Shown: positions 1 to 64,000 of the stretch, piece by piece
Layout of the letters: every line of letters starts with the position of its first letter
How positions within the stretch are numbered: the stretch's first letter is position 1
Source of the DNA: Corallococcus sp. EGB
GTDB taxonomy: Bacteria > Myxococcota > Myxococcia > Myxococcales > Myxococcaceae
DNA: 64,000 nucleotides
NCBI RefSeq assembly: GCF_019968905.1
Contig: NZ_CP079946.1
Coordinates: forward strand, 4,898,001 to 4,962,000
Direction of reading: 5' to 3'
Position numbers and translations under genes: made by a program
Notes under the pieces: generated by a model
Told to the model about the DNA's origin: nothing
The model's database searches: none
The model's input: only the letters and a program-made list of their open reading frames with translations

Positions 1-327
1 TCGGGACCTTTCGTGCGCCTGGACAGGCACTGAACAGACTTTTAGCCATTTTTCAGTGGCTTGCAGCCTGAACGGTCGAGCAGTCCTGGGGTTCTGATCG
101 GCCATGCCTACATGAAATAATGATCAGGTGGGGAAGGCGCGCCGTTGGCCCGACGACACCTGATGCTGACGCCTACATCCACACATCCGCGTGGACAAAC
201 CATGCCCACATGCACTTGTTTTCAGCGAGTGGAAACAGACCCAATGAAACATGTATCAAATAAATACATGTTTCAGTCCTTAATCGAAATGCAAATGATT
301 GCAGAAGGCAGAATTCGTGTCTGTGTT
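1..327. other. Intergenic, AT-richer stretch without a convincing gene
   Basis: No reading frame here has the G/C third-position bias of the neighbours. The stretch is markedly richer in A+T than the rest of the window, especially from about 230 to 330, and holds a perfect inverted repeat (separate entry). It lies downstream of thiD, which is read leftward. What lies to the left of the window is unknown, so it could include the upstream region of a gene outside it. Confidence 0.6.
245..275. repeat. Perfect 12-bp inverted repeat, 7-nt spacer, AT-rich
   Basis: Left arm TGAAACATGTAT (245-256), spacer CAAATAA, right arm ATACATGTTTCA (264-275), with no mismatch. The arms are A+T-rich in a genome where this is uncommon. 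It sits about 50 bp beyond the thiD stop codon. No U-run follows on either strand, so it looks less like a classical intrinsic terminator than like a regulator operator or a weak transcript-end hairpin. Only the symmetry is certain. Confidence 0.6.
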
Positions 328-1137
328 TTAATTGTGCGTCAGCGGGAAGAAGTGTCCGATCGGGCCGTTCCCATGGCCCACGGCGAGCGGGTAGCGCAGG
401 GCGGACGTCACGTACTCCTTCGCCAGCCGCGCGGCCTCCAGCGGCGGAGTGCCCAGCGCGAGCCGCGCGGCGATGGCCGCGGACAGCGTGCAGCCGGTGC
501 CGTGCGTGTTCGGCGTGTCCACGGGCGCCACGGAGAGCGTCTCCATCCGCGTCCCGTCGAACCACACGTCCGTGCCTCGCAGCGCGCCCGGCATGCCTCC
601 GCCCTTCACGAGCACCACGCGGGCGCCCAGGGCGTGGATGCGCCGGGCCGCCTCGCGCATGTCCTCCAGCGTCTCGATGTCCATGCTCGCGAGCAGCTTC
701 GCCTCGTGACGGTTGGGCGTGAGGAGCGCGGCCAGGGGCAGCATGCGCGCTCGCAGCGCCTCCACCGCCGCGTCGTCGATGAGCCTGGAGCCCGCGCGGG
801 ACACCATGACCGGGTCCACCACGATGGGCCCCAGCGACACGCGGGAGAGCTGATCCGCCACGGCCTCGATGAGCTCGCGCTGGGCCAGCATGCCCACCTT
901 GACCGCGTCCACGCGCATGTCCGACGCCACGGCGTCCACCTGCGCGACAACGGACTCGGGGGGCAGCAGGTCCACGCGGGTGACGCCTCGCGTGTTCTGC
1001 GCGGTGATGGCCGTCACGGCGCTGGTGCCGTGTACGCGGTGAAAGGAGAAGGTGCGGAGGTCGGCCTGGATGCCCGCGCCACCGCCGCTGTCCGAGCCGG
1101 CGATGGTGAGGGCGGTTGCGACAGGGAAGGGCTTCAT
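328..1137 (-). CDS. thiD: Hydroxymethylpyrimidine/phosphomethylpyrimidine kinase
   Basis: Bifunctional kinase that phosphorylates 4-amino-5-hydroxymethyl-2-methylpyrimidine and then its monophosphate, supplying the pyrimidine half of thiamine in the cytoplasm. The 269-residue length is normal for ThiD. The N-terminus carries the family signature [19 protein letters not shown], the middle has [10 protein letters not shown], and near the C-terminus [15 protein letters not shown] contains the ribokinase-type anion hole and catalytic aspartate position (here within the THGTGC loop region). It starts at ATG, 44 bp after the hydrolase gene on the same strand, so the two may share a transcript. No TPP riboswitch fits in that gap, and no other thiamine gene is in the window. 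Confidence 0.95.
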
Positions 1138-1181
1138 GGGCGCGGCATCCTAGCCGCGCCCCGGCGCATGCGACCCTGGAA

Positions 1182-2252
1182 CTAGAACTGGTTCTTCCGG
1201 GCCTGGTCGAAGTCCACGCGGTGCTTCAGGTAGAGCGTGTCCAGCATGTGGTTGCTGATGGGGTTCAGGTTGCCGTCGGTGAAGCGGTGCACCACCGCGC
1301 CCTTGCCCGCGTCCTTCAGGAAGGCCAGCGGATCCACGTCGCCGCCCAGGCCCGTGAGCGTGGGCACCGGGTCCGCGTTGTTGACGTAGTGCACGTACTG
1401 CGGGCCGTCCGGGTACTTCGTGGACGCCGCGCCGAAGGTCTCCACCTGCAGGTGGCTCAGCTTCGCCTCCACCTGCGCCGGGGACAGCCCGTCCTCCACC
1501 CGCAGCCGCTTCGCCACGTCATTCAGCGCTCTCGCGGTGATGAGCCCGCCCTGGCTGTAGCCCACCAGGTGCACGTCGCGGCCGGCCTTCAGCTCCGAGT
1601 AGAGCGTGTCCGCCAGCGTGTCCACGGCCGGGTTCCGGCCCTTGTCCAGCTTGTCCGTCACGCACTGGGCCAGGTCCTTCACCAGGCCCTCGGTGGCGTT
1701 GTGGATGCCCACCACCTTCGCGCCGGAGCTGTTCGCCAGCGCCTGCATCTCGTTCAGCTGGCCCTCCGTCGGCGTCATGATGCCGTTGACGTAGAGGATC
1801 GTCTTGTCCGGGTTCGGGTTGTTCTTCGGCGTCACGCCCGGCACGTCCCCCAGCTTCGTCGTGGACGGCAGCACCTTGCCGCCCGCGCCCACGAACATGC
1901 CGTCCTGCGCGCGGTCCGGCTTCGCGCCGCCAAAGAGGCTGGTGATCTCCCTCACCGTGGTGGCATTGAAGACGTCCGCGCCCATCTCCAGGAAGCGCGG
2001 GATGTCCTTGATGCCACCCACCGCCGCGTCGATGAGGCCGCCCAGCAGGTTCTTCTGCTGCGCCGGCGCGGCCTGCGTGGCGCCCGTCAGCTTCGCCGCG
2101 GACGTGTTGGCCGCGCGCGACGGCGACGACTCGAAGGCGGACTTCTGGAACGCGGGCTGATGCGGCGCCTGCTTCTTCGCGAGCGGCTCCGTGGCGGCCT
2201 TCGGGGTGGAGGACGGCACGGCGAGGGAGCGGGTGCGGTCGATCGTGCTCAT
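1182..2252 (-). CDS. Alpha/beta-hydrolase (lipase-like serine hydrolase)
   Basis: 356-residue protein with a nucleophile elbow GYSQG at residues 231-235 (Ser233) inside the strand-turn-helix context HLVGYSQGGLITARAL, preceded by the strand TILYVNGIM. This is typical of lipases and esterases; the substrate cannot be deduced. Residues 1 to about 90 are low-complexity (Ser, Ala, Pro, Lys-rich) and probably disordered, with no signal peptide. I placed the start at 2252 because a good GGAGG lies 7-8 nt upstream and the extra 17 codons of the longer frame look non-coding. It is upstream of thiD on the same strand. An unsecreted hydrolase with a disordered head could be cargo of another secretion route, but nothing here proves it. 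Confidence 0.75.
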   Translation of the reverse strand: MSTIDRTRSLAVPSSTPKAATEPLAKKQAPHQPAFQKSAFESSPSRAANTSAAKLTGATQAAPAQQKNLLGGLIDAAVGGIKDIPRFLEMGADVFNATTVREITSLFGGAKPDRAQDGMFVGAGGKVLPSTTKLGDVPGVTPKNNPNPDKTILYVNGIMTPTEGQLNEMQALANSSGAKVVGIHNATEGLVKDLAQCVTDKLDKGRNPAVDTLADTLYSELKAGRDVHLVGYSQGGLITARALNDVAKRLRVEDGLSPAQVEAKLSHLQVETFGAASTKYPDGPQYVHYVNNADPVPTLTGLGGDVDPLAFLKDAGKGAVVHRFTDGNLNPISNHMLDTLYLKHRVDFDQARKNQF

Positions 2253-2350
2253 GGGAACCTCCAAACACCGGGGGAGAAGTGTGTTTGGGTAGGTTATCCG
2301 CACCTTCCCGGGGAAGTTGCGTCCCTCCGCGTCAGGGCCCCGAGGTCCAC

Positions 2351-2391
2351 GCCCCGTGCATGATGCGTCTGGTCAATTCCAGACACGGGGC
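2351..2391 (-). terminator. Candidate hairpin terminator after the TVP38 gene
   Basis: Outer arms GCCCCGTG / CACGGGGC and inner arms GTCTGG / CCAGAC around a TCAATT loop make a long interrupted stem 15 bp after the stop codon of the leftward TVP38 gene. There is no U-run, so an intrinsic terminator is only probable. It could instead protect the mRNA 3' end. Confidence 0.4.
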
Positions 2392-2405
2392 ATGGCTTCA
2401 GCGCC

Positions 2406-3161
2406 TCACGGCGTGGTGAACGCCTCCTTCGCGCCGGGCAGGTCTCGCGCGGGCTCCGCCTCGGGCGCGGGGACTTCCGCGTGCGCCTCGTTGACCTCCT
2501 TGTAGAAGCGGCGGCCGAAGACGACGCCCAGCACCAGCGACACGATCATGCCCGCCGCGGACACCGCGGTCATCATCGTGCGGCCCTGCGCCAGCCCACT
2601 GCCGAACTGCGCGGTGAGGAAGGTGCCCGGGATGGTGCCCAGCACCACGCCCAGCACGGAGGGCCAGAAGCGCGCGCCGCTCGCCGCGCCGGCGATCAGC
2701 ATGATGTCCGTGGGACACAAGGGATTGAGGCAGGCCAGGAAGGCGAAATGGAAGTCATGCCGCCGCGCCGCCCGGGAGATGGCGGAGTACTTGCTGCCGC
2801 ACACGCGCTGCATCGGCCGGGTGCCCAGCTTGCGAGCAATGAAGAAGAGCAGGGTGGCGGACAGCAAGCTGCCCGTTAGTGAATAGAGCGTCGCGGCGAG
2901 GGTTCCGAACATCATCCCGCCCACCGCGGTGAGGACCTGGCCCGGCAGGAGGGTCAGCGGCCGCACGGCCAGGAAGGCCACGTATGCCAGAGGTGCGTAG
3001 TCGCCCAGGGGGAGCAACACCTCCCGGATGGTGCGCTGATCGATGAAGTCCGGCCCCAACAGCCGGAGCATCACCAGCCCGCCAATGGAGACGACCATGG
3101 GCGCCAGGATGCGCAACCAGGTCTTCAATCCGTTGCTGCTCGCCAAGGAAGCCTCCCCCAT
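2406..3161 (-). CDS. TVP38/TMEM64 (VTT-domain) family membrane protein
   Basis: 251-residue inner-membrane protein with about six hydrophobic segments. The central region has the hallmarks of the VTT/SNARE-associated (TVP38/TMEM64, DedA-related) domain: RPLTLLPGQVLTAVGGMMFG, then a long helix with FFIARKLG, and a re-entrant-type segment LNPLCPTDIMLIAGAASG. DedA-superfamily members are linked to lipid scrambling or flippase activity and membrane homeostasis; the exact substrate for this subgroup is not established. The C-terminal 30 residues are soluble, acidic and proline-rich. It is divergent from the KGG gene and followed by a hairpin, so it is probably monocistronic. Confidence 0.85.
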   Translation of the reverse strand: MGEASLASSNGLKTWLRILAPMVVSIGGLVMLRLLGPDFIDQRTIREVLLPLGDYAPLAYVAFLAVRPLTLLPGQVLTAVGGMMFGTLAATLYSLTGSLLSATLLFFIARKLGTRPMQRVCGSKYSAISRAARRHDFHFAFLACLNPLCPTDIMLIAGAASGARFWPSVLGVVLGTIPGTFLTAQFGSGLAQGRTMMTAVSAAGMIVSLVLGVVFGRRFYKEVNEAHAEVPAPEAEPARDLPGAKEAFTTP

Positions 3162-3462
3162 CGCCCGCGAACCCAGATGTCAGGCGTTGCGCACAAGGTG
3201 GGAACCGAGCAGGGAATCGGCAACGTGGGCTGAATTGTTGTGAACAGCGAGAGCGTCCTGCCGGGCAATCACCCGTCCCGTCCGGATGCCCAGCAGGCCC
3301 GACAAGCGCGCGAAATCCTTGGGGATTATGCATGCAATGTCTGAAGAGAACGGCTGGCGGTGTACGGAGCTTGCTTGCATCGGGGCGCTTCCGTCCCAAG
3401 GTTTCAGGCAAGGGACACCAAGGCGCGGACGGGGTCGGGCAGTCACGAGAGGAGACACGGAC
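3162..3462. other. Divergent intergenic region (TVP38 / KGG genes)
   Basis: About 300 bp between two divergently read genes, so it should hold both promoters. I see no confident sigma-70 or sigma-54 pair. The most distinctive patch is the A/T-rich palindromic element ATTATGCATGCAAT near 3325-3338, in a position where it could be part of a promoter or operator for the KGG gene. No coding frame with proper codon bias is present. Confidence 0.4.
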
Positions 3463-3903
3463 ATGACGGACAAGGACAACAAGGGCAGCATGACGGTGGC
3501 GGAGGCCGGGCGTAAGGGCGGCGAGACCGTCCGCAACGAGCGCGGTCGCGAGTTCTACGAGACCATTGGCCGCAAGGGCGGAGCGACCGTGAAGGCCGAG
3601 CGCGGACGCTCGTTCTACGAGGAGATCGGCCGCAAGGGCGGTGAGACCGTCAAGGCCGAGCGCGGCGCCAAGTTCTACGAGGAGATCGGCAAGAAGGGCG
3701 GCGATCGCGTCAAGGCCACCCGGGGTCCGAACTTCTATGAGGAGATCGGCCGCAAGGGCGGGCAGAAGGTCAAGAAGCTGATTGAAGAGGGCAAGCGCGC
3801 CGCTCGCGCCGCCATGGAGGGCCAGGCCGGGAATGCCTCCCCGTCCGAGGGCACCCCCGCCCCGGCTTCGGACGAGTCCACGCAGCCCGGAGGCAACGAG
3901 TAA
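3463..3903 (+). CDS. KGG-repeat (stress-induced, hydrophilic) protein
   Basis: 146-residue, highly charged protein built from five tandem ~20-residue units with the pattern (G)RKGGETVKAERG..FYEEIG, which is the KGG motif (bacterial stress-induced repeat, as in YciG and GsiB-like proteins). The C-terminal 35 residues are Ala/Pro/Ser-rich. Family members are hydrophilic stress proteins associated with general stress, desiccation or acid conditions; no enzymatic role is known. The ATG at 3463 is chosen over an upstream in-frame start because GAGAGGAG lies about 10 nt before it and the repeat unit begins soon after. It is followed 39 bp later by the PII-like gene, but no functional link is evident. 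Confidence 0.85.
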   Translation: MTDKDNKGSMTVAEAGRKGGETVRNERGREFYETIGRKGGATVKAERGRSFYEEIGRKGGETVKAERGAKFYEEIGKKGGDRVKATRGPNFYEEIGRKGGQKVKKLIEEGKRAARAAMEGQAGNASPSEGTPAPASDESTQPGGNE

Positions 3904-3942
3904 CGGGGGACAGGATGCGCGGTCTTCCGGTATGACGGCCGC

Positions 3943-4278
3943 GTGTACCTGGTCATCACGTTCCTCGAGCAGGTGGAGACGACCGAGCGGGCGATCCGCC
4001 GGCTCCGGGAGTTCGGCATTCCGGAACCGCTGGTCATCCGAGCGCGCAGCGCTGCCGCGGCCCTGTCCGCGGAGGTCCCGGTGTTCGCTGGCTTGCGCAG
4101 CCTCGCCCTGGGCGCGGACGAAGATCGCATCGTGCTCGTGAGCGTGCTGCCCGCCCTTCCGCAGGAGGAGATGGACCGCATCCTCCAGCGCGTGCAGTTG
4201 GAGATGGACGCGGATGACCCGCCGATGGGCCGCCTGGTGGCCCTGCCCGTCATGGCGGCGCCCACGCACCGGCGTTGA
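3943..4278 (+). CDS. Small PII-like (ferredoxin-fold) protein preceding antiporters
   Basis: 111-residue soluble protein with GTG start. It begins MYLVITFLEQVETTERAIRRL, a beta-strand then helix, and continues with alternating strands (RIVLVSVLP) and a helix (EEMDRILQRVQLEM), consistent with a beta-alpha-beta-beta-alpha-beta fold as in PII-like or ACT-like small regulators. I do not recognise a named family. It lies 35 bp upstream of, and co-directional with, two CPA2-type antiporter genes. Small PII-like proteins encoded next to transporters commonly gate or regulate them, so a regulatory subunit is a reasonable inference. Neither antiporter has its own cytoplasmic regulatory domain. Confidence 0.6.
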   Translation: MYLVITFLEQVETTERAIRRLREFGIPEPLVIRARSAAAALSAEVPVFAGLRSLALGADEDRIVLVSVLPALPQEEMDRILQRVQLEMDADDPPMGRLVALPVMAAPTHRR

Positions 4279-4313
4279 TGACGCGCGGGGGCGCACGGGT
4301 GTAAGCACGCTGC

Positions 4314-5552
4314 GTGCAAGCGCTGCTCGTCTTCCTCATCATCGCGGCGTTGTCGCTGCTCGCGTCCAGCCGGTCGCTCCTGGCTCCGGGCCGCTTCCCG
4401 GCGCTGGCGCAGCTGGCGGCCAGCGGCCTGCTGTTCCTCATCTTCGGGGCCCTGCTGGGGCCGTCCCTCCTGGGCGTGCTCACCGCGCGCAACCTGGACT
4501 CGCTGAGCCCGCTGGTGGCGCTGGGGCTGGGCACGGGCGGCGTGCTCCTGGGGCTCAACCTGGAGCCGCGCCTGCTGAGGCTGTTGCCCCGGCCCGTCTA
4601 CGCGGCGGCGGTCGCGCACGCGGGCACGGCGTTCCTCTTCGTCGCGCTGCCCCTGTCCGTCCCGCTGCTTTTGTCCCTGGGGTTGAGGCCCCTGGTGGCG
4701 GTGGGCGCGGCGGCGCTGCTGGGCGCGGCGGCGAGCCTGTCCTCCGGCCACTTCGCGGTGCTGGGCTACCGCAACGGGCGGCTGGAGCGCGCGCGCGGCC
4801 TGGGCGTGGCGCTGCTCACGATGATGGACGACGCGGTGGGCCTGGGCGTGCTCGCGCTGGGGCTCGTGCTGGGCGTCACCGGCAACGCGGTGGAGGGGCT
4901 GGGCCTGTTGGGGCTCACGCTGCTCCTGGGCGTGGCGTGCGGCGCGCTGCTGGCGTTCCTCACGTCCTCGCTGAAGGACCTGGCGGAGCAGACCACGGTG
5001 ACGCTGGGCATGGTGGCGCTGGTGGGCGGCGCGGCGGCGTACCTGCGGCTGTCGTCGCTGCTGGCCGGCGTGGCCTGCGGCGCGACGCTGGCGCTGATGG
5101 GCGGTCGCACCGCGGAGCGGGTGGCGCGGGCGCTCTCGCGCGTGGAGCGCCCCACGTACCTGGTGCTGGTGTTCCTGGTGGGCAGCCACATCCAGGCGCG
5201 CGACCTGTCGGCGTGGGCGCTGTTGCCCGCGTTCGTGGGGCTGCGCTTCCTGGGCAAGGTGCTGGGAGGGCGCTTCGCGCAGCGGCTCACGGCGGGCGTG
5301 TTGGATCTGCCGCCGCGCTTCGGCTACGCGCTCATCTCCCAGGGGGGCCTCGCGCTGTGCCTGGTGGCGGAGTACATGATGCTGGTGCCGGGCTCGCTGT
5401 CGCAGCGGGTGCTGGACGTGGTGGCGGTGGGCGCGGTCGTCAACGAGATGCTCGCGCACGGGGCCTTCCGGCAGGTGCTGTCCGCGGAGCCCCGGCCGTC
5501 CCCGTCCAGGACGGACGCGCCTCCCGAAGGTGACGCGGGGGTGGCGGCATGA
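4314..5552 (+). CDS. CPA2-type cation:proton antiporter, first of a pair
   Basis: 412-residue polytopic membrane protein with 11-12 hydrophobic segments and the overall organisation of Na+/H+ exchanger (KefB/CPA2-like) membrane domains. The segment ALLTMMDDAVGLGVLALGL contains paired aspartates in a transmembrane helix, a likely counterpart of the ion-binding aspartates of the family. The C-terminus ends in a short Pro/Ser-rich tail with no TrkA/RCK nucleotide-binding domain. GTG start. It overlaps the second antiporter by 4 nt (ATGA), indicating translational coupling, and probably forms an operon with the PII-like gene. The substrate cation cannot be told from sequence. Confidence 0.8.
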   Translation: MQALLVFLIIAALSLLASSRSLLAPGRFPALAQLAASGLLFLIFGALLGPSLLGVLTARNLDSLSPLVALGLGTGGVLLGLNLEPRLLRLLPRPVYAAAVAHAGTAFLFVALPLSVPLLLSLGLRPLVAVGAAALLGAAASLSSGHFAVLGYRNGRLERARGLGVALLTMMDDAVGLGVLALGLVLGVTGNAVEGLGLLGLTLLLGVACGALLAFLTSSLKDLAEQTTVTLGMVALVGGAAAYLRLSSLLAGVACGATLALMGGRTAERVARALSRVERPTYLVLVFLVGSHIQARDLSAWALLPAFVGLRFLGKVLGGRFAQRLTAGVLDLPPRFGYALISQGGLALCLVAEYMMLVPGSLSQRVLDVVAVGAVVNEMLAHGAFRQVLSAEPRPSPSRTDAPPEGDAGVAA

Positions 5553-6847
5553 AGGGCACCGTCTTCCGGTTGCTGCTGCTCATGGCGCTGCTCGCGGCCA
5601 TCACCCAGGCCCAGGCGGTGCGCGTGGACGCGGGCACGCCCGTGCTGCTGGCGGCGGGCGCGCTGCTGCTCTGCGGCCTGTTCGCGGGCAAGGTGGCCAA
5701 GGGCCTGGGCCTGCCGCGCCTCACCGGCTATCTCCTCGTCGGCGTGGCGGTGGGGCCGTACGCGCTGGGCTTCATCCCCAACGCGGGCGTGAAGGGGCTG
5801 GAGCTGGTGAAGGGGCTGGCGGTGAGCCTCATCGCGCTCGTCGCGGGCACGGAGCTGCACCTGGGGCTCATCCGCCGCGTGGGCGCGCGCGTGGCGCTGC
5901 TGTGCGCGGCGGTGTGCGGGGTGACGTTCGCGGTGTGCTTCGGGGCGACGTTCGCGCTCAAGCCCGTGCTGCCGTTCCTGTCCCCCATGACGGTGCCGCA
6001 GGCGCTGGCGGTGAGCGCGCTGTTGTCCACGGTGGTGGTGTCATTCTCTCCGACGGTGACCATCGCCATCGTGCAGGAGACGTCCGCGCGCGGCCCCTTC
6101 ACGGAGTTCCTGATGGCGCTGGTCATCATCGGGGACCTGTTCGTGATGGTGGCCTTCGGCCTGGCGGCGGGCATCACCCGCGCGACGTTCGGCAACGGGT
6201 TGGATCTGCCCGCGCTGGTGGGCGGGGTGGGGTGGGAGCTGTTCGGCTCCGTGGGCGTGGGGGGGCTGCTGGCGCTGGTGATGCTGCTGTACATGCGCAG
6301 CGTCAACCGCGAGCTGCCGCTGTTCCTCGTCGGATTGTCGTTCGCGGCGGCCGAGGGCGGCGCGCGCCTGCACCTGTCTCCGCTCCTGGTGTCGCTGGCG
6401 GCCGGGGCGCTGATCGCGAACCTGGACGAGCGCGAGGGCCGCCGCATCCACCAGGCCATCAACCAGGCGGGCCTGCCGGTGTTCGCGCTCTTCTTCGCCG
6501 CGGCGGGGGCGGGGCTGCGGTTGGACACGCTGGTGACGGTGGGGCCGGCGGCGCTCCTGCTCGTGGCGCTGCGCGGCCTGGCCATCTGGGGCGCGTGCCG
6601 CAGGTTCGCGCCCACGGAGGACCCGCGCCTCAAGCGCTACCTGTGGATGGGGCTCATCTCCCAGGCGGGGGTGACGTTCGGCCTGGCGGCGCTCGTGTCG
6701 CGCACCTTCCCGTCCTTCGGGCCGCAAGTGGAGGTGCTCATCGTCGCGATGATCACCGCGCACGAGCTGGTGGGCCCGGTCCTCACCCGCCGCGCCCTGA
6801 TAGGCAGTGGCGAAATCCGTGCGGAGGAGGCGGGCGGCGGCGCATAG
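5549..6847 (+). CDS. CPA2-type cation:proton antiporter, second of a pair
   Basis: 432-residue membrane protein of the sodium/hydrogen exchanger superfamily. After an N-terminal hydrophobic segment it shows the conserved PRLTGYLLVGVAVGPYALGF stretch typical of CPA2 antiporters, and a later membrane segment LMALVIIGDLFVMVAFGL with the aspartate expected for ion binding. It ends without an RCK domain. The start ATG overlaps the preceding antiporter stop. Two unequal antiporters translated together suggest a heteromeric transporter or two related activities under one regulator (the PII-like protein). Ion specificity (K+ or Na+) is not decidable. Confidence 0.85.
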   Translation: MKGTVFRLLLLMALLAAITQAQAVRVDAGTPVLLAAGALLLCGLFAGKVAKGLGLPRLTGYLLVGVAVGPYALGFIPNAGVKGLELVKGLAVSLIALVAGTELHLGLIRRVGARVALLCAAVCGVTFAVCFGATFALKPVLPFLSPMTVPQALAVSALLSTVVVSFSPTVTIAIVQETSARGPFTEFLMALVIIGDLFVMVAFGLAAGITRATFGNGLDLPALVGGVGWELFGSVGVGGLLALVMLLYMRSVNRELPLFLVGLSFAAAEGGARLHLSPLLVSLAAGALIANLDEREGRRIHQAINQAGLPVFALFFAAAGAGLRLDTLVTVGPAALLLVALRGLAIWGACRRFAPTEDPRLKRYLWMGLISQAGVTFGLAALVSRTFPSFGPQVEVLIVAMITAHELVGPVLTRRALIGSGEIRAEEAGGGA

Positions 6848-6899
6848 TGGGAGCACACCCCCTCACCTTCGGGGGTGGCCTCTCCCAGGAGCCTCCGTC

Positions 6900-7520
6900 A
6901 TGCCCGCCGCCGTCGCTCCCATTCTCGAGGTGGACGTTGAGCATCCCTCTCCGCGCCATGTCGCACGCGCGGTGGAGGTGCTGGAGAAGGGCGGCCTCAT
7001 CGCCTACCCCACGGACACCTACTACGGGCTCGGCTGTGACTTGAATTCAAAGAAAGCGATCGAGCGGCTGTACCAGCTCAAGGGCCGCGACAAGAAGAAG
7101 CCGCTGTCGCTCCTGTGCCCGGACCTATCGGACGTGGCCCGCTACGCGCACGTGAGCAACTTCGCCTACCGGGTCATGAAGGGGCTCACGCCGGGGGCCT
7201 TCACCTTCATCCTGGAGGCCACGCGCCTGGTGCCGGAGGTGATGATGACGAAGCAGAAGCAGGTGGGCCTGCGGGTGCCGGACGCGGGCCTGCCCCGCGA
7301 GCTGGCGAAGGCGCTCGGCCGCCCGCTCATCACCACCTCCGCCACCCATACCGACGGTACGGTTCTCTCCGACGCTCGGGATATCAAGACAGCGCTGGGA
7401 CACGGACTCGATCTCATTCTTGACGGTGGCGTGACCCTGAACGAGCCGTCCACGGTGGTTTCACTGATAGGCGATACGCTTGAAATCCTGAGGCAGGGCA
7501 AGGGTAGTCTGGAGGCCTGA
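6900..7520 (+). CDS. Sua5/YciO/YrdC-family protein (threonylcarbamoyl-AMP synthase-like)
   Basis: 206-residue YrdC-domain protein. Motifs: GGLIAYPTDTYYGLGCD near the N-terminus, then KGRDKKKPLSLLC, the positively charged nucleotide-binding cleft motif, and ITTSATHTDG. In Sua5/YrdC this fold makes L-threonylcarbamoyl-adenylate for tRNA t6A37; the YciO branch has the same fold but a less certain role, and the length without a C-terminal Sua5 domain fits YrdC/YciO. The start at 6900 is preferred because AGGAGCC precedes it and the 31 upstream codons are not family-like. It follows the antiporters by about 50 bp. Confidence 0.85.
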   Translation: MPAAVAPILEVDVEHPSPRHVARAVEVLEKGGLIAYPTDTYYGLGCDLNSKKAIERLYQLKGRDKKKPLSLLCPDLSDVARYAHVSNFAYRVMKGLTPGAFTFILEATRLVPEVMMTKQKQVGLRVPDAGLPRELAKALGRPLITTSATHTDGTVLSDARDIKTALGHGLDLILDGGVTLNEPSTVVSLIGDTLEILRQGKGSLEA

Positions 7521-7543
7521 AATCCTTTCCAGAGGGGGAAGCC

Positions 7544-8530
7544 TTGGCCGAGGGGGACCTTCCAGCAACGCCAGTCATCGACTTACCGGAGCGGGTCCCG
7601 GGCGCGCTCGCGCTGCTCGGGCTCCTGGTGTTCCGGCCCATTGATCTTCATTACCGGCTGCGCGAAGCGGGCATCCGTTCGCCCGCGGGCCGCATCGGGC
7701 AGCTGTGGCGCGAGCAGGCCGAAGGGGGCCGCGCCGCGGGGGCCTTCGTCGCGCGCATGCTGCTCTTGCTGGTGGTCCTGTCGCCGGTGCTCACGGTGCT
7801 CGCGGGGGCGGGCTTGAGGCTGATGGGCGTGCCGATGCGGGGCGTGTACCTGGTCTCCGCGGCGCTGTGCAGCGCGGTGGGGCTGGTGGTGGCGCTGGTG
7901 TCGGGGCTCGCGTCCGGGGTGTTGCTGGGCTCGCTGGCGAGCGTCTCCATGCTGGCGGGGCTGCACGCGACGGCGGGCGGCGCCTTCGGTCCGGAGCACG
8001 GGGGTGGGGCGGCGATGACGGTGGGCCTGTGCCTGGGCATCGTGTCCGGCCTGTCCGCGGGGAGCATCGGGGGCCTGAGCAGCGGGCGCGGCCCGTCCGT
8101 GCGCAACGTGCAGGTGGCGGCCATCGCCACGAGCCTGGTGCCCATGCTGGTGTGGAGCAGCGCCTCCACGGTGTCCTTCGCGGGCGCGGTGGCGGCGAGC
8201 GCGCTGGTGGCCTTCCTGACGTGCGCGTTCCGGCTCCCGTTCTACGCGCTGGAGGTGCTGGCGCAGGCGGTGGCGTACGCGGTGGAGCGCTTCACGGGGA
8301 AGCCCACGCTGCGGTGGGTGCCCGTGCGGCATCACAACCTGAGCTACCTGCCGCATCCGTTCCTGGGCCGTCACCTGGCGCTGGCGGTGCGCTCGCGGCC
8401 CGCGGAGGTGCTGGCGGTGGCGGACGCGTGCCTGCGCTCGCCGGGCAACATCCTGGTGGGCTGGCCGTGGGTGGTGGAGGCGCTGGAGCGCGCGCACGCG
8501 CAGGAGGCCTCGGCGGAGCCCCAGGCCTGA
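7544..8530 (+). CDS. Polytopic membrane protein of unknown function
   Basis: 328-residue protein with a TTG start preceded by AGAGGGGGA. Residues from about 65 to 230 form some five or six hydrophobic segments very rich in Gly, Ala, Ser and Val (for example LVSGLASGVLLGSLASVSML), followed by a soluble C-terminal region with a conserved-looking core (WVPVRHHNLSYLPHPF). I do not recognise the family. It is co-directional with the Sua5/YciO gene, 23 bp downstream, and could be co-transcribed with it. The C-terminal domain is presumably cytoplasmic. Confidence 0.7.
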   Translation: MAEGDLPATPVIDLPERVPGALALLGLLVFRPIDLHYRLREAGIRSPAGRIGQLWREQAEGGRAAGAFVARMLLLLVVLSPVLTVLAGAGLRLMGVPMRGVYLVSAALCSAVGLVVALVSGLASGVLLGSLASVSMLAGLHATAGGAFGPEHGGGAAMTVGLCLGIVSGLSAGSIGGLSSGRGPSVRNVQVAAIATSLVPMLVWSSASTVSFAGAVAASALVAFLTCAFRLPFYALEVLAQAVAYAVERFTGKPTLRWVPVRHHNLSYLPHPFLGRHLALAVRSRPAEVLAVADACLRSPGNILVGWPWVVEALERAHAQEASAEPQA

Positions 8531-8632
8531 GGTGCCAGGGGGGGCCGCGTCCCCGGGTGAGGGCAACGCCGTGACGGGTGGGCCCGTCGGGGAGTTGCCC
8601 CTGGGAGCGCGTCCGGTAGCCTCCGGGGGACC

Positions 8633-9568
<936 letters not shown>

Positions 9569-9779
9569 CCGCGGGGGAGCGCGGGGCCTGCGTCGCGCGG
9601 GAACGCGGACGCTTGCGCCGGTGACGCGCGCGGGCGCTCCCGTGGCGGCCCCCCGGAGGGAAGACGGCTTGGCCGGAAAGTGGTCCACAACATGCAGTCC
9701 GGAGCGGACCGGGGGACTCCACCCCCTCTGAGTTCCACCCCATGACGGGCGCGGTGTGGCCCGCAAGGACTGCTTGTCC

Positions 9780-11312
9780 ATGAAGCGTTCTCGCCAATCC
9801 CTGCTGCTGTCAGGTGCGCTGGGCCTCACCGGCTGCCTGGCGTTGTCGCTGTCCGCCTGCAAGATGCCGGAGGCCGACGCGGCCGAAGCGAAGCCGGCCA
9901 AGAAGGCGCCCGCCCCCAACGTGGTGCCGGCCTCCGCCACCGCCCCGGACCCGGCCAACAGGGCCCGCACGCCGTTCGCCGCGGCGCGTGAGGCCTTGGC
10001 GCTCAGTTCCGTGAACGCGGATCCCTTCGCGGACAACAACGGCAAGCTTCCGCCGGCCTCGACGTGCCAGGGCCCCCTGTTCAGATTGAGCCACGACTAT
10101 CCGCAGACGCCCGTGGCGCCGCCCGCCAATCCGCCGTGGATCGCCGCGCTCAAGGGGCAGCCCATCTCCAAGGCCAACGCGCTCGCGTACGTCAACGCGC
10201 TGAAGGCCTACATCGCCCCGTCCATGCAGACGCTGCTCTATGACTACGCGCGGTGGGATGCGGCGAGCGCGGGCTGGTACAACGAGCCGTGGCTCGCCTC
10301 CATCCGCGAGAGCATCCACGGCACCTATGTGGGCTCCGAGTTCCCCGCGAGCACCTTCGCCGCGTCCGGCCTCAAGGTCGACATGACGACGTACGTGCTG
10401 ACCTACTACGACAAGGTCGCGGCGTACGCGCTGGGGCAGGTCTGGGGGACGACGGCCATGAACCCCACGCTCACCAACACGTCCGCGCAGTTCCCGGAAG
10501 GCTCCATCGTCATCAAGGTGGCGTTGACGAGCGCGCTGGCCAAGGACTGGCCGGTGATGGAAGGCGCGACGCTGTGGCCCATCTACGTGCCGCCGCCCAA
10601 CGGCCCCGCGCACGCGCCGCCGCAGGTGATGAACGCGTCGGTGATGCAGTTCGACATCATCGTCAAGGACACCAAGACGGCGCCCAAGACGGGCTGGGTG
10701 TTCTCCACGCTCGTCTACGACAAGCGCGTGCCCGGCAGTCCGTGGGACAAGATGATCCCCCTGGGCGCGATGTGGGGGGATGATCCGAACGTCAACTCCA
10801 CGCAGAACCCGGGCATGCCCCTGCAGGAGACGGTCATCAACCCCGCGGCGCCCGCGTACTCCACCGCGACGCTGGGGTGGGGTGGCCGGCTGTCCGGCCC
10901 GAACGACGGCGCGGTCGTGGCGCCGGCGTCCGTCAACGGGCAGATCCTCCCCGCCGTGCAGGCCTCGTCGTGCATGAGCTGCCACAGCGTGGCCGAGTGG
11001 CCCATGAAGACGTTCCTCCTGCCCACCACCACGATGCCGCCCACGGTCGTGGGGCCGAACAAGGACGCCCTCGTCCTCGAGCCGCCCGGCTCGCCGGCCT
11101 GGATGAAGTGGTTCCAGGACAACCCGGGCAACGTGCCGCTGGATCCCGGGACGGTGCCCATGGACTTCGACATGGTGTTCGCCTTCAAGTCGCTGCCCGC
11201 GTGGCAGGCCGCGACGCAGGGCAACAGCGGCATGAAGGACTTCGAGGCCGCCGACCTCCTCCGCGGCACGCCGCCCGTCAACCCGCGCGACCTCAAGTAC
11301 AACGGCCAGTAG
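9780..11312 (+). CDS. Lipoprotein with a single haem-c motif
   Basis: 510-residue predicted lipoprotein. A signal peptide beginning MKRSRQSLLLSGALGL ends at the lipobox LSAC, followed by a Pro/Ala-rich linker. One cytochrome-c type motif CMSCH lies at about residues 398-402 (SSCMSCHSVAEWP), so one haem c is plausible. The rest resembles no family I can name; it has repeated Trp/Tyr-rich strands and a large region suggestive of a periplasmic or surface electron-transfer or oxidoreductase partner. I chose the ATG at 9780 because it begins directly before the signal peptide. A flavoprotein-like gene starts 24 bp after it and both are probably one operon. Confidence 0.75.
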   Translation: MKRSRQSLLLSGALGLTGCLALSLSACKMPEADAAEAKPAKKAPAPNVVPASATAPDPANRARTPFAAAREALALSSVNADPFADNNGKLPPASTCQGPLFRLSHDYPQTPVAPPANPPWIAALKGQPISKANALAYVNALKAYIAPSMQTLLYDYARWDAASAGWYNEPWLASIRESIHGTYVGSEFPASTFAASGLKVDMTTYVLTYYDKVAAYALGQVWGTTAMNPTLTNTSAQFPEGSIVIKVALTSALAKDWPVMEGATLWPIYVPPPNGPAHAPPQVMNASVMQFDIIVKDTKTAPKTGWVFSTLVYDKRVPGSPWDKMIPLGAMWGDDPNVNSTQNPGMPLQETVINPAAPAYSTATLGWGGRLSGPNDGAVVAPASVNGQILPAVQASSCMSCHSVAEWPMKTFLLPTTTMPPTVVGPNKDALVLEPPGSPAWMKWFQDNPGNVPLDPGTVPMDFDMVFAFKSLPAWQAATQGNSGMKDFEAADLLRGTPPVNPRDLKYNGQ

Positions 11313-11335
11313 GCCCGTGACGTCCCGAGGACCCC

Positions 11336-13261
11336 ATGCCCATCTTCGACAAGGCCATCATCGGCGCCGGTGGCGGTGCCATGTATTACCTCGATGCGCG
11401 CATGGGGTCCGACCTCACGTCGGGCATCCGGGAGCAGCTCACGAAGCAGTTCGAGAAGATAGCGAGCCTGGAGGCTCGCAAGAAGGCGCTGGAGCACCTG
11501 CTCTTCGTCGGCGACCGGGACACCGACAGGGCGAAGGCCCCGGAGGACGGGTCGCTCCTGGACCTCACGTCCAAGCGCGCCGTGTTCAAGAACACGGTGC
11601 TCATCGGCATGGTCAACCCGTGGCACATCAACAAGGGCGACCGGTACACGTCGCGCGGGGGCAACTACGTCGTCAATCACTCACGCCAGGTGATCAGCAC
11701 CCGGCCGCTCTCCTCGTTCCGAAACGATCAGTCCCGGGCCACGGTGAAGGCCGAGTGGCAGAAGGTCTTCCAGACGAGCGAGGACGTGGAAGGCCAGGAG
11801 ACGCTGTTCGCGCAGTCCCAGGGCTACACGACCCGCGAGAGCTTCAAGGACGAGTGGCTGGACATCATTGGCCGCGCGGAGAACCTGGGGCTGACCCGCC
11901 TCTGGGGAAACGTGACGAAGATCGAGTGGAAGGGGCAGGGGAACGAGGACGAAAAGCACTTCGAGATCACCTTCACCCCGGAGGTCTCCGAGACTACGCC
12001 CTCGCCCATCAAGGCCCGCGAGCTGCTGCTGATGACGGGCAACGGGAGCTACCTCAAGCCGACGGAGGCCAACGGCATCAAGGCCCCCGAGGACTGGGAG
12101 GACGACGATCGGATCATGGACATGGATCAGCTCATGCGCTTCCTCGCGACGACCGGAGAGAAGCGCAAGCGGATCTGCATCCAGGGTGGAAACGCGGCCA
12201 TCGACGCGGTCGAGCAGGCCATCCGGTACGGCCACGAGGTGCACTGGCTGGTGCGGTCCGGGGTGAACATCCTCGCCAACTCCCTGCTGGTGCACGCCCC
12301 CGGGCTCTCCGCCGAAAGCGCCAACGGGTCGTACCTGCGCGAGGGGGTGACGTCGAAGTTCAAGAAGGGCGTGAGCCTGGCGGAGATCGAAAGCAAGAGC
12401 GCCACGAAGCTCCACGTGAAGGCCTACTCACTGGCGGATGAGAAGACCGGCAAGGGAGAGAGCGAGGTCGTCACGAAGAAGAAGACGCTCGTCGCCGACA
12501 TCGACGACGTGGACTACTACGTCTACTGCATCGGCCAGGAGGTGAACGACAGCCCCTCGGGGGTGGCGAAGCTGCTGGTCAGCAGCAACCTCCTGACGCA
12601 GCTGGGCCGCGGCATCGACGAGGCCCAGCTGGAGCTCATCTACGACGAGGGCTGGCTCTTCCGGAGCCTGACGCACCGGAAGGACGCCGTGAAGGAGGCC
12701 GCCATCGGGCTGCGCAAGACGTTCTCGCAGAAATGCCGCATCGACGTGCTGGGGGCGGCTTCCTTCATGCTGGTCTCCCCCCAGGGAAAGCTCGGGAGCA
12801 AGCTGAAGCCGCTGACGAACTATCAGATCCAATCCGTCGCGGACGTGCGCCAGCTCGCGGCGCTCAAGGACGTGATGCGGGCGTACTGCAACACCCTGAG
12901 CGGCGCCTCGCTGGACCCTGCGAACGTCAACTTCCTGGGCGGCACCAAGAACGAGATCGCTGCCTTCATCGCCATGCACTACGAGTTCATTCCGCCCGTC
13001 GTCGCGGACGAGCTCACCTCCTTCCTCATGCGCGTGCGGACGCGGGAGGAGTTCACCAACGGCTACAGCGGGAGCGAGGTGACGGGCATCCAGGCCGCCT
13101 TGAAGAAGATCGACAAGTACTTCAAGGAACATGAGGACGTCCGGACGTTCCTCGAGAAGAAGATGACGCAGGTGGTGATGGACTACCGGAAGCTCATGCT
13201 CGCGCCCTTCCAGGTGGAGATCTCTACGTTGGGGTGGGCGGACATTCTCCGGGAGGACTGA
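11336..13261 (+). CDS. Large dinucleotide-binding (flavoprotein-like) oxidoreductase
   Basis: 641-residue protein. The N-terminal strand-loop-helix KAIIGAGGGAMYYLD is a Rossmann FAD-type motif with GAGGGA in place of GxGxxG. A second nucleotide-binding motif, RICIQGGNAAIDAVEQAI, lies at about residues 279-297 in the position NAD(P)H takes in flavin monooxygenase-like and thioredoxin-reductase-like enzymes. The last ~200 residues are helical and do not resemble a known domain. No signal peptide is present, so it is cytoplasmic. It follows the haem lipoprotein by 24 bp with GAGGA before the ATG. A redox function is likely; substrate and reaction are unknown, and the degenerate second motif leaves open a non-catalytic role. 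Confidence 0.65.
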   Translation: MPIFDKAIIGAGGGAMYYLDARMGSDLTSGIREQLTKQFEKIASLEARKKALEHLLFVGDRDTDRAKAPEDGSLLDLTSKRAVFKNTVLIGMVNPWHINKGDRYTSRGGNYVVNHSRQVISTRPLSSFRNDQSRATVKAEWQKVFQTSEDVEGQETLFAQSQGYTTRESFKDEWLDIIGRAENLGLTRLWGNVTKIEWKGQGNEDEKHFEITFTPEVSETTPSPIKARELLLMTGNGSYLKPTEANGIKAPEDWEDDDRIMDMDQLMRFLATTGEKRKRICIQGGNAAIDAVEQAIRYGHEVHWLVRSGVNILANSLLVHAPGLSAESANGSYLREGVTSKFKKGVSLAEIESKSATKLHVKAYSLADEKTGKGESEVVTKKKTLVADIDDVDYYVYCIGQEVNDSPSGVAKLLVSSNLLTQLGRGIDEAQLELIYDEGWLFRSLTHRKDAVKEAAIGLRKTFSQKCRIDVLGAASFMLVSPQGKLGSKLKPLTNYQIQSVADVRQLAALKDVMRAYCNTLSGASLDPANVNFLGGTKNEIAAFIAMHYEFIPPVVADELTSFLMRVRTREEFTNGYSGSEVTGIQAALKKIDKYFKEHEDVRTFLEKKMTQVVMDYRKLMLAPFQVEISTLGWADILRED

Positions 13262-13313
13262 GCCTTCACTATCCTGACATACGGCTGTCACGACCTGGGC
13301 CCATTGTGGCTTC

Positions 13314-14057
13314 ATGACTCCGAACGCTTCGCCTTCCCTGACCCTGCTGGAGCTGGCCGACCCGGGCCTGCCTGGCCTCGAGAGCTATTCTCCCTACTGC
13401 CTCAAGGTGCACCGGACCCTGAAGTACGCGGGGCTGCCGTACGCGCGCGTCTGCGCGGACAACCCGGCCTCACACCGCAAGCACAACCCCACCGGACAGG
13501 TGCCGGTGTTGCTGGTGGGGGAGGAGGCGGTGCCCGACTCCACGGCCATCCTCGCGCGCATCCAGCAGCTGGCGCCGGGCCGCATCGACGCGTCGCCGGA
13601 GGCGCTGCTCTGGGAGGAGCTGGCGGACACGGCCCTCAACGGCTTCCTCGTCGCGTCGCGCTGGGCGGATGACCGCAACTGGCCGCGGACGCGCGCCGCG
13701 TTCTTCCACTTCATGCCGGCGCCGGTGCGCGCGGTCGTGCCCACGCTCATCCGGCGCAAGCAGGTGGAGAGGCTGGTGGCGCGAGACGTCTGGCGCGCGG
13801 GGCCGGAGGCGTGCTGGCGCCGGTTCGGTGCGCTGTTGGATCAACTGGACGCCCGGGCGCCGGTGCACGGCTTCTGGTTGAACGGCGCGCTGAGCGTGGC
13901 GGACCTGGCCCTCTTCGGACAGCTGCACAGCCTGCGGACGCCGCTCACGCCCTGGCAGGGCGCGGAGGTGGAGCGGCGCGGGCGCTTGAGCGCGTGGCTC
14001 GGGCGGGTGGACGCGGCGACCCGCACCGCGAGCACGCCGCTGCGCGTCGCGAGCTGA
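13314..14057 (+). CDS. Glutathione S-transferase family protein
   Basis: 247-residue protein with the two-domain GST layout. The N-terminal thioredoxin-like domain has SPYCLKVHRTLKYAGLPY, where SPYC occupies the active-site Ser/Cys position, and GQVPVLLVGEEAVPDSTAI, holding the cis-proline and the DST glutathione-binding loop. The C-terminal helical domain ends with GALSVADLALFGQLHSL, the N-capping box region that many GSTs share. It probably acts in the cytoplasm in thiol conjugation or reduction; the substrate is not predictable. It stands between a flavoprotein-like gene and a PYP homologue with no clear operon partner. Confidence 0.85.
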   Translation: MTPNASPSLTLLELADPGLPGLESYSPYCLKVHRTLKYAGLPYARVCADNPASHRKHNPTGQVPVLLVGEEAVPDSTAILARIQQLAPGRIDASPEALLWEELADTALNGFLVASRWADDRNWPRTRAAFFHFMPAPVRAVVPTLIRRKQVERLVARDVWRAGPEACWRRFGALLDQLDARAPVHGFWLNGALSVADLALFGQLHSLRTPLTPWQGAEVERRGRLSAWLGRVDAATRTASTPLRVAS

Positions 14058-14174
14058 GCCGTTCCGTCCGAAAGCGGAGGGTTGGGGGGACGGGAACACA
14101 TGGCAGCCAACGCTCCACCGGTGGATACGGCCATCGCACGAACGTGCCGGTCGGGAGTTCTCTACCGTGTCCGC

Positions 14175-14621
14175 ATGAAGCCGACCCCGAACACTCCCCC
14201 CACTGGCGAACCGTTCCCCCTTCAAGCGTCCTCGGAGGAGTCGCTCGATGCGCTCATCCAGCGCGTGGATGGCATGTCGGAGGTGGAGCTGGACCATCTG
14301 CCGTTGGGGATGATCCAGCTCGACGGGCAGGGGCGGATCCTCAAATTCAACAAGACCGAGGCCTCGCTGGCGCGCATCCAGGCGCGCGAGCAGATCGGCA
14401 AGAACTTCTTCTACGACGTGGCGCCGTGCACGCGCGTTCGGCAGTTCTATGGCCTGTTCCAGGAGGGCGTGCGGGCGAAGAAGCTCTACCAGACGTTCGG
14501 GTTCGTCTTCCGCTTCGCGCACGGCGCGCGCCACGTGGCCATCACGCTGTTCTACAGCGAGAAGACAAACTCGGTCTGGGTGCTGGTGTCCGACAAGAAG
14601 ATGCCCGGCGAGCAGGGCTGA
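14175..14621 (+). CDS. Photoactive yellow protein (PYP)-like PAS protein
   Basis: 148-residue soluble protein whose residues 42 onward align without gaps to photoactive yellow protein, the p-coumaric-acid blue-light PAS sensor. Shared stretches include MIQLDGQGRIL, QIGKNFFYDVAPCT and QFYGLFQEGV. Cys85 in DVAPC matches the chromophore-binding Cys69, and Glu62 matches Glu46. Phe58 replaces Tyr42, Ala66 replaces Thr50 and Ile68 replaces Arg52 of the Halorhodospira protein. So the attachment residue is present but part of the phenolate hydrogen-bond network is altered. The start at 14175 leaves a PYP-like N-terminus; an in-frame ATG at 14100 is an alternative. No tyrosine ammonia-lyase or coumarate ligase is nearby. 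A strong hairpin follows. Confidence 0.85.
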   Translation: MKPTPNTPPTGEPFPLQASSEESLDALIQRVDGMSEVELDHLPLGMIQLDGQGRILKFNKTEASLARIQAREQIGKNFFYDVAPCTRVRQFYGLFQEGVRAKKLYQTFGFVFRFAHGARHVAITLFYSEKTNSVWVLVSDKKMPGEQG

Positions 14622-14686
14622 TCCTCTCTCGGCGCACGAAGCCCGCCACGGGACTCTCGAAGACCTTGCTCACGACTTCGGATACC

Positions 14687-14719
14687 CATGGCCTGCGGTT
14701 TAGGAAACCGCAGGCCATG
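14687..14719. terminator. Perfect 15-bp hairpin between convergent genes
   Basis: Arms 14687-14701 and 14705-14719 (CATGGCCTGCGGTTT / AAACCGCAGGCCATG) are fully complementary around the 3-nt loop AGG. It sits between the rightward PYP-like gene and the leftward DUF4388 gene, 15 bp from the latter's stop, so it is placed to end transcripts from both sides. There is no long T-run on either side. Confidence 0.6.
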
Positions 14720-14734
14720 CGTTGAGGCCGTCGC

Positions 14735-15922
14735 TCAGCTCCCGGCGAGGTCCCCCAGGTTCAACCCATAGGGCTCGGTCGTCGTCCGCCTCGGCGAGGG
14801 CTCCGGCGTACCGGGCGCCACCGGGGCCACGCGGAGCAGCCCCGCGGCCCTCAGTCGCTCCACGGAACGTGACGCGGCCAGTTCTCCCATGGCCGCCGTG
14901 CGCAGCGCCTGGCGGATGCTCCGGCTGCCCCTCAGCTTTGAGTACAAGTACAGGTCATCCGCCGTCAGGTCCGGTGGGGTGGGGCGGGGGATGGGTTCGA
15001 ACACCAGCCTTCCGTCCAACGCGAACAGCGCGTCACTCAGCGCCAGCGTCAGCCCCACCTCCGCCTCGCGGTAGAGCGCGTGCGCTTCCGGCACCGGCCC
15101 CCGCTCCAGCACCTGCGCCGCCAGCGCCACCGCCAGGTCGTACTTGCGCGACGACAGGAACGCGCGCACCAGCGCCAGCAGCTCCGTGAACTCCGTGGAC
15201 TCGCCCACCGTGGGGCCCGTGGACCGGTGCGGCGCCAGCGCCCCACGCCGGTACAGGTGCAGCACCCAGCGCGCCGCGAACAGCGGGGCCTCCTTCGCGC
15301 TCGCCAGCAGCTCGCCCAGCGTCGCGCCGCTGGCCGCCAGGTCCAGGAGCACGTCCTCCTCCTCGGAGAAGGTCTCCACCGCGAACTCGCGGAACACGCG
15401 GAACGTCGTGTCCAGGCGCGGGAAGATCTCCCGGAACTGCGCCCACTCCTGCACCCGCGCCACTGCGTCCCGGTGCAGCGTGGCCAACGGCAGCCGCAGG
15501 CCCACCGCCCGCCCCGGCAACGGCAGCCCCGGCGTGAACTCCACCTCGCCGGACTCCCAGGCGTAGCAGTCGAACAGCGCCTCGCGTGCCTTGTGCTCCA
15601 TCGCCTCCGTGAGCTGTGACAGCTCCACGAAGCAGCGCTGCACGAGGAACGTGCCGTAGGGCAGGTTCGCCCCCTCCGCCGCCTCGAACGCCGCCGCCGC
15701 CCGGGGCGCGTCCAGGATGCGCAGGTTCACCAGCACCTGCGCCAGGTGCTCCCGCGGATCCGTGGAGGCCACCCCCACCAGGTGCCCGTCCCGCAGGTGG
15801 AACTCCCGGCGGACCGCCCCTCGCTCCACCCGCAGCGTCCCCTCCACCCCCGGCGTCGTGAACAGGGGCGGCACCACCAACTGGAGCCGGTAGCTGGCCA
15901 GGTTTCCCGTGAACGCTTCCAT
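14735..15922 (-). CDS. DUF4388 (PatA-like N-terminal) domain protein
   Basis: 395-residue soluble protein. Residues 1 to about 140 match the DUF4388 domain common in Myxococcota (MEAFTGNLASYRL, GTLRVERG, EFHLRDGHLVGVAS), also found at the N-terminus of the cyanobacterial regulator PatA and usually attached to signalling modules. The middle (about 150-290) is helical, and the C-terminus (about 320-370) contains a winged-helix-like stretch ending RLRAAGLLRV, as in other DUF4388 proteins that repeat this helix-turn-helix-like unit. No receiver or kinase domain is present. It likely works as a cytoplasmic signalling or scaffold protein; the partner is unknown. It is divergent from trpS across a 245-bp gap in which I see no clear element. 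Confidence 0.75.
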   Translation of the reverse strand: MEAFTGNLASYRLQLVVPPLFTTPGVEGTLRVERGAVRREFHLRDGHLVGVASTDPREHLAQVLVNLRILDAPRAAAAFEAAEGANLPYGTFLVQRCFVELSQLTEAMEHKAREALFDCYAWESGEVEFTPGLPLPGRAVGLRLPLATLHRDAVARVQEWAQFREIFPRLDTTFRVFREFAVETFSEEEDVLLDLAASGATLGELLASAKEAPLFAARWVLHLYRRGALAPHRSTGPTVGESTEFTELLALVRAFLSSRKYDLAVALAAQVLERGPVPEAHALYREAEVGLTLALSDALFALDGRLVFEPIPRPTPPDLTADDLYLYSKLRGSRSIRQALRTAAMGELAASRSVERLRAAGLLRVAPVAPGTPEPSPRRTTTEPYGLNLGDLAGS

Positions 15923-16167
15923 CCGTGGGCGCCCTCCAAGGCGGGGTCAACGTGCTCTGCCGACCACCAGGGTAGCGGGAGACCGGAGGCCCCTCAACCC
16001 CTCGGAACTGCTGGGCTTTTCCTGCCGGACCGCAATGTTCCAGGAAGGCATGGCGCGCGGATGTCCGCCATTGAAACGGCGCACCGGTCCCAACGGAAGG
16101 TTGCAGCGTGACGGCGGGTATGCGAACGAACCGTGTCCTCCACCCGTCATTCGGAGCGCGAATCGCG

Positions 16168-17181
16168 ATGCGGATTCTCTCAGGCGTCCAGTCGTCCGGA
16201 AGGCTGCACATCGGCAACTACTACGGGGCCCTGCGGCAGTTCGTGCAGCTCCAGGACCAGGGCGAGGCCTACTACTTCATCGCCAACTACCACGCGCTCA
16301 CCACCGTCCGGGACCCCAAGCTCGCCCTGGACCTCACGCGCGACGCGGCGCTCACGTACCTGTCCCTGGGCCTGGACCCCAAGAAGGCCGTCCTCTTCCG
16401 CCAGAGCGACGTGAAGGAGGTGCTGGAGCTCAACTGGATCCTCGGCACCGTGGTGCCCCAGGCCCACCTGGAGCGCGCCCACAGCTACAAGGACAAGGTC
16501 GCCAAGGGCATCAGCCCGGACTTCGGCCTCTACGCGTACCCCGTCCTCATGGCGGCGGACATCCTGCTCTACAGCGCGGATCAGGTGCCGGTGGGCAAGG
16601 ACCAGATCCAGCACATCGAGTTCGCGCGCGACTGGGCCGTGAAGTTCAACACCCAGTACGTCCCGGGCTACGACCCGGCGGATCCGGAAGGGAAGGAGCG
16701 GGGGCACACGCCCGGCATCCTCAAGCTGCCGTCCGCCTTCGTGCAGGAGAACGCCGCCACGGTGCCCGGCATCGACGGACAGAAGATGTCCAAGTCCTAC
16801 GGCAACACCCTGGAGCTGTTCGGCGACGAGAAGGACATCAAGAAGCGCATCATGTCCATCAAGACGGACTCCACGCCGGTGGACGCCCCCAAGCCCACCA
16901 CGGACGCGCCGCTCTATGACCTGCTCAAGCTGATGCTCCCGCCCGGCGAGTTCTCCGACGTGGACGCGTCCTGGAAGGCCGGCGGCAAGGGCTACGGCGA
17001 CTTCAAGAAGAAGCTCCTGGAGGCCTTCCACGTCACCTTCGGCCCCGCCCGCCAGCGCCGCCAGGAGCTGCTCAACGACCCGGGAGAGCTGGAGCGCATC
17101 CTCGCGGACGGCGCCGAGCGCGCCCGGGCCGAAGCCACCCGCCTGATGGACCGGGTCCGCAAGGCCGTGGGAATCCCCTGA
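16168..17181 (+). CDS. trpS: Tryptophanyl-tRNA synthetase
   Basis: 337-residue class I aminoacyl-tRNA synthetase charging tRNA-Trp, close to the usual bacterial length of about 330. The protein starts MRILSGVQSSGRLHIGNYYG with the HIGH-type motif HIGN at residues 14-17, and has the KMSKS loop intact at 206-210 (GQKMSKSYGN). The ATG at 16168 was chosen because MRILSGVQ is the family's normal N-terminus; the longer frame adds 20 atypical residues. It precedes the scpA-scpB-rluB block by 139 bp on the same strand. No T-box or trp leader is evident upstream. Confidence 0.97.
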   Translation: MRILSGVQSSGRLHIGNYYGALRQFVQLQDQGEAYYFIANYHALTTVRDPKLALDLTRDAALTYLSLGLDPKKAVLFRQSDVKEVLELNWILGTVVPQAHLERAHSYKDKVAKGISPDFGLYAYPVLMAADILLYSADQVPVGKDQIQHIEFARDWAVKFNTQYVPGYDPADPEGKERGHTPGILKLPSAFVQENAATVPGIDGQKMSKSYGNTLELFGDEKDIKKRIMSIKTDSTPVDAPKPTTDAPLYDLLKLMLPPGEFSDVDASWKAGGKGYGDFKKKLLEAFHVTFGPARQRRQELLNDPGELERILADGAERARAEATRLMDRVRKAVGIP

Positions 17182-17320
17182 ACACCCGTTCCTGTTCAAA
17201 TGTTTGACCCCCCCGGGAGGCATTGCTAAGGAGGTCTGTCCCCCCGGCGCCCGCTAAAGGCCGGATTTTCGGGCCCTTTCGCATGACGAAGTTCCCATCC
17301 CCCCAGAAGGACGCCGGCCG

Positions 17321-18196
17321 GTGAGCGAAGGTCGCAAGCCCCCACCGCCCGACGACCTCCCGCCAGACCCCGACGGGGAGGGATTGCCGCGCACGCCCGG
17401 AGACGCGTTCCGGGTGGCGCTGCCCAACTTCGAGGGTCCTCTCGACCTGCTGCTCCACCTCATCAAGGAGCACCGGGTTGACATCTTCGACATCCCGCTG
17501 GCGCTGATCACCGCCAAGTACCTGGATTACCTGGAGCGGATGCGGGAGCTGAACCTGGACATCGCCGGGGAGTTCCTGGTGATGGCCTCCACGCTCGCCC
17601 ACCTGAAGAGCCGCATGCTCCTGCCCCGGCAGGACGCGGCGCAGGTGCCGGAAGGCGCGGACGTGCTCGCGGCGGTGGAGGAGGCGCAGGACCCCCGCGC
17701 GGAGCTGGTGCGAAGGCTCCTGGAGTATCAGAAGTACAAGGAGGCCGCGGAGCACCTGGCCAAGCAGGACATCCTGGACCGGGACGTGTTCGCCCGGAAG
17801 GTGCCCGTGGAGGCGGTCCCCATCCCTGAAGACGAGGTGGGGCTGCAGGAAATCAGCGTCCTCAAGCTGGTCGAGGCGCTCGACCGCGTGCTCGAGCGGC
17901 TGACGCCCAAGAAGACGCACGAGGTGGTGCTGGAGCGCGTCAGCCTGTCGGAGGCCATCCTCCGGGTGGCCGAGCGGCTCAAGAAGGACGGACAGGTTGT
18001 CTTCGAGGCGCTGTTCACTGAGGCGGCCACGCGCCAGGAGGTGGTCATCACCTTCATCGCCATGCTGGAGATGGTGAAGCGCCGCCTCATCAAGGTCTTC
18101 CAGGAGGAGCCCCTGGGCCCCATCCAGGTGACGCCCAACGGGGACGCGCTGGAGAAGCTCGTCCCCACGGAGGTCGACGAGAGTGACTACCGGTAA
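17321..18196 (+). CDS. scpA: Segregation and condensation protein A (kleisin)
   Basis: 291-residue kleisin subunit of the SMC-ScpAB condensin that organises and segregates the chromosome. The N-terminal signature is clear after a 30-residue Pro/Asp-rich extension: FEGPLDLLLHLIKEHRVDIFDIPLALITAKYLDYL, then EFLVMASTLAHLKSRMLLP. The C-terminal winged helix that binds the SMC head lies around 205-275 (VFEALFTEAATRQEVVITFIAMLEM). GTG start. It overlaps scpB by 14 nt, consistent with translational coupling of complex subunits. The SMC ATPase gene itself is not in the window. Confidence 0.95.
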   Translation: MSEGRKPPPPDDLPPDPDGEGLPRTPGDAFRVALPNFEGPLDLLLHLIKEHRVDIFDIPLALITAKYLDYLERMRELNLDIAGEFLVMASTLAHLKSRMLLPRQDAAQVPEGADVLAAVEEAQDPRAELVRRLLEYQKYKEAAEHLAKQDILDRDVFARKVPVEAVPIPEDEVGLQEISVLKLVEALDRVLERLTPKKTHEVVLERVSLSEAILRVAERLKKDGQVVFEALFTEAATRQEVVITFIAMLEMVKRRLIKVFQEEPLGPIQVTPNGDALEKLVPTEVDESDYR

Positions 18197-19178
18197 CGGT
18201 CCCGACGACGCTGACGAGACGCCCGCCCCCGGCACGCCCGGCGGCCCCGGACAGTTCTCCGAGGAGGAGATCGCCGCCGTCACCGGCCCCGGCCCGGACG
18301 ATGCGGAGCTGGACGGGGTGGAGCCGGCCGCCATCGAGGAGGACTCGGACGACAGCGTCCCGGACCTGCAATCCTCCTTCGAGAAGCTGGTCTCCAAGAG
18401 CCGCAACCTCTCCCCGGACCGCATCCGCACGGTGCTGGAGAGCGTGCTCTTCGTCGCCGAGCGCCCCCTCAACGTCGACGAGCTCTACCAGGCCACCGGC
18501 ATCCCCCGGGACGCCATCCTCCAGGCGCTGGATCAGCTCTCCGGCATCCACCGCGAGGGCATCAGCGGCGTCGTCCTCTACGAGGTGGCGGGCGGGTGGC
18601 AGTTCCGCACGGACCCCCACTCCGCGGAGTACGTCCGGCGCTACCTCCGGGTGAAGCCGCAGCGGCTCACCCGCGCGGCGGTGGAGACGCTGGCCATCAT
18701 CGCGTACCGCCAGCCCGTCACCCGGCCGGAGCTGGAGGACATCCGCGGCGTGGACTGCGGCGCGGTGCTCAAGGCGCTGATGGACCGCAAGCTCGTCAAG
18801 ATCCTGGGCAAGCGGGAAGAAGTCGGCCGCCCCATTCTTTATGGAACCACGCGCGAGTTCCTGGAGTTCTTCGCGCTGAAGGACCTCTCCGCGCTGCCCA
18901 CGCTCCGGGAGTTCCATGAGTTGACCCAGGAGCACCGGGAAATCGTGGAGAAGGAGGCGGCGCCGCCGGCCCCTGTGGCGGCGGGGACGGTGGCGGCGCT
19001 GTCGGACCCGGGGTTCACGAAGCGGATGGAGAAGAACGAGGCGGCCAGTGAGGCCGCCTTGGAGGAGCTGGAGGAGGCCATGGCGGCCGCGGAGCGGAGC
19101 CAGAAGGTCAGTGCCGGCATCCTGGAAAGCCCCCCTTCGCCCGAGAAGGGTGATAGCGAGGGGCCCAAGCCCGAGTGA
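18183..19178 (+). CDS. scpB: Segregation and condensation protein B
   Basis: 331-residue ScpB, the dimeric winged-helix subunit that binds ScpA in the SMC complex. The two winged-helix domains span about residues 75-245, with signatures RIRTVLESVLFVAERPLNVDEL, ETLAIIAYRQPVTRPELEDIRGV and GRPILYGTTREFLEFF. The first ~70 residues are acidic and Pro-rich and the last ~80 are Glu/Ala-rich, so the protein is longer than most ScpB (about 200 residues) because of these presumably disordered tails. GTG start inside the end of scpA. It is followed 28 bp later by the RluB-family gene, the widely conserved scpA-scpB-rluB order. Confidence 0.95.
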   Translation: MTTGNGPDDADETPAPGTPGGPGQFSEEEIAAVTGPGPDDAELDGVEPAAIEEDSDDSVPDLQSSFEKLVSKSRNLSPDRIRTVLESVLFVAERPLNVDELYQATGIPRDAILQALDQLSGIHREGISGVVLYEVAGGWQFRTDPHSAEYVRRYLRVKPQRLTRAAVETLAIIAYRQPVTRPELEDIRGVDCGAVLKALMDRKLVKILGKREEVGRPILYGTTREFLEFFALKDLSALPTLREFHELTQEHREIVEKEAAPPAPVAAGTVAALSDPGFTKRMEKNEAASEAALEELEEAMAAAERSQKVSAGILESPPSPEKGDSEGPKPE

Positions 19179-19205
19179 TGGGCGGCAACTGGAAGAAGGC
19201 ACGGA

Positions 19206-21845
19206 ATGGCGGCGGAACGTTTGCAGAAGTACCTGGCTCGCGCGGGAGTGGCTTCGCGCCGGCACGCGGAAGAACTGATCACCTCCGGTCGCGTCGGAGT
19301 GAACAATGAGACGGTGACGGAGCTGGGCAGCCGGGTGGAGCCCGGGGTGGACCTGGTGACCGTGGATGGGAAGCTCGTCACGCCGCCGGAGGAATCGTCG
19401 TACTACCTGCTGTACAAGCCCGTGGGCGTCGTGACGACGCTGTCGGATCCGCAGGGCCGGCCCACGGTGGCCAGCTATGTGGAGGAGACGGGCCGCCGCC
19501 TGTTCCCCGTGGGCCGTCTGGACTACGACGCGGAGGGCGCGCTGCTCTTCACGGATGACGGCGCGCTGGCGCACAAGCTCACGCACCCGAGCTTCCAGGT
19601 GCCGCGCACGTACCTGGCGAAGGTGAAGGGCACGCCGGACCAGCCCACGCTGGAGAAGCTGCGCGGCGGCGTGCGGCTGGAAGACGGCATGGCCACGCCG
19701 GTGTCGGTGGACATCTTCGAGAAGGCCGAGCGCAACACCTGGCTGAAGATCGTCGTGGCGGAGGGCCGTCCGCACCTCATCAAGCGCCTGTGCGCGGCGG
19801 TGGGGCACCCGGTGGTGCGCCTGTTCCGTCCGAACTACGCGGGCGTGGGCGTGGAGGGGCTGCGCCCCGGCGAGCTGCGGCCGCTGAAGGTCTCGGAAGT
19901 GAATCAGCTCACGGAGGTGGCGGAGGGCCGTGCGCAGCCGTCCGCCGCGGACCTGAAGCTGCCGCCGCGCCGTCACGGGCGCTCGGCGCCGGGCTTCAGC
20001 GAGGCGGATGACGACGACATCGAGCTGTCGATGGACGACGACGCTCCGGTGGCGCCGCGCAAGACGGAGCGCGCGGCGAAGAAGGCCCCGACCGGGCCGA
20101 AGACCCGCGAAGCGCGTCCGGAGCGCAAGGAGTGGAAGGGCGTGCAGGACGGAGGCACGCGTCCGCCGAAGTTCGCGAAGCGCGGGGCGACGCTGGCCGC
20201 GGACGACGACGCGGACCTGGATGAGGACGTGCCGACGTTCGATGACGAAGGTGATGAGGTGACGGAGTCGGACGCCGCCGAGGGCGCCACGTACGGCAAG
20301 GCCGCGCGGGGCGCGGGCCGGTTCGGCAAGGCTGACGGTGAGCGCGCTCCTCGGGGCGCCGCTGCGATTGGCAGGCCGGCGCGTCCGGGGCGTTCCGAAG
20401 GGACCGCGGCGCGCGCGGGTGGCCGGTTCGGCGCCGAGGGCGGTGCGTCGCGCGGTGGCGGTCGCTTCGGCAAGCCGGCCCGTGCGGGCGCCGAGGGTGA
20501 TGCTCCTCGCGGGGGTGGCCGGTTCGGCAAGCCGGCGGGCCGCTTCGGTGAAGAGGGCAGTGCTCCTCGTGGCGGTGGCCGGTTCGGCAAGCCCGCGGGC
20601 CGCTTCGGTGAAGAGGGCAGTGCTCCTCGTGGCGGTGGCCGGTTCGGCAAGCCTGCCGGCCGCTTCGGTGAAGAGGGCAGTGCTCCTCGTGGCGGTGGCC
20701 GGTTCGGCAAGCCTGCCGGCCGCTTCGGTGAAGAGGGCAGTGCTCCTCGTGGCGGTGGCCGGTTCGGCAAGCCTGCCGGCCGCTTCGGTGAAGAGGGCAG
20801 TGCTCCTCGTGGCGGTGGCCGGTTCGGCAAGCCTGCCGGCCGCTTCGGTGAAGAGGGCAGTGCTCCTCGTGGCGGTGGCCGGTTCGGCAAGCCTGCCGGC
20901 CGCTTCGGTGAAGAGGGCAGTGCCCCTCGTGGCGGTGGCCGGTTCGGCAAGCCCGCGGGTCGTGGCGGTGACGAAGGCGGCGCCGCGCGTAGTGGTGGTC
21001 GCTTCGGCAAGCCGACGAGCCGTTTCGGCGGTGAAGAGGGCGGTGCGCCTCGTGGCGGTGGTCGCTTTGGCAAGCCCGCCGGCCGCTTCGGCGACGAGGG
21101 TGGGGCTTCGCGTGGCGGTGGTCGCTTCGGCAAGCCGGCCCGGGCGGGCGCCGAGGGCGATGCCCCTCGCGGGGGTGGTCGCTTCGGCAAGCCCTCAAGC
21201 CGCTTCGGTGGTGACGAAGGTGGCGCACCTCGTGGTGCCGGCTTCGGCAAGCCTGCGCGCCGCTTCGGCAGTGACGAGGGCAGTGCTCCTCGCGGCGGCG
21301 GCCGGTTCGGCAAGCCCGCCGGTGCGGGTCGTTCCGCGGGCGGCGCGTCCCGTTTCGGCGGTGAAGAGGGCGGTGCGCCTCGTGGTGGTGGTCGCTTCGG
21401 CAAGCCTTCGAGCCGCTTCGGCGGTGGCGAGGGCGGCGCCTCTCGCGGGGGAGGCCGGTTCGGCAAGCCCGCGGGGCGTGGTGGTGACGAGGGCGGTGCC
21501 CCTCGCGGCCGCTTCGGCAAGCCCACTGGCGCCGGCGGTGACCGTCCGGAGCGCCGCGAATGGAAGCCGCGCGGCGAGTCCTCGGGCCGCCCCGAGCGCC
21601 GCGAGTGGAAGCCCCGCGGTGAGGACTCCGGCAGCCGGCCTCGCGGCGGTGGCGTGTCGTCCAGCGCCTCGGGCGAGCGCATCGTCCGCGCGGGCGTGAA
21701 GAAGGGCCCCCCGGGTGAGGGCGGCGGCTTCCAGGACTGGAAAGAGCGCAAGACGCGCGATTCCGAGCCGCGCTGGAACAGCAAGGCGCCTCGGGGAGGG
21801 GCAGGCCGCCCGGCTCCTCGTGGTGGCCCCCGCCGTTCGCGCTGA
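19206..21845 (+). CDS. rluB: RsuA/RluB-family pseudouridine synthase with long RG-rich repeat tail
   Basis: 879-residue protein. Residues 1-60 form an S4 RNA-binding domain (RLQKYLARAGVASRRHAEELI), and about 65-230 the RsuA-family pseudouridine synthase domain with catalytic Asp106 in VGRLDYDAEGALLFTDDG. By position after scpA-scpB it is probably RluB, which modifies 23S rRNA U2605; RluE or RsuA cannot be fully excluded. From about residue 240 the protein is low-complexity: an acidic/basic stretch, then about 17 copies of a GRFGKP unit, seven in identical 20-residue repeats, ending in Arg/Gly-rich sequence. Normal members are 240-300 residues. The tail resembles the RGG/RG RNA-binding tails of RNA helicases and should be disordered, positively charged and RNA-binding. 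Confidence 0.9.
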   Translation: MAAERLQKYLARAGVASRRHAEELITSGRVGVNNETVTELGSRVEPGVDLVTVDGKLVTPPEESSYYLLYKPVGVVTTLSDPQGRPTVASYVEETGRRLFPVGRLDYDAEGALLFTDDGALAHKLTHPSFQVPRTYLAKVKGTPDQPTLEKLRGGVRLEDGMATPVSVDIFEKAERNTWLKIVVAEGRPHLIKRLCAAVGHPVVRLFRPNYAGVGVEGLRPGELRPLKVSEVNQLTEVAEGRAQPSAADLKLPPRRHGRSAPGFSEADDDDIELSMDDDAPVAPRKTERAAKKAPTGPKTREARPERKEWKGVQDGGTRPPKFAKRGATLAADDDADLDEDVPTFDDEGDEVTESDAAEGATYGKAARGAGRFGKADGERAPRGAAAIGRPARPGRSEGTAARAGGRFGAEGGASRGGGRFGKPARAGAEGDAPRGGGRFGKPAGRFGEEGSAPRGGGRFGKPAGRFGEEGSAPRGGGRFGKPAGRFGEEGSAPRGGGRFGKPAGRFGEEGSAPRGGGRFGKPAGRFGEEGSAPRGGGRFGKPAGRFGEEGSAPRGGGRFGKPAGRFGEEGSAPRGGGRFGKPAGRGGDEGGAARSGGRFGKPTSRFGGEEGGAPRGGGRFGKPAGRFGDEGGASRGGGRFGKPARAGAEGDAPRGGGRFGKPSSRFGGDEGGAPRGAGFGKPARRFGSDEGSAPRGGGRFGKPAGAGRSAGGASRFGGEEGGAPRGGGRFGKPSSRFGGGEGGASRGGGRFGKPAGRGGDEGGAPRGRFGKPTGAGGDRPERREWKPRGESSGRPERREWKPRGEDSGSRPRGGGVSSSASGERIVRAGVKKGPPGEGGGFQDWKERKTRDSEPRWNSKAPRGGAGRPAPRGGPRRSR
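20416..21530 (+). repeat. Coding tandem-repeat array, 60-bp unit, inside rluB
   Basis: Seven units of exactly 60 bp run from 20521 to 20940. The five covering 20641-20940 are identical but for a single T-to-C change in the last. Flanking units to about 20416 and 21530 are related but diverged, with 57-78 bp spacing. All units keep frame and encode variants of GGRFGKPAGRFGEEGSAPRG. Near-identity at synonymous positions shows recent duplication or gene conversion rather than old selection on protein alone. Copy number should vary between strains. Confidence 0.9.
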
Positions 21846-21857
21846 AGCAACACCCAT

Positions 21858-21894
21858 CCTCCCGGGTCGTGCCGTCGGTGGGCGGCCCGGGAGG
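21858..21894 (+). terminator. Candidate hairpin after rluB
   Basis: CCTCCCGGG (21858-21866) and CCCGGGAGG (21886-21894) are perfectly complementary around a 19-nt loop, starting 12 bp after the rluB stop and ahead of the HEAT-repeat gene. There is no T-run, so termination is only probable. Confidence 0.4.
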
Positions 21895-21945
21895 CCGTTG
21901 ATATAACCGCCGCCTGCCTCCACCGTCCGCCGCTCCGGGAGAACG

Positions 21946-24060
21946 ATGCGAATCCGCGTGCGCCCCCTCTTCCTCGCCCTGACCCTGCTCGTCGGGTGCA
22001 ACGGCAACCGGGATCAGCTCCTCGCGGAGATCCAGGACCCCCGCCCCGAAATCCGCGCCACGGCCGTGAGGAAGCTGGCCGCGCAGAACAATCCGGACGA
22101 CCTGGTCCTCTTCACCCGTGCCGCCAAGGACCTCTCCGCCATCGTCCGCGGCGAGGCCGCCAGCGCGCTCGGAGAGAGCCAGGACCCGCGCGTCGTGGAT
22201 CTGCTCGGCGAGCTGCTGGAGGACTCCGACGAGACCGTCCAGGGGCAGGCCGCCCTGGCGCTCGCCAAGGTGAAGAACGACAAGGCCAAGGCATACCTCA
22301 CGCTCCAGTACGGACGGCGGGGCCGCGCCACGCGCCAGGTCATCGTCCAGGCGCTCAAGAGCGCCAACGTCCCCGGCGCCATGGCCTCCGTCGTCGCGGC
22401 CGAGTCCAAGGGCCTCTGGGACCGCAACCTCCTGGCCCTCACCGAGGGCGCGCTCCCGGAGCGCGTGGGCGCCGCGGAGGAGCTGGGCAAGAGCGGCCGG
22501 GCGGAGGCCGTCAACCGGCTGCTGCCCATGGTGCGCGACAGCCAGGTCCTCCTCGCCGCCGCCGCCGTGCGCGGGCTGGGCGATGCAGGCGACACCCGCG
22601 CGGTGGCCCCCATCGCGCTGCTCCTGGACGAGAGCTTCCCGGAGCTGCGCGAGTCCGCCATCGGCGCGCTGATGAAGCTGAATGACCCGATGGCCGCGGC
22701 GAAGCTCCAGGCGGTGGCGGTGGAGAAGAGCTCGGTGAGCCCGCTGGCCACCGACGCCATCCTGACCTTCCCGCGCACGCCCGCGACAGACGCCGCGCTG
22801 TGCGCCATCGCGCTCGACGGCGCCCGGGACGAGGCCCTGGACGCCGGCCGCGCCATGCGTTCGCGAGGCGGCTGCCCGGCGGAGCCCATCGCGGACCGGC
22901 TGGCGCGTCCGGCCACCGCGGCCTCGGGGCTCCAGGCGGTGACGGGCCTGGGCCCGGCCGCGCAGTCCCTGCTGCCCAAGGTGACCCCGTGGCTCAACCA
23001 GCCGGACGTGGGCCTGCGCACGCTCGCGGTCGAGGCGGTGACGCACGTGGGCGACGCCTCCGTGGTGCCCGTCATCCAGAAGCTCTACGATCAGGAGGTC
23101 GCCGGACTCGCGGCGCTGCGCGCGGACTGGATCCCGCAGGCGCTGCCGCAGAAGTACAGCGCGGCCCTGGATCCGTCCGCGCCGCGGCCGGAAGTGAAGG
23201 GCAAGGACGACAACCGGTCCGCCAAGCACGCGCAGCTCTTCGAGCGGCTCCAGGCGCTCAACGCGGCCCGCGCCAAGGAGGCCGGGCGCGTGGTGGTGCC
23301 GCCGCGAGTCCCCTCGGAGCTGAGCGATGACGTGGAGCCCGCGAAGCTGCAGCCGCTGGCCACGCTGCTGACGGCGCTGGGCGCGCTCAAGGCGCCCGGG
23401 GCCCTGGAGATCCTCAAGGGCTACGCGGACGACGCGAGCCCGGCGCTGCGCGCGGCGGCGCTGGTGGGCCTCACGTCGCTCGGGCCCGAGGGCATCGAGG
23501 TGACGCGCACGGCGATGCTGGAGCCCGACCGCGAGCTGCAGAAGGCGCTGGCGCTGGCGCTGGCGGAGCAGGGCGAGGCGGGCCAGCTCGCGCTGGTGGC
23601 GTCACTGCCGAAGATGGGCGGCGAGAAGCTGGTGGTCCTGGATGCGCTGACGCGCGTGGGGGCGCCGCCGGCGTCCGCGTCTGAGGCGTTGCAGGTCGTG
23701 GTGAAGGAGGGTGGGGCGGAGGCGGCGCTCGCGGCGCAGCTGCTGGGGCGGATGGGCGCGAAGGACGCGGTGCCCACGCTGCTCAAGGCGCTGGATGACT
23801 CCAACAGCGTGGCCCGGCGCGACGTCCTGCTGGCGCTGGGAGCCATTGGCGACGCGAAGTCGGCGGAGGTGGTGGGGCGGGACCTGTACCACGACCTGCC
23901 GGAGATCCGGGCCGCGGCGGCCACGGCGCTGCGCAAGATGAACACGGGCGCGGTGGCCGAGGCGCTGGACGCGCTGAAGAGCGACTACTTCCGCGAGGTC
24001 CGCGTCGCGGCGGGCGCCACCGTGACGAAGGAAGGCACGGCGGCCGGCGGGGCGCAGTGA
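21946..24060 (+). CDS. HEAT-repeat lipoprotein
   Basis: 704-residue predicted lipoprotein: signal peptide MRIRVRPLFLALTLLVGC with the cysteine at 18 as lipidation site. The mature part is almost wholly HEAT/PBS-type helical repeats of about 30 residues (for example ATAVRKLAAQNNPDDLVLF, GQAALALAKVKNDKA, RRDVLLALGAIGDAKSAEVV), forming a curved protein-binding scaffold. It would face the periplasm, anchored to a membrane. GGGAGA precedes the ATG. Its stop codon directly abuts the start of the TPR/cyclic-nucleotide-binding protein, so the two are probably co-translated and may act together. No enzymatic motif is visible. Confidence 0.85.
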   Translation: MRIRVRPLFLALTLLVGCNGNRDQLLAEIQDPRPEIRATAVRKLAAQNNPDDLVLFTRAAKDLSAIVRGEAASALGESQDPRVVDLLGELLEDSDETVQGQAALALAKVKNDKAKAYLTLQYGRRGRATRQVIVQALKSANVPGAMASVVAAESKGLWDRNLLALTEGALPERVGAAEELGKSGRAEAVNRLLPMVRDSQVLLAAAAVRGLGDAGDTRAVAPIALLLDESFPELRESAIGALMKLNDPMAAAKLQAVAVEKSSVSPLATDAILTFPRTPATDAALCAIALDGARDEALDAGRAMRSRGGCPAEPIADRLARPATAASGLQAVTGLGPAAQSLLPKVTPWLNQPDVGLRTLAVEAVTHVGDASVVPVIQKLYDQEVAGLAALRADWIPQALPQKYSAALDPSAPRPEVKGKDDNRSAKHAQLFERLQALNAARAKEAGRVVVPPRVPSELSDDVEPAKLQPLATLLTALGALKAPGALEILKGYADDASPALRAAALVGLTSLGPEGIEVTRTAMLEPDRELQKALALALAEQGEAGQLALVASLPKMGGEKLVVLDALTRVGAPPASASEALQVVVKEGGAEAALAAQLLGRMGAKDAVPTLLKALDDSNSVARRDVLLALGAIGDAKSAEVVGRDLYHDLPEIRAAAATALRKMNTGAVAEALDALKSDYFREVRVAAGATVTKEGTAAGGAQ

Positions 24061-26061
24061 ATGGAGGCGCGCGCGCTCAAGGAGAAGGCGACCGAGGCCT
24101 TCAGCAAGGGCCGCTTCGCCAAAGCCGCCGAGCTGTACGAGGACTACTGCCAGGCGGATCCGAAGGATCACCAGAGCCGGCTGCGCATGGGGGACGCGTG
24201 GGCCAAGGCCGGTCAGCGTGACCGGGCCGTCTCCGCGTACCAGTCCGCGGCGGAGGGCTTCGCGAAGGAGGGCTTCCTGCCGCGCGCCATCGCCGCGAGC
24301 AAGCTGATCCTCGAGCTGGATCCGTCCCATCAGGGCGTGCAGCAGATGCTCGCGGACCTGTACGCGAGAAGGGGCACGCCGGCCACGCCCAGGGTGAAGC
24401 CGAAGGACGCGGCGCCCCCGGCGACTCCCGCGAGCCTCGTCACGCAGCGCGAAGCGCCACCCGCCGCGCCCCCCAAGCCCCTGGAGGCGGGTGGGGCACC
24501 GGTGGACCTGTCGGCTTCGCTCCCGCCCGAGCTGGACCTGTCGAACGCGCCCGCGGCTGACGCGAATGCCAGTCCCGGATCCGCGCCGGACGACGGCGAG
24601 GTCGTCCTCTCCGTCGAAGTGGAGCTGGAGCCCACGCAACCCACGCCCGTGGCCGTCACGGCGTCCGGCGCCGCCACGGTCAGGCCGCCCACGGTGCCCG
24701 TGACGTCCGAATCCCCTGTTGCGCCCGAGGCGCCCGGATCCGCCGCGCCCCCCGTCACCCCGTCCTCCGCCGCGTCCGCGCCGCCGGGCCTGACCTCGCG
24801 CGCAGCCCCGCTGTCCCCATCCCCCATGCCTTCGCTTCCCCAGACCCGGACGCCCAGCGGACGCTGGCGGGCCCTCGCGCCGCCCATCACGGGCCCCGAC
24901 ACCCCAACGGTCGCGACGGAGCCGAAGGCCCCCACCCAGGCCGCGCCTCCAGGCCTGCGCCCGCGCCGCACCGAAGCGCCTTCCCAGCCCGCGGCCACGC
25001 CCGCCGCTGGCGCCTCCGTGGTGCCCACCACCGTGGGAGCCCCGGAGCCCTGGCGCGCGTCCCTGCGCGTCTCCAGCTTCACGGAGCTGGAGCTCGAAGC
25101 GGACTCGCTGCTGCACGCGGTGGAGCTCGCGGCCCAGCGCGGCCTGGCCGAACACGCGCCGGAAGAAGAGCCCGTCCACGAGCTGACCGGGGAGGCCGGG
25201 CCCGCCGCCAGCACGCTGGACGCGCTGCCCTCCATCCCGCTCTTCAGCGACCTGCCGCGCGACGCGTTCATCCAGCTCTTCGAACGCTGCCCGTTGCGCC
25301 GCTTCGGCCCCGGCGAGCGCATCCTCGCGCAGGGCACCCGGGGCGACGCCTTCTACGTCATCTGCGAAGGCCGGGTGCGCGTCTTCCGGGAAGAGAACGG
25401 CCACCGCCAGGACCTGGCCACGCTCGAGGACGGAGCCTTCTTCGGCGAGATGGCGCTGCTGTCCGGCGCCCCGCGCGCCGCCTCCGTGGAGTCCGCGGCC
25501 GACGACACGCAGGTGCTCGAGATCTCCGCCACCGTGCTCGCCGCGCTCTCGCGCAGCCACCCGTCCGTGGCCAGGGCTCTCAAGAAGTTCTGCCGCGAGC
25601 GCCTCCTCGCGAACGTGATGAACAGCTCCGAGCTGTTCCGCCCCTTCAACCGCAAGGACCGCCGCAACCTCGTGGAGCGCTTCCGGGCCCGCGACGTCGA
25701 GCGCGGCGCCCTCATCATCCGCGAAGGCGACGCCACCGACGGCCTCTACGTCGTCCTCTCCGGCGAGGTGGAGGTCCACAAGGGCGGCCAGCGGCTGTCG
25801 ACCCTGAAGGAAGGGGAGCTCTTCGGGGAGATCTCCCTCCTGCGGAAGACCCCGGCGACCGCCACCGTGGAGGCCACGCGCCACACCACGTTGCTGCGCC
25901 TGCCGCGCGAGGACTTCGACTCGCTCATCTCCAGCCACCCGCAGGTCTTGATGCTCGTCGCGGACCTGAGCGATGAACGCCTCCGCCGCACGCAGGACGC
26001 GCTGGACGACCGGCCGGGGGCCGCCATGAACGACGAAGAGGAAGACCTCATCCTCGTCTGA
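24061..26061 (+). CDS. TPR protein with two cyclic-nucleotide-binding domains
   Basis: 666-residue cytoplasmic protein starting at the base after the HEAT gene's stop. Residues 1-105 are TPR-like helices (AFSKGRFAKAAELYEDY, GQRDRAVSAYQSAAEGF). About 106-330 is a Pro/Ala-rich linker. Two cNMP-binding domains follow at about 390-505 and 515-640. The first has a canonical phosphate-binding cassette, FFGEMALLSGAPRAAS. The second, LFGEISLLRKTPATAT, keeps the Glu but lacks the Arg that contacts the cyclic phosphate, so it may not bind nucleotide. No DNA-binding or kinase domain is attached, so the output is likely through protein contacts, perhaps with the HEAT lipoprotein or the T6SS encoded 170 bp downstream; both are inference. 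Confidence 0.85.
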   Translation: MEARALKEKATEAFSKGRFAKAAELYEDYCQADPKDHQSRLRMGDAWAKAGQRDRAVSAYQSAAEGFAKEGFLPRAIAASKLILELDPSHQGVQQMLADLYARRGTPATPRVKPKDAAPPATPASLVTQREAPPAAPPKPLEAGGAPVDLSASLPPELDLSNAPAADANASPGSAPDDGEVVLSVEVELEPTQPTPVAVTASGAATVRPPTVPVTSESPVAPEAPGSAAPPVTPSSAASAPPGLTSRAAPLSPSPMPSLPQTRTPSGRWRALAPPITGPDTPTVATEPKAPTQAAPPGLRPRRTEAPSQPAATPAAGASVVPTTVGAPEPWRASLRVSSFTELELEADSLLHAVELAAQRGLAEHAPEEEPVHELTGEAGPAASTLDALPSIPLFSDLPRDAFIQLFERCPLRRFGPGERILAQGTRGDAFYVICEGRVRVFREENGHRQDLATLEDGAFFGEMALLSGAPRAASVESAADDTQVLEISATVLAALSRSHPSVARALKKFCRERLLANVMNSSELFRPFNRKDRRNLVERFRARDVERGALIIREGDATDGLYVVLSGEVEVHKGGQRLSTLKEGELFGEISLLRKTPATATVEATRHTTLLRLPREDFDSLISSHPQVLMLVADLSDERLRRTQDALDDRPGAAMNDEEEDLILV

Positions 26062-26065
26062 CGCC

Positions 26066-26100
26066 CTCGCGGGTCCCAGGCCCGTGTCCCATCCCGCGAG
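26066..26100 (+). terminator. Candidate hairpin after the TPR/cNMP gene
   Basis: CTCGCGGG (26066-26073) and CCCGCGAG (26093-26100) are fully complementary with a 19-nt loop and begin 4 bp after the stop codon. There is no T-run. Its position separates the TPR/cNMP gene from the T6SS locus, suggesting separate transcripts. Confidence 0.4.
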
Positions 26101-26232
26101 TCACGCGCCGCCCCCGGACACGGGAGGCGTGGCCCGCCGGTCGGCCTCGCCCGGACGACCCGGCAGGCTCGCCGCGAAGCGGGGGAGGGCGTCATGTTGT
26201 GACACCGGAAAGCGCCCGCTATCCTGTACGGC

Positions 26233-27153
26233 ATGGCTGGAGGCCAGCACGCGACAGCGGGATTGGGGCCCGACGACATCGCCGAGCTGGAAGCCCTTGG
26301 CTCCGAGCCCGGCTATGACGTGTTCCTGGCCCCCGCGCGTGCCCTCGCAGGCCCCATGGAGGAGTGCCGCTCCAACATCGCGCTCGCCTTCCACAACACG
26401 AAGCGCGGGGTGGAGAGCGTCCTCGCCCGTGAAGCGGAAGTCGGCGCGCTCCCGGGCGTGAACCTGGAGGAGCTGCGCGACCTGCCACTGCTCGCCCAGG
26501 CCCTGGCCCACGCGGCGCTGCGCGTCCAGCGGGACATGCGGGCCAGCGCCTTTGGAGCCCTCTTCGACCGTGCGCAACAGCTGCGCCGCAAGCTGCTCAA
26601 GACGGCGGAGGCGCTCGCGGAGGCGTCCTTCCTCGCCCCCGCGGACGTGACGGCCGCCCACGGCGAGGGACACCGCGACGTGGTGGGGGACTGCCTGGGG
26701 CTCGTGGCGCTGTTCCGCAGGCACGAGGCGAAGCTCGCCGGCCGCTCCCCTGTCACGCCCGAGGACGTGGACGAGGTGGAGCGCGTGGCGCAGCAACTGC
26801 GCGCCCTGCTCGCGGCCCCGGGGGATGCCCGCGAGGACGCGAGCTCCCCGCTGCTCTTCGAAGCCACCGAGCTGCGCGACCGCTTCTGGACGCTGCTGAT
26901 CCGGCGCCACGATGTCCTCTGGCGCTGCGGCGCGTGGCTCTTCGGCCGGGACGTGGACATGCACGTGCCGCCGCTCCAGGCCCGCAACCCGCTGGTGCGC
27001 GCCGTGGAGCCCTCGTCCATTGAACGCGCGCCGCAACAGGCGATGCAGCAGAAGCGCGGCGCGACCCCGCTGCCGCCCCTCCCCACGGACAGCACCGTGC
27101 GCTCCAAGGTCCGCTTCATGGTGAAGGTCGGCTTCGACTTTCCCTCGCGGTAG
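26233..27153 (+). CDS. Unknown helical protein, first gene of the T6SS operon
   Basis: 306-residue soluble protein, predicted nearly all helical (for example LAQALAHAALRVQRDMRASAF, ELRDRFWTLLIRRHDVLWRC), with no signal peptide or recognised domain. The C-terminus (about 245-306) is rich in Pro, Gln and basic residues. It begins 171 bp after the preceding gene and ends 6 bp before the ANL-like gene, so it is very likely the first gene of the T6SS transcription unit. Position and helical content would allow a TssA-like or baseplate-accessory role, but no motif shows this, and I do not assign a function. Confidence 0.7.
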   Translation: MAGGQHATAGLGPDDIAELEALGSEPGYDVFLAPARALAGPMEECRSNIALAFHNTKRGVESVLAREAEVGALPGVNLEELRDLPLLAQALAHAALRVQRDMRASAFGALFDRAQQLRRKLLKTAEALAEASFLAPADVTAAHGEGHRDVVGDCLGLVALFRRHEAKLAGRSPVTPEDVDEVERVAQQLRALLAAPGDAREDASSPLLFEATELRDRFWTLLIRRHDVLWRCGAWLFGRDVDMHVPPLQARNPLVRAVEPSSIERAPQQAMQQKRGATPLPPLPTDSTVRSKVRFMVKVGFDFPSR

Positions 27154-27159
27154 ACACCC

Positions 27160-28875
27160 ATGCCTTTCGACGTGAAGGACATCCTCCGGCAGGTGGAAGC
27201 CGGGTTCGCTCCGGAGTCCGGAGCCCCGAGGTGGTGGCAGGAGAGCTGGGAGGATCCGGACGGGTTCGCCGTGGCGCTCGCGGAGGCCCACGCGGGCCGG
27301 GGCGTCCCGCCCCCCAAGAGCCGCCCTGGCCAGCAGTATGACTTCTTCCATGACCTGATGGTCCGCCACGTCTCGCTGGAGCGCCCCGCGTTCCGCACGC
27401 ACCAGCGCATCCAGGGCGCGCAGGCCCTGAGCTACCGCGCCCTGCACGACCTGGCCTCGCGCCGCGCCAGCGAGTGGGCGGATCAAGGCGTCGAACCGGG
27501 CGCCAGGGTGTGCCTGGTCCACGGAGTGGGGCAGGAGCTGCTCGTGTCGCTCCTGGCCACGCTGAAGCTGGGAGGCTGCTTCACGCTCCTGCCGCCCCTG
27601 GGCCCTCGCGCGATGGCCACACGGCTGGAGGCCCTGGCGCCGGACTTCATCGCCGCGGAGCCCCATCAACTCCCGCTCCTCAAGGGCCACGAGCAGCTCC
27701 TGCTCAAGGGCCAGGGCAGGGGAGCACCGGGCTTCACGTCGCACACGTACAAGCCCTCGGACGTCGTGGGGCTGCTCTTCTCGCCGCTGGTGGATCCGCC
27801 GCACACGCCGGTGCCCCTCACCGCGGAGAACGCGTGGAGGGGCGCCCTGAGCGACGGGCTGATCACCTTCGGCCTGTCGCCGGGGGACATCCTCGCGGCG
27901 CCGGACTTCCCGGTGCTCCAGCACCTGCCGGCGCTCCTCTTCGCCACGTTCCTGCGCGGCGCCACCTACCTGCACCTGGAGATGGCGGACCTGGCGCTCA
28001 ACCCGGCCCCGCTATTGGAGCACCCGCTGCGCGCCCTGGGTGTCACGCCGAAGCTGCGCGACCTGCTCCTCCGCCACCGCGCCTCCTTGCGCAACGTGCA
28101 GCACTGGTTCCGCAACCCGGAGGAGCCCTACGACGCCCAGGCGTGGCGCACGTGGGTGAAGCAGTGCGGCCTCCAGGCCGTGCAGTCCTCCAACATCCTC
28201 ATCGACGCGGCGGCCGGCGGCGCGGTGCTCATCTCGTCGCGCGGCGTGACGGAGCCGCACACGGACGTGCACACGGACGTCTTCCCCGTCCCGGGCCGCG
28301 CGTGGACGCTGAAGGATCCGAACCAGAGCGGGCAGGGCGCGCCCGCGGACGTGGGCGTCTTCACGCTGCTGCCGGACAAGGACTACGCGCCGGGCCACGT
28401 CCTGCTCGCGCGGATCCGCCAGCGCTACCACTACGGGGGCACGCTGGGCTTCCGGCGCGACGGCCACACCTACTCCGCGAAGGAGGTCACCGCCGCGCTG
28501 GAGGGCCTGCCGTTCCTCGCGGGAACCAGCGTGGTGCCGGTGTCCACCGGCGGCCTCGCCAGTCACTCCCGCTTCACCCTCCTGGCCTTCACGGGCGCCA
28601 CGCCTGCTCCCCCGTCCGGCGAGCAGGAGATCACCCGGCGCATCGAAATGCTCCTGGGCGGGGATTTCCTGCCCGATCGCATCGAGTTCTTTCCGCTCGT
28701 CCCACACAGGGTGAAGGGCGCGGTCGACGACGCGTGGTGCGCCTCGCAGTTCTTCACCGGCGCGCTGCACCGCAAGTCGAAGGACCCGATGTTCCAGGCC
28801 CTCACGGCCCTGCGGGGTCGGCTGTTGGAAAGCGCCGCGGCTTCGGGCGAAGATGGCCCGTCGCCAGCGCGCTGA
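27160..28875 (+). CDS. Degenerate AMP-binding (ANL superfamily) protein in the T6SS locus
   Basis: 571-residue protein with the fold signature of acyl-CoA synthetase/NRPS adenylation enzymes: FHDLMVRHVSLERPAF, ALSYRALHDLASRRASEWADQGVEPGARVCLV (core 1 equivalents), LLATLKLGGCFTLLPPLGP, and near the end HYGGTLGFRRDGHTYSAKEVTAAL, like the hinge/C-terminal domain. The ATP phosphate-binding loop normally reading TSGSTGxPK is replaced by LLFSPLVDPPHTPVPLTAEN (about 206-225), and the YGxTE motif is unrecognisable. It therefore probably does not adenylate and may be a structural or binding paralogue. It lies 6 bp after the first T6SS gene and 14 bp before the PAAR-like gene. An adaptor that loads cargo is one inference. 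Confidence 0.75.
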   Translation: MPFDVKDILRQVEAGFAPESGAPRWWQESWEDPDGFAVALAEAHAGRGVPPPKSRPGQQYDFFHDLMVRHVSLERPAFRTHQRIQGAQALSYRALHDLASRRASEWADQGVEPGARVCLVHGVGQELLVSLLATLKLGGCFTLLPPLGPRAMATRLEALAPDFIAAEPHQLPLLKGHEQLLLKGQGRGAPGFTSHTYKPSDVVGLLFSPLVDPPHTPVPLTAENAWRGALSDGLITFGLSPGDILAAPDFPVLQHLPALLFATFLRGATYLHLEMADLALNPAPLLEHPLRALGVTPKLRDLLLRHRASLRNVQHWFRNPEEPYDAQAWRTWVKQCGLQAVQSSNILIDAAAGGAVLISSRGVTEPHTDVHTDVFPVPGRAWTLKDPNQSGQGAPADVGVFTLLPDKDYAPGHVLLARIRQRYHYGGTLGFRRDGHTYSAKEVTAALEGLPFLAGTSVVPVSTGGLASHSRFTLLAFTGATPAPPSGEQEITRRIEMLLGGDFLPDRIEFFPLVPHRVKGAVDDAWCASQFFTGALHRKSKDPMFQALTALRGRLLESAAASGEDGPSPAR

Positions 28876-28889
28876 AAAAGGAGCGGCAC

Positions 28890-29276
28890 ATGGGTGCTCA
28901 GGTCGTGATGGGAGCGATGCTCCAATGCAGCTTCGGGGTGGCCCCATCGTCGCTGATGGTCCTGCCCGCGAACCGGGTGATGGCCACCACGCCCGCGGCC
29001 AACATCATGGACAACAAGCCGTTCATGAACATCCTGCCGTTCGGCATGTGCCAGTCCCTGGCCAACCCCATGGTCGCGGCGGCCACGGCGGCGGCCTTCG
29101 GCGTCCTCACCCCCATGCCCTGCATCCCCGCCACCGCGGCCCCCTGGATGCCCGGGTGCCCCAAGGTGCTGATCGGCAACATGCCGGCCCTGGAGAGCAA
29201 CTCCAAGTGCATGTGCAACTGGGGCGGCGTCATCCAGGTCGTCATGCCCGGACAGATGGTGGCCATCGATGGCTAG
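28890..29276 (+). CDS. DUF4280 PAAR-like spike-tip protein
   Basis: 128-residue protein of the DUF4280/PAAR-like class, which caps the VgrG spike of T6SS and may anchor effectors. It begins MGAQVVMGAMLQCSFGVAPS, has the family's repeated short strands (NKPFMNILPFGMCQSLANP, MPCIPATAAPW) and cysteines (LQCSFG, FGMCQS, MPCIPA, SKCMCNWGG) that may bind metal at the tip. The start has a strong GGAG (AAAAAGGAGCGGCAC) upstream. It overlaps the next gene by 8 nt. No effector domain is fused, so if it delivers a toxin it does so non-covalently. Confidence 0.85.
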   Translation: MGAQVVMGAMLQCSFGVAPSSLMVLPANRVMATTPAANIMDNKPFMNILPFGMCQSLANPMVAAATAAAFGVLTPMPCIPATAAPWMPGCPKVLIGNMPALESNSKCMCNWGGVIQVVMPGQMVAIDG

Positions 29277-30354
29277 CCCCGCGCTGGTGTTGGAGCCCGT
29301 CGACTTCGCGCTGCTCGACACGGAGTTCACCACCGCCCCCGTCTTCCTCGACGAGTCCGAGGGCCCGGATCCGCGCCTGGAGGCCATCACCGGCCTCGTC
29401 GCCCGGAGCGAGTACGCGGACGCCGCCCGCGCAGCCGCCGCGCTCCTGCGTGAGGGCGTGCGCGACGTGCGCATCGTGGGGCCCTACCTCTTCGGTCACT
29501 TCGCCGCGGACGGGATGAAGGCGCTGCCCTCCGTCTTCCGCTCGCTCAAGCGCACCCTGACGGAGAACTGGGACTTCTTCGGCCCGGTGGAGAAGAAGCT
29601 CGTCTTCGCGGACACCGGCCTGCGCTGGCTGCTGAAGATGATGGGCAAGCACCTGGAACACCATTCGCGCCTCAAGGACGCGCAATGGCAGACATGGAGC
29701 GCGCCCGGCAACCGCGAGCCCATGGAAGAGGCGCTGGCCATGGGCGACCCGCTCATCGCCGCCCTCGCCATCCTGCAGAAGAGCGCGTGCATGGACGCCA
29801 TGCGCACGCTGCTCGGCGCGCTGCGCGCCCACGCCCAGGCCGTACCCTTCCTGCCCCCGCCGGAGGAGCCCAAGCCCGCGGACGCCGCGCCGGAGCTCGC
29901 CGCCGCCCCGGACGACGACGAGGAGGACGACGAAGCAGGGGAGGAGGAAGAGGAGGTCCGCCCCGCGCGCGCGAAGGCGAAGAAGGCCGCCCACGCGGAA
30001 GCGCACGACGAAGGCCCGCGCGTGCCCATGTCGCCCGCGCTCGCGCAGCTGGTCCGCAAGCTGTCCGCCTTCGAGGCGCTGGTGGAGCGCGAGGACTACA
30101 CCAAGGCGAGCGTCATCGCCGTGGACGTGCTCGCCACCGTGGAGCGCTTCGACCCGCGCGTGTACCTGCCGCAGCTCTTCTCCGGCTTCTTCAATGGCCT
30201 GGCACAGCACGCGGAAGCCATCGAGCCCATGCTGCACAACACGGAGACGCTGTCCTTCCGCGCCATGGATCAGCTCTACCGCGTGGACCTGGACGCGTTC
30301 CTCGTGGCCCAGCAGCGCCAGCCGTCACGCGGCGGCTCGGAATACGACGAATAG
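29269..30354 (+). CDS. IglI/TssA-like T6SS protein
   Basis: 361-residue protein. The N-terminal ~150 residues are helical and resemble the ImpA-N/IglI-type T6SS proteins (RLEAITGLVARSEYADAARAAAALL, VRDVRIVGPYLFGHFAADG). A low-complexity, Glu/Asp/Lys-rich linker covers about 200-245. The C-terminal ~100 residues repeat the helical pattern (ALVEREDYTKASVIAVDVLATVERFDP). TssA-type proteins prime sheath assembly at the baseplate and IglI is its counterpart in Francisella-like systems; the locus has no canonical TssA, so this gene is the best candidate. Start overlaps the PAAR-like stop by 8 nt. The family call is by resemblance and operon position only. Confidence 0.6.
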   Translation: MASPALVLEPVDFALLDTEFTTAPVFLDESEGPDPRLEAITGLVARSEYADAARAAAALLREGVRDVRIVGPYLFGHFAADGMKALPSVFRSLKRTLTENWDFFGPVEKKLVFADTGLRWLLKMMGKHLEHHSRLKDAQWQTWSAPGNREPMEEALAMGDPLIAALAILQKSACMDAMRTLLGALRAHAQAVPFLPPPEEPKPADAAPELAAAPDDDEEDDEAGEEEEEVRPARAKAKKAAHAEAHDEGPRVPMSPALAQLVRKLSAFEALVEREDYTKASVIAVDVLATVERFDPRVYLPQLFSGFFNGLAQHAEAIEPMLHNTETLSFRAMDQLYRVDLDAFLVAQQRQPSRGGSEYDE

Positions 30355-30359
30355 CCCCC

Positions 30360-31256
30360 ATGGCACTGGAGCGCGAACAGCCGGGCCGCAAGCTCACCGT
30401 CGAGGAGCGCATCAGCGAGCGCATCCGCAGCTTCGACGTGCCGGCCCTCCTGGACCTGCTCGCCAAGGAAGGCTACGGCGAGGCGGACGTGGAGTTCCGC
30501 AGCCACCGCAGCACCGTGCACCAGCCCCACCTGGTGCATGCCATCGAGTTCACCCGCCACCCGCGCAAGCGCGTGGTGATCACCGTCAACCTGGGGCTGC
30601 TCAGCCTCCAGACGCCGCTGCCCTCGTTCCTCTTCCAGGCCATGGATCGCCTGGAGCAGGACACGATGGCTGACTTCCTGGGGTACTTCGACCACCTGCT
30701 GCTGCGGACGCGCTTCGCGGGCCAGTTCCCGGATCGCGACGAGTCCCTGCTGCCCGGCTGGGAGCACTCCACCGCGCACCGGCTGCGCCTGTTGCGCCTC
30801 GCGTGTCCCAGCAGCCTGCACTGGCTCTTCGCCAAGGTCTTCCCGGAGGCGGAGGTCGTGGTGCGCCGCGAGACGCGCCGCCAGCGCATCGAAGCCAAGG
30901 GCATCCGCCTGGGCGCCGCCGCGCTCGGAGACGGCAGCGCGGTGGGCGGCTTCGCCACCGTCCCCACGGGCGGGGTGGAGGTGCGCCTCTTCCTCAACGA
31001 GCCCCACTCCGGCACCGGCGTCCCCTGGGCCGTCGAAGCCCGCCGCCGCCTCAACACCCGCATCCTCCCGAGCCTCGCGGAGACCCCGCTCGCGCTCGGC
31101 GTGATCCTCTGCCTGCGTGATCAGAGCAGCTGGGCCCGGCTCCAGGACGGCAGCCACCTGGGCTACGAGCCTCTGGTAGGCGGACCGGAACAGACGCAGG
31201 AGGTCCTCCTGTTCACGGGGGACACCGCGCAATTGCGATCAACTGAACCCCGCTAG
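30360..31256 (+). CDS. tssG: T6SS baseplate protein TssG
   Basis: 298-residue protein. It matches the TssG layout: an N-terminal segment, RISERIRSFDVPALLDLLAKEGYG, an internal core RHPRKRVVITVNLGLLSLQTPLPSF, then CPSSLHWLFAKVFPEAEVVV and GIRLGAAALGDGSAVGG, the family's late LG..LG.....G pattern. TssG with TssE, TssF and TssK builds the baseplate wedge on which the sheath polymerises. The ATG at 30360 lies 5 bp after the upstream stop. Length is normal. It is the last gene before the promoter-like gap that precedes tssB. Confidence 0.8.
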   Translation: MALEREQPGRKLTVEERISERIRSFDVPALLDLLAKEGYGEADVEFRSHRSTVHQPHLVHAIEFTRHPRKRVVITVNLGLLSLQTPLPSFLFQAMDRLEQDTMADFLGYFDHLLLRTRFAGQFPDRDESLLPGWEHSTAHRLRLLRLACPSSLHWLFAKVFPEAEVVVRRETRRQRIEAKGIRLGAAALGDGSAVGGFATVPTGGVEVRLFLNEPHSGTGVPWAVEARRRLNTRILPSLAETPLALGVILCLRDQSSWARLQDGSHLGYEPLVGGPEQTQEVLLFTGDTAQLRSTEPR

Positions 31257-31274
31257 ACCTGTCATGTCCGCTGG

Positions 31275-31304
31275 TTGACGGGATTTCTTGATCGCGCCTA
31301 GGCT
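31275..31304 (+). promoter_or_regulatory. Possible sigma-70-type promoter upstream of tssB
   Basis: TTGACG (31275-31280) and TAGGCT (31299-31304) separated by 18 bp lie in the 135-bp gap between tssG and tssB, the largest gap inside the T6SS operon. The -35 matches the consensus in five of six positions and the -10 in three. A local promoter for the sheath/tube genes would fit the high demand for them. No start site is known. Confidence 0.35.
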
Positions 31305-31391
31305 GTAAATGTTCACTCGGCAGGGCGTACTCCCGGGGCGGCTCCAGCAGTACGGGGGGAAGAAGCGCACTGCGACTGTCAGGGAGTCACC

Positions 31392-32030
31392 GTGGCCATT
31401 CAGGACCAGCTTCCCAAATCCCGCATCACCCTTACGTACCGCACCACCATCAACGGCGAGCAGGAGACGGTGAACCTGCCGTTGCGCCTCCTGGTCATGG
31501 GCGACTTCTCGCTGAAGTCCTCCGAGGACCGCAAGCAGGACCTGGAGACGCGGAAGCTACGGTCCGTGGACGGCCGCAACCTCGACGAGTTGATGAAGGA
31601 CATGAAGATGTCCGCCAGCTTCGAGGTCCCCAACCGCATCAACCCGGACGTGGAGGCGGCGCTCAACGTCACGCTCCCCATCGACCGGATGAAGTCCTTC
31701 CACCCGGATGAGATCGTCAAGCACGTGCCGAAGCTCAAGGCGCTGCTGCTCCTGAAGACGCTCCTCGTGGAGATGCAGTCGAACATCGACAACCGCAAGG
31801 AACTGCGCCGCGAGCTCTACGACCTGTTCTCCAAGCCGGAGGCGCTCAAGGAGCTGCTCAACGAGCTCAAGGGCTACGAGACCATGCGTCTGCCCGCCGG
31901 TGAGGCCGCGAAGACGGAGGCGCCCGCCGGTGCCGCCGCCGCGGGCAAGCCGAGCGCGGGTGCCGCCGCCGCCACGGCCGCGGTCGCCGCCACCGTCGCC
32001 GCGGGCGCCAAGCCCCCGGCCGCTTCCTGA
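31392..32030 (+). CDS. tssB: T6SS sheath small subunit TssB (VipA)
   Basis: 212-residue TssB, which with TssC forms the contractile sheath. Characteristic segments are VNLPLRLLVMGDF, then FHPDEIVKHVPKLKALL and LRRELYDLFSKPEALKEL, the family's order. GTG start (31392) preceded by GGGAGTC. Residues 165-212 are an Ala/Gly-rich tail, longer than in most TssB (about 165 residues), probably flexible. It is followed 40 bp later by tssC, the invariant sheath gene pair. Confidence 0.93.
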   Translation: MAIQDQLPKSRITLTYRTTINGEQETVNLPLRLLVMGDFSLKSSEDRKQDLETRKLRSVDGRNLDELMKDMKMSASFEVPNRINPDVEAALNVTLPIDRMKSFHPDEIVKHVPKLKALLLLKTLLVEMQSNIDNRKELRRELYDLFSKPEALKELLNELKGYETMRLPAGEAAKTEAPAGAAAAGKPSAGAAAATAAVAATVAAGAKPPAAS

Positions 32031-32070
32031 TCCGCCTTCCCACACTTTCGACTTCTAAAAGGACTCCGCC

Positions 32071-33561
32071 ATGGCTGAGACCACCTACCTGAAGCGCCTG
32101 TTCACCAGCGTCCGGCTCGATCCGCCCCAGGAATCGGCGCCGATGATCACCACCAACTTCGCGCCCGCCGTCGACGAGCAGCAGGTCACCCTGGAGAGCC
32201 GCTTCCTCTCCAGCGTCGCCGCGCTGCTGCAGAACGTGGCCCCCGTCGAGGGCCCGGACAACGCCGCCCCCCGCTTCGACAAGGGCCAGGTGCTGGACGT
32301 CATCAGCCGCATCGATCGCATGATCGACGCGCAGATGAACGAGATCCTCCACAACGAGACCTTCCAGAAGCTGGAGTCCACGTGGCGCGGCCTGGAGGAC
32401 CTGGTCAACCACACCAACTTCAAGGCCAACATCGCCATCGACATCCTGGACGTCGGCAAGGATGAGCTGGCCGAGGACTTCGAGAACAACTCCAGCAACA
32501 TCTTCGCCGGAGCGCTGTTCGACAAGGTCTACATCCAGGAGTACGACCAGTACGGCGGCCGTCCCTTCGGCGCCATCGTGGGCCTGTACGACTTCTCCTC
32601 GTCGCCCGCGGACCTGACCTGGCTGCAGCGCATGGCGAAGATCTCCAACGCCGCGCACGCGCCGTTCATCTCCGCCGTGAACCACAAGTTCTTCGGCTGC
32701 GAGAGCATCGAGGAGATGGAGGCCATCAAGAACCTGGAGGGCGTGCTCGCCCACCCGCGGTTCGGCCGCTGGAACGCGTTCCGCGACACGGAGGAGGCCG
32801 CGTACGTCGGCCTGACCTTCCCGCGCTACGTGCTGCGCCTGCCCTGGCACCCGGACAAGAACCCCTGCGACGTCCTCAACTTCACCGAGACGGCCAGCGG
32901 CGACTCCGACAAGTACCTCTGGGGCAACTCCGCCATCCTGCTCGCGCGCAACATGGTGAAGGCGTTCGAGATCTCCGGCTGGTGCCAGTCCATCCGCGGC
33001 CCGAAGGGCGGCGGCCTCATCTCCGGCCTGCCGGTGGACACCTTCACCCTGCGCGGCCAGGAGGAGATCAAGGCCCCCGTGGAGATCGCCATCCCGGACT
33101 ACCGCGAGTACGAGTTCGCGAGGAGCGGCTTCATCCCGCTCGTGTACCGCAAGGGGTCCAGCGACGCGACGTTCTTCAGCACCCAGTCCGCCAAGGTCGC
33201 CAAGACCTTCAAGGACCCCAAGGACTCGGAGAACTCACAGCTCGTCACCAACCTGGCCTACACGTTCTCCATCACGCGGCTGGCGCACTACGTGAAGTGC
33301 ATCATGCGCGACAACATCGGCAACACGGCGGACGCGCCCTACATCCAGCGGCAGCTGGACTCGTGGCTGTCCAACTACGTCACGACCGTGGCCAACCCGG
33401 ACGACCTCACCGTGCGCCGCTTCCCGTTCAAGGCGAGCAGCGTGACCGTCTTCCCGCGCCCCGGTGAGATCGGCTGGTACGACTGCAAGCTGGCCGTGCT
33501 CCCGCACATCCAGTTCGAAGGCCTCAACGTGGAGCTGATGCTCGAGTCGCGGCTCGGTTGA
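32071..33561 (+). CDS. tssC: T6SS sheath large subunit TssC (VipB)
   Basis: 496-residue TssC of normal length. It carries the family's recognisable core: ESTWRGLEDLVNHT, DKVYIQEYDQYGGRPFGAIVG, WNAFRDTEEAAYVGLTFPRYV, LPWHPDKNP and YLWGNSAILLA, and ends HIQFEGLNVELMLESRLG, typical of the C-terminus. TssB and TssC strands interweave into the contractile sheath that drives the Hcp tube outward. AAGGA lies before the ATG. A hairpin follows the stop, ahead of the tube gene. Confidence 0.97.
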   Translation: MAETTYLKRLFTSVRLDPPQESAPMITTNFAPAVDEQQVTLESRFLSSVAALLQNVAPVEGPDNAAPRFDKGQVLDVISRIDRMIDAQMNEILHNETFQKLESTWRGLEDLVNHTNFKANIAIDILDVGKDELAEDFENNSSNIFAGALFDKVYIQEYDQYGGRPFGAIVGLYDFSSSPADLTWLQRMAKISNAAHAPFISAVNHKFFGCESIEEMEAIKNLEGVLAHPRFGRWNAFRDTEEAAYVGLTFPRYVLRLPWHPDKNPCDVLNFTETASGDSDKYLWGNSAILLARNMVKAFEISGWCQSIRGPKGGGLISGLPVDTFTLRGQEEIKAPVEIAIPDYREYEFARSGFIPLVYRKGSSDATFFSTQSAKVAKTFKDPKDSENSQLVTNLAYTFSITRLAHYVKCIMRDNIGNTADAPYIQRQLDSWLSNYVTTVANPDDLTVRRFPFKASSVTVFPRPGEIGWYDCKLAVLPHIQFEGLNVELMLESRLG

Positions 33562-33575
33562 GCCGCATCCCACTT

Positions 33576-33597
33576 GGGGCAGGTGCGAGCCTGCCCC
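33576..33597 (+). other. Stable hairpin in the tssC-hcp gap
   Basis: GGGGCAGG (33576-33583) pairs perfectly with CCTGCCCC (33590-33597) around the 6-nt loop TGCGAG. It lies 14 bp after tssC and 18 bp before the tube gene start. No U-run follows, so it is more likely an mRNA processing or 5'-protecting hairpin than a terminator. Confidence 0.5.
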
Positions 33598-33615
33598 CCA
33601 ACCCTGGAGTGACAG

Positions 33616-34200
33616 ATGCCCCAGTTTTCGCGGAACCTGGACGTGTATCAGGGCTTCAACTTCAAGAAGGACAAGCAGACCCCCGTGGGCTACATCACCG
33701 CCATCACCATTGGCGGTCAGGCCCTGGCGCCGGATCAGGAGACCATCAAGGATCCTGAGAACCCGGACGCGGCCATTGGCGACAAGGTCGTCGCGGTCCT
33801 CAACCACTACCTGTGGGAGACGGGCGTGACGGACGCCATGTACTTCTCCGGCCAGGTGTCCGTGGCGAACAAGCAGAAGGTGGCGGAGATGCTGCTGGGC
33901 AACTTCAGCAACATCGAGGTCAACTTCAAGTACGTCATCTACGAGTACGACCCCATCGGGAAGAAGTACTTCAAGTCCAACTTCCTGGACGCGGAGATGA
34001 AGGGGCTGCTGGAGAAGAACGGCGACGACCTGAACATGTCCATCGCGGACAACGAGTCGCGTGAGGTGCAGTCGCCCAAGAACTTCACGTTCCAGATCGG
34101 CATCAAGCCGCAGGCGACCGAGCAGTCGCTGAACCTGGCCACCTCTTCGTCGAAGAAGATCGCGAAGAAGTGGGGCATCACCGAGGCGGCCGCCAAGTAG
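33616..34200 (+). CDS. Hcp-like T6SS tube protein
   Basis: 194-residue protein in the position of hcp directly after tssC. It is somewhat longer than typical Hcp (about 160-170) and only loosely similar. Strand-rich segments include GYITAITIGGQAL, AMYFSGQVSVANKQKVAEMLLGN and VNFKYVIYEYDPIGKKYFKSNF, the last resembling the Hcp loop-strand region. The C-terminus ends in a Lys/Ala-rich helix. By position and length it should form the hexameric rings of the inner tube. The spacing is exceptional: hairpins lie both before and after the gene, suggesting separate control or mRNA stabilisation for a protein needed in large amounts. The name hcp is withheld because sequence similarity is weak. Confidence 0.7.
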   Translation: MPQFSRNLDVYQGFNFKKDKQTPVGYITAITIGGQALAPDQETIKDPENPDAAIGDKVVAVLNHYLWETGVTDAMYFSGQVSVANKQKVAEMLLGNFSNIEVNFKYVIYEYDPIGKKYFKSNFLDAEMKGLLEKNGDDLNMSIADNESREVQSPKNFTFQIGIKPQATEQSLNLATSSSKKIAKKWGITEAAAK

Positions 34201-34227
34201 CGTTGGCCGCGGTCTGCGCCTAGAACC

Positions 34228-34260
34228 GGCCGGGAGCAACATGGGCTCCCGGCCTGTTTT
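34228..34260 (+). terminator. Intrinsic terminator or attenuator after the tube gene
   Basis: A perfect 10-bp GC-rich stem, GGCCGGGAGC (34228-34237) and GCTCCCGGCC (34245-34254), with a 7-nt loop AACATGG, is followed directly by TGTTTT. This is the best intrinsic-terminator structure in the window. It lies within the T6SS operon, 27 bp beyond the tube gene stop and 32 bp before tssK, so partial termination would lower baseplate and membrane-complex expression relative to tube and sheath. Confidence 0.7.
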
Positions 34261-34286
34261 CGGCGGGTGGAAGGAAAGAACGGCGC

Positions 34287-35537
34287 ATGCAGCGGTACAA
34301 GCTCGCACGGGTCCGCTGGCACGTAGGCCAGACGCTTCTTCCGGAGCATTTCGTCGCGCAGGAGGACGCGCTGGACGCGGAGATCCGCCTCCATGCCACC
34401 CTGTCCGGCCTGCCGTCCTACGGCGTCGCGAACCTGGCCTGGAACGAGTCGCTCCTGCAGAGCGGCAGCCTGTCCATCTCCGCGCTCACCGTCGTCACCA
34501 AGTCCGGGGACCTGCTGGACGTCCCGGGCAACTCCGTCATCTCGCCGCTGTCGCTTGAAGCCGTCGGCAAGACGGAGTTCATCGTCTACCTGCACGTGCT
34601 GAAGGAGACCGTCAGCGCGGAGGGCATCCGCCTGTACGCGGATGATCCGCCGGTGCTCCAGCGCGTGCTGCACAAGCTGCAGCTGTCCACGGAGCCGGTG
34701 CTGGATGGCACCGTCGCCTCCATGGGCCTGGCCGCCGTGTCCCAGGACGAGGACGGCGCGTGGCACACGTCCCCGGACTGGGTGCCCGCGCTGATGCTCG
34801 TGGGGCCCAACCCCTTCCTGGAGCGGCTGCTCACCACCCTGGATGACCTGCTGGATCAGGTCCGCCAGCAGCTGCTCACCAACATCTCCGACACGTACCT
34901 GCGCACGGACCGGCTCACCAACGCGCGCCGGGCGCTCTTTGAAGTGCACCGTCTCATCGCGATGCGCCGGGACATGTTCCGGCAGGTGTACGTGCACCCG
35001 TACCACCTGTTCGACGCGCTTCGCCGGCTGTACTTCGAGGCGTGCTGCTACCTGGAGATGCTCCCGGACGAGCAGATGCCGGTGTACCAGCACGAGCAGC
35101 TCAACGAGTCGCTGGGAGGGTGGATCCGCCTGCTCACGCGCAACTTCCAGCCGGAGGCCACGCGCTCCACGCACAAGGCCTTCCAGGCGAAGGAAGGGCA
35201 GTTCCAGATGTCGCCGCTGCCGCCGGAGATCCGCTCCGCGAGCGAGGCGTACCTGCTGGTGCAGCGCACCAACCCCGGGGAGCGCACGCCGCTGGAGGGC
35301 GTGAAGCTGGCCAGCCCGTCCCGGTTGCCGCTGGTGCGCCGCCAGGCCCTGAAGGGCGTGCCGTTCAAGCACGTGCCATATCCGTCGTTCCCGCATGCGC
35401 TGGGGCCGGAGATTGACTGGTACCTGCTCAGCCAGGGCGAGGAGTGGCAGCACGCGCTGCGCGAGGACGGCCTGGCCTTCTACGTGACGCCGGCGCTGCG
35501 GGGCGCCCAGACGTCGCTGTTCTGGCGGAGGAGCTAG
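34287..35537 (+). CDS. tssK: T6SS baseplate-membrane connector TssK
   Basis: 416-residue TssK. The N-terminal family pattern is visible as RVRWHVGQTLLPEHFVAQEDALDAE, followed by strand-rich shell-like sequence (LSISALTVVTKSGDLLDV, EFIVYLHVLK). The middle helical part is LLTTLDDLLDQVRQQLL and a C-terminal head follows. TssK trimers link the baseplate to the TssJLM membrane complex, and the fold is shared with siphophage receptor-binding proteins. Start ATG with GGAAAG about 11 nt upstream. It lies after the tube-gene terminator, so its expression may depend on read-through or another promoter. tssE starts 5 bp after its stop. Confidence 0.9.
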   Translation: MQRYKLARVRWHVGQTLLPEHFVAQEDALDAEIRLHATLSGLPSYGVANLAWNESLLQSGSLSISALTVVTKSGDLLDVPGNSVISPLSLEAVGKTEFIVYLHVLKETVSAEGIRLYADDPPVLQRVLHKLQLSTEPVLDGTVASMGLAAVSQDEDGAWHTSPDWVPALMLVGPNPFLERLLTTLDDLLDQVRQQLLTNISDTYLRTDRLTNARRALFEVHRLIAMRRDMFRQVYVHPYHLFDALRRLYFEACCYLEMLPDEQMPVYQHEQLNESLGGWIRLLTRNFQPEATRSTHKAFQAKEGQFQMSPLPPEIRSASEAYLLVQRTNPGERTPLEGVKLASPSRLPLVRRQALKGVPFKHVPYPSFPHALGPEIDWYLLSQGEEWQHALREDGLAFYVTPALRGAQTSLFWRRS

Positions 35538-35542
35538 ACGCC

Positions 35543-35932
35543 ATGGGGCGCGCACCGTTCCTGGACAAGTTCGCGGCCCGAGCGGAGCGCACCAACACGC
35601 GCGACAGCCTGGAGCACGTGATGCGTAACATCGAAGCCGTGCTCAACACGAAGAAGGGCTACGGCTTCTTCATGCACGACTTCGGGCTCGGCGGGTACAC
35701 GGAGAAGCTGGGCACGCGCGAGCTGGTGGAGTCGCTCACCGCTGAGATCCAGGACGAGGTCACCCGGCATGAACCCCGGCTGGTGGATCCGGAGGTGAAG
35801 CTGCGCGGCCGCGACAGCGCGCTCTGGCTCCACTTTGACTGCAAGGGCACCTTCGACGGGCAGCCCTGCCACCTGTCGCTGATGTTCCACGCCACCACCG
35901 GCCGGGTGCGCGTCCAGGCGGAGGACACCTGA
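35543..35932 (+). CDS. tssE: T6SS baseplate protein TssE (gp25-like)
   Basis: 129-residue TssE, related to the phage T4 gp25 wedge protein. Features match: HVMRNIEAVLNTKKGYGFFMHDFGLGGYT near the N-terminus, then EIQDEVTRHEPRLVDPEVKL and a terminal domain with strands ALWLHFDCKG and SLMFHATTGRVRVQAED. The first ATG after the tssK stop gives the normal length; upstream codons belong to the tssK frame. It links the baseplate wedge to the sheath. Its stop overlaps the start of the VgrG-like gene by 1 nt. Confidence 0.9.
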   Translation: MGRAPFLDKFAARAERTNTRDSLEHVMRNIEAVLNTKKGYGFFMHDFGLGGYTEKLGTRELVESLTAEIQDEVTRHEPRLVDPEVKLRGRDSALWLHFDCKGTFDGQPCHLSLMFHATTGRVRVQAEDT

Positions 35933-37614
35933 TGCCCTTCGCCGACCGCCTGGACCTGGGCCTCACGCTCACCATCGGCGGGAAGGCGCACGCCATCCCC
36001 TCGGCGGACGTGCTCGCCTTCGAGCTGGACCTGCACGGCTGGGGGCACGAGGGCAGGGTGGAGTTCCGCGTGCTCGACGAGACGGCGCACGGCGGACAGA
36101 AGCAGGACAAGGTGCTGGCGGACTTCCTCAAGCCGGACCTGGCGGAGGTGTCGCTGGAGCTGAAGGCCGTGCACTCCGACACGGCCACCCAGCCCACCTT
36201 CACGTCGCTGAAGGTGAAGGGGCTGGTGCAGGACAAGGCGCTCACGGAGGAGGCCGTCGCCCAGGCCCGGGGCGCGGGCATCACCTACCGGCACTACACC
36301 GTGCGCTTCGTGGACCCCGCGCGGCTGCTCTGGACGCAGCACCACCCGTGCGTGCTCTACACCCAGAAGACGCTGCAGGACGTGCTGGACGCGCACAAGG
36401 GCGACAAGATCGCCCTGGCCAACGACTGGGACACGCAGTTGGCCAAGGCGCTGCCGCTCATCTTCCTGGGCCTGTCTCCGGAGTCCGGCGCCAGCTTCTA
36501 CGACTTCGTCGTCTGGTTCGTGCACACGCGCAACGGTGTGCTGGCGTACGACTACACGGCGCAGGGCTACCAGCTGCGCGCGGCGAAGGACGCAACCCCC
36601 ACGCCCATCACGCTGCGCGCGGCGGACGTGGACCGCGTGTCGGTGGTGTTCCCGGAGGTGGTGCGGCACGACGTAGCCATCCTCAATGCCGCCGCGGAGA
36701 GCCCCAAGAACCAGGCCATCACCAACGCCCAGGCCGTCACCGGCGTGCGCCAGGACGTGCTCCTGCGCACGGACATCGCGGACGACGTGCAGGCCCGCGT
36801 GACGCTGGAGACGGCGCGCCTCAAGGTGCGCGGCCTGGAGGTGGAGCTGGACTGGAACCGCTTCCCGGCGGTGGCCTTCGCCCCGGGCGCGCTGGTGAAG
36901 CTGCCCTCCACCGCCGGGTGGACGGCCGCGGGCGTGCCCTCCACGGAGGACTTCCGGGTGCGCCGGATGAGCCTGCGCGCGGAGCCGCTGCCCGTGGAGG
37001 AAGGGGAGGTGCCCGGCGGCGATGGGTCCGGCCCCGCCGAGGAGCCCGTGCGCCGGCCCAAGCCGGAGGGCCGATTCCTCCTCACCTTCACCACGCGGCT
37101 GGAGAAGAAGGGCGAGCTGCACGTGGACCTGCCGCCCTTCACCGCGCCGGTGTACCCGCGCTTCGTGGAGGGGTTCATCGTCAGCGAGGTGGGCGAGCAG
37201 AAGGACGAGACCTGGCAGGCGTACACCGACGACGCCACTTCGCTGGACAGCTACAAGGTCAAGCTGCCGCTGTTCGCCAACCAGATCATCCAGGTGCCCT
37301 TCAACGCGAACCTCCTGCCGGGGCACTTCTACTTCCCGGCGTACAAGGGCGCCCGGGTGCTGGTGGCGCTGGACTTCCTGCGCGCGTGGCTCAAGCGCCA
37401 CCTGGACTGGCGGGCCGGCGCGCGGCTGCCCTCGGACGGGCAGGGCGTGCACCTGCTCGTCGGCAAGACCACGACGAGCGGCACGTCCATGAGGCACTTC
37501 TACGAGGACAACAAGCCGCTGTGGCGCCTCCAGCGCACCAACGAGAGCGACACGGAGAAGATCGAGCTCAAGGAAGGCAACCTGCTCATCCTGGTGAAGG
37601 AAGAGTCCGCCTAG
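35932..37614 (+). CDS. VgrG-like spike head protein 1 (no needle)
   Basis: 560-residue VgrG-like spike head (gp27-like), starting on the last base of tssE's stop. Recognisable strands include YRHYTVRFVDPARLLWTQHH, LQDVLDAHKG and SFYDFVVWFVHTRNGVLAYD, the gp27-type tube/spike adaptor region. The C-terminal part holds an OB-like stretch (PGHFYFPAYKGARVLVALDF, LDWRAGARLPSDGQGVHLLVG) and ends at KEGNLLILVKEESA. The usual gp5-type needle repeat and a terminal effector domain are absent. A beta-helix protein encoded 13 bp downstream probably supplies the needle. A paralogue lies on the other strand at 47356-49281. Confidence 0.8.
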   Translation: MPFADRLDLGLTLTIGGKAHAIPSADVLAFELDLHGWGHEGRVEFRVLDETAHGGQKQDKVLADFLKPDLAEVSLELKAVHSDTATQPTFTSLKVKGLVQDKALTEEAVAQARGAGITYRHYTVRFVDPARLLWTQHHPCVLYTQKTLQDVLDAHKGDKIALANDWDTQLAKALPLIFLGLSPESGASFYDFVVWFVHTRNGVLAYDYTAQGYQLRAAKDATPTPITLRAADVDRVSVVFPEVVRHDVAILNAAAESPKNQAITNAQAVTGVRQDVLLRTDIADDVQARVTLETARLKVRGLEVELDWNRFPAVAFAPGALVKLPSTAGWTAAGVPSTEDFRVRRMSLRAEPLPVEEGEVPGGDGSGPAEEPVRRPKPEGRFLLTFTTRLEKKGELHVDLPPFTAPVYPRFVEGFIVSEVGEQKDETWQAYTDDATSLDSYKVKLPLFANQIIQVPFNANLLPGHFYFPAYKGARVLVALDFLRAWLKRHLDWRAGARLPSDGQGVHLLVGKTTTSGTSMRHFYEDNKPLWRLQRTNESDTEKIELKEGNLLILVKEESA

Positions 37615-37627
37615 GCGGGAGGGACCG

Positions 37628-38230
37628 ATGGGCACGCTGGTTTGCAAGATCGAACTGGACAAGGAGAAGGGCATCACCGTCCAGGTCGACAACGCGGATG
37701 ATCAGATCACGCAGACCCTCGTGATGAACGGCACCAGCATCACCATCACGGTGAAGGGCCAGCAGGAGACGAGCACCATCGTCCAGAAGCAGGACAGCAT
37801 CGTCGTCACGGTGAAGGACCTCACCTTCGACACCGACACCCTCACGATGAAGTCCAAGGGCGTGTCCAAGTGGACCAGCCAGGACACGCTCACGGTGGAG
37901 AGCACCAAGGACATGACGCTCAAGACGAGCGCCAAGCTCACGCAGACGGCCACCAGCGACGCGAAGCTGTCCTCCAGCGCGAACGTGAACATCGAGGCCA
38001 CGTCCAAGCTGGCCATGAAGGGCAACATGGGCGCGGAGATGGTCACCTCCGGCGGCGAGGCGAAGGTGGACGGCGTGACGCTGAAGCTCGCCGGCAAGTC
38101 GCAGGCGGAGATGTCCGGCGCGATGACCAAGGTATCGGGCACCGGGAAGCTCGACCTGGAGAGCTCCGGCATGGCGAACCTCAAGGGCTCCATCACCAGC
38201 GTGGGCGGCGCCCTGGTGAAGCTGGGCTGA
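37628..38230 (+). CDS. Separately encoded beta-helix (VgrG needle-like) protein
   Basis: 200-residue protein made almost wholly of short alternating Thr/Ser/Lys/Val strands, for example NGTSITITVKGQQETSTIVQ, DTLTMKSKGVSKWTSQDTLT and TKDMTLKTSAKLTQTATSDA, the repeat style of the triple-stranded beta-helix at the C-terminus of VgrG and gp5. The C-terminal part is Gly/Ser-rich. It lies 13 bp after a VgrG head gene that lacks this domain, so it very likely trimerises and continues the spike. No catalytic residues or effector domain can be seen. It could itself be the contact for a cargo or tip protein. Confidence 0.7.
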   Translation: MGTLVCKIELDKEKGITVQVDNADDQITQTLVMNGTSITITVKGQQETSTIVQKQDSIVVTVKDLTFDTDTLTMKSKGVSKWTSQDTLTVESTKDMTLKTSAKLTQTATSDAKLSSSANVNIEATSKLAMKGNMGAEMVTSGGEAKVDGVTLKLAGKSQAEMSGAMTKVSGTGKLDLESSGMANLKGSITSVGGALVKLG

Positions 38231-38277
38231 AGACCGACTCACATGGCGACAATCGACGTACGGCGGGAGAGCGGGCG

Positions 38278-39924
38278 GTGAAGGACTTCTCGGAGAAGAT
38301 CTACCTGGACTTCCTGGCGGAGCTGGACGGGCTGGAGCGCTTTCGTCAGCGCTTCCAGGAGCGGCACCCGGCGGCCCCGTTGGACCGCGAGGACCCGGAC
38401 GTGCGCCGCCTCATCGAGGCGATGGCGTTCTTCTCCGTGCAGACGCGGCACGCCACGCTGCACAACCTGCGCTCCACCTGGCGCCGGCTGTTCGCGGGCT
38501 TCTTCGACTTCCTCCTGGAGCCCGTGCCCGCCGCCGCCATGGCGCAGGCCGTGCCCTCGGACAAGATGGCGGAGCCGGTGCTCCTCACCCGGGGCACGGA
38601 GCTGCGCCTGACGCCCGCGGAGGGCGTGGCGGGCTCCTTCCGCCTCCAGCGCGACCTGCGCGTGCTGCCCATCTCCCTGAAGGGCACGGACGTGGTGCCG
38701 CAGGTGAGGAGCGGCCACCGGCTCATCATGCGCTTCGAGTCCCGCTTCCCGCGCAAGGACGCCATCGACGTGCTCAGCCTGCACGTGCGGCACCTGGACG
38801 ACTACCGCTCGTCGCTGGCCGTGTTCCACGCGCTGCGCAAGCACCTGAAGCAGGTGAGCGTCGTCTATGACGAAGAGGCGGACGAGCACTCCGTGGGCAG
38901 CCCCTGCGAGGTCTCCTTCAACCGCGACCCGCCCGCGCCCGACGACAGCGGCCTCTACTCGCACCCGTTCCAGCGCCTGCGCGCGTTCTTCCAGTTCCCG
39001 GAGCAGCAGCTCTTCGTGCACGTGAAGGTGCCGCCGCAGCGCAACAGCTCCTGGATGCGGTTCAGCCTCTGCCTGGACCTGGACAAGGATTGGAACGTCG
39101 GGCGCTCGCTGCACCCGGACTTCTTCCAGCTGTTCACCGTGCCGGTGGTGAACCTCAAGGCGGAGCCCGCGCAGGTCATCGTGGCGGACGGCACGCGCGC
39201 GGAGCACCCCATCCTCAGCATGAGCGCGGGGCGCGAGTTCAGCCTGCACTCGGTGACGGGCGTCTACGAGATGACCAAGGCGGGGCTCGCGCCGCTGCGG
39301 CCCGCGTTCCTGCCCGGCAAGGGGCCCAGCTACGAGGTGGACGAGACCTTCGACGAGAAGCTCGCCTCGCGGCAGAGCCTCATTGTCCGCATGCCGGAGG
39401 CGTTCACCGCGCCCCGGAAGATCGTGCTGGAGGCGCTGTGGCACCAGCCGCAGTTCTCCGCGCAGGCGGCGGGCAGGGTGAAGGTGTCCATCCCGGGCCG
39501 TCACATCGAGGGCCTGGGTTGGCAGACGGTGGGCAGCCTCCAGCCCCACCGCGACAGCGTGCTACGGGATGATGTCGAAGCGCTGACGCAATTCCTCGCG
39601 TGGAAGGCGAAGCCCACGCTGGGACGTGACGAGGTGGTCGCCCTGCTGGGTCACCTGGGGACCCCGGCGGAGAGCCCGTTCCGCCGCGTCCTTCCGTGGC
39701 TCAAGGAGTTGAAGTTCAGTGTCGTCCCCGACAGCGCGCTCAAGGGCTCGGGGATCCGCCACGCCTACGAGGCCGTGATGGAGCCCTTCGATCAGAGTTT
39801 CGAGCCTGTCGTCATCTGCTTTCTTGAGCAGCTGAGGGACCTGCTTGATGCTTGGAACAACGAGGCGACCGTTGATCTCAAGGCCTCGGTAGCGGGGTTG
39901 GGGCCGCTACAGCTCCCAACATAG
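38278..39924 (+). CDS. tssF: T6SS baseplate protein TssF
   Basis: 548-residue TssF, the large baseplate wedge subunit. The family pattern is visible: IYLDFLAELDGLERFRQRF near the N-terminus, RRLIEAMAFFSVQTRHATLH, then LLTRGTELRLTPAEG and FHPDFFQLF-type strands around 280-300. The start is GTG at 38278, with GGGAG about 10 nt upstream. A 12-codon frame from the ATG at 38243 has its stop overlapping this GTG (GTGA), so coupling through a short leader is possible. Length fits other TssF. TssF, TssG and TssE form the wedge around the spike. Confidence 0.85.
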   Translation: MKDFSEKIYLDFLAELDGLERFRQRFQERHPAAPLDREDPDVRRLIEAMAFFSVQTRHATLHNLRSTWRRLFAGFFDFLLEPVPAAAMAQAVPSDKMAEPVLLTRGTELRLTPAEGVAGSFRLQRDLRVLPISLKGTDVVPQVRSGHRLIMRFESRFPRKDAIDVLSLHVRHLDDYRSSLAVFHALRKHLKQVSVVYDEEADEHSVGSPCEVSFNRDPPAPDDSGLYSHPFQRLRAFFQFPEQQLFVHVKVPPQRNSSWMRFSLCLDLDKDWNVGRSLHPDFFQLFTVPVVNLKAEPAQVIVADGTRAEHPILSMSAGREFSLHSVTGVYEMTKAGLAPLRPAFLPGKGPSYEVDETFDEKLASRQSLIVRMPEAFTAPRKIVLEALWHQPQFSAQAAGRVKVSIPGRHIEGLGWQTVGSLQPHRDSVLRDDVEALTQFLAWKAKPTLGRDEVVALLGHLGTPAESPFRRVLPWLKELKFSVVPDSALKGSGIRHAYEAVMEPFDQSFEPVVICFLEQLRDLLDAWNNEATVDLKASVAGLGPLQLPT

Positions 39925-39936
39925 ACAAACACGTTC

Positions 39937-40578
39937 ATGAAACTGGAGCATTGGAACACACTCCTGGCCACGCAGCGGCGCGTGCGCCAGCTCCTGGACC
40001 GGACCCTGCCCGCCGAGCCCGCCGCGGGCGCGCGCCGGCCGCAGAGCAGGGTGGGGCAGGAGGCCCTGGGCCACCTGGAGCAGGCGCTGATCGTCGAGCA
40101 GGAGCGCCTGCGCGCCGCGTTCGGCGCGGACATGACGCCCGACGAGGTGGAGGAGCTGATCCGCCCCTTCGTGTACCTCCTGGACGAGTGGGTGCTCCGG
40201 CGGCTCGCGGACGCGGAGCAACATCTCTGGCCGCTCCTGCAGCAGAACCTGTTCAAGGTCGACTCCGGCGGAGATCTCTTCTACGAGCTCGTGGAAGAGA
40301 AGTTGCGTCGCAACGACACCCCGCCCATCGTCTTCGAGATGATCCGCTTCTGCCTCGCCGCGGGCTTCACCGGACGCCTCGTGGGGCAGCCCGAGCGCAT
40401 CCGCGACGTGACGAATCGCATCTCCCAGCGCATCCCGCAGCCGGCGTCCGTCCCGCTGCCCGCGCCCGTGCTGCCGCCGGCGGTGCCCACCGTCTACGAC
40501 TTCCCGATGCACTACTACGTCGCGACAGCCCTCATCGTCCTGGGGCTTCCGGTCTTCTTGTGGTGGGTCTCCAATTGA
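39937..40578 (+). CDS. tssL: T6SS membrane-complex protein TssL (DotU)
   Basis: 213-residue inner-membrane protein of the TssL/DotU family. The cytoplasmic domain has the family motifs VEELIRPFVYLLDEWVLRRL, LLQQNLFKVDSGGDLFYELV and FCLAAGFTGRLVGQPERI, the last two being the conserved acidic/glycine patch. A single hydrophobic helix lies at the C-terminus (YVATALIVLGLPVFLWWVSN). There is no OmpA-like or peptidoglycan-binding extension. It forms the membrane complex with TssM and TssJ. The gene order tssL-(small)-tssM is nearly contiguous. Confidence 0.9.
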   Translation: MKLEHWNTLLATQRRVRQLLDRTLPAEPAAGARRPQSRVGQEALGHLEQALIVEQERLRAAFGADMTPDEVEELIRPFVYLLDEWVLRRLADAEQHLWPLLQQNLFKVDSGGDLFYELVEEKLRRNDTPPIVFEMIRFCLAAGFTGRLVGQPERIRDVTNRISQRIPQPASVPLPAPVLPPAVPTVYDFPMHYYVATALIVLGLPVFLWWVSN

Positions 40579-40892
40579 GGCCCTTCCCGACGCAGGACAG
40601 CCGGACTCCCGCGCCAGCCCCCAAGGCTCCCCCCAGGGCGCTCGCGCTGCTGGACGCGCTGGAGCAGCGGGTGGGCGCGGAGCTGGGCTCGCTGAAGGAG
40701 GGCGTGCGGCCGCTCCTGGACACCGTGCGTGAGGGACTGGTGGCGTTGGATCCGCCCGGGGACGGGATGCTGCCGTCGCCCCAGGAGCAGCAGAAGCTGC
40801 GCGCGAAGCTGGACTCCGCGCTGGAGGAGGCGGAGGACGTGCTGGAGGCGCTCCAACTCGCCGTGAAGCCGGGCGGAAGGAGCGGCGGCTGA
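40575..40892 (+). CDS. Small unknown protein between tssL and tssM
   Basis: 105-residue frame overlapping the tssL stop by 4 nt (TTGA) and ending 2 bp before the tssM start. Codon usage is G/C-rich at third positions throughout, supporting real coding. The first 20 residues are Pro/Ala-rich. The rest is helical with heptad-like Leu spacing (ALLDALEQRVGAELGSL, LRAKLDSALEEAEDVLEALQL), suggesting a coiled coil. The start may be TTG 40575 or GTG 40563. No family is recognised; the tight coupling suggests a membrane-complex accessory. Confidence 0.6.
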   Translation: MRPFPTQDSRTPAPAPKAPPRALALLDALEQRVGAELGSLKEGVRPLLDTVREGLVALDPPGDGMLPSPQEQQKLRAKLDSALEEAEDVLEALQLAVKPGGRSGG

Positions 40893-40894
40893 CC

Positions 40895-43800
40895 GTGGGC
40901 GCGCTTCAGTCCATCCTGGCGGCATTGCAGGCCCACTGGGTGCTCGTGCTGGGCATCGGCGTGGTGCTCGCGGCCATTGGCGTGGGCGTGGCGCTGTGGT
41001 GGCGCAGGCGCAAGGGCGGCGGCCCGGCGCTCACGGGCGGGCAGAAGCCGCTGGCGTCGGGGCAGCTGCTGGCCATCCGCAAGAAGTTCCTGGCGAAGCT
41101 GCCGTGGCGCTTCCGCGCGTCCGTGCGGGACTTCCCCACGCTGGTGGTGATGGGGCCGGCGGGCAACGGCAAGTCGGACCTCATCAAGTCGGAGGTGGAC
41201 TGGGAGCGGCAGCAGCGCCAGTTCATGCCCAGCCACACGGACGACCCGCTCCTCAACATCTTCCTGGGGCCCGAGGTCGTCGTGCAGGAGCTGGCCTCGC
41301 CCGTGCTGGAGGACGACTCGCTCCACGCGCGGCGCGCGCTGCGCCGGCTGTGGAAGGCCACCTTCGGGCGCCGGCACGTGGGCCGGGCCGTCATCGTCCT
41401 GCAGGCGAAGTGGCTGCTGGAGACCTCGCCGGACGAGCAGAAGCGCGTCACCCAGCTCCTGCGCGGCAAGGTGAACCTGCTGTCGGAGGTGTGCCAGGCG
41501 CCCGTGGAGACGAGGCTGGTCCTCACGCGCATGGACGCGCTGGAGGGCTACGCGGACTTCGCGGAGCTCTTGCGCAAGCACGGCGTTCCCCTGGAGCTGG
41601 AGGTGCCGCCGCCCGGCAGGGAAGGGGAGCTGGCGGACGCGCTCCATCCCATGGAGAAGTACCTGGCGCTGGGGCTCACGTCGCTGACGCAGGACGCGTT
41701 CGAGCGGCTCGCGAACTTCTACTCGCGCGGCGGCGACGCGTTCGCGGCGCTGGGGCGCTTCGTCTCCACGCTGATGGAGGGCGGCTCGCTGACGTACCCG
41801 CTGCGCCTCCAGCGCGTCTACCTGTCGGCGGGAGGCCCGAAGGCCGAGCCCACGGGGGCGCTGGCGGTGCACGCGGATCAGCCTGCGGCGCTGCTCGCCA
41901 GGGACTACCGCTGGACGCACCTGCGCCGGTGCGCGGTCATCCTCGCGGTGGGGTGCCTGCCGGTGCTGCTGGCGTACGCGCACTTCTACCAGCTGATCCT
42001 TCGCACGCGAGACAAGCTGGACGCGTTCCAGGTGACGGTGCAGCGGCTGGAGGAGCGGAACCAGAGCGTGTCCGGCTCCGTGGTGGAGTCCCAGACGAAC
42101 GACGCGGTGCGGGCGATGGAGGACCTCTGGCACGCCACGCGCTTCTGGCCGCCGCTGGCCCACAGCTTCACGGATGAGCGGGAGGAGCTGCGGGCCCGGC
42201 TCGCGCGCAGCATCCGGATGTCCTACCTGAAGCCGATGCTGGAGAGGTGCCAGGCCCAGTGCCGGCGCTGCCCGGGCCAGATTCCCGGCTGCCAGCCCGC
42301 GCCCGTGTTCACCGGCCGCGCCACCCGCGCCGCGCCGCTGACCCCGGCGCCCGCGGTGGACGACAGCTGCCACCTGGAGACGCTCTGCCGGCCGGAGCAG
42401 ACGCTCTACACGCTGGGCGTGCTGTACAGCTCTCGCAACGAGGACCTGGGCCAGTTCGTGCTGCGCAGCGTGCACGGGGCGTACAGGAAGCAGCTGAGCT
42501 GGACGGCGGAGGCCTACGGGTTGAGCCTGGCGGGCGCGGAGCCGGAGAAGAACTGGCTGGACGCCATGGGCCTGGCGGATCCGATGGTCGCCAACTACGT
42601 CATCGCCAGCGACAAGCCCTTCGACGAGGACGTCCCCTGGACGCGGTGGCCCTACGCGTACCTGACGATGGACGGCCTGCTGGGCCCGTGGCGCGAGCAC
42701 TTCATGCGGTTGCAGGACGTGCTGGGCGCGAAGGAGCTGGAGCTGGCCCGGTGGGCCGCGTTGGCGGACGAGCGTGAGCGCCTGCGCACCTCGCTCGCGG
42801 AGAGCGCGCCGTACAACTCCGCGCGCAAGGTGATGGACCTCATCAACGCCTCGGACGCGGAGCCGGACGCCAGCCAGTTGAAGGGGGTGGGCCACCTGCT
42901 GGACTCGCTGGACTGGCTGCGCCAGAACCGCCAGACGCTGGAGGCCATCCTGCGCATGGAGGACGAGGCGGACGCCGCCCTGCGCGCCGCCGCCCGCATG
43001 ACGCCCGCGGAGCTGCTCACCCGCGCGGACGGCCTCTTCGCCCCCAGCGACGGCGACGCGCGCTACCAGGTGGAGGTCCTCCGGCGTGACTTCGAGTTCC
43101 GCCCCATGGACGTGTCCCGGCAGCTCCTGGACAAGGTGCTGCGCACGTTGAAGGAGACGGGCCGCACGCCGTTCAACGCCGATTCGTTCAACCCCCGCAC
43201 GGGCGAGACGACGTCAGAGGTGGCCAACGAAGGGGTGGGGGACGACGACACGGAGTTCGCCAGCGGGCAGGCCCCGGTGGTGGGCCGCGTGCTGGGCAAG
43301 GCCGCCTTCGACGCGCAGCTGGCCCCGCTGGTGGACGAGTTCACCACGCGGCTGGCCAAGTCCAGCCTGTCGCGCGAGGAGGCGGTGGAGCGCGCCACCT
43401 TCGTACAGGGAAAGGTGCAGGACTTCGCGAAGCGCTACGGCAAGGATCTCTTCGCGACCTACCGTGGCTACCGCTTCCGCACGACGCCTCGGGGCTCGCT
43501 GGCCAGCGACCTGTCCGTGCTGCTGCAGCCATCGTCGCCGCTGGAGGCGATGCTGCGCGACGTGGCGAGCCGCGCCGGCGTGGGCCCGCTGGAGAGCGAG
43601 TACTACGCGCCCATGCGCGACGCGGTGGCGCCCTTCAAGCCGGTGGTGCAGCTGATGCAGCCGGACAAGAACGGCGCGTTCGCGGAGCTGGCGGCCTACA
43701 CCACGCTGGTGTCGCAGCTGCAGCAGGAGCTGTCCGGGGTGAAGCCCGCGGCGGCGCCCAAGGACGCGGCGGCGCCCGGCGCGGCAGGGGCCACGGCTTC

Positions 43801-44710
43801 GTCGGCGGGCTCGCAGCTGGCGGAGATGCTGTCGCCGGTGGGGCGGGTGGCGCTGAGCATGCTGCTGGAGGAGGAGGACTCGTACCTGCGCAGGGTGGAC
43901 GCGTGGCTGGATCAGCACGGCCTGGTGGGCGAGTTCCGGGCGCCGTTCCGCCAGCCCTTCATCGTCGTGCGCAACCGGGGCCGCGCGGAACTGGAGCGCG
44001 TCATCGCGGAGCAGTGGGCCTACCAGGCTCGCCGCACGCTGGACCCGCTGGTGAAGCGCTACCCGTTCAACCCCAGCGCGTCGCAGGAAGTGGATCCGGT
44101 GGAGCTGGAGGTCCTGCGCCGCAAGGACGGGGCCTTCTGGGCCTTCGTCACGCAGGTGCTGTCGCCGGTGGTGGAGGAGCGCGGGGCGGACTGGTCGCTG
44201 CGCTATCCGCTGAAGTCCCGGCTGCTGCTGCCGCCGCGCATGCTCACCTCGCTGGGGCAGCTGGGCCGCCTGTCGAAGCTCTTGTGGGATGACGAGGGCA
44301 AGGCGCGCCCCATCGCGATGCAGGTGCGTCCGCTGCCGCTGCCGACGGCGCCCACGCCAGACAGCTTCGTGACGCTGTCGTACCTGAAGTGCGGCGGGGC
44401 CGCGTCGTTCGGGTTCAACCAGCGGCCCGCGTGGGGAGACTTCCCCCTGAACTGGTGGAGCCCACAGCCGTCGTCCATCGGCGTGGAGCTGCGGTCGCCG
44501 TCGAAGGATGGAAAGCGCTACCGCTCCATGGAGATGTCCGAGTCGTCGTGGAACTGCTTCCGCCTGCTGGAGTCCGCGACGCTGACGGACCAGTCCAACG
44601 TGGTGTGGGTGCTGCCGGGGCGCGGGCTGGCGGCGAACGAGAAGGTGCTGGAGATCAGCTTCGGGTTGCGCGGCGAGCCTTGGGCGCCATTCCGTGGGGT
44701 GGTGCCATGA
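40895..44710 (+). CDS. tssM: T6SS membrane-complex protein TssM (IcmF)
   Basis: 1271-residue TssM, normal for the family. Two N-proximal features: a membrane helix at about 15-36 and a nucleotide-binding Walker A GPAGNGKS at 87-94. A second membrane helix lies around 345-365 (CAVILAVGCLPVLLAYAHFY), preceded by the cytoplasmic domain. The long periplasmic part to the end contains Cys-containing segment CQAQCRRCPG at about 450-460, which is unusual, and a C-terminal TssJ-binding domain. GTG start 2 bp after the small gene. Together with TssL and TssJ it spans the envelope and anchors the baseplate. Confidence 0.93.
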   Translation: MGALQSILAALQAHWVLVLGIGVVLAAIGVGVALWWRRRKGGGPALTGGQKPLASGQLLAIRKKFLAKLPWRFRASVRDFPTLVVMGPAGNGKSDLIKSEVDWERQQRQFMPSHTDDPLLNIFLGPEVVVQELASPVLEDDSLHARRALRRLWKATFGRRHVGRAVIVLQAKWLLETSPDEQKRVTQLLRGKVNLLSEVCQAPVETRLVLTRMDALEGYADFAELLRKHGVPLELEVPPPGREGELADALHPMEKYLALGLTSLTQDAFERLANFYSRGGDAFAALGRFVSTLMEGGSLTYPLRLQRVYLSAGGPKAEPTGALAVHADQPAALLARDYRWTHLRRCAVILAVGCLPVLLAYAHFYQLILRTRDKLDAFQVTVQRLEERNQSVSGSVVESQTNDAVRAMEDLWHATRFWPPLAHSFTDEREELRARLARSIRMSYLKPMLERCQAQCRRCPGQIPGCQPAPVFTGRATRAAPLTPAPAVDDSCHLETLCRPEQTLYTLGVLYSSRNEDLGQFVLRSVHGAYRKQLSWTAEAYGLSLAGAEPEKNWLDAMGLADPMVANYVIASDKPFDEDVPWTRWPYAYLTMDGLLGPWREHFMRLQDVLGAKELELARWAALADERERLRTSLAESAPYNSARKVMDLINASDAEPDASQLKGVGHLLDSLDWLRQNRQTLEAILRMEDEADAALRAAARMTPAELLTRADGLFAPSDGDARYQVEVLRRDFEFRPMDVSRQLLDKVLRTLKETGRTPFNADSFNPRTGETTSEVANEGVGDDDTEFASGQAPVVGRVLGKAAFDAQLAPLVDEFTTRLAKSSLSREEAVERATFVQGKVQDFAKRYGKDLFATYRGYRFRTTPRGSLASDLSVLLQPSSPLEAMLRDVASRAGVGPLESEYYAPMRDAVAPFKPVVQLMQPDKNGAFAELAAYTTLVSQLQQELSGVKPAAAPKDAAAPGAAGATASSAGSQLAEMLSPVGRVALSMLLEEEDSYLRRVDAWLDQHGLVGEFRAPFRQPFIVVRNRGRAELERVIAEQWAYQARRTLDPLVKRYPFNPSASQEVDPVELEVLRRKDGAFWAFVTQVLSPVVEERGADWSLRYPLKSRLLLPPRMLTSLGQLGRLSKLLWDDEGKARPIAMQVRPLPLPTAPTPDSFVTLSYLKCGGAASFGFNQRPAWGDFPLNWWSPQPSSIGVELRSPSKDGKRYRSMEMSESSWNCFRLLESATLTDQSNVVWVLPGRGLAANEKVLEISFGLRGEPWAPFRGVVP

Positions 44711-45219
44711 AGGGCAGAGGCATGAGGCTGGCGGCGGGGCTGGTGACGGCGGTGGTGGCGGGAAGCTGCGCGGCGCCCAGCCTGACGGTGAACGTCAAGG
44801 CGCCCGCGGGCACCAATCAGGGCCGGCCGCTGTACATGCTCATCCGCACGGTGTCGAAGACGTCGATGACGGAGGGCTACGCGGACGTCGCGGCCAAGGT
44901 CATCAGCCCGGACGAGTCCGTGCTCCAGACGGTGGTCATCTACCCGAGCCGCACGAAGCAGGTGAAGGTGCCCCTGCCACCCGAGCAGGCGGTGGCGGTG
45001 AGCTTCCTCTTCACCACGCCCAACGGCGCATGGCAGGCGCTGCTGGACGTGCCGGTGCCCAAGACGGTGGACATCGAGCTGCAGGAGAGCCGCATCCGCA
45101 CGGACCTGCCCAAGAGCGTGCCCGCGCAGGAGTCCAGTCCCGCCGCGCCAGAAGCGCCCAAGGCCCCGGCCGCGCCCAAGGCCCCGGAGCCGCCGGTGTC
45201 CGTGGCGTCTCCCAAGTAG
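44707..45219 (+). CDS. tssJ: TssJ-like T6SS outer-membrane lipoprotein
   Basis: 170-residue putative lipoprotein, last gene of the + strand T6SS operon, overlapping the tssM stop by 4 nt. The signal peptide MRLAAGLVTAVVAGSC is followed by strand-rich sequence (LTVNVKAPAG, LYMLIRTVSK, QVKVPLPPEQAVAVSFLF), consistent with the TssJ transthyretin-like fold that binds TssM. The C-terminal 40 residues are Ala/Pro/Lys-rich and disordered. The lipobox AGSC is slightly atypical but acceptable. Position and topology make TssJ the best call; sequence identity to TssJ is low. Confidence 0.75.
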   Translation: MKGRGMRLAAGLVTAVVAGSCAAPSLTVNVKAPAGTNQGRPLYMLIRTVSKTSMTEGYADVAAKVISPDESVLQTVVIYPSRTKQVKVPLPPEQAVAVSFLFTTPNGAWQALLDVPVPKTVDIELQESRIRTDLPKSVPAQESSPAAPEAPKAPAAPKAPEPPVSVASPK

Positions 45220-45235
45220 GGGAGGAGGGCCCCGC

Positions 45236-47359
45236 TCAGGACGCGAGCGCGTCCAGCTTGGGGCCCAGCGCGTTGAGCGCGGACGTCACCCGGCCGTTCG
45301 CCGCCGTCACCGGCTTCGCGAAAGCGCCCGCCTGGAGCTGGGCGCCAATCGCATCCAGCGGGGAGAGGAGCTGAGGCTTCTGCCCCGTGGCCTGCGTGGA
45401 CACCGAGTCCACCTGGGCCTGGGCGCCGGACTTGAGGCCCTCCGCGCGCTGCTGGAAGGCCGCGAGCGCCGACTCCGCCTGGGAGCCGAGGGACGTCTCC
45501 GCGCTGGCGCGGGCCGTCTCCAGCGACGTCAGCCCGGTCGTCACTGACGCTTTCGTGGTGCCCAGGTGCGTGTCCAGCCGGCCCTTCGCGGACGTCACCT
45601 GGCCCTGCGCCGAGTCCCGCGCCGTCTGCAGGCCCTGCACCGCCGCGTCGATGCCGGCGCCCACCTGGGCGTCCAGGGCCTCCAGGCGCTGCGGCACCTG
45701 CGTGTCCAGCGGCGTCACGCGCGCGGCCACCTGCTGCTTCATGGCCTCGATCTGCTGCACACCCTGGTCCTTCACGGTGCCGATCTGCGTGACGGCCGCG
45801 GCGATGATCTGCCCCACCTGGGCGTTGGCCTGCTCGATGCCCTGGAGGATGGACTCGGTGAGGGTGCCCATCTGGGTCACGGCCTGGGTCGTGGCCGTGT
45901 CGATCTGCGTCTGCGCCTGGGTCTGCACCGTCTCCACCTGCGAGACGATGGTCTTCTGCACCGCCTGGAGCTGGGGGCCGACCTGTGAGGAGAGGGTCCC
46001 CAGCTGCGTGGTGATCTGCCCCACCACCTGGCTGATGCCCTGCACCGCGGGGCTCACCAGCGGCTTGGGCAGGTCCGCGGCCGGGATGGCGTCCAGCAGG
46101 CCCATGGCCCGCTCCAGCAGCGACTCCAGCGAACCGACGATCTGCTGGAAGAGGGTCTGGAGCTGCTCCAGCAGCTGCGGCAGCGACTCGAACAGCGCCA
46201 TCACCTGCTGCTTGAGGGCGCTGACGGTCGCGACCAGCGAGTCCAGCGTGGTGAAGGCCGCGTCCAGCGTGGCCTTCAGCGGCGCCTTGACGGTCTCCAC
46301 CGCCGTGAGCGCGCCGTGCACCAGGCCGTCGATGGTGCCGCTCACCGTGGTGATGGCGGTCTCCACCTGCTTCTGCACCTGGTCGATGAGCTTCTCCACC
46401 GCCGTCAGCGACGCGGTGACGCTGGCCACCTGGCCGGCAATCGTCTTGCCCAGCGTGTCCAGTGCCCCATCCGCCTGCGTCTTGCCCGCCGAGAGCGACG
46501 GGGCCACCTGGGTGTCCAGCGGATCCACGATGCCGGCCGACGCAGCGGCCGCGGCCATCAGCTGATCCACCAGCGACTTGCGCTGGCCCTCCAGCGCGGA
46601 CTGCTGCTGCTGGTGGGCGTCCTTCGTCGTCCTGCCCGCGTTGACAATCTCCTGGTGCAGCGTCGCCAGCGCGCTCACCGGGTTCTTCACCGCGCCGTCC
46701 AACGTGGCGGTCAGCTGCGTGCTCCGGCCCGTCGCCGCGTCGCGGGAGGTGGTCAGCCGCACCAGCACCGCGGACAGCGCCGCCGTGAGGGTGGACCCCA
46801 CGCCTGTGAGGTCCTGCGTGAGCTGCGAGCGTGTCTGGTCGATGAGCGCGTAGCCCTGCGCGCGGCGGGCCTCCGTCTCCTCCTTGGAACCCTTGCGCCT
46901 GGCGAGCTTCGCGTCGAAGGACTTCTTGTCCGCGTCGCACTTCTGGGCGACCTGCTGCTGGAGCGCGGCGAGCTGTCCCTGTGACGCCTCCGCGGAGGAC
47001 TTCGCCTGCGCCTCCAGCCCCTGGCTCTTCGCCGTGGCCTCCTGGCCCAGCGACTCCGCCTTCGTGCGCGCCGTCTCGCTGGAGGCGGTCAGCGACTGCT
47101 GGTGCCCCTTCACCTGCGCGGCCAGTGCATCAAAGCGGGGGGAGGGGTCCGCCACCTTCACGTTCGCCGCGTTCACCTGCGTGAGCAGCGCACCCAGCGT
47201 CGCGCTGATGGAGGGGCGCAGCGCGGCGACCTGCTCCACGATCCCCTGGGCCAGGGCCTCCACCTCGCCCTTCGCGGTGGCAAGGCGGGGCGTGATGCCG
47301 GAGCCGAAGCCCTCCACGGACGCCTTGTGCTTCGCCACGGTGGCGCGCAGGTCGTTCAT
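45236..47359 (-). CDS. 707-residue coiled-coil protein, candidate T6SS cargo or spike extension
   Basis: Soluble protein, almost entirely Ala/Gln/Thr/Leu-rich long helices with heptad-like spacing (for example QLLEQLQTLFQQIVGSLESLLE and TQAQTQIDTATTQAVTQMG). No signal peptide, no membrane segment and one cysteine. The central part (about 330-450) is more hydrophobic and has one proline-rich break. The start overlaps the end of VgrG-like gene 2 by 4 nt, so the two are co-translated. No enzymatic motif is visible. It resembles phasin, tape-measure or tropomyosin-like helical proteins in composition only. A VgrG-linked protein of this size is a natural candidate effector or spike-associated filament; it is convergent with tssJ. 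Confidence 0.75.
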   Translation of the reverse strand: MNDLRATVAKHKASVEGFGSGITPRLATAKGEVEALAQGIVEQVAALRPSISATLGALLTQVNAANVKVADPSPRFDALAAQVKGHQQSLTASSETARTKAESLGQEATAKSQGLEAQAKSSAEASQGQLAALQQQVAQKCDADKKSFDAKLARRKGSKEETEARRAQGYALIDQTRSQLTQDLTGVGSTLTAALSAVLVRLTTSRDAATGRSTQLTATLDGAVKNPVSALATLHQEIVNAGRTTKDAHQQQQSALEGQRKSLVDQLMAAAAASAGIVDPLDTQVAPSLSAGKTQADGALDTLGKTIAGQVASVTASLTAVEKLIDQVQKQVETAITTVSGTIDGLVHGALTAVETVKAPLKATLDAAFTTLDSLVATVSALKQQVMALFESLPQLLEQLQTLFQQIVGSLESLLERAMGLLDAIPAADLPKPLVSPAVQGISQVVGQITTQLGTLSSQVGPQLQAVQKTIVSQVETVQTQAQTQIDTATTQAVTQMGTLTESILQGIEQANAQVGQIIAAAVTQIGTVKDQGVQQIEAMKQQVAARVTPLDTQVPQRLEALDAQVGAGIDAAVQGLQTARDSAQGQVTSAKGRLDTHLGTTKASVTTGLTSLETARASAETSLGSQAESALAAFQQRAEGLKSGAQAQVDSVSTQATGQKPQLLSPLDAIGAQLQAGAFAKPVTAANGRVTSALNALGPKLDALAS

Positions 47360-49281
47360 TTCAGCCCCGCGAGCGCGGCCTTGGCTTCAGCGGCGGCGCC
47401 AGAGAGCGCGCCCGTCTGCCCATCCAGGCCGTTGAGCGCGCCGGTGAGTCTGGCGCGGGACTCCGCGGCCTTGCCCTTGACCTGGGCCTCCGCGGCGGCG
47501 AGGGCCGCGCCCGTCTCCTCCGTCGCCGCGTTCAGCTTCGCGTTCACCGCCGCCGACGCTTCCTTGTACGCCGCCGTCGCGTCGCTCACCGCGCCGTCCA
47601 CACCCGCGGTGAGGTCGCCCTTGGCCGTCTCCACCTGCGGCGTCACGTCGTATGTGGGCGTGGTGGTGGCGCCGCCGGGGTTCTCCTTCGTCTGGATGAG
47701 GAGGTGGCCCTCCGAAAGGCGGATGGTCTCCGTGTCGTTGGCGTTCACCCGCCCCAGGTTCCACACCGGCTTGTTGTCCTGGAAGTCGTGCGTGAGCGCC
47801 GTCTGGTTCTTGCCGTTCTTGCCAAAGAGGATCTGATCGCCCTGGCCGTCCTGGGGCGTGCGCACGCCCTCGCCCCAGTCCAGGTAGCGGTTCAGCTCCG
47901 CGTGGTCGAAGTGCAGCGCCACCAGCGCCCGCTCGTTCTTGTACGGCGGGAAGTAGAACGTCCCCGGGAAATGACCGGGCTCCGCCGGCACGCTCACCGT
48001 CTTGTTCCAGAGCGGAATCGTCACGCGGTAGTTCGTCACCGACGTCTTCTCGTCATCCACCTGGAGGTAGATGCGGTCCGTGGCCTCGCCGCCGGGGCTG
48101 TGCACCTTGCCCTCGACGTAGATGGGGTAGCGGGGAGGGCGGTACGCGGGCAGCTCCGGCACCGGATCCGACTTCTGCTCCAGCAGCAGGGTCAGGGTCA
48201 GGGTGAAGCCCTGCATCGTCTCCTGCTGGCCGTCGTGCGGGCCCGCCTGGAGCCCCACGCCATCAAAGGCCAGCTCCGCCACGCGGTGGTCTTCCCCCAG
48301 ACCCGTGAGGTCCGGGCTCCACCGCCCGCCGTCCAGCTTGATCAACGCCCCCGGGTGCATCGCGATGGGCGGCACATCGAGGAACGTCAACCGAAGGCGC
48401 CGCTTGCGCACGCGCAGGCGCTCCTTCTCCAGCGCCTGGCGCTGCTCGGACACCGTCGCGAGGGGCGTGCGCACCAGCACGTCGTGCTGGATGCCCGCCA
48501 CCGCCTGGGACTGCTCCAGCGCCACGGTGGTCGCTCCGGCCCCGAAGCCGTTGAGCACCCGCGCGCTGTGCCGGATGACCGGCGGCATCTCCACGTCCAC
48601 GCGCGCCACGTGCTTGCAGCTGAGCCCGGTGACGGTGCCCGTGGCGGGCTTCTTCGCGGAGAAGGTGTACGTGTCCTTGGGGCTGTCGTAGGTGAGCACG
48701 CCGCCGCGCGTGTCCACGTACCAGAGGACGAAGTCGTAGAAGCTCGCGGCCGGGTGGTCGTCGCCGATGCCCAGGCACACCAGGGCGTGCTTGGTGTCCA
48801 GCGCGTCCCAGTCGTAGGTGAGCAACAGGCCGCCGGGCTTGTGCGCGTCCAGGAGCTCCGACAGCTTCTTCGCCGTGTGCAGCTCCACCGGGCGGTGCTG
48901 CTTCCAGAGCACCCGCGCGGCGTCCTCGAACGTGACGGTGTACTGGCGGAAGGCCACCGCCACCGAGTCCTTGTTGCCGTGCGCGGTGCCGCTGACGCGC
49001 CTCTCCGTGACGAGGCCCTGGACGACGAGCGGCGCGGGCGGCGGGTCGAAGACACCGGACAACGCCAGCCGCACCCGCACCAGGTCCGGCTTGCAGAACG
49101 CGGTGAACAGCGCCGCGTCGGCCTTCTCCAGCGCGGTCCAGAACGTGAGCTCGCAGCGGAAGCCGGTGGGCGTCATCCGCAGCGAGAAGTCCTTCACCTG
49201 TCCGCCGGGGATGGCGAAGGCCTGCTCCCCCGCGATCACGGTCAGCTCCAGCTTCAGCTTGTCGGAGAAGGGGAGCGCCAT
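47356..49281 (-). CDS. VgrG-like spike head protein 2, with helical C-terminal tail
   Basis: 641-residue paralogue of the VgrG-like protein at 35932. The two share aligned blocks: SFYDFVLWYVDTRGGVLTYD against SFYDFVVWFVHTRNGVLAYD, and PGTFYFPPYKNERALVALHF followed by LDWGEGVRTPQDGQGDQILF. It lacks a beta-helix needle. Instead about 90 residues after the conserved end (SEGHLLIQTKEN) form an Ala/Lys/Glu-rich predicted helix. That tail is the same kind of sequence as the coiled-coil protein encoded next, suggesting they interact. The start lies 7 bp after the MshEN gene; ATG is at 49281. It is likely a dedicated carrier for the coiled-coil protein. Confidence 0.8.
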   Translation of the reverse strand: MALPFSDKLKLELTVIAGEQAFAIPGGQVKDFSLRMTPTGFRCELTFWTALEKADAALFTAFCKPDLVRVRLALSGVFDPPPAPLVVQGLVTERRVSGTAHGNKDSVAVAFRQYTVTFEDAARVLWKQHRPVELHTAKKLSELLDAHKPGGLLLTYDWDALDTKHALVCLGIGDDHPAASFYDFVLWYVDTRGGVLTYDSPKDTYTFSAKKPATGTVTGLSCKHVARVDVEMPPVIRHSARVLNGFGAGATTVALEQSQAVAGIQHDVLVRTPLATVSEQRQALEKERLRVRKRRLRLTFLDVPPIAMHPGALIKLDGGRWSPDLTGLGEDHRVAELAFDGVGLQAGPHDGQQETMQGFTLTLTLLLEQKSDPVPELPAYRPPRYPIYVEGKVHSPGGEATDRIYLQVDDEKTSVTNYRVTIPLWNKTVSVPAEPGHFPGTFYFPPYKNERALVALHFDHAELNRYLDWGEGVRTPQDGQGDQILFGKNGKNQTALTHDFQDNKPVWNLGRVNANDTETIRLSEGHLLIQTKENPGGATTTPTYDVTPQVETAKGDLTAGVDGAVSDATAAYKEASAAVNAKLNAATEETGAALAAAEAQVKGKAAESRARLTGALNGLDGQTGALSGAAAEAKAALAGLK

Positions 49282-49288
49282 GGCGTGT

Positions 49289-50047
49289 TCACCGGGCCTT
49301 CGCCTGGACCTCCTCGCGCGTCAGCGCGCCCCGGGCCTCCAGCGCGTCCATCATCGCGCGCATCACGCGGGCCTGCTGCGCCACCATGCGCTCCAGGTCC
49401 GCCACCTGCTGCGTGAGCGCCTCCACCTTCTTCGCCAGCTCCAGGTCTCGCACCACCGGCGGCGGCGTGGGCGTCCGAGGAGCCGCCGCGGCTTCCGGCT
49501 GCTGCGGCGGGGCCAGCTCGAAGGTGGACTCCTCCATGCCGAAGCTCAGCGGCGTGGCGGCCGTGGAGGTGATCTCACCGTGGTAGTGGTGCCGGATGGC
49601 GCGCTCGATGGAGGACGCGGTCGCCACCACCACCTGGAGCTTCTGGCCGGAGTGGAAGGCCAGCTCCTGGAGGGACTCCACGTTGGTGGGGTCCGACGTG
49701 GCCACGGTGAGCATCTTGGTGCCGGCCTCGTAGGCGATGGGGAAGACGGTGTAGCGCTCGGCGATGTCCACGCGCAGCGCCTGGAGGGCGGACGGGACGG
49801 GGAGGTGCGCGTCCAGGTCCACGGTGGGGATGGCCAGCTGCCGCGACAGGGCATGCACCATGGAGCTTTCGTCCACGACGCCCATCTGCACCAGGGTGAG
49901 GCCCAGCCGGCCGCCCCACTTGCGCTGTTCAGCCAGCGCGGTGCGCAGCTGGGTTTCGGTGAGCAGGCCGGCGTCCATCAGGATCTCTCCCAACCGCCGC
50001 TTGCGGTTGGGGCCCGGGCCGGGAGGAACAGAAGGGGGAGGATTCAC
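49289..50047 (-). CDS. MshEN-domain protein (predicted c-di-GMP binding)
   Basis: 252-residue soluble protein. Residues 18-70 hold two consecutive MshEN motifs, each 24 residues of the form RLGxxLxxxGxLxxxxLxxALxxQ (18-41 and 47-70) separated by 5 residues (RKWGG). In MshE and related proteins this tandem motif binds cyclic di-GMP. The rest of the GspE-N-like domain runs to about 155 (LAIPTVDLDAHLPVPSALQALR). No ATPase domain follows; the C-terminus has a Pro/Ala linker and a helix (LELAKKVEALTQQVADLERM) like a coiled coil. GTG start at 50047. It is the first gene of the unit with VgrG 2 and the coiled-coil protein, making c-di-GMP control of that unit plausible. Confidence 0.85.
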   Translation of the reverse strand: MNPPPSVPPGPGPNRKRRLGEILMDAGLLTETQLRTALAEQRKWGGRLGLTLVQMGVVDESSMVHALSRQLAIPTVDLDAHLPVPSALQALRVDIAERYTVFPIAYEAGTKMLTVATSDPTNVESLQELAFHSGQKLQVVVATASSIERAIRHHYHGEITSTAATPLSFGMEESTFELAPPQQPEAAAAPRTPTPPPVVRDLELAKKVEALTQQVADLERMVAQQARVMRAMMDALEARGALTREEVQAKAR

Positions 50048-50138
50048 GGCCGGGCAGCATATCAGCGCCGGACACTCCCCAGGCCCCCGGTGGGTCACGA
50101 ACAGGCCAGGCGGGCGGGGATGGGATACCCTGAGCCCC

Positions 50139-50972
50139 ATGGTGCGAAGCCGAAGCCTCCTTTTCGCGGCAGTCCTCGTGGCCTTCACCGCCGGTTGCGC
50201 CTCCCAGCGCCTGTCCGGCGCGGACCTGGACCGGGTCCAGCGGCCCGCCTTCATCTCCCGCATCGAGGACGGCGCGGGGCCCAAGAGCAAGGTGTTCCAG
50301 GAGGACGACGCCTACGCGGACAAGCTCAAGAAGCTGGAGCCCAAGGAGGCGGATCGCCGGCTCACCGTGAAGCTCCAGCAGGCGGTGACCCGCTTCGAGC
50401 TCTCTGAACGCCTGCGCGTCACCACGCTGTCGCGCCTGCCGGAGGAGGCCCCCTGGACGGACACGGTGGACCCCGCCCGGGTGGCCTCCGCGCTGGAGAG
50501 CTTCCTCGTGGAGGAGGTGCCCGCCAACGCGCCGGACTACGACCTGATGGCCCCGCTGGGCGCGGACACCATCGTGGAGTTCGTCATCCAGGACTACGGC
50601 ATGCGCAGCGAGGACGGGCGCGCCGGGGCCTACCTCAAGGGGTACGGGCGCATGTTCAAGCTCGCCGGGCGCTCGGAGCTGTGGCGCCGGCCGTTCGACA
50701 TGGACGGCGTGAAGCAGGGCGCGCCCCACCTGGATCCGTTCAAGGTCGGCAAGGAGCCGGAGCTCTTCCGCCTGGCCATGACGGATCTGCTCGACAAGGT
50801 GGCGGACATGTTCGTGAAGGACCTGACGCCCAAGAACCGCAAGGGCGCGGTCCCCTCGGGCAGCACCGCGCCGGACACGGTGCCCTCCGCCGTCACTCCC
50901 GCGGCCGCGGTCGCCCCCGCGCCGCCCGAGCATCCGCTGCCCCCGGGCGAGCTGCCGGATCCGGATCCCTGA
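50139..50972 (+). CDS. Putative lipoprotein of unknown function
   Basis: 277-residue predicted lipoprotein: MVRSRSLLFAAVLVAFTAGC with a good lipobox (TAGC) and the lipidated cysteine at residue 20. The mature part (about 30-230) has mixed helix and strand (ALESFLVEEVPANAPDYDLM, DTIVEFVIQDYGMRSEDG), and the last 40 residues are Pro/Ala-rich. I do not recognise the family. It is divergent from the MshEN gene, with 91 bp between their start codons, and convergent with the transporter. A function for the T6SS is not shown by the sequence. Confidence 0.75.
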   Translation: MVRSRSLLFAAVLVAFTAGCASQRLSGADLDRVQRPAFISRIEDGAGPKSKVFQEDDAYADKLKKLEPKEADRRLTVKLQQAVTRFELSERLRVTTLSRLPEEAPWTDTVDPARVASALESFLVEEVPANAPDYDLMAPLGADTIVEFVIQDYGMRSEDGRAGAYLKGYGRMFKLAGRSELWRRPFDMDGVKQGAPHLDPFKVGKEPELFRLAMTDLLDKVADMFVKDLTPKNRKGAVPSGSTAPDTVPSAVTPAAAVAPAPPEHPLPPGELPDPDP

Positions 50973-50975
50973 TCC

Positions 50976-52223
50976 CTAGAGGAGGGCGTGCTCGGCCAGG
51001 AGAACCCCCAGGCCCACGGCGAAGCTGATCAGCGTCACGGGCACGCCCACGCGCAGGTAGTCCATGAAGCCCATGCGGACCTTGCCGCGCGCGGCCTCGA
51101 AGACGATGAGGTTGGCCACGCTGCCCACCAGCGTGAGGTTGCCCGCGAGCGTGGAGCCCAGCGCGAGCACGTGCCACGCCAGCTCCGGCTCCTGCATCGT
51201 CGGCACCCACGCTCGCGCGAGCATCACGAAGGGGACGTTGCTGAAGATGTTGGACGCCACCAGCGTCAGGGCCGCGAAGCCCAGCGTCTCGCGCCACGGC
51301 GGCCCGGCCATCAGCGGGGAGAACACCTGGCGGATCTCCTCCGCCCAGCCCGCCTTGTTCACCCCGTACACGACGACGAAGAGGCTGGCGAAGAAGAGCA
51401 GCAGCACCCAGTCCACGCGCTCCAGCGCCTCGCGCGAGTCGTGCCCGGACAGCGTCATCACCAGCACGCCGCCCGCGAGCGCGCTCCAGCTCATGGGCAG
51501 GCCCGCGAAGAACGCCACCACCACGCCCAGCAGGCCGCCCAGTCCCAGCGTCAGGAGCCGGCGGTTCACCTCCAACGGAGGCGGGTGCGTCTCGAAGCGC
51601 GCGGCCGGCAGCTCCTTGCGAAACAGGTAGAGCAGCGCCACGGCGACGATGAGCGTGGAGAGCAGGGCGGGCAGGGCCATGTACGCGGCGAACCGCGCGT
51701 AGCTCAGGCCGGACGCACCTTGGATGAGCATGTTCTGCGGGTTGCCGGTGAAGGTGGCCACGGAGCCGCTGTTGCTGCCCATGCACACCGCGAGCAGGTA
51801 CGGCGCGGGCGGCAGGCGGGCGTCCTCGACCACCGCCAGCACCAGCGGCGTGAGGAACAAACACACGGTGTCATTGACGAGGAACGCGGACAGGAACGCG
51901 CTCACGAGCGTCACGGCCACCAGGAGCAGCCGGGGCGTGTGTGCGACCTTGAGCGCCTTGGCCCCCGCGGCGCGGAAGAAGTTCGCCTGCGCCAGGTACA
52001 CGGCCAGCAGCATCATCCCCAGCAGGAGGACGAGCGTGTCCATGTCGATGGCCTGGTGGCTGCGCTCGGTGCTGTGGCCGAAGACCTCCGCGGGGGTGAC
52101 GACCCCGGCGACGACCATCAGCGTGGCTCCGAGGAGCGAGCCTCCGGGACGATCCAGCTTGATGAAGGGCAGCCTCGCCCCGGCGATGAAGATGTACGTG
52201 AAAAGGAAGATCGCGAGCGCCAC
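50976..52223 (-). CDS. SLC13/ArsB/CitMHS-type ion transporter
   Basis: 415-residue polytopic inner-membrane protein with 10-12 hydrophobic segments. It carries motifs of the ion-transporter superfamily that includes ArsB, NhaD and SLC13: AFLVNDTVCLFLTPLVL, with NDT as in ArsB-type NDA, and MGSNSGSVATFTGNPQNMLI, and near the C-terminus a second SNIFSNVPFVMLARAW and GNLTLVGSVANLIVFE. The two repeats are related, as usual for this fold. Substrate (arsenite, dicarboxylate, sulfate or sodium) cannot be told. GTG start at 52223. It is divergent from mrfA. Confidence 0.85.
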   Translation of the reverse strand: MALAIFLFTYIFIAGARLPFIKLDRPGGSLLGATLMVVAGVVTPAEVFGHSTERSHQAIDMDTLVLLLGMMLLAVYLAQANFFRAAGAKALKVAHTPRLLLVAVTLVSAFLSAFLVNDTVCLFLTPLVLAVVEDARLPPAPYLLAVCMGSNSGSVATFTGNPQNMLIQGASGLSYARFAAYMALPALLSTLIVAVALLYLFRKELPAARFETHPPPLEVNRRLLTLGLGGLLGVVVAFFAGLPMSWSALAGGVLVMTLSGHDSREALERVDWVLLLFFASLFVVVYGVNKAGWAEEIRQVFSPLMAGPPWRETLGFAALTLVASNIFSNVPFVMLARAWVPTMQEPELAWHVLALGSTLAGNLTLVGSVANLIVFEAARGKVRMGFMDYLRVGVPVTLISFAVGLGVLLAEHALL

Positions 52224-52410
52224 GGGCGCGGGACACTAGGCCCCGGCCTGGACGCGCGTCGAGTCCTCTGGCGCCGCCGCTCCCGGCAGGACTTCCGCGC
52301 CTGCGCTACCGCCCGGCTGGAACGGGGGCGGTCGGTCCCTGGGGAACCGGCGCGGCGGGTCCTGACGTGCGTTGTCCTTCCGGGTACACGTCTGTACAGT
52401 GCCCGGCCCT

Positions 52411-54831
<2,421 letters not shown>

Positions 54832-54847
54832 GGAGCACGGGCGCGGC

Positions 54848-56413
54848 ATGGACCTGAAGCGCAAGCTGTCTCGACTCACCAGCGCGGGCCCCGGCAGTCA
54901 GGGCCGGGCGCCCGTGAACGCCGTGGTGGAGACACCGGCGGTGGAGGCTCGCACGCAGGCGCCGGAGGAGCCCCGGGTCCCGCCGGTGGAAGAGGCGGGG
55001 ACGACCACCATCGCGGAGGTGCTGGTCCAGGCGCTGCGCAAGCGCATGTCGATGGACGGGGAGGGAGCGCCCGAGGGCAGCGTGCAGGAGGAGGTGGCCG
55101 AGCGCGAGAGCGCCCGCGAGGCCGCGCGGGCGGACGGCCTCGTGGATCTGCGCGAGGAGGCGCGGCGGCGGTTCGCGGCGAAGCGGGGCGGCTCGACGGA
55201 GGGGGCCGCGGATCCCCGGGTCGAGGCGCTGCGCCAGATGCTGTCGTTCTGGGCGGAGCGTCAGGGCACGGCGTCGGCTCGGAAGGCGGTGGCGCCGGTC
55301 CCCGAGCCCCGGGCGTTGCCGGTGGAGGCGCGGTCGACGCCCCATGGCACGGTGCACGTGGCCGAGCAGGTGTACGCACCGGATCACCGGCACGGTACGG
55401 CGCCGGTGGCGGCGGCGCTCGACGTGGAGGCGCGGCTGGTCGCGGGGCTGGCGCTGCATCCCGCGCTGGAGTCGGTGGACTTCACGCGGATGCTGCTGCT
55501 GGACACGGAGACGACGGGGCTCGCGGGAGGCACGGGCACGGTGCCGTTCCTGGTGGGCCTGGGCTGGTTCGAGGACCGCGCGCTGCGCGTGCAGCAGCTC
55601 TTCCTGCGGCGCATGGGAGAGGAAGCGCCCATGCTGCGCCTGCTGGCCGAGCGCATGGCGGAGTCATCCTGCCTCGTCACGTACAACGGCAAGAGCTTCG
55701 ACTGGCCGCTGCTCCGCACGCGCTTCGTGCTCAACCGGGTGCCGGTGCCGAAGGAGCTGCCGCACCTGGACCTGCTGCACTGCGCGCGGCGCGTCTTCAA
55801 GCACCGGGGCGAGGGCGCCAGGCTGGTGCACCTGGAGTCGAAGGTGCTGGGACATCACCGGGTGGGGGACGTGGATGGTTCGCTGATCCCGGAGCTGTAC
55901 TTCCGCTTCCTGCGAGGCACGGACGGCTCGGAGCTGGTGCCGGTGCTGGAGCACAACCAGAAGGATCTGCTGCTCCTGGCGGCGCTGCTGGGCGACCTGG
56001 TGCGCCGCTTCCAGGCGGAAGGCACGGAGCGGCAGGACCCGAGGGATCTGCTGGGCTTCGCGCAGGTGGCGGAGAGGGCAGGGGACGCGGAGCGGGCGCT
56101 GTCCTTCGCGAAGGCTGCCGCGGAGGGCGGAGGCCCGGTGGGCATCGAAGCGCTGATGCTGGCCTCGCGCCTCTGCCGCCGCTCCGGTGACTGCCAGTCG
56201 GCGGCGGCGCACCTGCAGCGGGCGCTCACGTTCGCGAAGCCCGGTCAGGGCGCGGTGCTGCACCTGTCGCTGACGAAGCTCTACGAGCACTCCCTCAAGG
56301 ACCTGCCCCGGGCCCTGTATCACGCCAGGCTCGCGGCCCCCGTGGAGCTTCCCGAGGACCATCAGCTCCGGCTGGAGCGCCTGGAGCGCCGGCTGTCGCG
56401 TCAGGGGGCCTGA
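54848..56413 (+). CDS. mrfB: MrfB-type RNase H-like exonuclease with TPR tail (YprB family)
   Basis: 521-residue protein. Residues 1-170 are disordered and acidic/basic; the RNase H-like DEDD exonuclease fold runs from about 210 to 400. Motifs: LLLDTETTGLAGG (Asp219 and Glu221), TYNGKSFDWPLL (catalytic Asp region), and HNQKDLLLLAALL as ExoIII. The C-terminal ~110 residues are TPR-like (AERAGDAERALSFAKAA, AAAHLQRALTFAKPG), as in MrfB/YprB. In B. subtilis MrfA and MrfB remove mitomycin C adducts in a UvrABC-independent repair route. The 16-bp spacing with mrfA and identical order match that operon. ATG 54848 starts immediately after mrfA. Confidence 0.87.
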   Translation: MDLKRKLSRLTSAGPGSQGRAPVNAVVETPAVEARTQAPEEPRVPPVEEAGTTTIAEVLVQALRKRMSMDGEGAPEGSVQEEVAERESAREAARADGLVDLREEARRRFAAKRGGSTEGAADPRVEALRQMLSFWAERQGTASARKAVAPVPEPRALPVEARSTPHGTVHVAEQVYAPDHRHGTAPVAAALDVEARLVAGLALHPALESVDFTRMLLLDTETTGLAGGTGTVPFLVGLGWFEDRALRVQQLFLRRMGEEAPMLRLLAERMAESSCLVTYNGKSFDWPLLRTRFVLNRVPVPKELPHLDLLHCARRVFKHRGEGARLVHLESKVLGHHRVGDVDGSLIPELYFRFLRGTDGSELVPVLEHNQKDLLLLAALLGDLVRRFQAEGTERQDPRDLLGFAQVAERAGDAERALSFAKAAAEGGGPVGIEALMLASRLCRRSGDCQSAAAHLQRALTFAKPGQGAVLHLSLTKLYEHSLKDLPRALYHARLAAPVELPEDHQLRLERLERRLSRQGA

Positions 56414-56426
56414 GCATCAGGCAACC

Positions 56427-57200
56427 TCAGGGCAGCGCATCACGCAGGCCCGGGAACCACGAGACGAGCAGCCGCTGCGTCCCCAGCTTCACCGAGGCCC
56501 GGCCCCACTCGCCGTCCTGAAAGATGCGCTGCTTGCCGTCCCGCTCGTAGCTCCGGGACGGCACGTGTGCCCGGACCAGCACCGCGCCGTTCTGGTACGT
56601 GACATCGCTCCGCCGCCGCGTCTTCGCGAACTGGAGCGACTCCTCCGGCCCCTCCACCTGCTCGATGACCGTCTCGAGCGGGTGGGGCATGTCCGGCAGC
56701 TCGAACGACAACGTCATCCCCGGCGCCAGCTCCGGACGCGCGTCCTCCGCGAACAGCACGGAGAGCGACGGCAGCACGTCCCGGTTCAACAGCGCCGCCA
56801 CCGGCTGCCCCGCCTCCACCCGCACACCCTTCGTCACCGTCACCTGGCTCACGACCGCCGCCAGGGGCGCCACCACCTCCGCGGACCCTGACGCCGTCTC
56901 CAGCCGCGCCACCACCTGCCCGGCCTTGAGCTGCTGGCCCAGCCCCACGTCCACCGACATCACCTGCCCCGCCGCCGGGGCAGGGACGTCTACCCACTCG
57001 CCCCGCTGGACGAGCACCGGCCCGCGCGCGACCCGGTCCACCCGCACCGTCCCCGCGAGCACCGCCAGCGTCAGCACCGCGCCCACCGCGCTCCAGGCCC
57101 ACGCCCGCCGCGAAAAGCGGGACGTTGCCTCGGGAGAGTTGGGGGCGGACGTTGGAGGAGACTCGGGTCGCGGATCCATGCGCCACCGAGGATGATCCAT
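56427..57200 (-). CDS. HlyD-like membrane-fusion/periplasmic adaptor protein
   Basis: 257-residue protein with an N-terminal membrane helix at about 35-55 (AWSAVGAVLTLAVLAGTV). A biotinyl-lipoyl-like beta domain follows: GEWVDVPAPAAGQVMSVDVGLGQQLKAGQVVARLET and APLAAVVSQVTVTKGVRVEAGQPVAALL, each with the alternating glycine/valine strands of HlyD and AcrA-family adaptors. There is no long coiled-coil hairpin, so it is a short member. The C-terminal part is strand-rich. A strong GAGGAGG precedes the ATG. No ABC transporter or TolC partner is adjacent, so the partner pump is unknown. Confidence 0.75.
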   Translation of the reverse strand: MDHPRWRMDPRPESPPTSAPNSPEATSRFSRRAWAWSAVGAVLTLAVLAGTVRVDRVARGPVLVQRGEWVDVPAPAAGQVMSVDVGLGQQLKAGQVVARLETASGSAEVVAPLAAVVSQVTVTKGVRVEAGQPVAALLNRDVLPSLSVLFAEDARPELAPGMTLSFELPDMPHPLETVIEQVEGPEESLQFAKTRRRSDVTYQNGAVLVRAHVPSRSYERDGKQRIFQDGEWGRASVKLGTQRLLVSWFPGLRDALP

Positions 57201-57356
57201 CCCCGCCTCCTCGCGCCAGGACTGGTTGGAACGCGGGAATCACCGCGAAGCCCTCAACCGGGCTCCTAAACTTGACGGCCCCGCCTGCCTGCCCGGCCTA
57301 CAGGGATGTATCCCTGCATCGTCCCGGAGCGCCTTGTGCCATGCTGCGTGCGCCCC

Positions 57357-58682
57357 GTGGATTCCTCCTTGCTCAGATTCGGGTCCCTGGTCCTCGCCGG
57401 ACTCCTCGCCCCGGGCGCGTTCGCGGCCGAACCGACGCGCGAGGAGTTGGTGCGCGCGGAGCTGGAACGCCAGCTGCGCGACATGGTCCCCGAGTCCCCC
57501 TCGGAAGTGCAGGTGCTCTTCGCGGGCTTCAAACCGGAGGACGGCTACCGGCTCGTGGAGACCGACTTCCTCCTGGATGGCGAACCGCTCGCCGTCCCGT
57601 CGCTGGAGGAGCTCAACGCGCCCGGCGTCCACCGGCTCGCGAACCTCAAGGTCGAACCCGGCGAGCACACGCTCGTCTCGCGCGTCACGTACACCAACGG
57701 CTCCTGGAGCCTGTTCAGCGAGACCAACGGCTTCCTCTGGAAGATCACCGCCTCCGTCGGCTTCCAGACCCAGCGCGGCCTGCGCGTGGTGGTGAAGGCG
57801 TCCCCCAGCGTCGTGCCCAACGCGCCGGATCCGCGCCTCAAGCTCAAGCTCTCCCACTCCGTCACCGCGGAGATGATCCAGCCGCTGAAGGACGAGCCCG
57901 CCGTCGTCGCCGCCCCCCCGCCCGTGAAGCCGGCCCCGGTGGATGCGGGCGCCCCGGTGCACGTCGCCCAGCCCGCGGCGGTGCCGGATGCGGGCGTGAA
58001 GCCCCAGACGACCGTCGTCTCCGTGACGCCGCCCGTGGAGCGCCCGCCGGTGGCGCCCAGCCGGCTGCGCCTTCAGGTGACGTCGAAGAAGCCCACCTCC
58101 GCCACCGCCTTCGTGCGCGGCCCGGGCGAGCCCATGAAGCTCACGGTCCCCACCGCCAAGGGCCGCAAGCCGCAGGACGTGGTGCTGACCGCGGGCGCGT
58201 ACACCGTGGACCTCATCGCTGACGGCTTCCTCGCGCAGACGCGACAGGTGGAGCTGACCGCCGGCGCGGATGCGTCGCTGGCCTTCACGCTGGTGCCCGC
58301 GCCCAAGGCCGCGAAGGCCGCGAAGGTGCAGGAGGGCCGCATCGAGCTGCCCGAGCCCCTGAGCTTCGAGGAGAAGAAGCCCGTGCCCACCAAGGCCACG
58401 CTGTCCGGCCTGGACCTGGCGGTGGACCTGCTCGTGCGCGACCCCAAGGCCCGCCTGCGCGTCGAGGGCCACACCGACGCGCGCGAGGTCCCCGAGCCCG
58501 CCCGTCAGAGCCTCTCCGACGCCCGCGCCCGCGCCGTGGCCGACATGCTGATCCGCGCGGGCGTGGCCCCGTCCCGGGTGGAGGCCGTGGGCCTGGGCGA
58601 CCGCAACCCCAAGGCCCCCAACCTGATTCCGCGAGGCCGCGAGCTCAACCGCCGCGTGGAGCTGGTGCTGCTGCGGCCCTGA
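57357..58682 (+). CDS. OmpA-domain secreted protein
   Basis: About 441-residue protein starting GTG at 57357 with a signal peptide (LLRFGSLVLAGLLAPGAFAA) and cleavage near Ala-Ala-Glu. The central part contains Pro/Ala/Val-rich low complexity (about 175-250). The C-terminal ~130 residues carry OmpA-like peptidoglycan-binding signatures: LRVEGHTDAREVPEPARQSLSDARARAVADML and VEAVGLGDRNPKAPNLIPRGRELNRRVEL (GHTD, then LS..RA..V, and NRRVE). It should attach the outer membrane or periplasmic machinery to peptidoglycan. An in-frame ATG at 57306 is an alternative start. No motility or T6SS gene is adjacent. Confidence 0.8.
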   Translation: MDSSLLRFGSLVLAGLLAPGAFAAEPTREELVRAELERQLRDMVPESPSEVQVLFAGFKPEDGYRLVETDFLLDGEPLAVPSLEELNAPGVHRLANLKVEPGEHTLVSRVTYTNGSWSLFSETNGFLWKITASVGFQTQRGLRVVVKASPSVVPNAPDPRLKLKLSHSVTAEMIQPLKDEPAVVAAPPPVKPAPVDAGAPVHVAQPAAVPDAGVKPQTTVVSVTPPVERPPVAPSRLRLQVTSKKPTSATAFVRGPGEPMKLTVPTAKGRKPQDVVLTAGAYTVDLIADGFLAQTRQVELTAGADASLAFTLVPAPKAAKAAKVQEGRIELPEPLSFEEKKPVPTKATLSGLDLAVDLLVRDPKARLRVEGHTDAREVPEPARQSLSDARARAVADMLIRAGVAPSRVEAVGLGDRNPKAPNLIPRGRELNRRVELVLLRP

Positions 58683-58746
58683 GCCTTGAGGTTGCAGGAG
58701 GGCTCCTCTAGCGTCGCATGCGTTCTTCGCCAAGGGGACGCGCGCG

Positions 58747-60102
58747 ATGCCTCGCTACGAGTTCACGGAAGGCAGCTCCAGCAAGTTCTGGGAGATCACC
58801 CTGGAAGGCACCACGCTCACCAAGCGCTGGGGCCGCATCGGCACCGACGGCCAGGAGAAGGTCGAGGAGTTCGACTCCAAGGCCGAGGCCAGGAAAGCCT
58901 ACGACGCGCAGGTCCGTGAGAAGGAGCGCAAGGGCTACACGCTCGCTGAAGGCGGGGACAGCGACGGCGAAGAGGCCACCGCCGAGTCCGCCGTCCACCC
59001 GGACCTGGAGGCCGCCATCCTCGCGAAGCCCGACGACGTGAAGGGCTATCTCGCGTATGCCGATTGGCTCCAGGGGGAAGGCGACCCTCGCGCCGAGCTC
59101 ATCCGGCTCCAGCACTCCGCAATGGACGTTCCCGCCGACAAGGCCGCGGCCACTCGCAAGAAGGTGGCGAAGTTCATCGAGGAGCACGCGGGTGAGTTCC
59201 TGGGCGAGTCGCTGGCGGAGGCCGTCTCCGACCGGACCCTCAAGCTGGAGTGGCACCTGGGCTACATCCGCGAGGCCCGCCTGGGTCAGGTGGACTACGA
59301 CTCCACGGCGGACATCCCGGAGCTGCTGGCCGAGCTGCTGGCCCATCCGTCCGCGCGGTTCCTCAGCCGTCTGACACTGGGCATGGCCAGCTTCGACGGC
59401 GAGAACGATTACGACGACACGCTGGGCGTGCTCGCGAAGGCGAAGCCCGCGCCGCCGCTGCGCTCGCTGTTCATCGGCGACTTCGAGTTCCCCGATGAGA
59501 CGGAGATCTCCTGGACGCAGGTGGGCGACCTCCAGCCGCTCTACAAGGTCTATCCCCAGCTCCAGGAGCTGCGTGTACGCGGCGGTGAAATCGGGTTCGG
59601 GAAGATCGACCTGCCGGAGCTGCGCTCGTTCACCGTGGAGACAGGTGGGCTTCACGAGGGCGCGGTGAAGGAAATCGCGAAGGCGAAGTGGCCGAAGCTG
59701 GAGTCGCTGGAGGTCTGGTTCGGACAGGAGAACTACGGCGCGGGCGGCGGAGTGAAGGAGCTCAAGCCCCTGCTCGACGCGGTGGGCGTGCCGGCCCTGC
59801 GCAAGCTGGGGCTGCGCAACGCCGAGTTCACCGACGCGCTGTGCGCGGCGCTGCCCCAGTCGAAGATCCTCGCCCAGCTTGAAGAGCTGGATCTGTCCAT
59901 GGGCACGATGAGCGACGCGGGCGCGGAGACGCTGGCGGCGAACGCCAAGGCCTTCCAGCACCTCAAGGCGCTCGACGTCACCCAGAACTTCCTCACGAAG
60001 GCGGGGCAGAAGGCCGTGGCCTCCGTGGCCAGGACCGTCGCAAGTGGCAACCAGCGCGAGCCCTACGACGAGGAGTCGCGCTACGCCGCCGTGGGCGAGT
60101 AA
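58747..60102 (+). CDS. STM4015-like leucine-rich protein with WGR and TIGR02996 domains
   Basis: 451-residue protein. Residues 1-75 are a WGR domain (KFWEITLEGTTLTKRWGRIG), followed by a TIGR02996-like segment at about 95-125 (ILAKPDDVKGYLAYADWLQG, DPRAELIRLQ). The C-terminal part (about 190-430) is a leucine-rich-repeat-like region with LRKLGLRNAEFTDAL and LEELDLSMGTMSDAG, which resembles the STM4015 family. WGR domains occur in MolR/YehI and PARP-type proteins and are thought to bind nucleic acid or partners; function of STM4015 is not established. ATG start. It precedes by 9 bp an ATP-grasp-like gene (STM4014-like), so both are one operon. The N-terminal fusion may be specific to myxobacteria. 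Confidence 0.75.
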   Translation: MPRYEFTEGSSSKFWEITLEGTTLTKRWGRIGTDGQEKVEEFDSKAEARKAYDAQVREKERKGYTLAEGGDSDGEEATAESAVHPDLEAAILAKPDDVKGYLAYADWLQGEGDPRAELIRLQHSAMDVPADKAAATRKKVAKFIEEHAGEFLGESLAEAVSDRTLKLEWHLGYIREARLGQVDYDSTADIPELLAELLAHPSARFLSRLTLGMASFDGENDYDDTLGVLAKAKPAPPLRSLFIGDFEFPDETEISWTQVGDLQPLYKVYPQLQELRVRGGEIGFGKIDLPELRSFTVETGGLHEGAVKEIAKAKWPKLESLEVWFGQENYGAGGGVKELKPLLDAVGVPALRKLGLRNAEFTDALCAALPQSKILAQLEELDLSMGTMSDAGAETLAANAKAFQHLKALDVTQNFLTKAGQKAVASVARTVASGNQREPYDEESRYAAVGE

Positions 60103-60111
60103 CCCGTCACC

Positions 60112-61245
60112 GTGCCGCCGTTCCTGACCATCGGAAACCCCGGGAACCGGCGCGTCACGCTCTTCCAGGAGGCGCTTGTCCGCGCCGGGCTGCCACCCGC
60201 GCAAGTGGTGGCGTGGGAGACCGTGGCCCGCACGCCCGACGTCCTCCTGGAGCTGCCCGACACGGAGCGATTCGTGCGCATCGACGCGGCCGGGGAGGAC
60301 GCGGCCGTGGAGCGCGCCTTCCTCCAGCGAGGTTACGCGGATGCGCTCGGCGCGGGCTGCGACGTCGTGACGCCCGACCACCTGGAGGCGCTGCCGGATG
60401 AACACGGCCGCGTGCTGTGTCCGCGGCAGCACCACCTGGGCTTCCTGCGCGTGCTGGAGGACCTGTCCGCGCGGTTCGCGCAGCGCCCCCGTTGGCGCGT
60501 GCTGTCCTCGCCGGGCGCCATCGCGGACCTGTTCGACAAGCGCATCACGTCGCGCCGGTACGCGTCCCTGGGAATCCCCGTGCCGCCGTTCCTGGACGTG
60601 GCCCCGGGCGCCACACCGGAGACGCTGCGCCACGCCCTGCGGGAAGCCGGCTTCCGCGAGGCGTTCGTGAAGCTGTCCTGCGGCTCATCCGCGTCGTGCC
60701 TCGCCATGTACCGGCCGGGCCGGACGGAAGGGGACGCGGGCTCGCTGCTCACCAGCCTGCACCGGGGCGCCACCGGCTGGTTCAACTCCCTCAAGGTGCG
60801 ACGCGCAACGGACGCGCGGGAGGTGGACGCGGTGCTGTCCTTCCTCCTGCGGGAGGGCTCGCAGGTGGAGGAGTCCCGGCCGAAGGCCCGGCTGGGCGGG
60901 GACCTGTTCGACTGCCGCATCCTCATGGTGCGCGGCGACCCCGCCTTCACCGTCGTGCGCCAGAGCCGCCTGCCCATCACCAACCTGCACCTGGGCGGCT
61001 ACCGGGGCGACCTGGACGCCTTCCACGCGGCGGTGCCCCCCCGCGAACTGGAGGCCGCGCTGGAGAGCTGCCGCGCCGTGGCCCGCGCGCATGACTGCCT
61101 CCACGTGGGCATCGACCTGATGTTCGAGGACTTCTTCCACGGCCACCGCGTGCTGGAGGCGAACGCCTTCGGGGACCTGCTCCCCGGCCTCACGCGCGAC
61201 GGCCTGTCCGTCTACGACTGGGAGATCCGCGAAGCACTGCGCTGA
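60112..61245 (+). CDS. STM4014-family (ATP-grasp-like) protein
   Basis: 377-residue protein, GTG start. The N-terminal part resembles a pre-ATP-grasp Rossmann domain (PPFLTIGNPGNRRVTLFQEALV). The core has ATP-grasp-like features: FDKRITSRRYASLGIPVPPF, EAFVKLSCGSSASCLAMY, and the C-terminal metal-binding pattern FEDFFHGHRVLEANAFGDLLPG. ATP-grasp enzymes ligate a carboxylate to an amine or thiol through an acyl-phosphate; here the substrate is not known. By sequence and context it matches STM4014, encoded in Salmonella beside radical SAM proteins STM4011-4012 and hydrolase STM4013. Its 3' end overlaps STM4011-like gene (opposite strand) by 34 bp. Confidence 0.75.
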   Translation: MPPFLTIGNPGNRRVTLFQEALVRAGLPPAQVVAWETVARTPDVLLELPDTERFVRIDAAGEDAAVERAFLQRGYADALGAGCDVVTPDHLEALPDEHGRVLCPRQHHLGFLRVLEDLSARFAQRPRWRVLSSPGAIADLFDKRITSRRYASLGIPVPPFLDVAPGATPETLRHALREAGFREAFVKLSCGSSASCLAMYRPGRTEGDAGSLLTSLHRGATGWFNSLKVRRATDAREVDAVLSFLLREGSQVEESRPKARLGGDLFDCRILMVRGDPAFTVVRQSRLPITNLHLGGYRGDLDAFHAAVPPRELEAALESCRAVARAHDCLHVGIDLMFEDFFHGHRVLEANAFGDLLPGLTRDGLSVYDWEIREALR

Positions 61246-62111
61246 GCGCCGCCCGTCCACAGCCGGGTCGCCGGCACGCGCTCCAGCAGCCCGGACCCGA
61301 AGACGCGATCCAGTTCCAGGTACTCCAGGTGCACGTAGCCGATGTGGCACCCGCACGTGTCCTTCGAGCACGGGCGCGGCTTCAACGCCGCGTCGAAGTC
61401 CGGCGCGTAGAGGTTCCCCAGCGGCTCCTTGATGAAGTGGCACCGGTACGCGGTGCCGTCACCGTCCACGGACAGCACGGACTCGCCGCCCCGGCACGCG
61501 CGGCCCCGGCTGGGGTGGCGCGTGTTGTTCACCGGGAAGAGCGGGTCGATGCGGGTGAAGCGCTCCACGTCCTCGGCCGTGTACGCATCCAGGCCGTCCT
61601 TCACGGCGTTGATCCACAGGTACGTGTCCTCGGGCAGCTCGCGGCGCAGGGCCTCCGCCTCGTCCGCGAAGCGCCGGAAGCCCACCATGCCAGCGCTGTG
61701 CCGCACGCCGTGCTCCGACAGCCGCTGGCACTGCGCGAGGAAGCGCGACCGCTTCATCCACTCCGGATGGTACGTGGCCCAGATGCCCAGCTTCTCCGCG
61801 CGACAATCCTCCAGCCAGTCCAGCCGACAGGAGAGGTTCGTCTGCACCACCGCGCGCTCCACGTGGGGCAGGTGCGTCAGGCGCGCCAGGGCCTGCTGAT
61901 ACCAGGGCCAGATGAGCGCCTCGCCCCACGGCGTGAAGAACACGGACACGGTGTCCTGGGTGCGCGACTCCACCCAGTGGAGGAAGCGCTCCAGGTCCGC
62001 GCGGTCCTTCGTCAGCTCCTCCTCGCTCTGCTTCCACTTGCCGAAGGGGCAGTACTCGCAGCCGTAGTTGCAGCCGGACAGCGGGCCCCGATAGAGCACG
62101 GTGAGCTTCAT
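61212..62111 (-). CDS. STM4011-family radical SAM protein
   Basis: 299-residue radical SAM protein. The CxxxCxxC motif CNYGCEYC gives Cys14, Cys18 and Cys21 as ligands of the 4Fe-4S cluster that cleaves S-adenosylmethionine. A C-terminal Cys-rich part (RACRGGESVL, CHFI, CSKDTCGCHIGY) resembles an auxiliary-cluster or SPASM-like region. It overlaps the upstream gene by 4 nt (ATGA), with ATG at 62111 chosen for that and for the first codon of MKLTVLYRGPLSGC. By context it is STM4011-like, with STM4012 and STM4013 in the same operon. The reaction is unknown. Confidence 0.8.
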   Translation of the reverse strand: MKLTVLYRGPLSGCNYGCEYCPFGKWKQSEEELTKDRADLERFLHWVESRTQDTVSVFFTPWGEALIWPWYQQALARLTHLPHVERAVVQTNLSCRLDWLEDCRAEKLGIWATYHPEWMKRSRFLAQCQRLSEHGVRHSAGMVGFRRFADEAEALRRELPEDTYLWINAVKDGLDAYTAEDVERFTRIDPLFPVNNTRHPSRGRACRGGESVLSVDGDGTAYRCHFIKEPLGNLYAPDFDAALKPRPCSKDTCGCHIGYVHLEYLELDRVFGSGLLERVPATRLWTGGAQRSASRISQS

Positions 62112-63421
62112 CGCCAGGCGTACTCCGTCATGCGCGCGCGCACGGCCTCGGAGTCCAGCCACGGGCCAATCAGGTCCGAGCGCTCCACGCCCGCCGCCGT
62201 GAGCTGGAACACGCCGTCCACGTCGCGCGCCAGCCCGTGCGCCTCCAGCTCCGCGAGCATCGGGAAGTCCGCCATCGCCTCCGTGCCGAAGCGCTGGCGG
62301 TACACGCCCGCGTCCACGCCCTCGGCCAGCAGCGACAGCACCAGGTGCCGGTGGCGCTGCTCGGCCGCGTCCAGCACGAAGCCGTAGCGCACTTCACCGA
62401 AGGACGCCGCGTCCCGTTCGATGTACGCCTGGATGATGCCGCGCACCTCGCGCGAGGCCACCGCGTACTCGGACGAGTAGTGCACGGCCCCCGTATACGA
62501 GCGCGCCCCCACGCCCAGGCCCACCATGCCGTCCTCCTGGCAGCGGTACACCGCGCCTCGTGCGGCCGGCGCATGCGCCGCGCGGAACATCCGCATGGAC
62601 ACCTGCGTGTAGCCCCGCGACAGGAGGAAGTCCCGGCCGGCCCGGTAGAGCGACAGCCGCAGGTCGTCCCACGCGCGCGATTTCTTCCCCAGGAAGGTGA
62701 GGGGCCGCACGTAGAGAGGGTAGAGGTACAGCTCCTCCGGCGCGTACCGCAGCGCCGCCTCCAGCGAGTGGAGGAACGTCTCCACCGTCTGCCCCTCGAT
62801 GCCGTAGATGAGGTCCAGGTTGAGCGTGGGAAAGCCCGCGCTCCGCAGCAGGTCCAGCGTGGCCGCCACCTGCGCCGTCTTCTGCGGCCGCTTCACCGCG
62901 GCCACCTCCGACTCCAGGAAGCTCTGCACGCCCATGCTCACGCGGTCCACGCCCCGGGCCTTCAGCACCGCGACCTTGGCCGCGTCCACCGTCTCCGGAG
63001 ACACCTCCACGGACATGGGCACGTCGCGCGGGTCCACGCCCAGCTCCGCCGCCAGATCGAACACCGTCTCCAGCCCCGCGACCTCCAGCAAGGTGGGGGT
63101 ACCGCCGCCGATGGCGGCCCGCGCGAACGTGGCCGGGCCCAGCGCCTCCTTCACCCGGAGGGCCTCGCGCTTCAGCGCCCCCAGCCACGCCTGGACCACG
63201 TCCTCCTTCGGACCCGCGGCGGTGAAGAGGTTGCAGAACCCGCAGCGCATCTCGCAGAAGGGCACGTGCAGGTAGAGGAACAGCGCGTCCCGCCGCTCCT
63301 TCGCCCAGACATCCTCCAGCGGCAGCGCTGGGGTGAGCGGGCGGTAGGCCGTCTTGTGCGGGTAGCCGTAGAGGTACGCCACGTACGGCGTGCCTTCGAG
63401 CATCGACTCCAGGCGCGTCAT
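62108..63421 (-). CDS. STM4012-family (HemN/HemW-like) radical SAM protein
   Basis: 437-residue radical SAM protein with the CxxxCxxC motif CEMRCGFC (Cys56, Cys60, Cys63) after LFLYLHVPFC, the HemW/HemN-like order. Further HemN-type signatures are AIGGGTPTLLEVAGLETVF, VEVSPETVD and GVDRVSMGVQSF, with a C-terminal extension (HemN C-domain-like) at about 320-420. HemN-like proteins include oxygen-independent coproporphyrinogen oxidases, HemW haem chaperones and methyltransferases, so haem synthesis cannot be assumed. ATG 63421 overlaps STM4013-like gene by 4 nt. The operon runs 4013-4012-4011 leftward. Confidence 0.8.
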   Translation of the reverse strand: MTRLESMLEGTPYVAYLYGYPHKTAYRPLTPALPLEDVWAKERRDALFLYLHVPFCEMRCGFCNLFTAAGPKEDVVQAWLGALKREALRVKEALGPATFARAAIGGGTPTLLEVAGLETVFDLAAELGVDPRDVPMSVEVSPETVDAAKVAVLKARGVDRVSMGVQSFLESEVAAVKRPQKTAQVAATLDLLRSAGFPTLNLDLIYGIEGQTVETFLHSLEAALRYAPEELYLYPLYVRPLTFLGKKSRAWDDLRLSLYRAGRDFLLSRGYTQVSMRMFRAAHAPAARGAVYRCQEDGMVGLGVGARSYTGAVHYSSEYAVASREVRGIIQAYIERDAASFGEVRYGFVLDAAEQRHRHLVLSLLAEGVDAGVYRQRFGTEAMADFPMLAELEAHGLARDVDGVFQLTAAGVERSDLIGPWLDSEAVRARMTEYAWR

Positions 63422-64000
63422 GGCTCGGAGTCTACCGGCAGCACGAACTCGCCATAGGGCACCGTCCACACCACCGGGTGCCCCAGCCGGTGCCCCGAGT
63501 AGCCGTCCTCGCCATACGCCGTCCCGTGGTCCGAGCACACGATGCAGAACGCCGGGCCGCGCCGCCGCAGCGCCTGGAACAGGGGCGGCAGCTGGCGGTC
63601 CACGTAGGCCAGCGCCGCCGCGTGCGTCGCCTTCGAGTCCTCCGCCGCCCCGGGCACATGGTGCCGGTTGGGCTGGTGCAGCGCGGAGACGTTGATGAAG
63701 AGGAACACCCGCTGCTCCCGGGGCCGCGAGCCCAGGATCTTCACCGCGAGTGATACCTGATTTTCCGTGGATCGGGGGTCGGTGACGCCCAGCGAGGGGT
63801 CCCAGTGCGCCTCGGAGAAGAGGCCAGGGAGGACGCGGCCCAGGGGGTTCTTCTGGTTGAAGAACCCCGTCCCGCCAATGCACGCCGTGTGATAGCCGCG
63901 CCCGGCCAGGCCCGTGACGAGGTCCGGCGCGTCCAGCACGCAGGTGCCGGGGCCGGTCGTCTCGCTGCCTTCGAAGCGCAGGGCGAACGGGCGCGGGTGG
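63418..64000 (-). CDS. STM4013-family sulfatase/phosphatase-fold hydrolase (5' end outside window)
   Basis: Partial gene: the C-terminal ~194 residues are present and the reading frame stays open to the window end (HPRPFALRFEGSETTGPGTC). Residues near the end match the alkaline-phosphatase/sulfatase fold: FLFINVSALHQPNRHH, YVDRQLPPLFQAL and CSDHGTAYGEDGYSGHRLGH, the SDHG being the metal-binding histidine motif. By context this is STM4013-like, the hydrolase of the STM4011-4015 set. The catalytic Ser/Thr/Cys region is not in the window. Stop overlaps the STM4012-like start by 4 nt. Confidence 0.75.
   Translation of the reverse strand, partial: HPRPFALRFEGSETTGPGTCVLDAPDLVTGLAGRGYHTACIGGTGFFNQKNPLGRVLPGLFSEAHWDPSLGVTDPRSTENQVSLAVKILGSRPREQRVFLFINVSALHQPNRHHVPGAAEDSKATHAAALAYVDRQLPPLFQALRRRGPAFCIVCSDHGTAYGEDGYSGHRLGHPVVWTVPYGEFVLPVDSEP

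Follow-up and report, generated by a model that had tools for sequence, protein, structure and literature searches.

A photoactive yellow protein homologue of Corallococcus sp. EGB carries a pocket signature specific to a myxobacterial clade

Results

The window analysed in this study is a stretch of 64,000 nucleotides of the Corallococcus sp. EGB genome (assembly GCF_019968905.1, contig NZ_CP079946.1, positions 4,898,001 to 4,962,000), and the coordinates given below refer to it. The open reading frame at 14175..14621 of the + strand, starting with the ATG at 14175 and ending with the TGA at 14621, encodes a single-domain protein of the photoactive yellow protein (PYP) family. The protein consists of 148 amino acids and has a disordered N-terminus and an ordered PAS core at approximately residues 20–142. 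The GC content at the third codon position (GC3) of this frame is 0.92, and its dN/dS ratio against the same-genus orthologues, which are 77–94% identical, is 0.14–0.25. From these values, we conclude that pyp is a real gene evolving under purifying selection within the genus.

The gene located upstream of pyp (13314..14057, + strand) codes for a glutathione-S-transferase (GST)-like protein and is a conserved neighbour within the genus only. Further upstream, on the same strand, lie the genes of a 518-residue protein having a haem-c-type motif CMSCH (9756–11312) and of a 641-residue protein for which nothing more than a weak NAD(P)-binding match was obtained (11336–13261); this pair precedes the GST gene and pyp in several Corallococcus genomes. 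In Corallococcus, pyp is accompanied by this haem-motif protein, the NAD(P)-binding protein and the GST; in other genera, its neighbours are a GDPD phosphodiesterase, a nucleoside kinase and a thioesterase. As the neighbour sets are genus-specific and different between genera, the neighbourhood was rejected as a clue to the output of the protein. No signalling gene was found next to pyp at the locus.

In another genome of the genus (G017, locus L122), the GST gene is kept and pyp is missing. The alignment of this locus ends at window position 14061 and restarts at 14617, and the absent segment (14062–14616) is almost exactly gene-sized. Since the GST gene is kept there without pyp and the two are neighbours in this genus only, there is no evidence of their functional linkage. 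No match to pyp was found in 5 of the 16 same-genus genomes, G017 being one of them, which indicates that the gene is dispensable.

An inverted repeat close to CCAACGWTCAAACGTTGG is conserved approximately 60–70 bp upstream of pyp at seven Corallococcus loci (L003, L004, L005, L026, L029, L032 and L035). It is nearly unique in the genomes scanned and is degraded in the window, at 14107–14124. The repeat is possibly a binding site of a regulator. Its use as a regulon marker was rejected because hardly any copies occur away from pyp and the window copy has decayed.

The earlier note on this DNA described the protein as a PYP homologue that aligns without gaps over more than 80 residues. The comparison with the PYP of Halorhodospira halophila extended this alignment to 105 gapless residues, 42 of which are identical (40%, E 2e-27), and the homology is backed by the sequence, profile and fold comparisons alike. 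The NCBIfam model photo_yellow (TIGR02373) matches the protein at 8.7e-28 with 96.9 bits, below its curated cut-off of 143.05 bits. This miss is uninformative for the wider family, since the model is reported to recover only about 20% of PYPs (PMC9664959). The phmmer search of the PDB yielded, at the threshold used, exclusively PYP, Ppr and FAST chains, of which the Ppr-PYP 1mzu was the best (E 2.3e-20) and 1f9i, the Y42F mutant of H. halophila PYP, the second best. The generic Pfam PAS model matches the protein as well. Judged by sequence, the likeness to PYP is far beyond chance.

An AlphaFold2 model of the protein was built from 44 natural homologues (mean pLDDT 80.7, approximately 90 in the core). 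When it was compared with known structures, the VIA-align Z scores of PYP entries were 15.4–18.8 and that of the best non-PYP PAS domain was 11.8; the exception among the PYP-derived chains was the weak apo tag 8ao1 (nanoFAST), with a Z of 11.7. In Foldseek, nearly all PYPs matched the model with E values of 3e-12 to 7e-9 and other PAS domains with 1e-6 or worse. The predicted fold is therefore separable from those of other PAS domains. Among the Foldseek matches were crystal entries whose titles name the substitutions Y42F (1f9i), T50V (1f98), R52Q (2d02) and M100H (8dzu, in the F96oCNF background), which shows that no substitution of these kinds, taken singly, forbids a PYP structure.

The residues of the window protein were then mapped to H. 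halophila PYP, the numbering of which is lower by 16. The mapping agrees with the earlier note that the thioester attachment site Cys69 (Cys85; codon at 14427..14429, + strand, as for all codons below) and the proton donor Glu46, which forms a hydrogen bond with the phenolate (Glu62; 14358..14360), are retained. Likewise, it confirmed the replacement of Tyr42 by Phe (Phe58; 14346..14348), Thr50 by Ala (Ala66; 14370..14372) and Arg52 by Ile (Ile68; 14376..14378). Three more substitutions were found, namely Phe110 for Tyr94, Phe114 for Tyr98 and His116 for Met100 (14520..14522), the last being invariant within the clade described below. All six remaining residues of the published pocket (Ile31, Phe62, Val66, Ala67, Pro68 and Phe96 in PYP numbering) are present.

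Membership in the PYP family is defined by homology and Cys69 (Xing 2022, PMC9664959), and the latter is present as C85. Glu46, kept in 97% of the family, is present as E62, and F58 is the minority state of a position occupied by Tyr (91%) or Phe (9%). Phe42 is a known natural variant, reported at about 9% (PMC9664959, PMC12826048; 8.9% in the latter). According to Dohmen 2025 (PMC12826048), the consensus of 984 PYPs is Ala at position 50 and Leu at the variable position 52. Thus, the altered pocket claimed earlier is real in its three substitutions but was overstated at positions 50 and 52: relative to the family sequences, T50A and R52I are ordinary, and Y42F represents a recognised, less common state of its position. 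Meanwhile, the strongest departures were not singled out in the earlier note. These are the invariant His100 and the joint presence of Phe42 and Ala50, which, as read from the alignment, removes both hydroxyls known to form hydrogen bonds with the chromophore.

In the Y42F mutant of H. halophila PYP, the hydrogen bond is reported to move to Thr50 (PMC9664959). Its absorption is given as 458 nm (PMC9062252, citing Brudler et al. 2000), and an equilibrium of species at ~446 and ~400 nm is described for it (PMC12826048). The latter source also reports Ala50 PYPs with working photocycles, those of T. tepidum and L. biflexa being red-shifted (457–465 nm).

For the distribution of these features, genomes of the family and the phylum were searched. 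The photo_yellow model matched at 1e-10 in 33 of the 96 Myxococcaceae genomes, and its curated cut-off was exceeded in none of the 96. With a profile of the window's own clade, members (more than 200 bits; the next best scores were at most 145 bits) were found in 25 of 195 phylum genomes, all of them Myxococcaceae. Glu46, Cys69, Ala50, Ile52 and His100 are kept in 25/25 members and Phe42 in 24, the exception being the homologue L012 of genome G049, which has Tyr42; Ala50 accompanies Phe42 in every Phe42 member. Ile31, Phe62, Val66 and Phe96 are also kept clade-wide, and Cys69 and Glu46 are invariant across the 44 aligned Myxococcaceae homologues. The clade members group in the maximum-likelihood tree, in which several inner nodes are modestly supported, and the window PYP was mostly inherited vertically within Myxococcaceae. 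In other Myxococcota homologues, position 100 is occupied by Trp, Phe, Met, Gln, Lys, Ala or Asp, so this position largely sorts by clade. Phe42 occurs outside the clade in L111 and in the pair L036/L040, in agreement with the report of Y42F arising on several branches.

Two further groups of homologues were noticed. One is a second PYP-type paralogue clade of Myxococcaceae (L016, L019, L024, L036, L040, L052, L067 and L068) with Trp100, Arg52 and conserved Cys69 and Glu46; most of these genes have as neighbours a pair encoding an ABC-transporter ATPase (FtsE-like) and an FtsX-like protein, together with genes for lipid desaturase-like and MotA/TolQ-like proteins. The other, a third homologue clade with Phe100, Leu52 and mostly Tyr94, is spread over several families of the phylum (L018, L042, L045, L048, L072, L073, L074, L115, L116 and L119).

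Neither a tyrosine ammonia-lyase (TAL) nor a p-coumarate:CoA ligase (pCL) was found among the annotated neighbours of pyp at the window locus and in the orthologue neighbourhoods inspected, and an operon with chromophore genes at the window locus was rejected on this ground. Such a lack is normal, since in the published surveys only about 5–10% of pyp neighbourhoods contain TAL (about 5% of pyp operons in PMC12826048) and about 30% contain pCL.

The source genome encodes two aromatic lyases. One of them, L001, is a clear histidine ammonia-lyase scoring above the HutH cut-off. The other, at G000:C1:6996466-6997866 (G000 being the source genome), lies 2.08 Mb from pyp in an aryl-polyene-type cluster (L079). 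This cluster also encodes a fusion of an ApeI-like dehydratase with an AMP-binding domain, as well as acyltransferases, a ketosynthase, a thioesterase and an MMPL exporter. This second lyase scores nearly equally with the tyrosine (TAL) and histidine (HAL) lyase models. In what we take to be the selectivity motif, it has Y-H, as opposed to the H-L of the R. sphaeroides-type TAL. The second aromatic lyases of two genomes with PYP homologues (L132 of G001 and L133 of G014) have the H-L motif. The best NCBIfam match of the AMP-binding enzyme is the 4-coumarate-CoA ligase model TIGR02372 (2e-27, far below the cut-off). Aryl-polyene clusters may make p-coumarate from tyrosine. As this role was unconfirmed in the literature searched, the status of a proven TAL was rejected for the lyase, which remains a lead; by its gene content, the L079 cluster is a candidate source of activated hydroxycinnamate. 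A genome search for TAL and pCL had been proposed in the earlier note, with the absence of chromophore-synthesis genes as the outcome that would speak against its reading. That outcome did not occur, as the genome holds a candidate lyase and a ligase-related enzyme, both with putative substrates.

The aryl-polyene route is not general for the clade, because genera g7 and g8 have the clade PYP without a TIGR02372-type match and the genomes G049 and G056, both drafts, show only one aromatic lyase each, belonging to the top-scoring HutH-like class. A second aromatic lyase is found in 23/25 genomes with the clade PYP versus 40/71 without it (Fisher p 0.001), and outside the genus in 12/14 versus 35/66 (p 0.035), both comparisons being confounded by shared ancestry. 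For this reason, and because several types occur among the second lyases, the co-occurrence was rejected as proof.

Discussion

The family to which the window protein belongs is already known: its presence in Myxococcota, single-domain architecture, Cys69, Phe42 subclass and Ala50 have all been reported (PMC9664959, PMC12826048). An origin of PYP in Myxococcota was proposed in the former survey; in the latter, Myxococcota make up 9.7% of 984 PYPs and contribute none of the characterised PYPs listed there. The main texts of both contain no description that we found of the Phe42/Ala50/Ile52/His100 combination or of its restriction to Myxococcaceae. It is this clade-specific pocket signature that appears to be new. 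With H. halophila PYP (P16113; PDB 1nwz, 2phy), the protein shares the single PAS domain, Cys69, Glu46, Phe62, Val66, Ala67, Pro68, Phe96 and Ile31, but it differs in Y42F, T50A, R52I, Y94F, Y98F and M100H, in an N-terminal extension of about 16 residues and in having no linked TAL/pCL. The PYP domain of R. centenum Ppr (1mzu) also has Phe at positions 94 and 98, whereas it carries Tyr42, Ser50, Arg52 and Met100 and is fused to a phytochrome and a kinase. Finally, the mutant 1f9i likewise combines Phe42 with Glu46 and Cys69 but keeps the Thr50 that takes over the hydrogen bond (PMC9664959), where the window protein has Ala.

From the observed gene, fold, Cys/Glu conservation and clade pocket signature, we consider it likely that the protein is a PYP that binds p-coumarate and responds to light, irrespective of its colour, and that it probably acts as a soluble blue/violet light sensor. 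Several observations speak against this reading: no TAL or pCL was found beside pyp in the neighbourhoods inspected, no signalling gene adjoins it at the window locus, the second lyase has Y-H in place of H-L and fits the HAL and TAL models about equally, G049 and G056 show a single aromatic lyase each, the score is below the TIGR02373 cut-off (of a model that recovers few PYPs) and the gene is dispensable. Regarding the chromophore identity, photocycle and output, we infer the following. A p-coumaroyl thioester would sit on Cys85, where, from the Tyr42/Glu46/Thr50 trio, Glu62 alone could still form a hydrogen bond with the phenolate. Light would isomerise the chromophore, Glu62 would give up its proton and the altered domain would change its contact with a putative partner protein. 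His116 may tune the chromophore pKa or the recovery. By analogy with the H. halophila mutants, one would expect an anionic form red-shifted from 446 nm and/or an equilibrium between it and a protonated form absorbing in the violet/near-UV. Both spectral tuning and light sensing are plausible properties of this protein.

As Glu62 alone would be left to stabilise the phenolate, the chromophore of a functional PYP of this kind could be mostly protonated in the dark, making it a violet/near-UV instead of a 446 nm sensor. This special case is a possibility, albeit a rather unlikely one. The constant pairing of Phe42 with Ala50 in the clade points towards it, as does the reliance of the two-species Y42F mutant on a Thr50 that is absent here; against it, T. 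tepidum and L. biflexa have Ala50 PYPs whose absorption is red-shifted, and His116 might provide a compensating interaction.

A PYP-fold PAS domain that has ceased to bind p-coumarate, with Cys85, Glu62 and His116 serving another ligand or thiol/redox or acyl-thioester sensing, seems unlikely to us. It would account for the lost side chains of Tyr42, Thr50, Arg52, Tyr94, Tyr98 and Met100, the new invariant His, the lack of linked chromophore genes in the neighbourhoods inspected and the presence of just one aromatic lyase in G049 and G056, and a switch to redox sensing has been proposed for methylobacterial Ppr-PYPs (PMC9664959). Those proteins, however, lost Cys69, whereas here Cys69 and Glu46, which are central to p-coumaric acid chemistry, are invariant, the four clade-wide pocket residues are kept and Ala50 is the PYP consensus. 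An ordinary non-photoactive PAS domain resembling PYP through chance or decay could explain the score below the TIGR02373 cut-off and the generic Pfam match, but it is extremely improbable in view of the gapless 40% identity, the Z scores of 15–19 with PYPs against at most 11.8 with other PAS domains, the invariant Cys and Glu and the dN/dS of about 0.2.

Returning to the light-responsive PYP, we put forward, quite speculatively, a more specific form of it: the clade would represent a naturally occurring PYP that keeps Glu46 alone from the Tyr42/Glu46/Thr50 hydrogen-bonding set, accompanied by an invariant His100 in place of Met. Such a receptor would respond to violet/near-UV light or in two bands, and its recovery would be altered. 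In Corallococcus, its chromophore would come from the aryl-polyene pigment pathway and not from a dedicated TAL/pCL pair.

Natural Phe42/Ala50 PYPs probe the purpose of the textbook PYP hydrogen-bond network without engineered mutants, and the spectrum of the clade would tell whether an old myxobacterial lineage senses the same light.

What the first reader, a model, noticed from the sequence alone, without database searches (positions are those of the whole stretch)
27160..28875. AMP-binding pseudoenzyme built into the T6SS locus
The fold is ANL (adenylating enzyme), but the P-loop TSGSTGxPK is replaced by sequence with no glycine-rich loop (about 206-225) and the YGxTE motif is lost. It sits between the first operon gene and the PAAR-like tip, and is not a known T6SS core component. 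A catalytically dead adenylation protein may act as an adaptor binding an acyl, adenylate or peptide ligand, or load the tip.
Basis: partly seen in the sequence, partly recalled or inferred. Interest (0 to 1): 0.7.

Follow-up and report, generated by a model that had tools for sequence, protein, structure and literature searches.

The report
Dead adenylating enzyme at T6SS tip
A protein with the shape of an acid-activating enzyme, but with its catalytic motifs worn away, is kept as a fixed partner of the tip gene in a Francisella-like type VI secretion system of predatory soil bacteria, probably as a structural or loading part of the weapon.

Summary
Window 27160-28875 (571 aa, Corallococcus) has an ANL fold by sequence, profile and predicted structure. 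The ATP-binding and catalytic motifs are gone in the whole family: P-loop 0 of 28, YGxTE 0 of 28, A10 lysine 1 of 28. The former A7, A8 and A10 sites are now less conserved than average, yet the gene is under purifying selection.

It is not a stray insertion. Among 195 Myxococcota genomes it occurs in 52, against 53 with the IglI T6SS protein; 52 are shared. A DUF4280 (PAAR-like) gene follows it directly in 63 of 66 places. In trees it seems to have moved between two T6SS classes.

IglI, DUF4280 tip and this gene just upstream resemble Francisella iglF-iglG. There the two proteins bind each other and both are needed for sheath assembly. Best reading: an IglF-like, non-catalytic tip partner needed to start T6SS assembly. 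Binding, secretion and homology to IglF are untested; the DUF4280 here lacks IglG's N-terminal extension, which IglF binding needs.

The parts
27160..28875 (+). ANL-fold pseudoenzyme (571 aa), the object of the finding
27310..27372 (+). residues 51-71, family signature PKSRPGQQYDFFHD and neighbours, among the most conserved stretches and in front of the ANL core
27775..27834 (+). residues 206-225: former A3 P-loop site, now LFSPLVDPPHTPVPLTAENA; F207 S208 P209 invariant in A1 (28 rows)
28192..28245 (+). residues 345-362: aligned with the A5 (YGxTE) region of real enzymes; motif absent, G353 G354 invariant
28693..28731 (+). residues 512-524: former A10 site (PLVPHRVKGAVDD); catalytic Lys position is Ala here and Lys in only 1 of 28 rows
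28890..29276 (+). PAAR-like tip protein, DUF4280 (128 aa), four invariant Cys (13, 54, 78, 109), no N-terminal extension
29269..30354 (+). IglI-family T6SS protein (NF041244, 267 bits, cut-off 100)
26233..27153 (+). first gene of the run (306 aa, helical, no family); found in 18 of 50 loci, not part of the conserved pair
31392..32030 (+). T6SS sheath small subunit (VipA/TssB)
32071..33561 (+). T6SS sheath large subunit (VipB/TssC)
34287..35537 (+). TssK baseplate protein
35444..35932 (+). TssE (gp25-like)
37870..39924 (+). TssF
39937..40578 (+). DotU/TssL
40895..44710 (+). IcmF/TssM

Best explanation
A former acid-adenylating (ANL) enzyme has lost ATP binding and catalysis and has become a fixed protein partner of the DUF4280 tip in an IglI-type (Francisella-like) T6SS. 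It most likely binds the DUF4280/spike complex in the cytoplasm, as IglF binds IglG in Francisella, and is needed for efficient start of baseplate and sheath assembly. Whether it stays behind or leaves with the tip is open. Shown here: fold (predicted), motif loss, purifying selection, one-to-one presence with IglI loci, constant pairing with DUF4280, a tree that fits movement between two T6SS classes. Inferred: loss of activity, physical binding to DUF4280, role in assembly, correspondence to IglF.
For: ANL fold. Motif loss in 28 of 28 (P-loop, YGxTE) and 27 of 28 (A10 Lys); former A7, A8 and A10 sites 1.27, 1.21 and 1.33 bits of column entropy against a mean of 1.14, with the most conserved stretches elsewhere (51-71, 225-279). 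dN/dS 0.22-0.36 against six relatives, close to IglI (0.28-0.37) and above DUF4280 (0.19). Distribution: 52 of 195 genomes with the gene, 53 with IglI, 52 shared. Pairing: 63 of 66 places followed by DUF4280 within 1 kb on the same strand, and 63 of 68 DUF4280 places lie behind such a gene. The pairing holds in class-2 loci (10 of 12) where the gene sits beside tssF, in 11 of 12 on the opposite strand to it, and in a distant family (L038, 29% identity). Published for Francisella (passages read): iglF lies directly upstream of iglG, IglF and IglG bind (two-hybrid and co-IP, PMC5014421), and iglF and iglG deletions give the same shortage of sheaths, about 1 per 400 and 500 cells (PMC5481754).
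Against: IglG binds IglF through an N-terminal helical extension, and a PAAR-like protein without it did not bind (PMC5014421); the DUF4280 here has no such extension. Two of 65 whole genes (L039, L040) have no DUF4280 next to them. In L038 the DUF4280 is 80% identical to the window's while this gene is only 29% identical, so the contact surface cannot be strongly conserved on this side. Distances correlate less well with DUF4280 (0.55) than with IglI (0.86). Homology to IglF was not tested. The small DUF4280 tree does not show that both genes moved together. AlphaFold confidence is modest (pLDDT 66), with residues 373-438 poorly modelled.
Confidence: 0.6

Rival explanations
1. It is cargo: a protein carried out on the DUF4280 tip and delivered into target cells, where its ANL-like pocket binds or sequesters a metabolite.
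For: Position beside the tip gene, as for many tip-borne effectors (general knowledge); IglF was reported secreted in some Francisella assays and is called a putative effector (PMC5014421; PMC5924787).
Against: Present in every whole IglI locus seen and evolving at about the rate of IglI, whereas cargo usually varies between strains (general knowledge). In Francisella, loss of iglF nearly stops assembly, while loss of pdpC and pdpD, proposed effectors, does not (PMC5481754).
Confidence: 0.2
2. It is an adaptor or chaperone that loads variable effectors onto the DUF4280 tip, like DUF4123, DUF2169 or DUF1795 proteins at other tips.
For: Location directly in front of the tip gene; different genes stand upstream of it in different lineages.
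Against: The upstream genes are not recognisable toxins: no family for the 306-aa gene, only a weak oxidoreductase match, none, or unrelated housekeeping and signalling families for the six others scanned. Adaptors are normally optional and effector-specific (general knowledge), whereas this gene is universal in its T6SS class.
Confidence: 0.12
3. It keeps a ligand pocket and works as a sensor: binding of an acyl, aminoacyl or CoA compound licenses T6SS assembly.
For: The whole ANL fold including the C-terminal domain is kept; stretches 225-279 in the core are strongly conserved.
Against: The ATP-binding loop is gone and the A5 site altered; no direct evidence of a ligand. Conservation may serve folding or protein contacts.
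Confidence: 0.06
4. It is still an active adenylating enzyme with an unusual nucleotide site.
For: ANL fold.
Against: P-loop, YGxTE and A10 lysine are absent together, and former catalytic sites vary freely.
Confidence: 0.02

Closest known systems
Francisella IglF (T6SS-ii, partner of PAAR-like IglG)
   Same: Gene directly upstream of a DUF4280 tip gene; T6SS with an IglI-family protein; similar size (67.9 kDa given for IglF in PMC5924787; 571 aa here).
   Different: IglF binds through an IglG N-terminal extension that is missing here. No published fold for IglF was found in the searches made. Sequence or fold homology was not tested.
ANL superfamily enzymes (acetyl-CoA synthetase, EntE, NRPS adenylation domains)
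   Same: Fold and full-length profile alignment.
   Different: A3 P-loop, A5 YGxTE and A10 lysine lost; catalytic sites no longer conserved; sits in a T6SS run of genes.
T6SS tip adaptors with DUF4123 (Tap/TEC), DUF2169 or DUF1795 (EagR) (families recalled; listed in papers, listing only)
   Same: Gene beside the tip gene; proposed protein partner of the tip.
   Different: No match to these families in Pfam at E up to 1; different fold; universal in its class rather than tied to one effector.

Membership tests
ANL superfamily (homologue) | ANL fold, N- and C-terminal domains | tested here: met
   Foldseek E 4.6e-20, VIA Z 28.4 (core mostly), hhalign 519 columns including the A10 end
ANL superfamily (working enzyme) | A3 P-loop for ATP | tested here: not met
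   0 of 28 in A1 and 0 of 29 in A2; controls 11 of 11, chosen by that motif
ANL superfamily (working enzyme) | A5 YGxTE | tested here: not met
   0 of 28 and 0 of 29; controls 9 of 11
ANL superfamily (working enzyme) | A10 catalytic lysine | tested here: not met
   1 of 28 and 1 of 29; Ala in the window protein; controls 11 of 11
IglF-type partner of a PAAR-like tip | gene directly upstream of a DUF4280 gene | tested here: met
   28890-29276 is DUF4280; 63 of 66 places in the phylum
IglF-type partner of a PAAR-like tip | T6SS with an IglI-family protein | tested here: met
   NF041244, 267 bits; 52 of 53 genomes shared
IglF-type partner of a PAAR-like tip | tip protein carries the N-terminal extension that binds IglF | tested here: not met
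   DUF4280 domain covers residues 5-122 of 128, so there is no extension
IglF-type partner of a PAAR-like tip | sequence or fold homology to IglF | not tested
IglF-type partner of a PAAR-like tip | physical binding to the tip; needed for sheath assembly | not testable with these tools
   Published for Francisella only
DUF4123 / DUF2169 / DUF1795 tip adaptors | the adaptor domain | tested here: not met
   no such Pfam match at E up to 1

The most novel reading that the evidence does not exclude
A dead acyl-adenylating enzyme has been taken over as an essential assembly part of a whole branch of type VI secretion systems, and Francisella IglF, whose fold and job are open, is a far-diverged member of the same ANL pseudoenzyme family.
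Probability: 0.4. Interest if true: 0.8.

Novelty: new variant of a known kind. Interest (0 to 1): 0.58.

Why it matters
No paper linking an ANL-fold protein with a T6SS tip was found in the searches made. If right, a metabolic enzyme fold was exapted as a part of a contractile weapon, and a group of soil bacteria offers a model for the IglF-IglG step, whose mechanism is unresolved in the papers read. It also gives a simple marker for this T6SS class: IglI, DUF4280 and the ANL pseudoenzyme together.

Tried and rejected
Rejected: the 221-aa ORF 28853-29518 as the PAAR-like gene (no Pfam or NCBIfam match; the true gene is in another frame). Rejected: a chance or decaying gene (dN/dS 0.22-0.36, 52 genomes). 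Led nowhere: plasmid searches with the window protein, its L038 relative and IglI (no match); viral contigs (no relative); reaching phyla beyond Myxococcota (the single genome-contig scan returned records of Myxococcaceae and close relatives only, and another search centre was not accepted). So distribution outside Myxococcota is unknown. The DUF4280 tree (28 rows, 128 columns) is too weakly resolved to prove joint transfer with the ANL gene (class 2 was one group in 6% of bootstrap trees). Identity-matrix correlations gave 0.55 for ANL with DUF4280 and 0.86 for ANL with IglI, that is, the pair with the tip gene is the weaker one; this speaks against simple pairwise coevolution with the tip. 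The model of the 306-aa gene is weak (pLDDT 62, pTM 0.44) and was not searched further. VIA-align rows mainly span residues 32-473, so the C-terminal domain rests and one profile match. Rows dropped before counts: in the 41-locus matrix, L016, L017, L020, L021, L035 and L056 were left out as cut, broken or incomplete, and loci without all three genes fell out; the trees used 30 (ANL) and 29 (IglI) chosen loci; one search used 28 (DUF4280) and 13 (VipB). In one search the two pieces of the frame-broken G061 gene were counted as one place, and a C-terminal fragment (G085:C260) was kept as a miss. Loci L058-L085 repeat genomes already among L009-L057 and were left out of the count of 50.

Full report
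What is there. The window lies in a Corallococcus-type genome (Corallococcus records 82-91% identical over this protein; own genome 9.43 Mb). The ORF 27160-28875 encodes 571 aa. The run of genes is: a 306-aa gene (26233-27153), the ANL gene, a 128-aa DUF4280 gene (28890-29276), an IglI-family gene (29269-30354), then sheath, TssK, TssE, TssF, DotU and IcmF genes. Gaps are 6 and 14 bases and the DUF4280 and IglI genes overlap by 8 bases, so co-transcription is likely (inference; the sigma-70 scan found no promoter-like or terminator-like site in 25800-32100, which means little in this organism).

Is it an ANL protein? Yes. Pfam sees only residues 75-166 (30.9 bits, cut-off 29.9), but a family profile finds adenylating enzymes among solved structures (best E 1.8e-13). 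hhalign against 11 real adenylation domains of the same genome aligns 519 columns (Prob 98.3, E 2.3e-14). The predicted structure (pLDDT 66, pTM 0.68) matches acetyl-CoA synthetase (Foldseek E 4.6e-20) and adenylation domains (Z 28.4).

Is it dead? By sequence, yes. The alignment places the P-loop at residues 206-220, where the family has an invariant FSP and no glycine-rich loop. P-loop 0 of 28, YGxTE 0 of 28, A10 lysine 1 of 28; controls 11, 9 and 11 of 11 (the first circular, since the controls were chosen by it). A looser G[ST]G pattern occurs somewhere in 2 of 28, a TGD-like triplet somewhere in 3 of 28, and a loose A8-like pattern in 19 of 28; these are unanchored, and the aligned A3 and A7 sites printed do not hold them. 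The former A7, A8 and A10 places are more variable than the average column (1.27, 1.21, 1.33 against 1.14 bits). The most conserved stretches are residues 51-71, with the signature PKSRPGQQYDFFHD, and 225-279. Motif loss together with a dN/dS of 0.22-0.36 means the protein is kept for something else. No activity was measured.

How widespread and how tightly linked? In all 195 held genomes of the phylum, 52 have the gene, 53 have IglI and 54 have DUF4280. The 52 have all three. IglI without the gene: G139 only, a fragment at a contig end in an 86% complete genome. DUF4280 without it: G141 and G188. Of 66 gene places (one a fragment), 63 have DUF4280 within 1 kb downstream on the same strand; of 68 DUF4280 places, 63 lie behind such a gene. 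Among the 50 loci read in detail, 48 have the pair; L039 and L040 do not, and no DUF4280-like ORF was seen just downstream there. G187 (locus L038), from another family of the phylum, keeps the same order ANL, DUF4280, IglI, sheath genes, with the ANL protein at 29% identity and the DUF4280 protein at 80%.

Two T6SS classes. Twelve of the detailed loci (L039-L041, L046-L052, L054, L057) carry a second class of this T6SS in which the gene sits beside tssF, in 11 of 12 on the strand opposite to tssF (L040 is on the same strand). IglI splits the two classes by a long branch (1.23 changes per column) and VipB also splits them (0.42 + 0.37), with L038 on the class-2 side in both (with a long-branch warning for IglI). 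In the ANL tree class 2 is instead a shallow group (87/94) next to L043 and L044 inside class 1 (the joint group 100/100; branches of 0.04-0.14) (rooted at the midpoint, L038 being a very long branch). Against the window, L041 and L046 have 57% and 54% identity in the ANL protein and 29% and 33% in IglI. The simplest reading is that the gene was passed from one class to the other, so it works with machines whose other parts differ a great deal. The DUF4280 tree is too poorly resolved to say that both moved together, and the ANL-DUF4280 distance correlation (0.55) is lower than ANL-IglI (0.86).

How it probably works. In Francisella, iglF lies between vgrG and iglG; IglF binds the PAAR-like DUF4280 protein IglG in two-hybrid and co-IP tests (PMC5014421, passages). 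Deletion of either leaves about one sheath per 400-500 cells, and the authors propose a role in initiation (PMC5481754, passages). The review lists IglF as a possible tip-associated effector, and secretion reports conflict (PMC5924787, passages; PMC5349215, passage). The gene here has IglF's place, partner type and T6SS class. I therefore propose a non-catalytic tip partner that helps start assembly. Not shown: any binding, any phenotype, and homology to IglF. A point against a literal copy of the mechanism is that IglG needs an N-terminal extension to bind IglF and the DUF4280 protein here has none. The ANL protein has its own conserved N-terminal segment before the ANL core (residues 20-70), which might do the docking instead (speculation). 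The DUF4280 protein keeps four invariant cysteines (13, 54, 78, 109; 10 sequences), in line with the metal-binding cysteines described for the family.

Known or new? The M. xanthus DK1622 T6SS in the literature is one cluster, MXAN_4800-4813, with tagF, tssJ and vgrG1 (PMC5801462 and PMC6627406, passages); no AMP-binding gene appeared in the passages read. Searches for T6SS with AMP-binding, AMP-dependent synthetase, acyl-CoA synthetase, adenylation domain or ANL terms, and for IglF with AlphaFold or acyl-CoA terms, gave no paper describing such a component (listings only, best rows shown; the library holds open-licence papers only). No NCBIfam model reaches its cut-off for the window protein, and the family-wide matches shown are generic ligase models. 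Hence 'new variant of a known kind': a T6SS tip partner of known position, with an unexpected fold.

Limits. Only Myxococcota could be searched in depth. The structure model is moderate. All functional steps are inference.

Noticed in passing
window 29269-30354 and relatives: IglI-family proteins show weak similarity to ImpA_N (TssA): 10 of 19 members, best E 1.4e-4, window member E 0.039, below the Pfam cut-off. The TssA slot of the Francisella system is listed as unknown (PMC5924787), so IglI may be its TssA.
   Followed up: partly
own genome G000: No VgrG above the TIGR03361 cut-off; only two partial matches (C1:4189717 and C1:3590676), both outside the T6SS locus. The spike of this T6SS may be as divergent as in Francisella.
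   Followed up: no
window 26233-27153: The 306-aa first gene has no family and occurs in 18 of 50 loci read (L001, L009-L025); predicted mostly helical, low confidence.
   Followed up: partly
L046, L047, L057, L041, L043, L044, L040, L077: A protein of about 340-490 aa with a hydrophobic start and a shared LPGFELERLELN-like stretch lies next to the ANL gene or close by in several other lineages (seen by eye); the L041 and L047 copies have no Pfam match.
   Followed up: no
L053:11927-13969 and L071:7768-9978: A 680-736 aa gene upstream of the ANL gene with a weak Pyr_redox_2 match (E 0.003 and 0.0016), a possible lineage-specific cargo.
   Followed up: no
L056 (G061): The ANL gene is broken into two overlapping frames; sequencing error or a real frameshift cannot be told apart.
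   Followed up: no
G188:C81:4865-5215, G141:C111:548-898, G065:C1:7776205-7776561: DUF4280 domains without an ANL gene in front; the first two genomes also lack IglI, so they may belong to another contractile system.
   Followed up: no
L038: The DUF4280 protein is 80% identical to the window's across families while its ANL and IglI neighbours are 25-29% identical: an unusually conserved tip.
   Followed up: no

Follow-up and report, generated by a model that had tools for sequence, protein, structure and literature searches.

A predicted c-di-GMP receptor gene of the MshEN kind at the edge of a T6SS island in Corallococcus

In the genome of Corallococcus sp. EGB, the gene for a small protein with an MshEN domain ends a few nucleotides before a VgrG-like gene on the same strand, at one end of a T6SS cluster. 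The first-pass annotation of this DNA had read the arrangement as a second-messenger switch on spike or cargo loading. We therefore asked what the MshEN protein is, how it came to lie beside the spike gene, and whether its position says anything about control of the T6SS. The window, meaning the whole stretch of DNA that was analysed, is 64,000 nt long and has a G+C content of 70.4%.

The MshEN protein

The gene and the parts of its product are as follows.

49289–50047, minus strand: MshEN gene, 252 amino acids, with a c-di-GMP receptor-type domain, a linker and a C-terminal helix; resident core gene (open reading frame, Pfam, NCBIfam, structural model, orthologues at the same core locus outside Corallococcus)
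49925–49996, minus strand: predicted c-di-GMP half-site, motif 1, residues 18–41 (translation, NF053729, conservation)
49838–49909, minus strand: predicted c-di-GMP half-site, motif 2, residues 47–70, with Met at position 17 (translation, NF053729, conservation)
49574–49834, minus strand: MshEN C-terminal subdomain, residues 72–158 (Pfam PF05157)
49334–49456, minus strand: predicted long C-terminal helix, residues 198–238 (AlphaFold2 model), probably a coiled coil

The start codon is GTG, a choice supported by the Myxococcus xanthus orthologue, whose own start codon aligns with it. Motif 1 (RLGEILMDAGLLTETQLRTALAEQ, residues 18–41) and motif 2 (RLGLTLVQMGVVDESSMVHALSRQ, residues 47–70) are separated by the five residues RKWGG, in the 24+5+24 layout described by Wang et al. 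in 2016 (PMC5013675). The exact spacing noted at first pass is therefore right, and the motif sequences are near-perfect rather than perfect: 20 of the 22 scored positions fit the published pattern. The mismatches fall at position 7 of motif 1, where the residue is Met, and at position 17 of motif 2, where Met stands in place of Leu. This second mismatch also accounts for the one departure among the key contact residues (R, L, G, L, L and Q, twice), 11 of 12 of which are present.

The NCBIfam profile c-di-GMP_motif (NF053729) matches residues 18–70 over all 53 positions (E = 6.9 × 10−19; 67.4 bits, cut-off 38), and a match so far above the cut-off rules out a chance motif. Pfam PF05157 (MshEN) matches residues 72–158 (E = 2.5 × 10−19), and phmmer aligns the protein with MshE (5htl; E = 1.6 × 10−13). 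The AlphaFold2 model has a mean pLDDT of 78.0; in blocks of ten residues, the domain scores 83–95, and a low-confidence linker (residues 161–198, disordered) and then the helix (residues 198–238) come after it. The best PDB match to this model in Foldseek is MshE with c-di-GMP (5htl_B; E = 7.5 × 10−11; TM score on the target 0.74). Neither a Walker-A pattern nor a C-terminal ATPase domain occurs in the 252 residues, which excludes a secretion ATPase of type II/IV (GspE/PilB/MshE).

Conservation of the motifs was counted over 48 rows (49 less L039, a fragment without the motif region), in which a few genomes are represented by two rows, such as L027 and L149. Gly-3 of both motifs is present in all 48 rows, as is Gln-24 of motif 1; Gln-24 of motif 2 is kept in 46. 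Because the profile match, this conservation and the fold agree, c-di-GMP binding is predicted, in line with the first-pass expectation, and the gene product is best described as a putative MshEN-type c-di-GMP receptor, small and cytosolic.

The protein had also been singled out as a stand-alone domain. It does lack an ATPase, and this is not unusual: of the 16 PF05157 loci in the same, complete genome (9,431,171 bases), 4 have a Walker-A pattern and the other 12 are non-ATPase, so that rarity can be rejected; 7 of the 16, this gene included, are short frames of less than 350 amino acids without Walker A. By its double-motif score it ranks second among the 16 (20/22, with the best at 21/22). 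In M. xanthus, up to 22 MshEN genes with many domain partners were reported by Wang et al. (PMC5013675), and 17 MshEN proteins were counted in a 2022 study.

A resident gene block and an inserted T6SS island

The surroundings of the gene fall into a resident part and an inserted part.

21946–24060, plus strand: HEAT-repeat protein with a lipoprotein-like N terminus, resident (Pfam, synteny)
24061–26061, plus strand: TPR protein with two cNMP-binding domains (TPR–cNMP), resident; convergent neighbour of MshEN in other genera (Pfam, synteny)
26062–49288, no strand: inserted island with the T6SS genes, about 23 kb, flanked by the stop codons of the TPR–cNMP and MshEN genes, which are convergent (empty sites, same cluster elsewhere)
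45236–47359, minus strand: CC707, coiled-coil protein; overlaps the end of VgrG2 by 4 bp and follows VgrG2 at the sites seen
47356–49281, minus strand: VgrG2, VgrG/PdpA-like spike hub, 641 amino acids, with a C-terminal helical tail absent from VgrG1 (profile, low-confidence model)
49282–49288, no strand: spacer of 7 nt between the MshEN stop codon and the VgrG2 ATG; right-hand end of the inserted island
50139–50972, plus strand: putative lipoprotein, resident; divergent from MshEN, with 91 bp between the starts (open reading frame, synteny)
50976–52223, minus strand: CitMHS/ArsB-type transporter, resident, same conserved block (Pfam, synteny)

We compared the block between genomes by tblastn of the window genes against stretches around MshEN orthologues. 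The 14 named loci outside Corallococcus come from Myxococcus, Pyxidicoccus, Citreicoccus, Hyalangium, a MAG and one record titled Comamonas (L159, counted with the Myxococcaceae). At 13 of them, MshEN is convergent with the TPR–cNMP orthologue and there is no T6SS match; the contig of the 14th ends inside MshEN. The lipoprotein and transporter genes also adjoin MshEN at these loci where the contig reaches. In the set of non-Corallococcus genomes, the MshEN/TPR–cNMP pair was found in 14 of 17 stretches, the other 3 ending at or shortly after MshEN, and tblastn found no T6SS match in any of the 17. The pair extends to another family of the order (G046). In Myxococcus xanthus AM003 the stop codons of the pair are only 2 bp apart; Corallococcus retains complete ends of both genes. 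At L162, L163 and in several genome stretches, MshEN is separated from the recognised part of the TPR–cNMP gene by about 1–4 kb that has no T6SS match. By this synteny, MshEN is a core Myxococcaceae gene of a block that runs HEAT protein, TPR–cNMP protein, MshEN, lipoprotein, transporter.

Two second-messenger-type receptors, MshEN and the TPR–cNMP protein (24061–26061), thus adjoin each other across the Myxococcaceae. The block, with its double cNMP-binding protein and lipoprotein, is a conserved putative signalling locus. The Comamonas record (sp. KCTC 72670; MshEN at L159 10001–10768) holds the whole Myxococcus-type block at 57–84% identity to the window proteins, and the assembly is probably mislabelled or contaminated.

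The T6SS genes have a different distribution. VgrG2 and the sheath family VipB each occur in 22 of 59 genomes, and these are the same 22: all 16 Corallococcus genomes and six from other genera (G018, G022, G026, G029, G030 and G032). In those six Myxococcaceae genomes the cluster lies at another site, with the same gene order as far as the stretches reach and ending in VgrG2–CC707; a search for MshEN near it (12 stretches, 197,450 bases) gave a best match of E = 0.25. Conversely, an orthologue of MshEN is kept in 12 of the 13 genomes of the family that lie outside Corallococcus and lack a VipB match, in each case with at least one block gene adjoining; the 13th (G021) has a weaker match only. 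The distribution of MshEN does not follow that of the T6SS. In the T6SS-bearing G018, G022 and G026, the best MshEN matches that we checked have no block genes around them, so the T6SS seems to exist there without an orthologue of this particular MshEN gene.

Because the block is free of T6SS genes in other genera and the same cluster stands elsewhere without MshEN, comparison of these loci shows that, in the Corallococcus lineage, the roughly 23-kb T6SS island entered exactly between two stop codons, that of the TPR–cNMP gene and that of MshEN. The resulting arrangement at the MshEN–VgrG2 junction is present in 16 of 16 Corallococcus genomes. A single insertion would explain the pattern; many independent losses are the alternative that, strictly speaking, could still account for it. 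The locus offers a clean empty-site and filled-site pair for the T6SS island.

What was inserted is itself divergent. None of VgrG1, VgrG2 and the Hcp-like protein of the T6SS region (26233–49281) has a Pfam or NCBIfam match at E ≤ 0.01. The VgrG family profile does match Francisella PdpA (E = 2.2 × 10−4), and the low-confidence model of VgrG2 (mean pLDDT 44.3) has fold matches to PdpA, VgrG and gp27-type spike hubs, which we take as supporting only. Of the first-pass description of a VgrG-like gene 7 bp downstream of MshEN, the spacing is correct and the naming of the 47356–49281 product is supported indirectly, by this profile and model. Since the gene at 29269–30354 belongs to the IglI family (E = 2.7 × 10−79), the system is, as judged from its protein families, a divergent one of the PdpA/IglI type. 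The helical tail of VgrG2 spans about 80–100 residues, and the long coiled coil of CC707 follows VgrG2 in Corallococcus and in the six genomes of other genera; together they may form a spike that has a cargo or tape-like partner of its own. The EGB genome paper (PMC8466578) states that most T6SS proteins were lost in EGB and in most Corallococcus; because the system is found in all 16 Corallococcus genomes, it may have been overlooked earlier.

Two further genes deserve mention. At the start of the island, 27160–28875 encodes a conserved protein of 571 amino acids with a weak AMP-binding-enzyme match near its N terminus (E = 1.6 × 10−7), and the gene holds the same position in genomes from five further genera. 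About 25 kb to the left of the T6SS lies 328–1137, presumably a thiD-like gene, and a look-alike stands directly beside the T6SS in Citreicoccus (L127 599–1408), which hints at a local move of the T6SS cluster.

We consider it very probable that MshEN is the c-di-GMP receptor of an old resident block, that the T6SS island was inserted later in Corallococcus, and that the adjacency carries no evolved T6SS role. As in MshE, the N-terminal 53-residue double motif would bind one molecule of c-di-GMP; the bound state would be read out through protein contacts of the C-terminal helix, probably as a coiled coil and probably in a dimer, with an output partner from the block itself or from elsewhere. 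Insertion would then have placed the vgrG2–CC707 pair 6–7 nt behind MshEN, making T6SS adjacency a by-product and leaving a small chance of regulatory capture.

Because the T6SS genes arrived later beside a resident gene, their adjacency does not show that MshEN controls the T6SS. By the evidence of the comparison, MshEN did not arise as part of the T6SS; synteny speaks against such membership, and linkage to T6SS genes is confined to Corallococcus. The proposed switch on the spike finds no support here: the MshEN block predates the T6SS at this site and is kept without it, and VgrG2 occurs elsewhere without MshEN. An effect of c-di-GMP on the spike is possible. The locus also illustrates how neighbouring genes at an island boundary can hint at a signalling connection for which comparative evidence gives no backing.

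The junction and the alternative readings

The distance from the MshEN stop codon to the VgrG2 ATG is 7 nt in 15 of the 16 Corallococcus genomes and 6 nt in the other, and it is kept although the stop codon and the letters of the spacer vary. Elsewhere, VgrG2 is preceded by a divergent gene about 180 bp away (Citreicoccus) or about 490 bp away (G029), which leaves room for a promoter of its own, or by unrelated genes on the same strand. We found no sigma-70-type promoter or terminator in 49100–50250 with a scan that has little power in Corallococcus. MshEN, vgrG2 and CC707 probably share a transcript: the gap of 6–7 nt is too short to hold a VgrG2 promoter, CC707 overlaps VgrG2 by 4 bp, and no promoter or terminator was found. 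What keeps a co-expression link between MshEN and VgrG2 open is the genus-wide close spacing alone.

These features bear on the possibility that, once the island was in place, the spike pair came under the control of MshEN, through either the protein or its promoter; c-di-GMP, or the conditions that induce MshEN, would then set VgrG2–CC707 output in Corallococcus. The lack of promoter room, which Citreicoccus and G029 do have, and the absence of a terminator-like site at the junction would both fit, and so would the pattern of synonymous change: at four-fold sites, the last 60 MshEN codons change at 0.63 times the level of the remaining codons in 10 Corallococcus genes, against 1.25 times in 10 relatives without the insertion. 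Values as low arose in 5 of 259 circular shifts for the last 60 codons, 15 of 259 for the last 40 and 46 of 259 (not significant) for the last 20. This test was post hoc, run after the profile had been seen, and the signal is modest, suggestive in the longer windows only and clearest at 60 codons. The low rate could reflect an internal VgrG2 promoter or a coupling element, the first of which would make VgrG2 independent and fits equally well. Together with the kept spacing, it could mean that the junction has become functional, a point that counts against our preferred explanation. A shared transcript, however, gives the receptor no role in loading. The MshEN motifs, moreover, are equally kept in species with and without a T6SS (48 scored rows); the protein itself therefore gives no sign of a new T6SS role and did not visibly change when the island arrived. 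We regard such control as unlikely. More specifically, the island may have lost the promoter of its second spike operon, leaving MshEN, vgrG2 and CC707 co-expressed in all Corallococcus and c-di-GMP-bound MshEN affecting VgrG2–CC707 production or loading; this fuller version we hold to be decidedly unlikely. Were the junction functional, it would illustrate how, in nature, a second-messenger receptor gene can bring a weapon operon under its own promoter, a regulatory capture by insertion.

A separate doubt concerns the ligand. None of the 48 scored rows has Leu at position 17 of motif 2, where Met, Ile or Val stands instead; position 1 of that motif is Lys in some of them, and Wang et al. (PMC5013675) name XpsE as a homologue that lost binding. 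The MshEN protein might likewise have given up c-di-GMP and now be purely structural or an adaptor. Yet Gly-3 and Gln-24 are kept as described above, and in MshE single Leu-to-Ala changes still allowed ligand stabilisation (PMC5013675), and we think loss of binding unlikely. That MshEN evolved together with VgrG2 as a dedicated T6SS regulator or spike adaptor, as the shared strand and 7-nt spacing might suggest, is highly improbable given its orthologues in T6SS-free genomes, VgrG2–CC707 without MshEN in six genomes of other genera, and the T6SS-bearing G018, G022 and G026, in which no orthologue in block context was found.

Comparison with known systems

The reading of MshEN as a resident receptor can be set against four known cases. 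Control of a T6SS by c-di-GMP is already known from Agrobacterium tumefaciens, where the second messenger is tied to T6SS output (PMC6771610); the effect there is on production of T6SS components and toxins, and the abstract describes no MshEN protein beside a spike gene. For the pairing of MshEN with VgrG or a T6SS, the titles and opening parts of abstracts among the papers listed yielded no published description. As in the M. xanthus T6SS and its vgrG2–tsxEI locus (PMC5801462), Corallococcus has a second VgrG gene with partner genes. The M. xanthus vgrG2 is described as an orphan with a toxin–immunity pair, whereas VgrG2 of Corallococcus is followed by a coiled-coil protein; c-di-GMP has no occurrence in the text of that paper.

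The protein itself resembles Vibrio cholerae MshE (5htl) and the GSPII domains of Thermus thermophilus PilF in the 24+5+24 layout, the MshEN_C subdomain and the fold. Unlike them, its domain is followed by no ATPase and instead by a linker and a C-terminal helix, and Met replaces Leu at position 17 of motif 2. Further counterparts are the non-ATPase MshEN proteins of myxobacteria (M. xanthus; FrgA is named by Wang et al., PMC5013675), which are likewise short and without Walker A, and several of which occur in the same genome. The product of 49289–50047 adds to this known class and is nothing new in kind; it differs from the other non-ATPase members in how well its double motif is preserved, which only one of the 16 loci surpasses.

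What the first reader, a model, noticed from the sequence alone, without database searches (positions are those of the whole stretch)
58747..64000. STM4011-STM4015-like five-gene set: undescribed pathway
Two radical SAM proteins, an ATP-grasp-like protein, an alkaline-phosphatase-fold hydrolase and a leucine-rich protein occur together here as two convergent operons and, as I recall, also in Salmonella and Actinobacteria under the locus names STM4011-STM4015. No product or phenotype is established that I know. Radical SAM plus ATP-grasp plus a hydrolase suggests synthesis or modification of a small molecule or peptide, with the leucine-rich protein possibly as sensor or scaffold.
Basis: partly seen in the sequence, partly recalled or inferred. 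Interest (0 to 1): 0.75.

Follow-up and report, generated by a model that had tools for sequence, protein, structure and literature searches.

The report
Tagged leucine-rich proteins and modifying enzymes
The five neighbouring genes are real and travel together across bacteria. The leucine-rich protein among them nearly always ends in the same short tail with a glutamate as its very last residue, which suggests that it is the object the other four enzymes chemically modify, a job nobody appears to have described.

Summary
The five genes are present. The last one runs 230 bases past the window (STM4013, 63418-64230). STM4011-4014 pass NCBI's profile cut-offs; the leucine-rich protein matches STM4015 to its end but below cut-off (234 of 275 bits). 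In 195 genomes of the phylum STM4011, 4012 and 4013 occur in the same 61, and STM4014 in 60 of those. Complete sets occur in nine phyla, often with several STM4015 copies.

New observation: 114 of 118 STM4015 proteins end exactly in glutamate, in a tail R-[YF]-x-[AST]-V-[GSA]-E after a variable acidic linker. No other open frame in the same loci (0 of 11,794) has it. Genomes carrying the enzymes also encode tail-bearing leucine-rich proteins elsewhere; homologues in genomes lacking them mostly lack the tail. STM4014's predicted fold is closest to ArgX/LysX/RimK, ATP-grasp ligases that join amino acids to the C-terminal glutamate of a protein.

Best reading: STM4015 is the substrate or carrier. 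STM4014 charges its terminal glutamate; the radical SAM enzymes STM4011 and STM4012 and the phosphodiesterase-like STM4013 process the attached group. The attached group, reaction order and final product are unknown. No paper in the searched library describes a function.

The parts
58747..60102 (+). STM4015-like protein: N-terminal WGR domain (58762-58947), TIGR02996 domain (58999-59118), leucine-rich repeat region (from about 59299) and C-terminal tail
   Evidence: AlphaFold2 model of leucine-rich fold, nearest solved structure 2RA8
60079..60102 (+). C-terminal tail RYAAVGE plus stop; proposed site of modification (terminal Glu), preceded by an acidic linker at about 60052-60078
   Evidence: only match of the tail pattern in the 9.43 Mb genome
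60112..61245 (+). STM4014, ATP-grasp ligase of ArgX/LysX/RimK-like fold with all catalytic residues
61212..62111 (-). STM4011, radical SAM protein (CX3CX2C) with five further invariant Cys, possibly auxiliary iron-sulphur cluster(s)
62108..63421 (-). STM4012, HemN-like radical SAM protein, related to HemN and the methyltransferase NocN
63418..64000 (-). STM4013, alkaline-phosphatase-superfamily enzyme with a threonine at the nucleophile position; gene continues to 64230, outside the window (L009 11418-12230)

Best explanation
The set is a protein-tail modification pathway. STM4015 proteins are leucine-rich scaffolds whose C-terminal tail (acidic linker followed by R-Y-x-A-V-G-E) is the substrate. 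STM4014, an ATP-grasp ligase, activates the carboxylate of the last glutamate as an acyl phosphate and joins an amine (most likely an amino acid or small metabolite) to it, as LysX/ArgX do on the carrier LysW and RimK does on ribosomal protein S6. The two radical SAM enzymes then remodel the attached group or the neighbouring tail residues: STM4011 through a peptide-type radical SAM centre with extra cysteines, STM4012 by HemN/NocN-like two-SAM chemistry. STM4013, a threonine-nucleophile phosphodiesterase-like enzyme, removes or transfers a phosphate-bearing part. As several tail-bearing scaffolds can be served by one enzyme set, and no protease or exporter gene was seen to travel with it, the product more likely stays on the protein than leaves as a free small molecule. 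Shown here: gene set, co-inheritance, tail conservation, link between tail and enzymes, folds and catalytic residues. Inferred: that the tail is modified, the site, the donor, the order of steps, and retention on the protein.
For: Tail: 114 of 118 STM4015 frames end in Glu exactly at the C-terminus; R at -7 in 111, Y or F at -6 in 107; 277 of 11,794 other frames end in Glu and none has the motif. Different codons encode the same tail residues, so the selection is on protein. The terminal Glu also holds where the rest of the motif drifts: Salmonella and E. coli (...MYTE...MFTE) and B. fragilis 2RA8 (...YPMITE). Link to enzymes: STM4015 relatives outside the operon carry the strict tail in 31 of 48 cases in operon-bearing genomes and 0 of 7 in genomes without it; by DNA pattern the tail is in 8 of 9 operon genomes and 2 of 15 others, one of these a non-LRR chance match. 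STM4014: sequence-profile relatives LysX and RimK; best structural matches ArgX with LysW Z 23.4, RimK 22.7, LysX 22.4. LysX links the amino group of alpha-aminoadipate to the gamma-carboxyl of the C-terminal Glu54 of LysW (PMC10433800; also PMC4490483). One to six STM4015 copies per locus, 11 hits in genome G068.
Against: No biochemical data. The structural lead of ArgX/RimK/LysX over glutathione synthetase (Z 21.1) and D-Ala-D-Ala ligase (20.5) is small, so the ATP-grasp could act on another carboxylate. The LysW-recognition motif GSWGR of LysX/ArgX (PMC10433800) is replaced by GSSAS. Two genomes without a detected operon (G015, G153) have a tail-like leucine-rich gene, though both assemblies are incomplete. 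The genome comparisons are not phylogenetically independent. Some STM4015 copies beside STM4014 lack the tail. The roles of STM4013 and the radical SAM enzymes are argued from family only.
Confidence: 0.55

Rival explanations
1. RiPP-like pathway: the leucine-rich domain is a giant leader, the last seven or so residues are the core peptide, modified by the radical SAM enzymes and ATP-grasp and then cut off and released as a small product.
For: Radical SAM plus ATP-grasp enzymes are typical of such pathways; several substrates served in trans by one enzyme set; the graspetide ligase PsnB is among the Foldseek matches.
Against: No protease or exporter recurs in the annotated neighbourhoods inspected; the tail lacks a conserved nucleophile for a graspetide ring; Tyr at -6 is not kept in Enterobacteria, Methylobacterium or some Rhodococcus, while the terminal Glu is; the core is uniform across paralogues, unlike a diversified library.
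Confidence: 0.2
2. LysW-like carrier pathway: the terminal Glu is only a handle; a small molecule is built on it by the enzymes and then released, STM4015 being recycled.
For: Same logic as LysW (terminal Glu, RimK/LysX-type ligase).
Against: No peptidase to release the product is part of the set; many paralogous carriers per genome (11 hits in G068) are hard to explain for a simple carrier.
Confidence: 0.12
3. Small-molecule pathway in which the leucine-rich protein is a sensor or scaffold and the tail is only a docking motif for the enzymes.
For: A docking motif would also be conserved and would also track the enzymes (inference).
Against: Docking motifs rarely need a fixed last residue; the Glu is the exact C-terminus in 114 of 118 cases, and the ATP-grasp fold is closest to enzymes that act on exactly such a residue.
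Confidence: 0.1

Closest known systems
LysW amino-group carrier protein with LysX/ArgX (lysine and arginine biosynthesis)
   Same: Protein with an invariant C-terminal Glu; ATP-grasp ligase of the same fold (3VPB Z 23.4, 3VPD Z 22.4); shared T-N segment after the conserved Arg
   Different: STM4015 is a leucine-rich protein, not a small zinc-binding protein ending EDWGE; STM4014 has GSSAS where LysX has GSWGR; the partners are radical SAM enzymes and a phosphodiesterase-like enzyme, not the lysine/arginine pathway enzymes
RimK / ribosomal protein S6 C-terminal glutamylation
   Same: ATP-grasp ligase acting on the C-terminal Glu of a protein; structural Z 22-23
   Different: RimK needs no radical SAM partners (own knowledge); here four enzymes are co-inherited
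NCBIfam cassette STM4011-STM4015
   Same: All five families, adjacent as in other loci
   Different: Here split into two convergent groups; STM4015 carries extra WGR and TIGR02996 domains and scores below NCBI's cut-off
HemN / class C radical SAM methyltransferases (NocN)
   Same: STM4012 matches HemN (1OLT, E 5e-56) and NocN (9P2U, E 1.5e-37)
   Different: Forms its own family; reaction unknown
2RA8, B. fragilis Q64V53
   Same: Solved WGR plus leucine-rich protein, profile E 1e-74, native end ...YPMITE
   Different: Only a sequence relationship was tested; partners in B. fragilis were not examined

Membership tests
STM4011-STM4014 families (NCBIfam) | Score over NCBI's curated cut-off | tested here: met
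   STM4011 407/200, STM4012 596.9/380, STM4013 420.8/250, STM4014 357.9/175 bits
STM4015 family (NCBIfam NF038076) | Score over curated cut-off 275 bits | tested here: not met
   234.2 bits; none of 195 phylum genomes passes. Described here as an STM4015 homologue, not filed as a formal member.
STM4015 family (NCBIfam NF038076) | Homology to the C-terminus, place beside STM4014, shared tail | tested here: met
   profile positions 13-290 of 290 matched
RimK/LysX/ArgX group of ATP-grasp ligases | ATP-grasp fold and catalytic residues (Lys, Asp/Arg, Glu-x-Asn metal site) | tested here: met
   K143, K187, D267, R269, D335, E349, N351 in all 60 sequences; fold
LysX/ArgX | GSWGR motif that recognises LysW | tested here: not met
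   GSSAS at the place following the conserved Lys (motif from PMC10433800)
LysW / amino-group carrier protein | Invariant C-terminal Glu | tested here: met
   114 of 118
LysW / amino-group carrier protein | Small Zn-binding protein ending in EDWGE | tested here: not met
   Leucine-rich protein of about 280-450 aa; tail RYxAVGE
Radical SAM superfamily | CX3CX2C cluster motif | tested here: met
   STM4011 C31, C35, C38; STM4012 C56, C60, C63 (L048 numbering), invariant
SPASM/twitch radical SAM proteins | C-terminal auxiliary cluster domain | tested here: inconclusive
   Five further invariant Cys in STM4011 (C223, C241, C265, C270, C272), but no SPASM match in Pfam
HemN-like / class C radical SAM methyltransferases | HemN-like core and C-terminal domain | tested here: met
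   HemN_C in Pfam, 1OLT and 9P2U matches
HemN-like / class C radical SAM methyltransferases | Methyl transfer or decarboxylation activity | not testable with these tools
   needs an enzyme assay
Nucleotide pyrophosphatase/phosphodiesterase-like, alkaline phosphatase superfamily | Thr nucleophile and metal ligands | tested here: inconclusive
   Invariant T57 aligns with the Thr region of NPP structures 7N1S and 2GSN; D234/H235 and H247/H251 invariant; metal binding not tested
RiPP precursor | Core peptide cleaved from a leader | not testable with these tools
   needs peptide mass spectrometry

The most novel reading that the evidence does not exclude
A previously undescribed protein modification: a widespread family of leucine-rich proteins carries a C-terminal tag that a four-enzyme set (ATP-grasp, two radical SAM enzymes, phosphodiesterase-like enzyme) turns into a covalently bound cofactor-like group, with one enzyme set serving many tagged proteins in a genome.
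Probability: 0.4. Interest if true: 0.88.

Novelty: new variant of a known kind. Interest (0 to 1): 0.77.

Why it matters
The five gene families have been named after Salmonella locus tags without a function. Knowing which protein is the likely substrate, and which single residue to watch, turns a vague 'unknown pathway' into a mass-spectrometry experiment. The set is in nine phyla, in Salmonella and in 154 of 5,426 complete E. coli genomes, so a new protein modification or bound cofactor would be of wide interest.

Tried and rejected
Separate short peptide gene in the cluster: no room (gap of 9 bases, otherwise overlaps). Tail on non-leucine-rich proteins: the own genome has only the one tail; in 24 other genomes the tail-bearing frames examined were leucine-rich, except one chance match in G071 and the short frame in L217, which did not reach the profile and is unresolved. 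Anti-phage defence: only weak partial matches in PADLOC. Virus-borne copies: no relative in IMG/VR; one 'phage' record looks like host DNA. Conservation of the last codons through gene overlap: rejected, because the tail holds where STM4014 does not follow. Sulfatase reading of STM4013 (formylglycine) not favoured: the position is Thr. Literature searches for the locus tags, family names and gene combination gave no functional paper. STM4011 found no sequence relative among solved structures.

Full report
WHAT IS THERE. The window lies in a 9.43 Mb single-contig genome; the nearest named relative of these proteins is Corallococcus interemptor (STM4013 96% identical; STM4011 97%). Open frames and profiles give: STM4015-like 58747-60102 (+), STM4014 60112-61245 (+), STM4011 61212-62111 (-), STM4012 62108-63421 (-), STM4013 63418-64230 (-), the last completed from the genome. 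Starts of STM4011 and STM4012 were set from the family alignments. The two groups converge and overlap by 34 bases. Neighbours are an OmpA-domain protein (57306-58682) and a protein without any family match (64299 onwards).

FAMILY MEMBERSHIP. STM4011-4014 exceed NCBI's cut-offs; STM4015 scores 234 of 275 bits with a match to its end. It bears a WGR and a TIGR02996 domain in front of the leucine-rich part.

CO-INHERITANCE. In 195 genomes of the phylum, STM4013, STM4011 and STM4012 are each found in 61 genomes, the same 61; STM4014 passes its cut-off in 60 of them, the missing one being a 78% complete assembly. STM4015 is in those 61 and six more. Loci from Myxococcota, Planctomycetota, Cyanobacteriota, Chloroflexota, Actinomycetota, Acidobacteriota, Deinococcota, Bacillota and Pseudomonadota were collected. 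Of 89 loci, 67 hold all five genes, most in the order 15-14-13-12-11; many of the others are cut by contig ends. A tree of STM4012 follows phyla in part, with Actinomycetota and Cyanobacteriota each as one group. E. coli has the set in 154 of 5,426 complete genomes.

THE TAIL. STM4015 proteins from these loci differ in length and sequence but share their end. Of 118 complete frames 114 end in Glu; position -7 is Arg in 111, -6 Tyr or Phe in 107, -3 Val or Leu in 105. Among 11,794 other frames of the same loci 277 end in Glu and none has the motif. In an alignment of 69 STM4015 sequences the terminal Glu is one of five invariant columns; the four exceptions were left out of that alignment, so the fair figure is 114 of 118. 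Among 171 distinct genes found by a pattern that fixes Arg and Glu, both residues use varied codons, and the 13 residues before the motif are 37% Asp or Glu. Enterobacteria and Bacteroides keep little more than the final Thr-Glu (...MYTE...MFTE...MITE). In the AlphaFold2 model the last residues have lower confidence (block means 76 and 58) than the C-terminal repeats (93-99).

TAIL AND ENZYMES GO TOGETHER. Fifty-five STM4015 relatives lying outside the operon were fetched. In genomes with the operon 31 of 48 carry the strict tail; in genomes without it 0 of 7 do (Fisher p 0.002, or 0.016 counting a further tail-bearing gene found in G153). A DNA pattern for the tail with a true stop codon is present in 8 of 9 operon genomes and 2 of 15 others (p 0.0005). 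These genomes are related, so the p-values are guides only. In the window's own genome the tail occurs once.

STM4014. Sixty sequences keep the ATP-grasp residues and an invariant P-x-T-N-L-x-L segment. A profile finds LysX and RimK among solved structures. The model (pLDDT 94.9) matches ArgX bound to LysW (Z 23.4, rmsd 2.6, 267 residues), RimK (22.7) and LysX (22.4) first, then glutathione synthetase (21.1) and D-Ala-D-Ala ligases (20.5). Rows within 1 Z unit are tied; the lead of the group is consistent but modest. LysX joins an amino group to the gamma-carboxyl of LysW's C-terminal Glu, and replacing that Glu by Ala in a haloarchaeal homologue makes the cell an arginine auxotroph (PMC10433800; PMC4490483).

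THE OTHER ENZYMES. STM4011 has CX3CX2C and five further invariant Cys, suggesting auxiliary cluster(s), but no SPASM match in Pfam. STM4012 is HemN-like, closest to HemN and the methyltransferase NocN. STM4013 resembles nucleotide pyrophosphatases/phosphodiesterases; its invariant Thr57 falls at the nucleophile region. Their roles are inferred from family only.

INTERPRETATION. A residue fixed at the exact C-terminus, in a tail of a protein that is co-inherited with an ATP-grasp ligase whose nearest structural relatives act on C-terminal Glu, is best explained as the ligation site. That enzyme-bearing genomes may encode about ten tagged proteins argues for a modification that stays on the protein, though release of a product is not excluded.

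LIMITS. No experiment has been done on the reaction; donor, product and order are unknown. The STM4015 profile was built from tail-bearing seeds, but it also recovers tail-less relatives, so it does not depend on the tail. Neighbourhoods were inspected for proteases and exporters only through the annotated records, not systematically in all loci.

Noticed in passing
L040, L041, L042, L046 and many of L062-L127; absent from the window's genome: A DUF6745 protein (PF20530) and an unnamed protein of about 100 aa (start RxGDVLI, end QREYxP...D) stand beside 36 of 67 complete STM4011-15 loci.
   Followed up: partly
L044 11766-12500; L222 7339-8037: In Salmonella and E. coli a Cof-type HAD hydrolase overlaps the end of STM4011, as if a sixth operon gene.
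   Followed up: no
G068 contigs listed: One genome of the same family has eleven STM4015-like matches scattered over contigs, most with the tail.
   Followed up: partly
L010-L013, L053 12151-13611: Some STM4015 paralogues beside STM4014 have lost the tail.
   Followed up: no
L223 2501-3348: In one E. coli the STM4015 gene is annotated as frameshifted while the four enzyme genes are annotated without a defect.
   Followed up: no
L052 (BNCN01000003.1): 'Comamonas sp. KCTC 72670' groups inside Myxococcus; the record is probably mislabelled or contaminated.
   Followed up: no
L047 (OR850900.1): A record named Salmonella phage S.Kent 1-2-1 holds STM4014-4011 and looks like host DNA.
   Followed up: no
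PDB 2RA8: A solved, uncharacterised WGR plus leucine-rich protein of Bacteroides fragilis is a STM4015 relative with the terminal Glu.
   Followed up: partly
G091:C68, G092:C1:7716023, G126:C80, G132:C9: More distant second STM4012-like genes occur in a few genomes.
   Followed up: no
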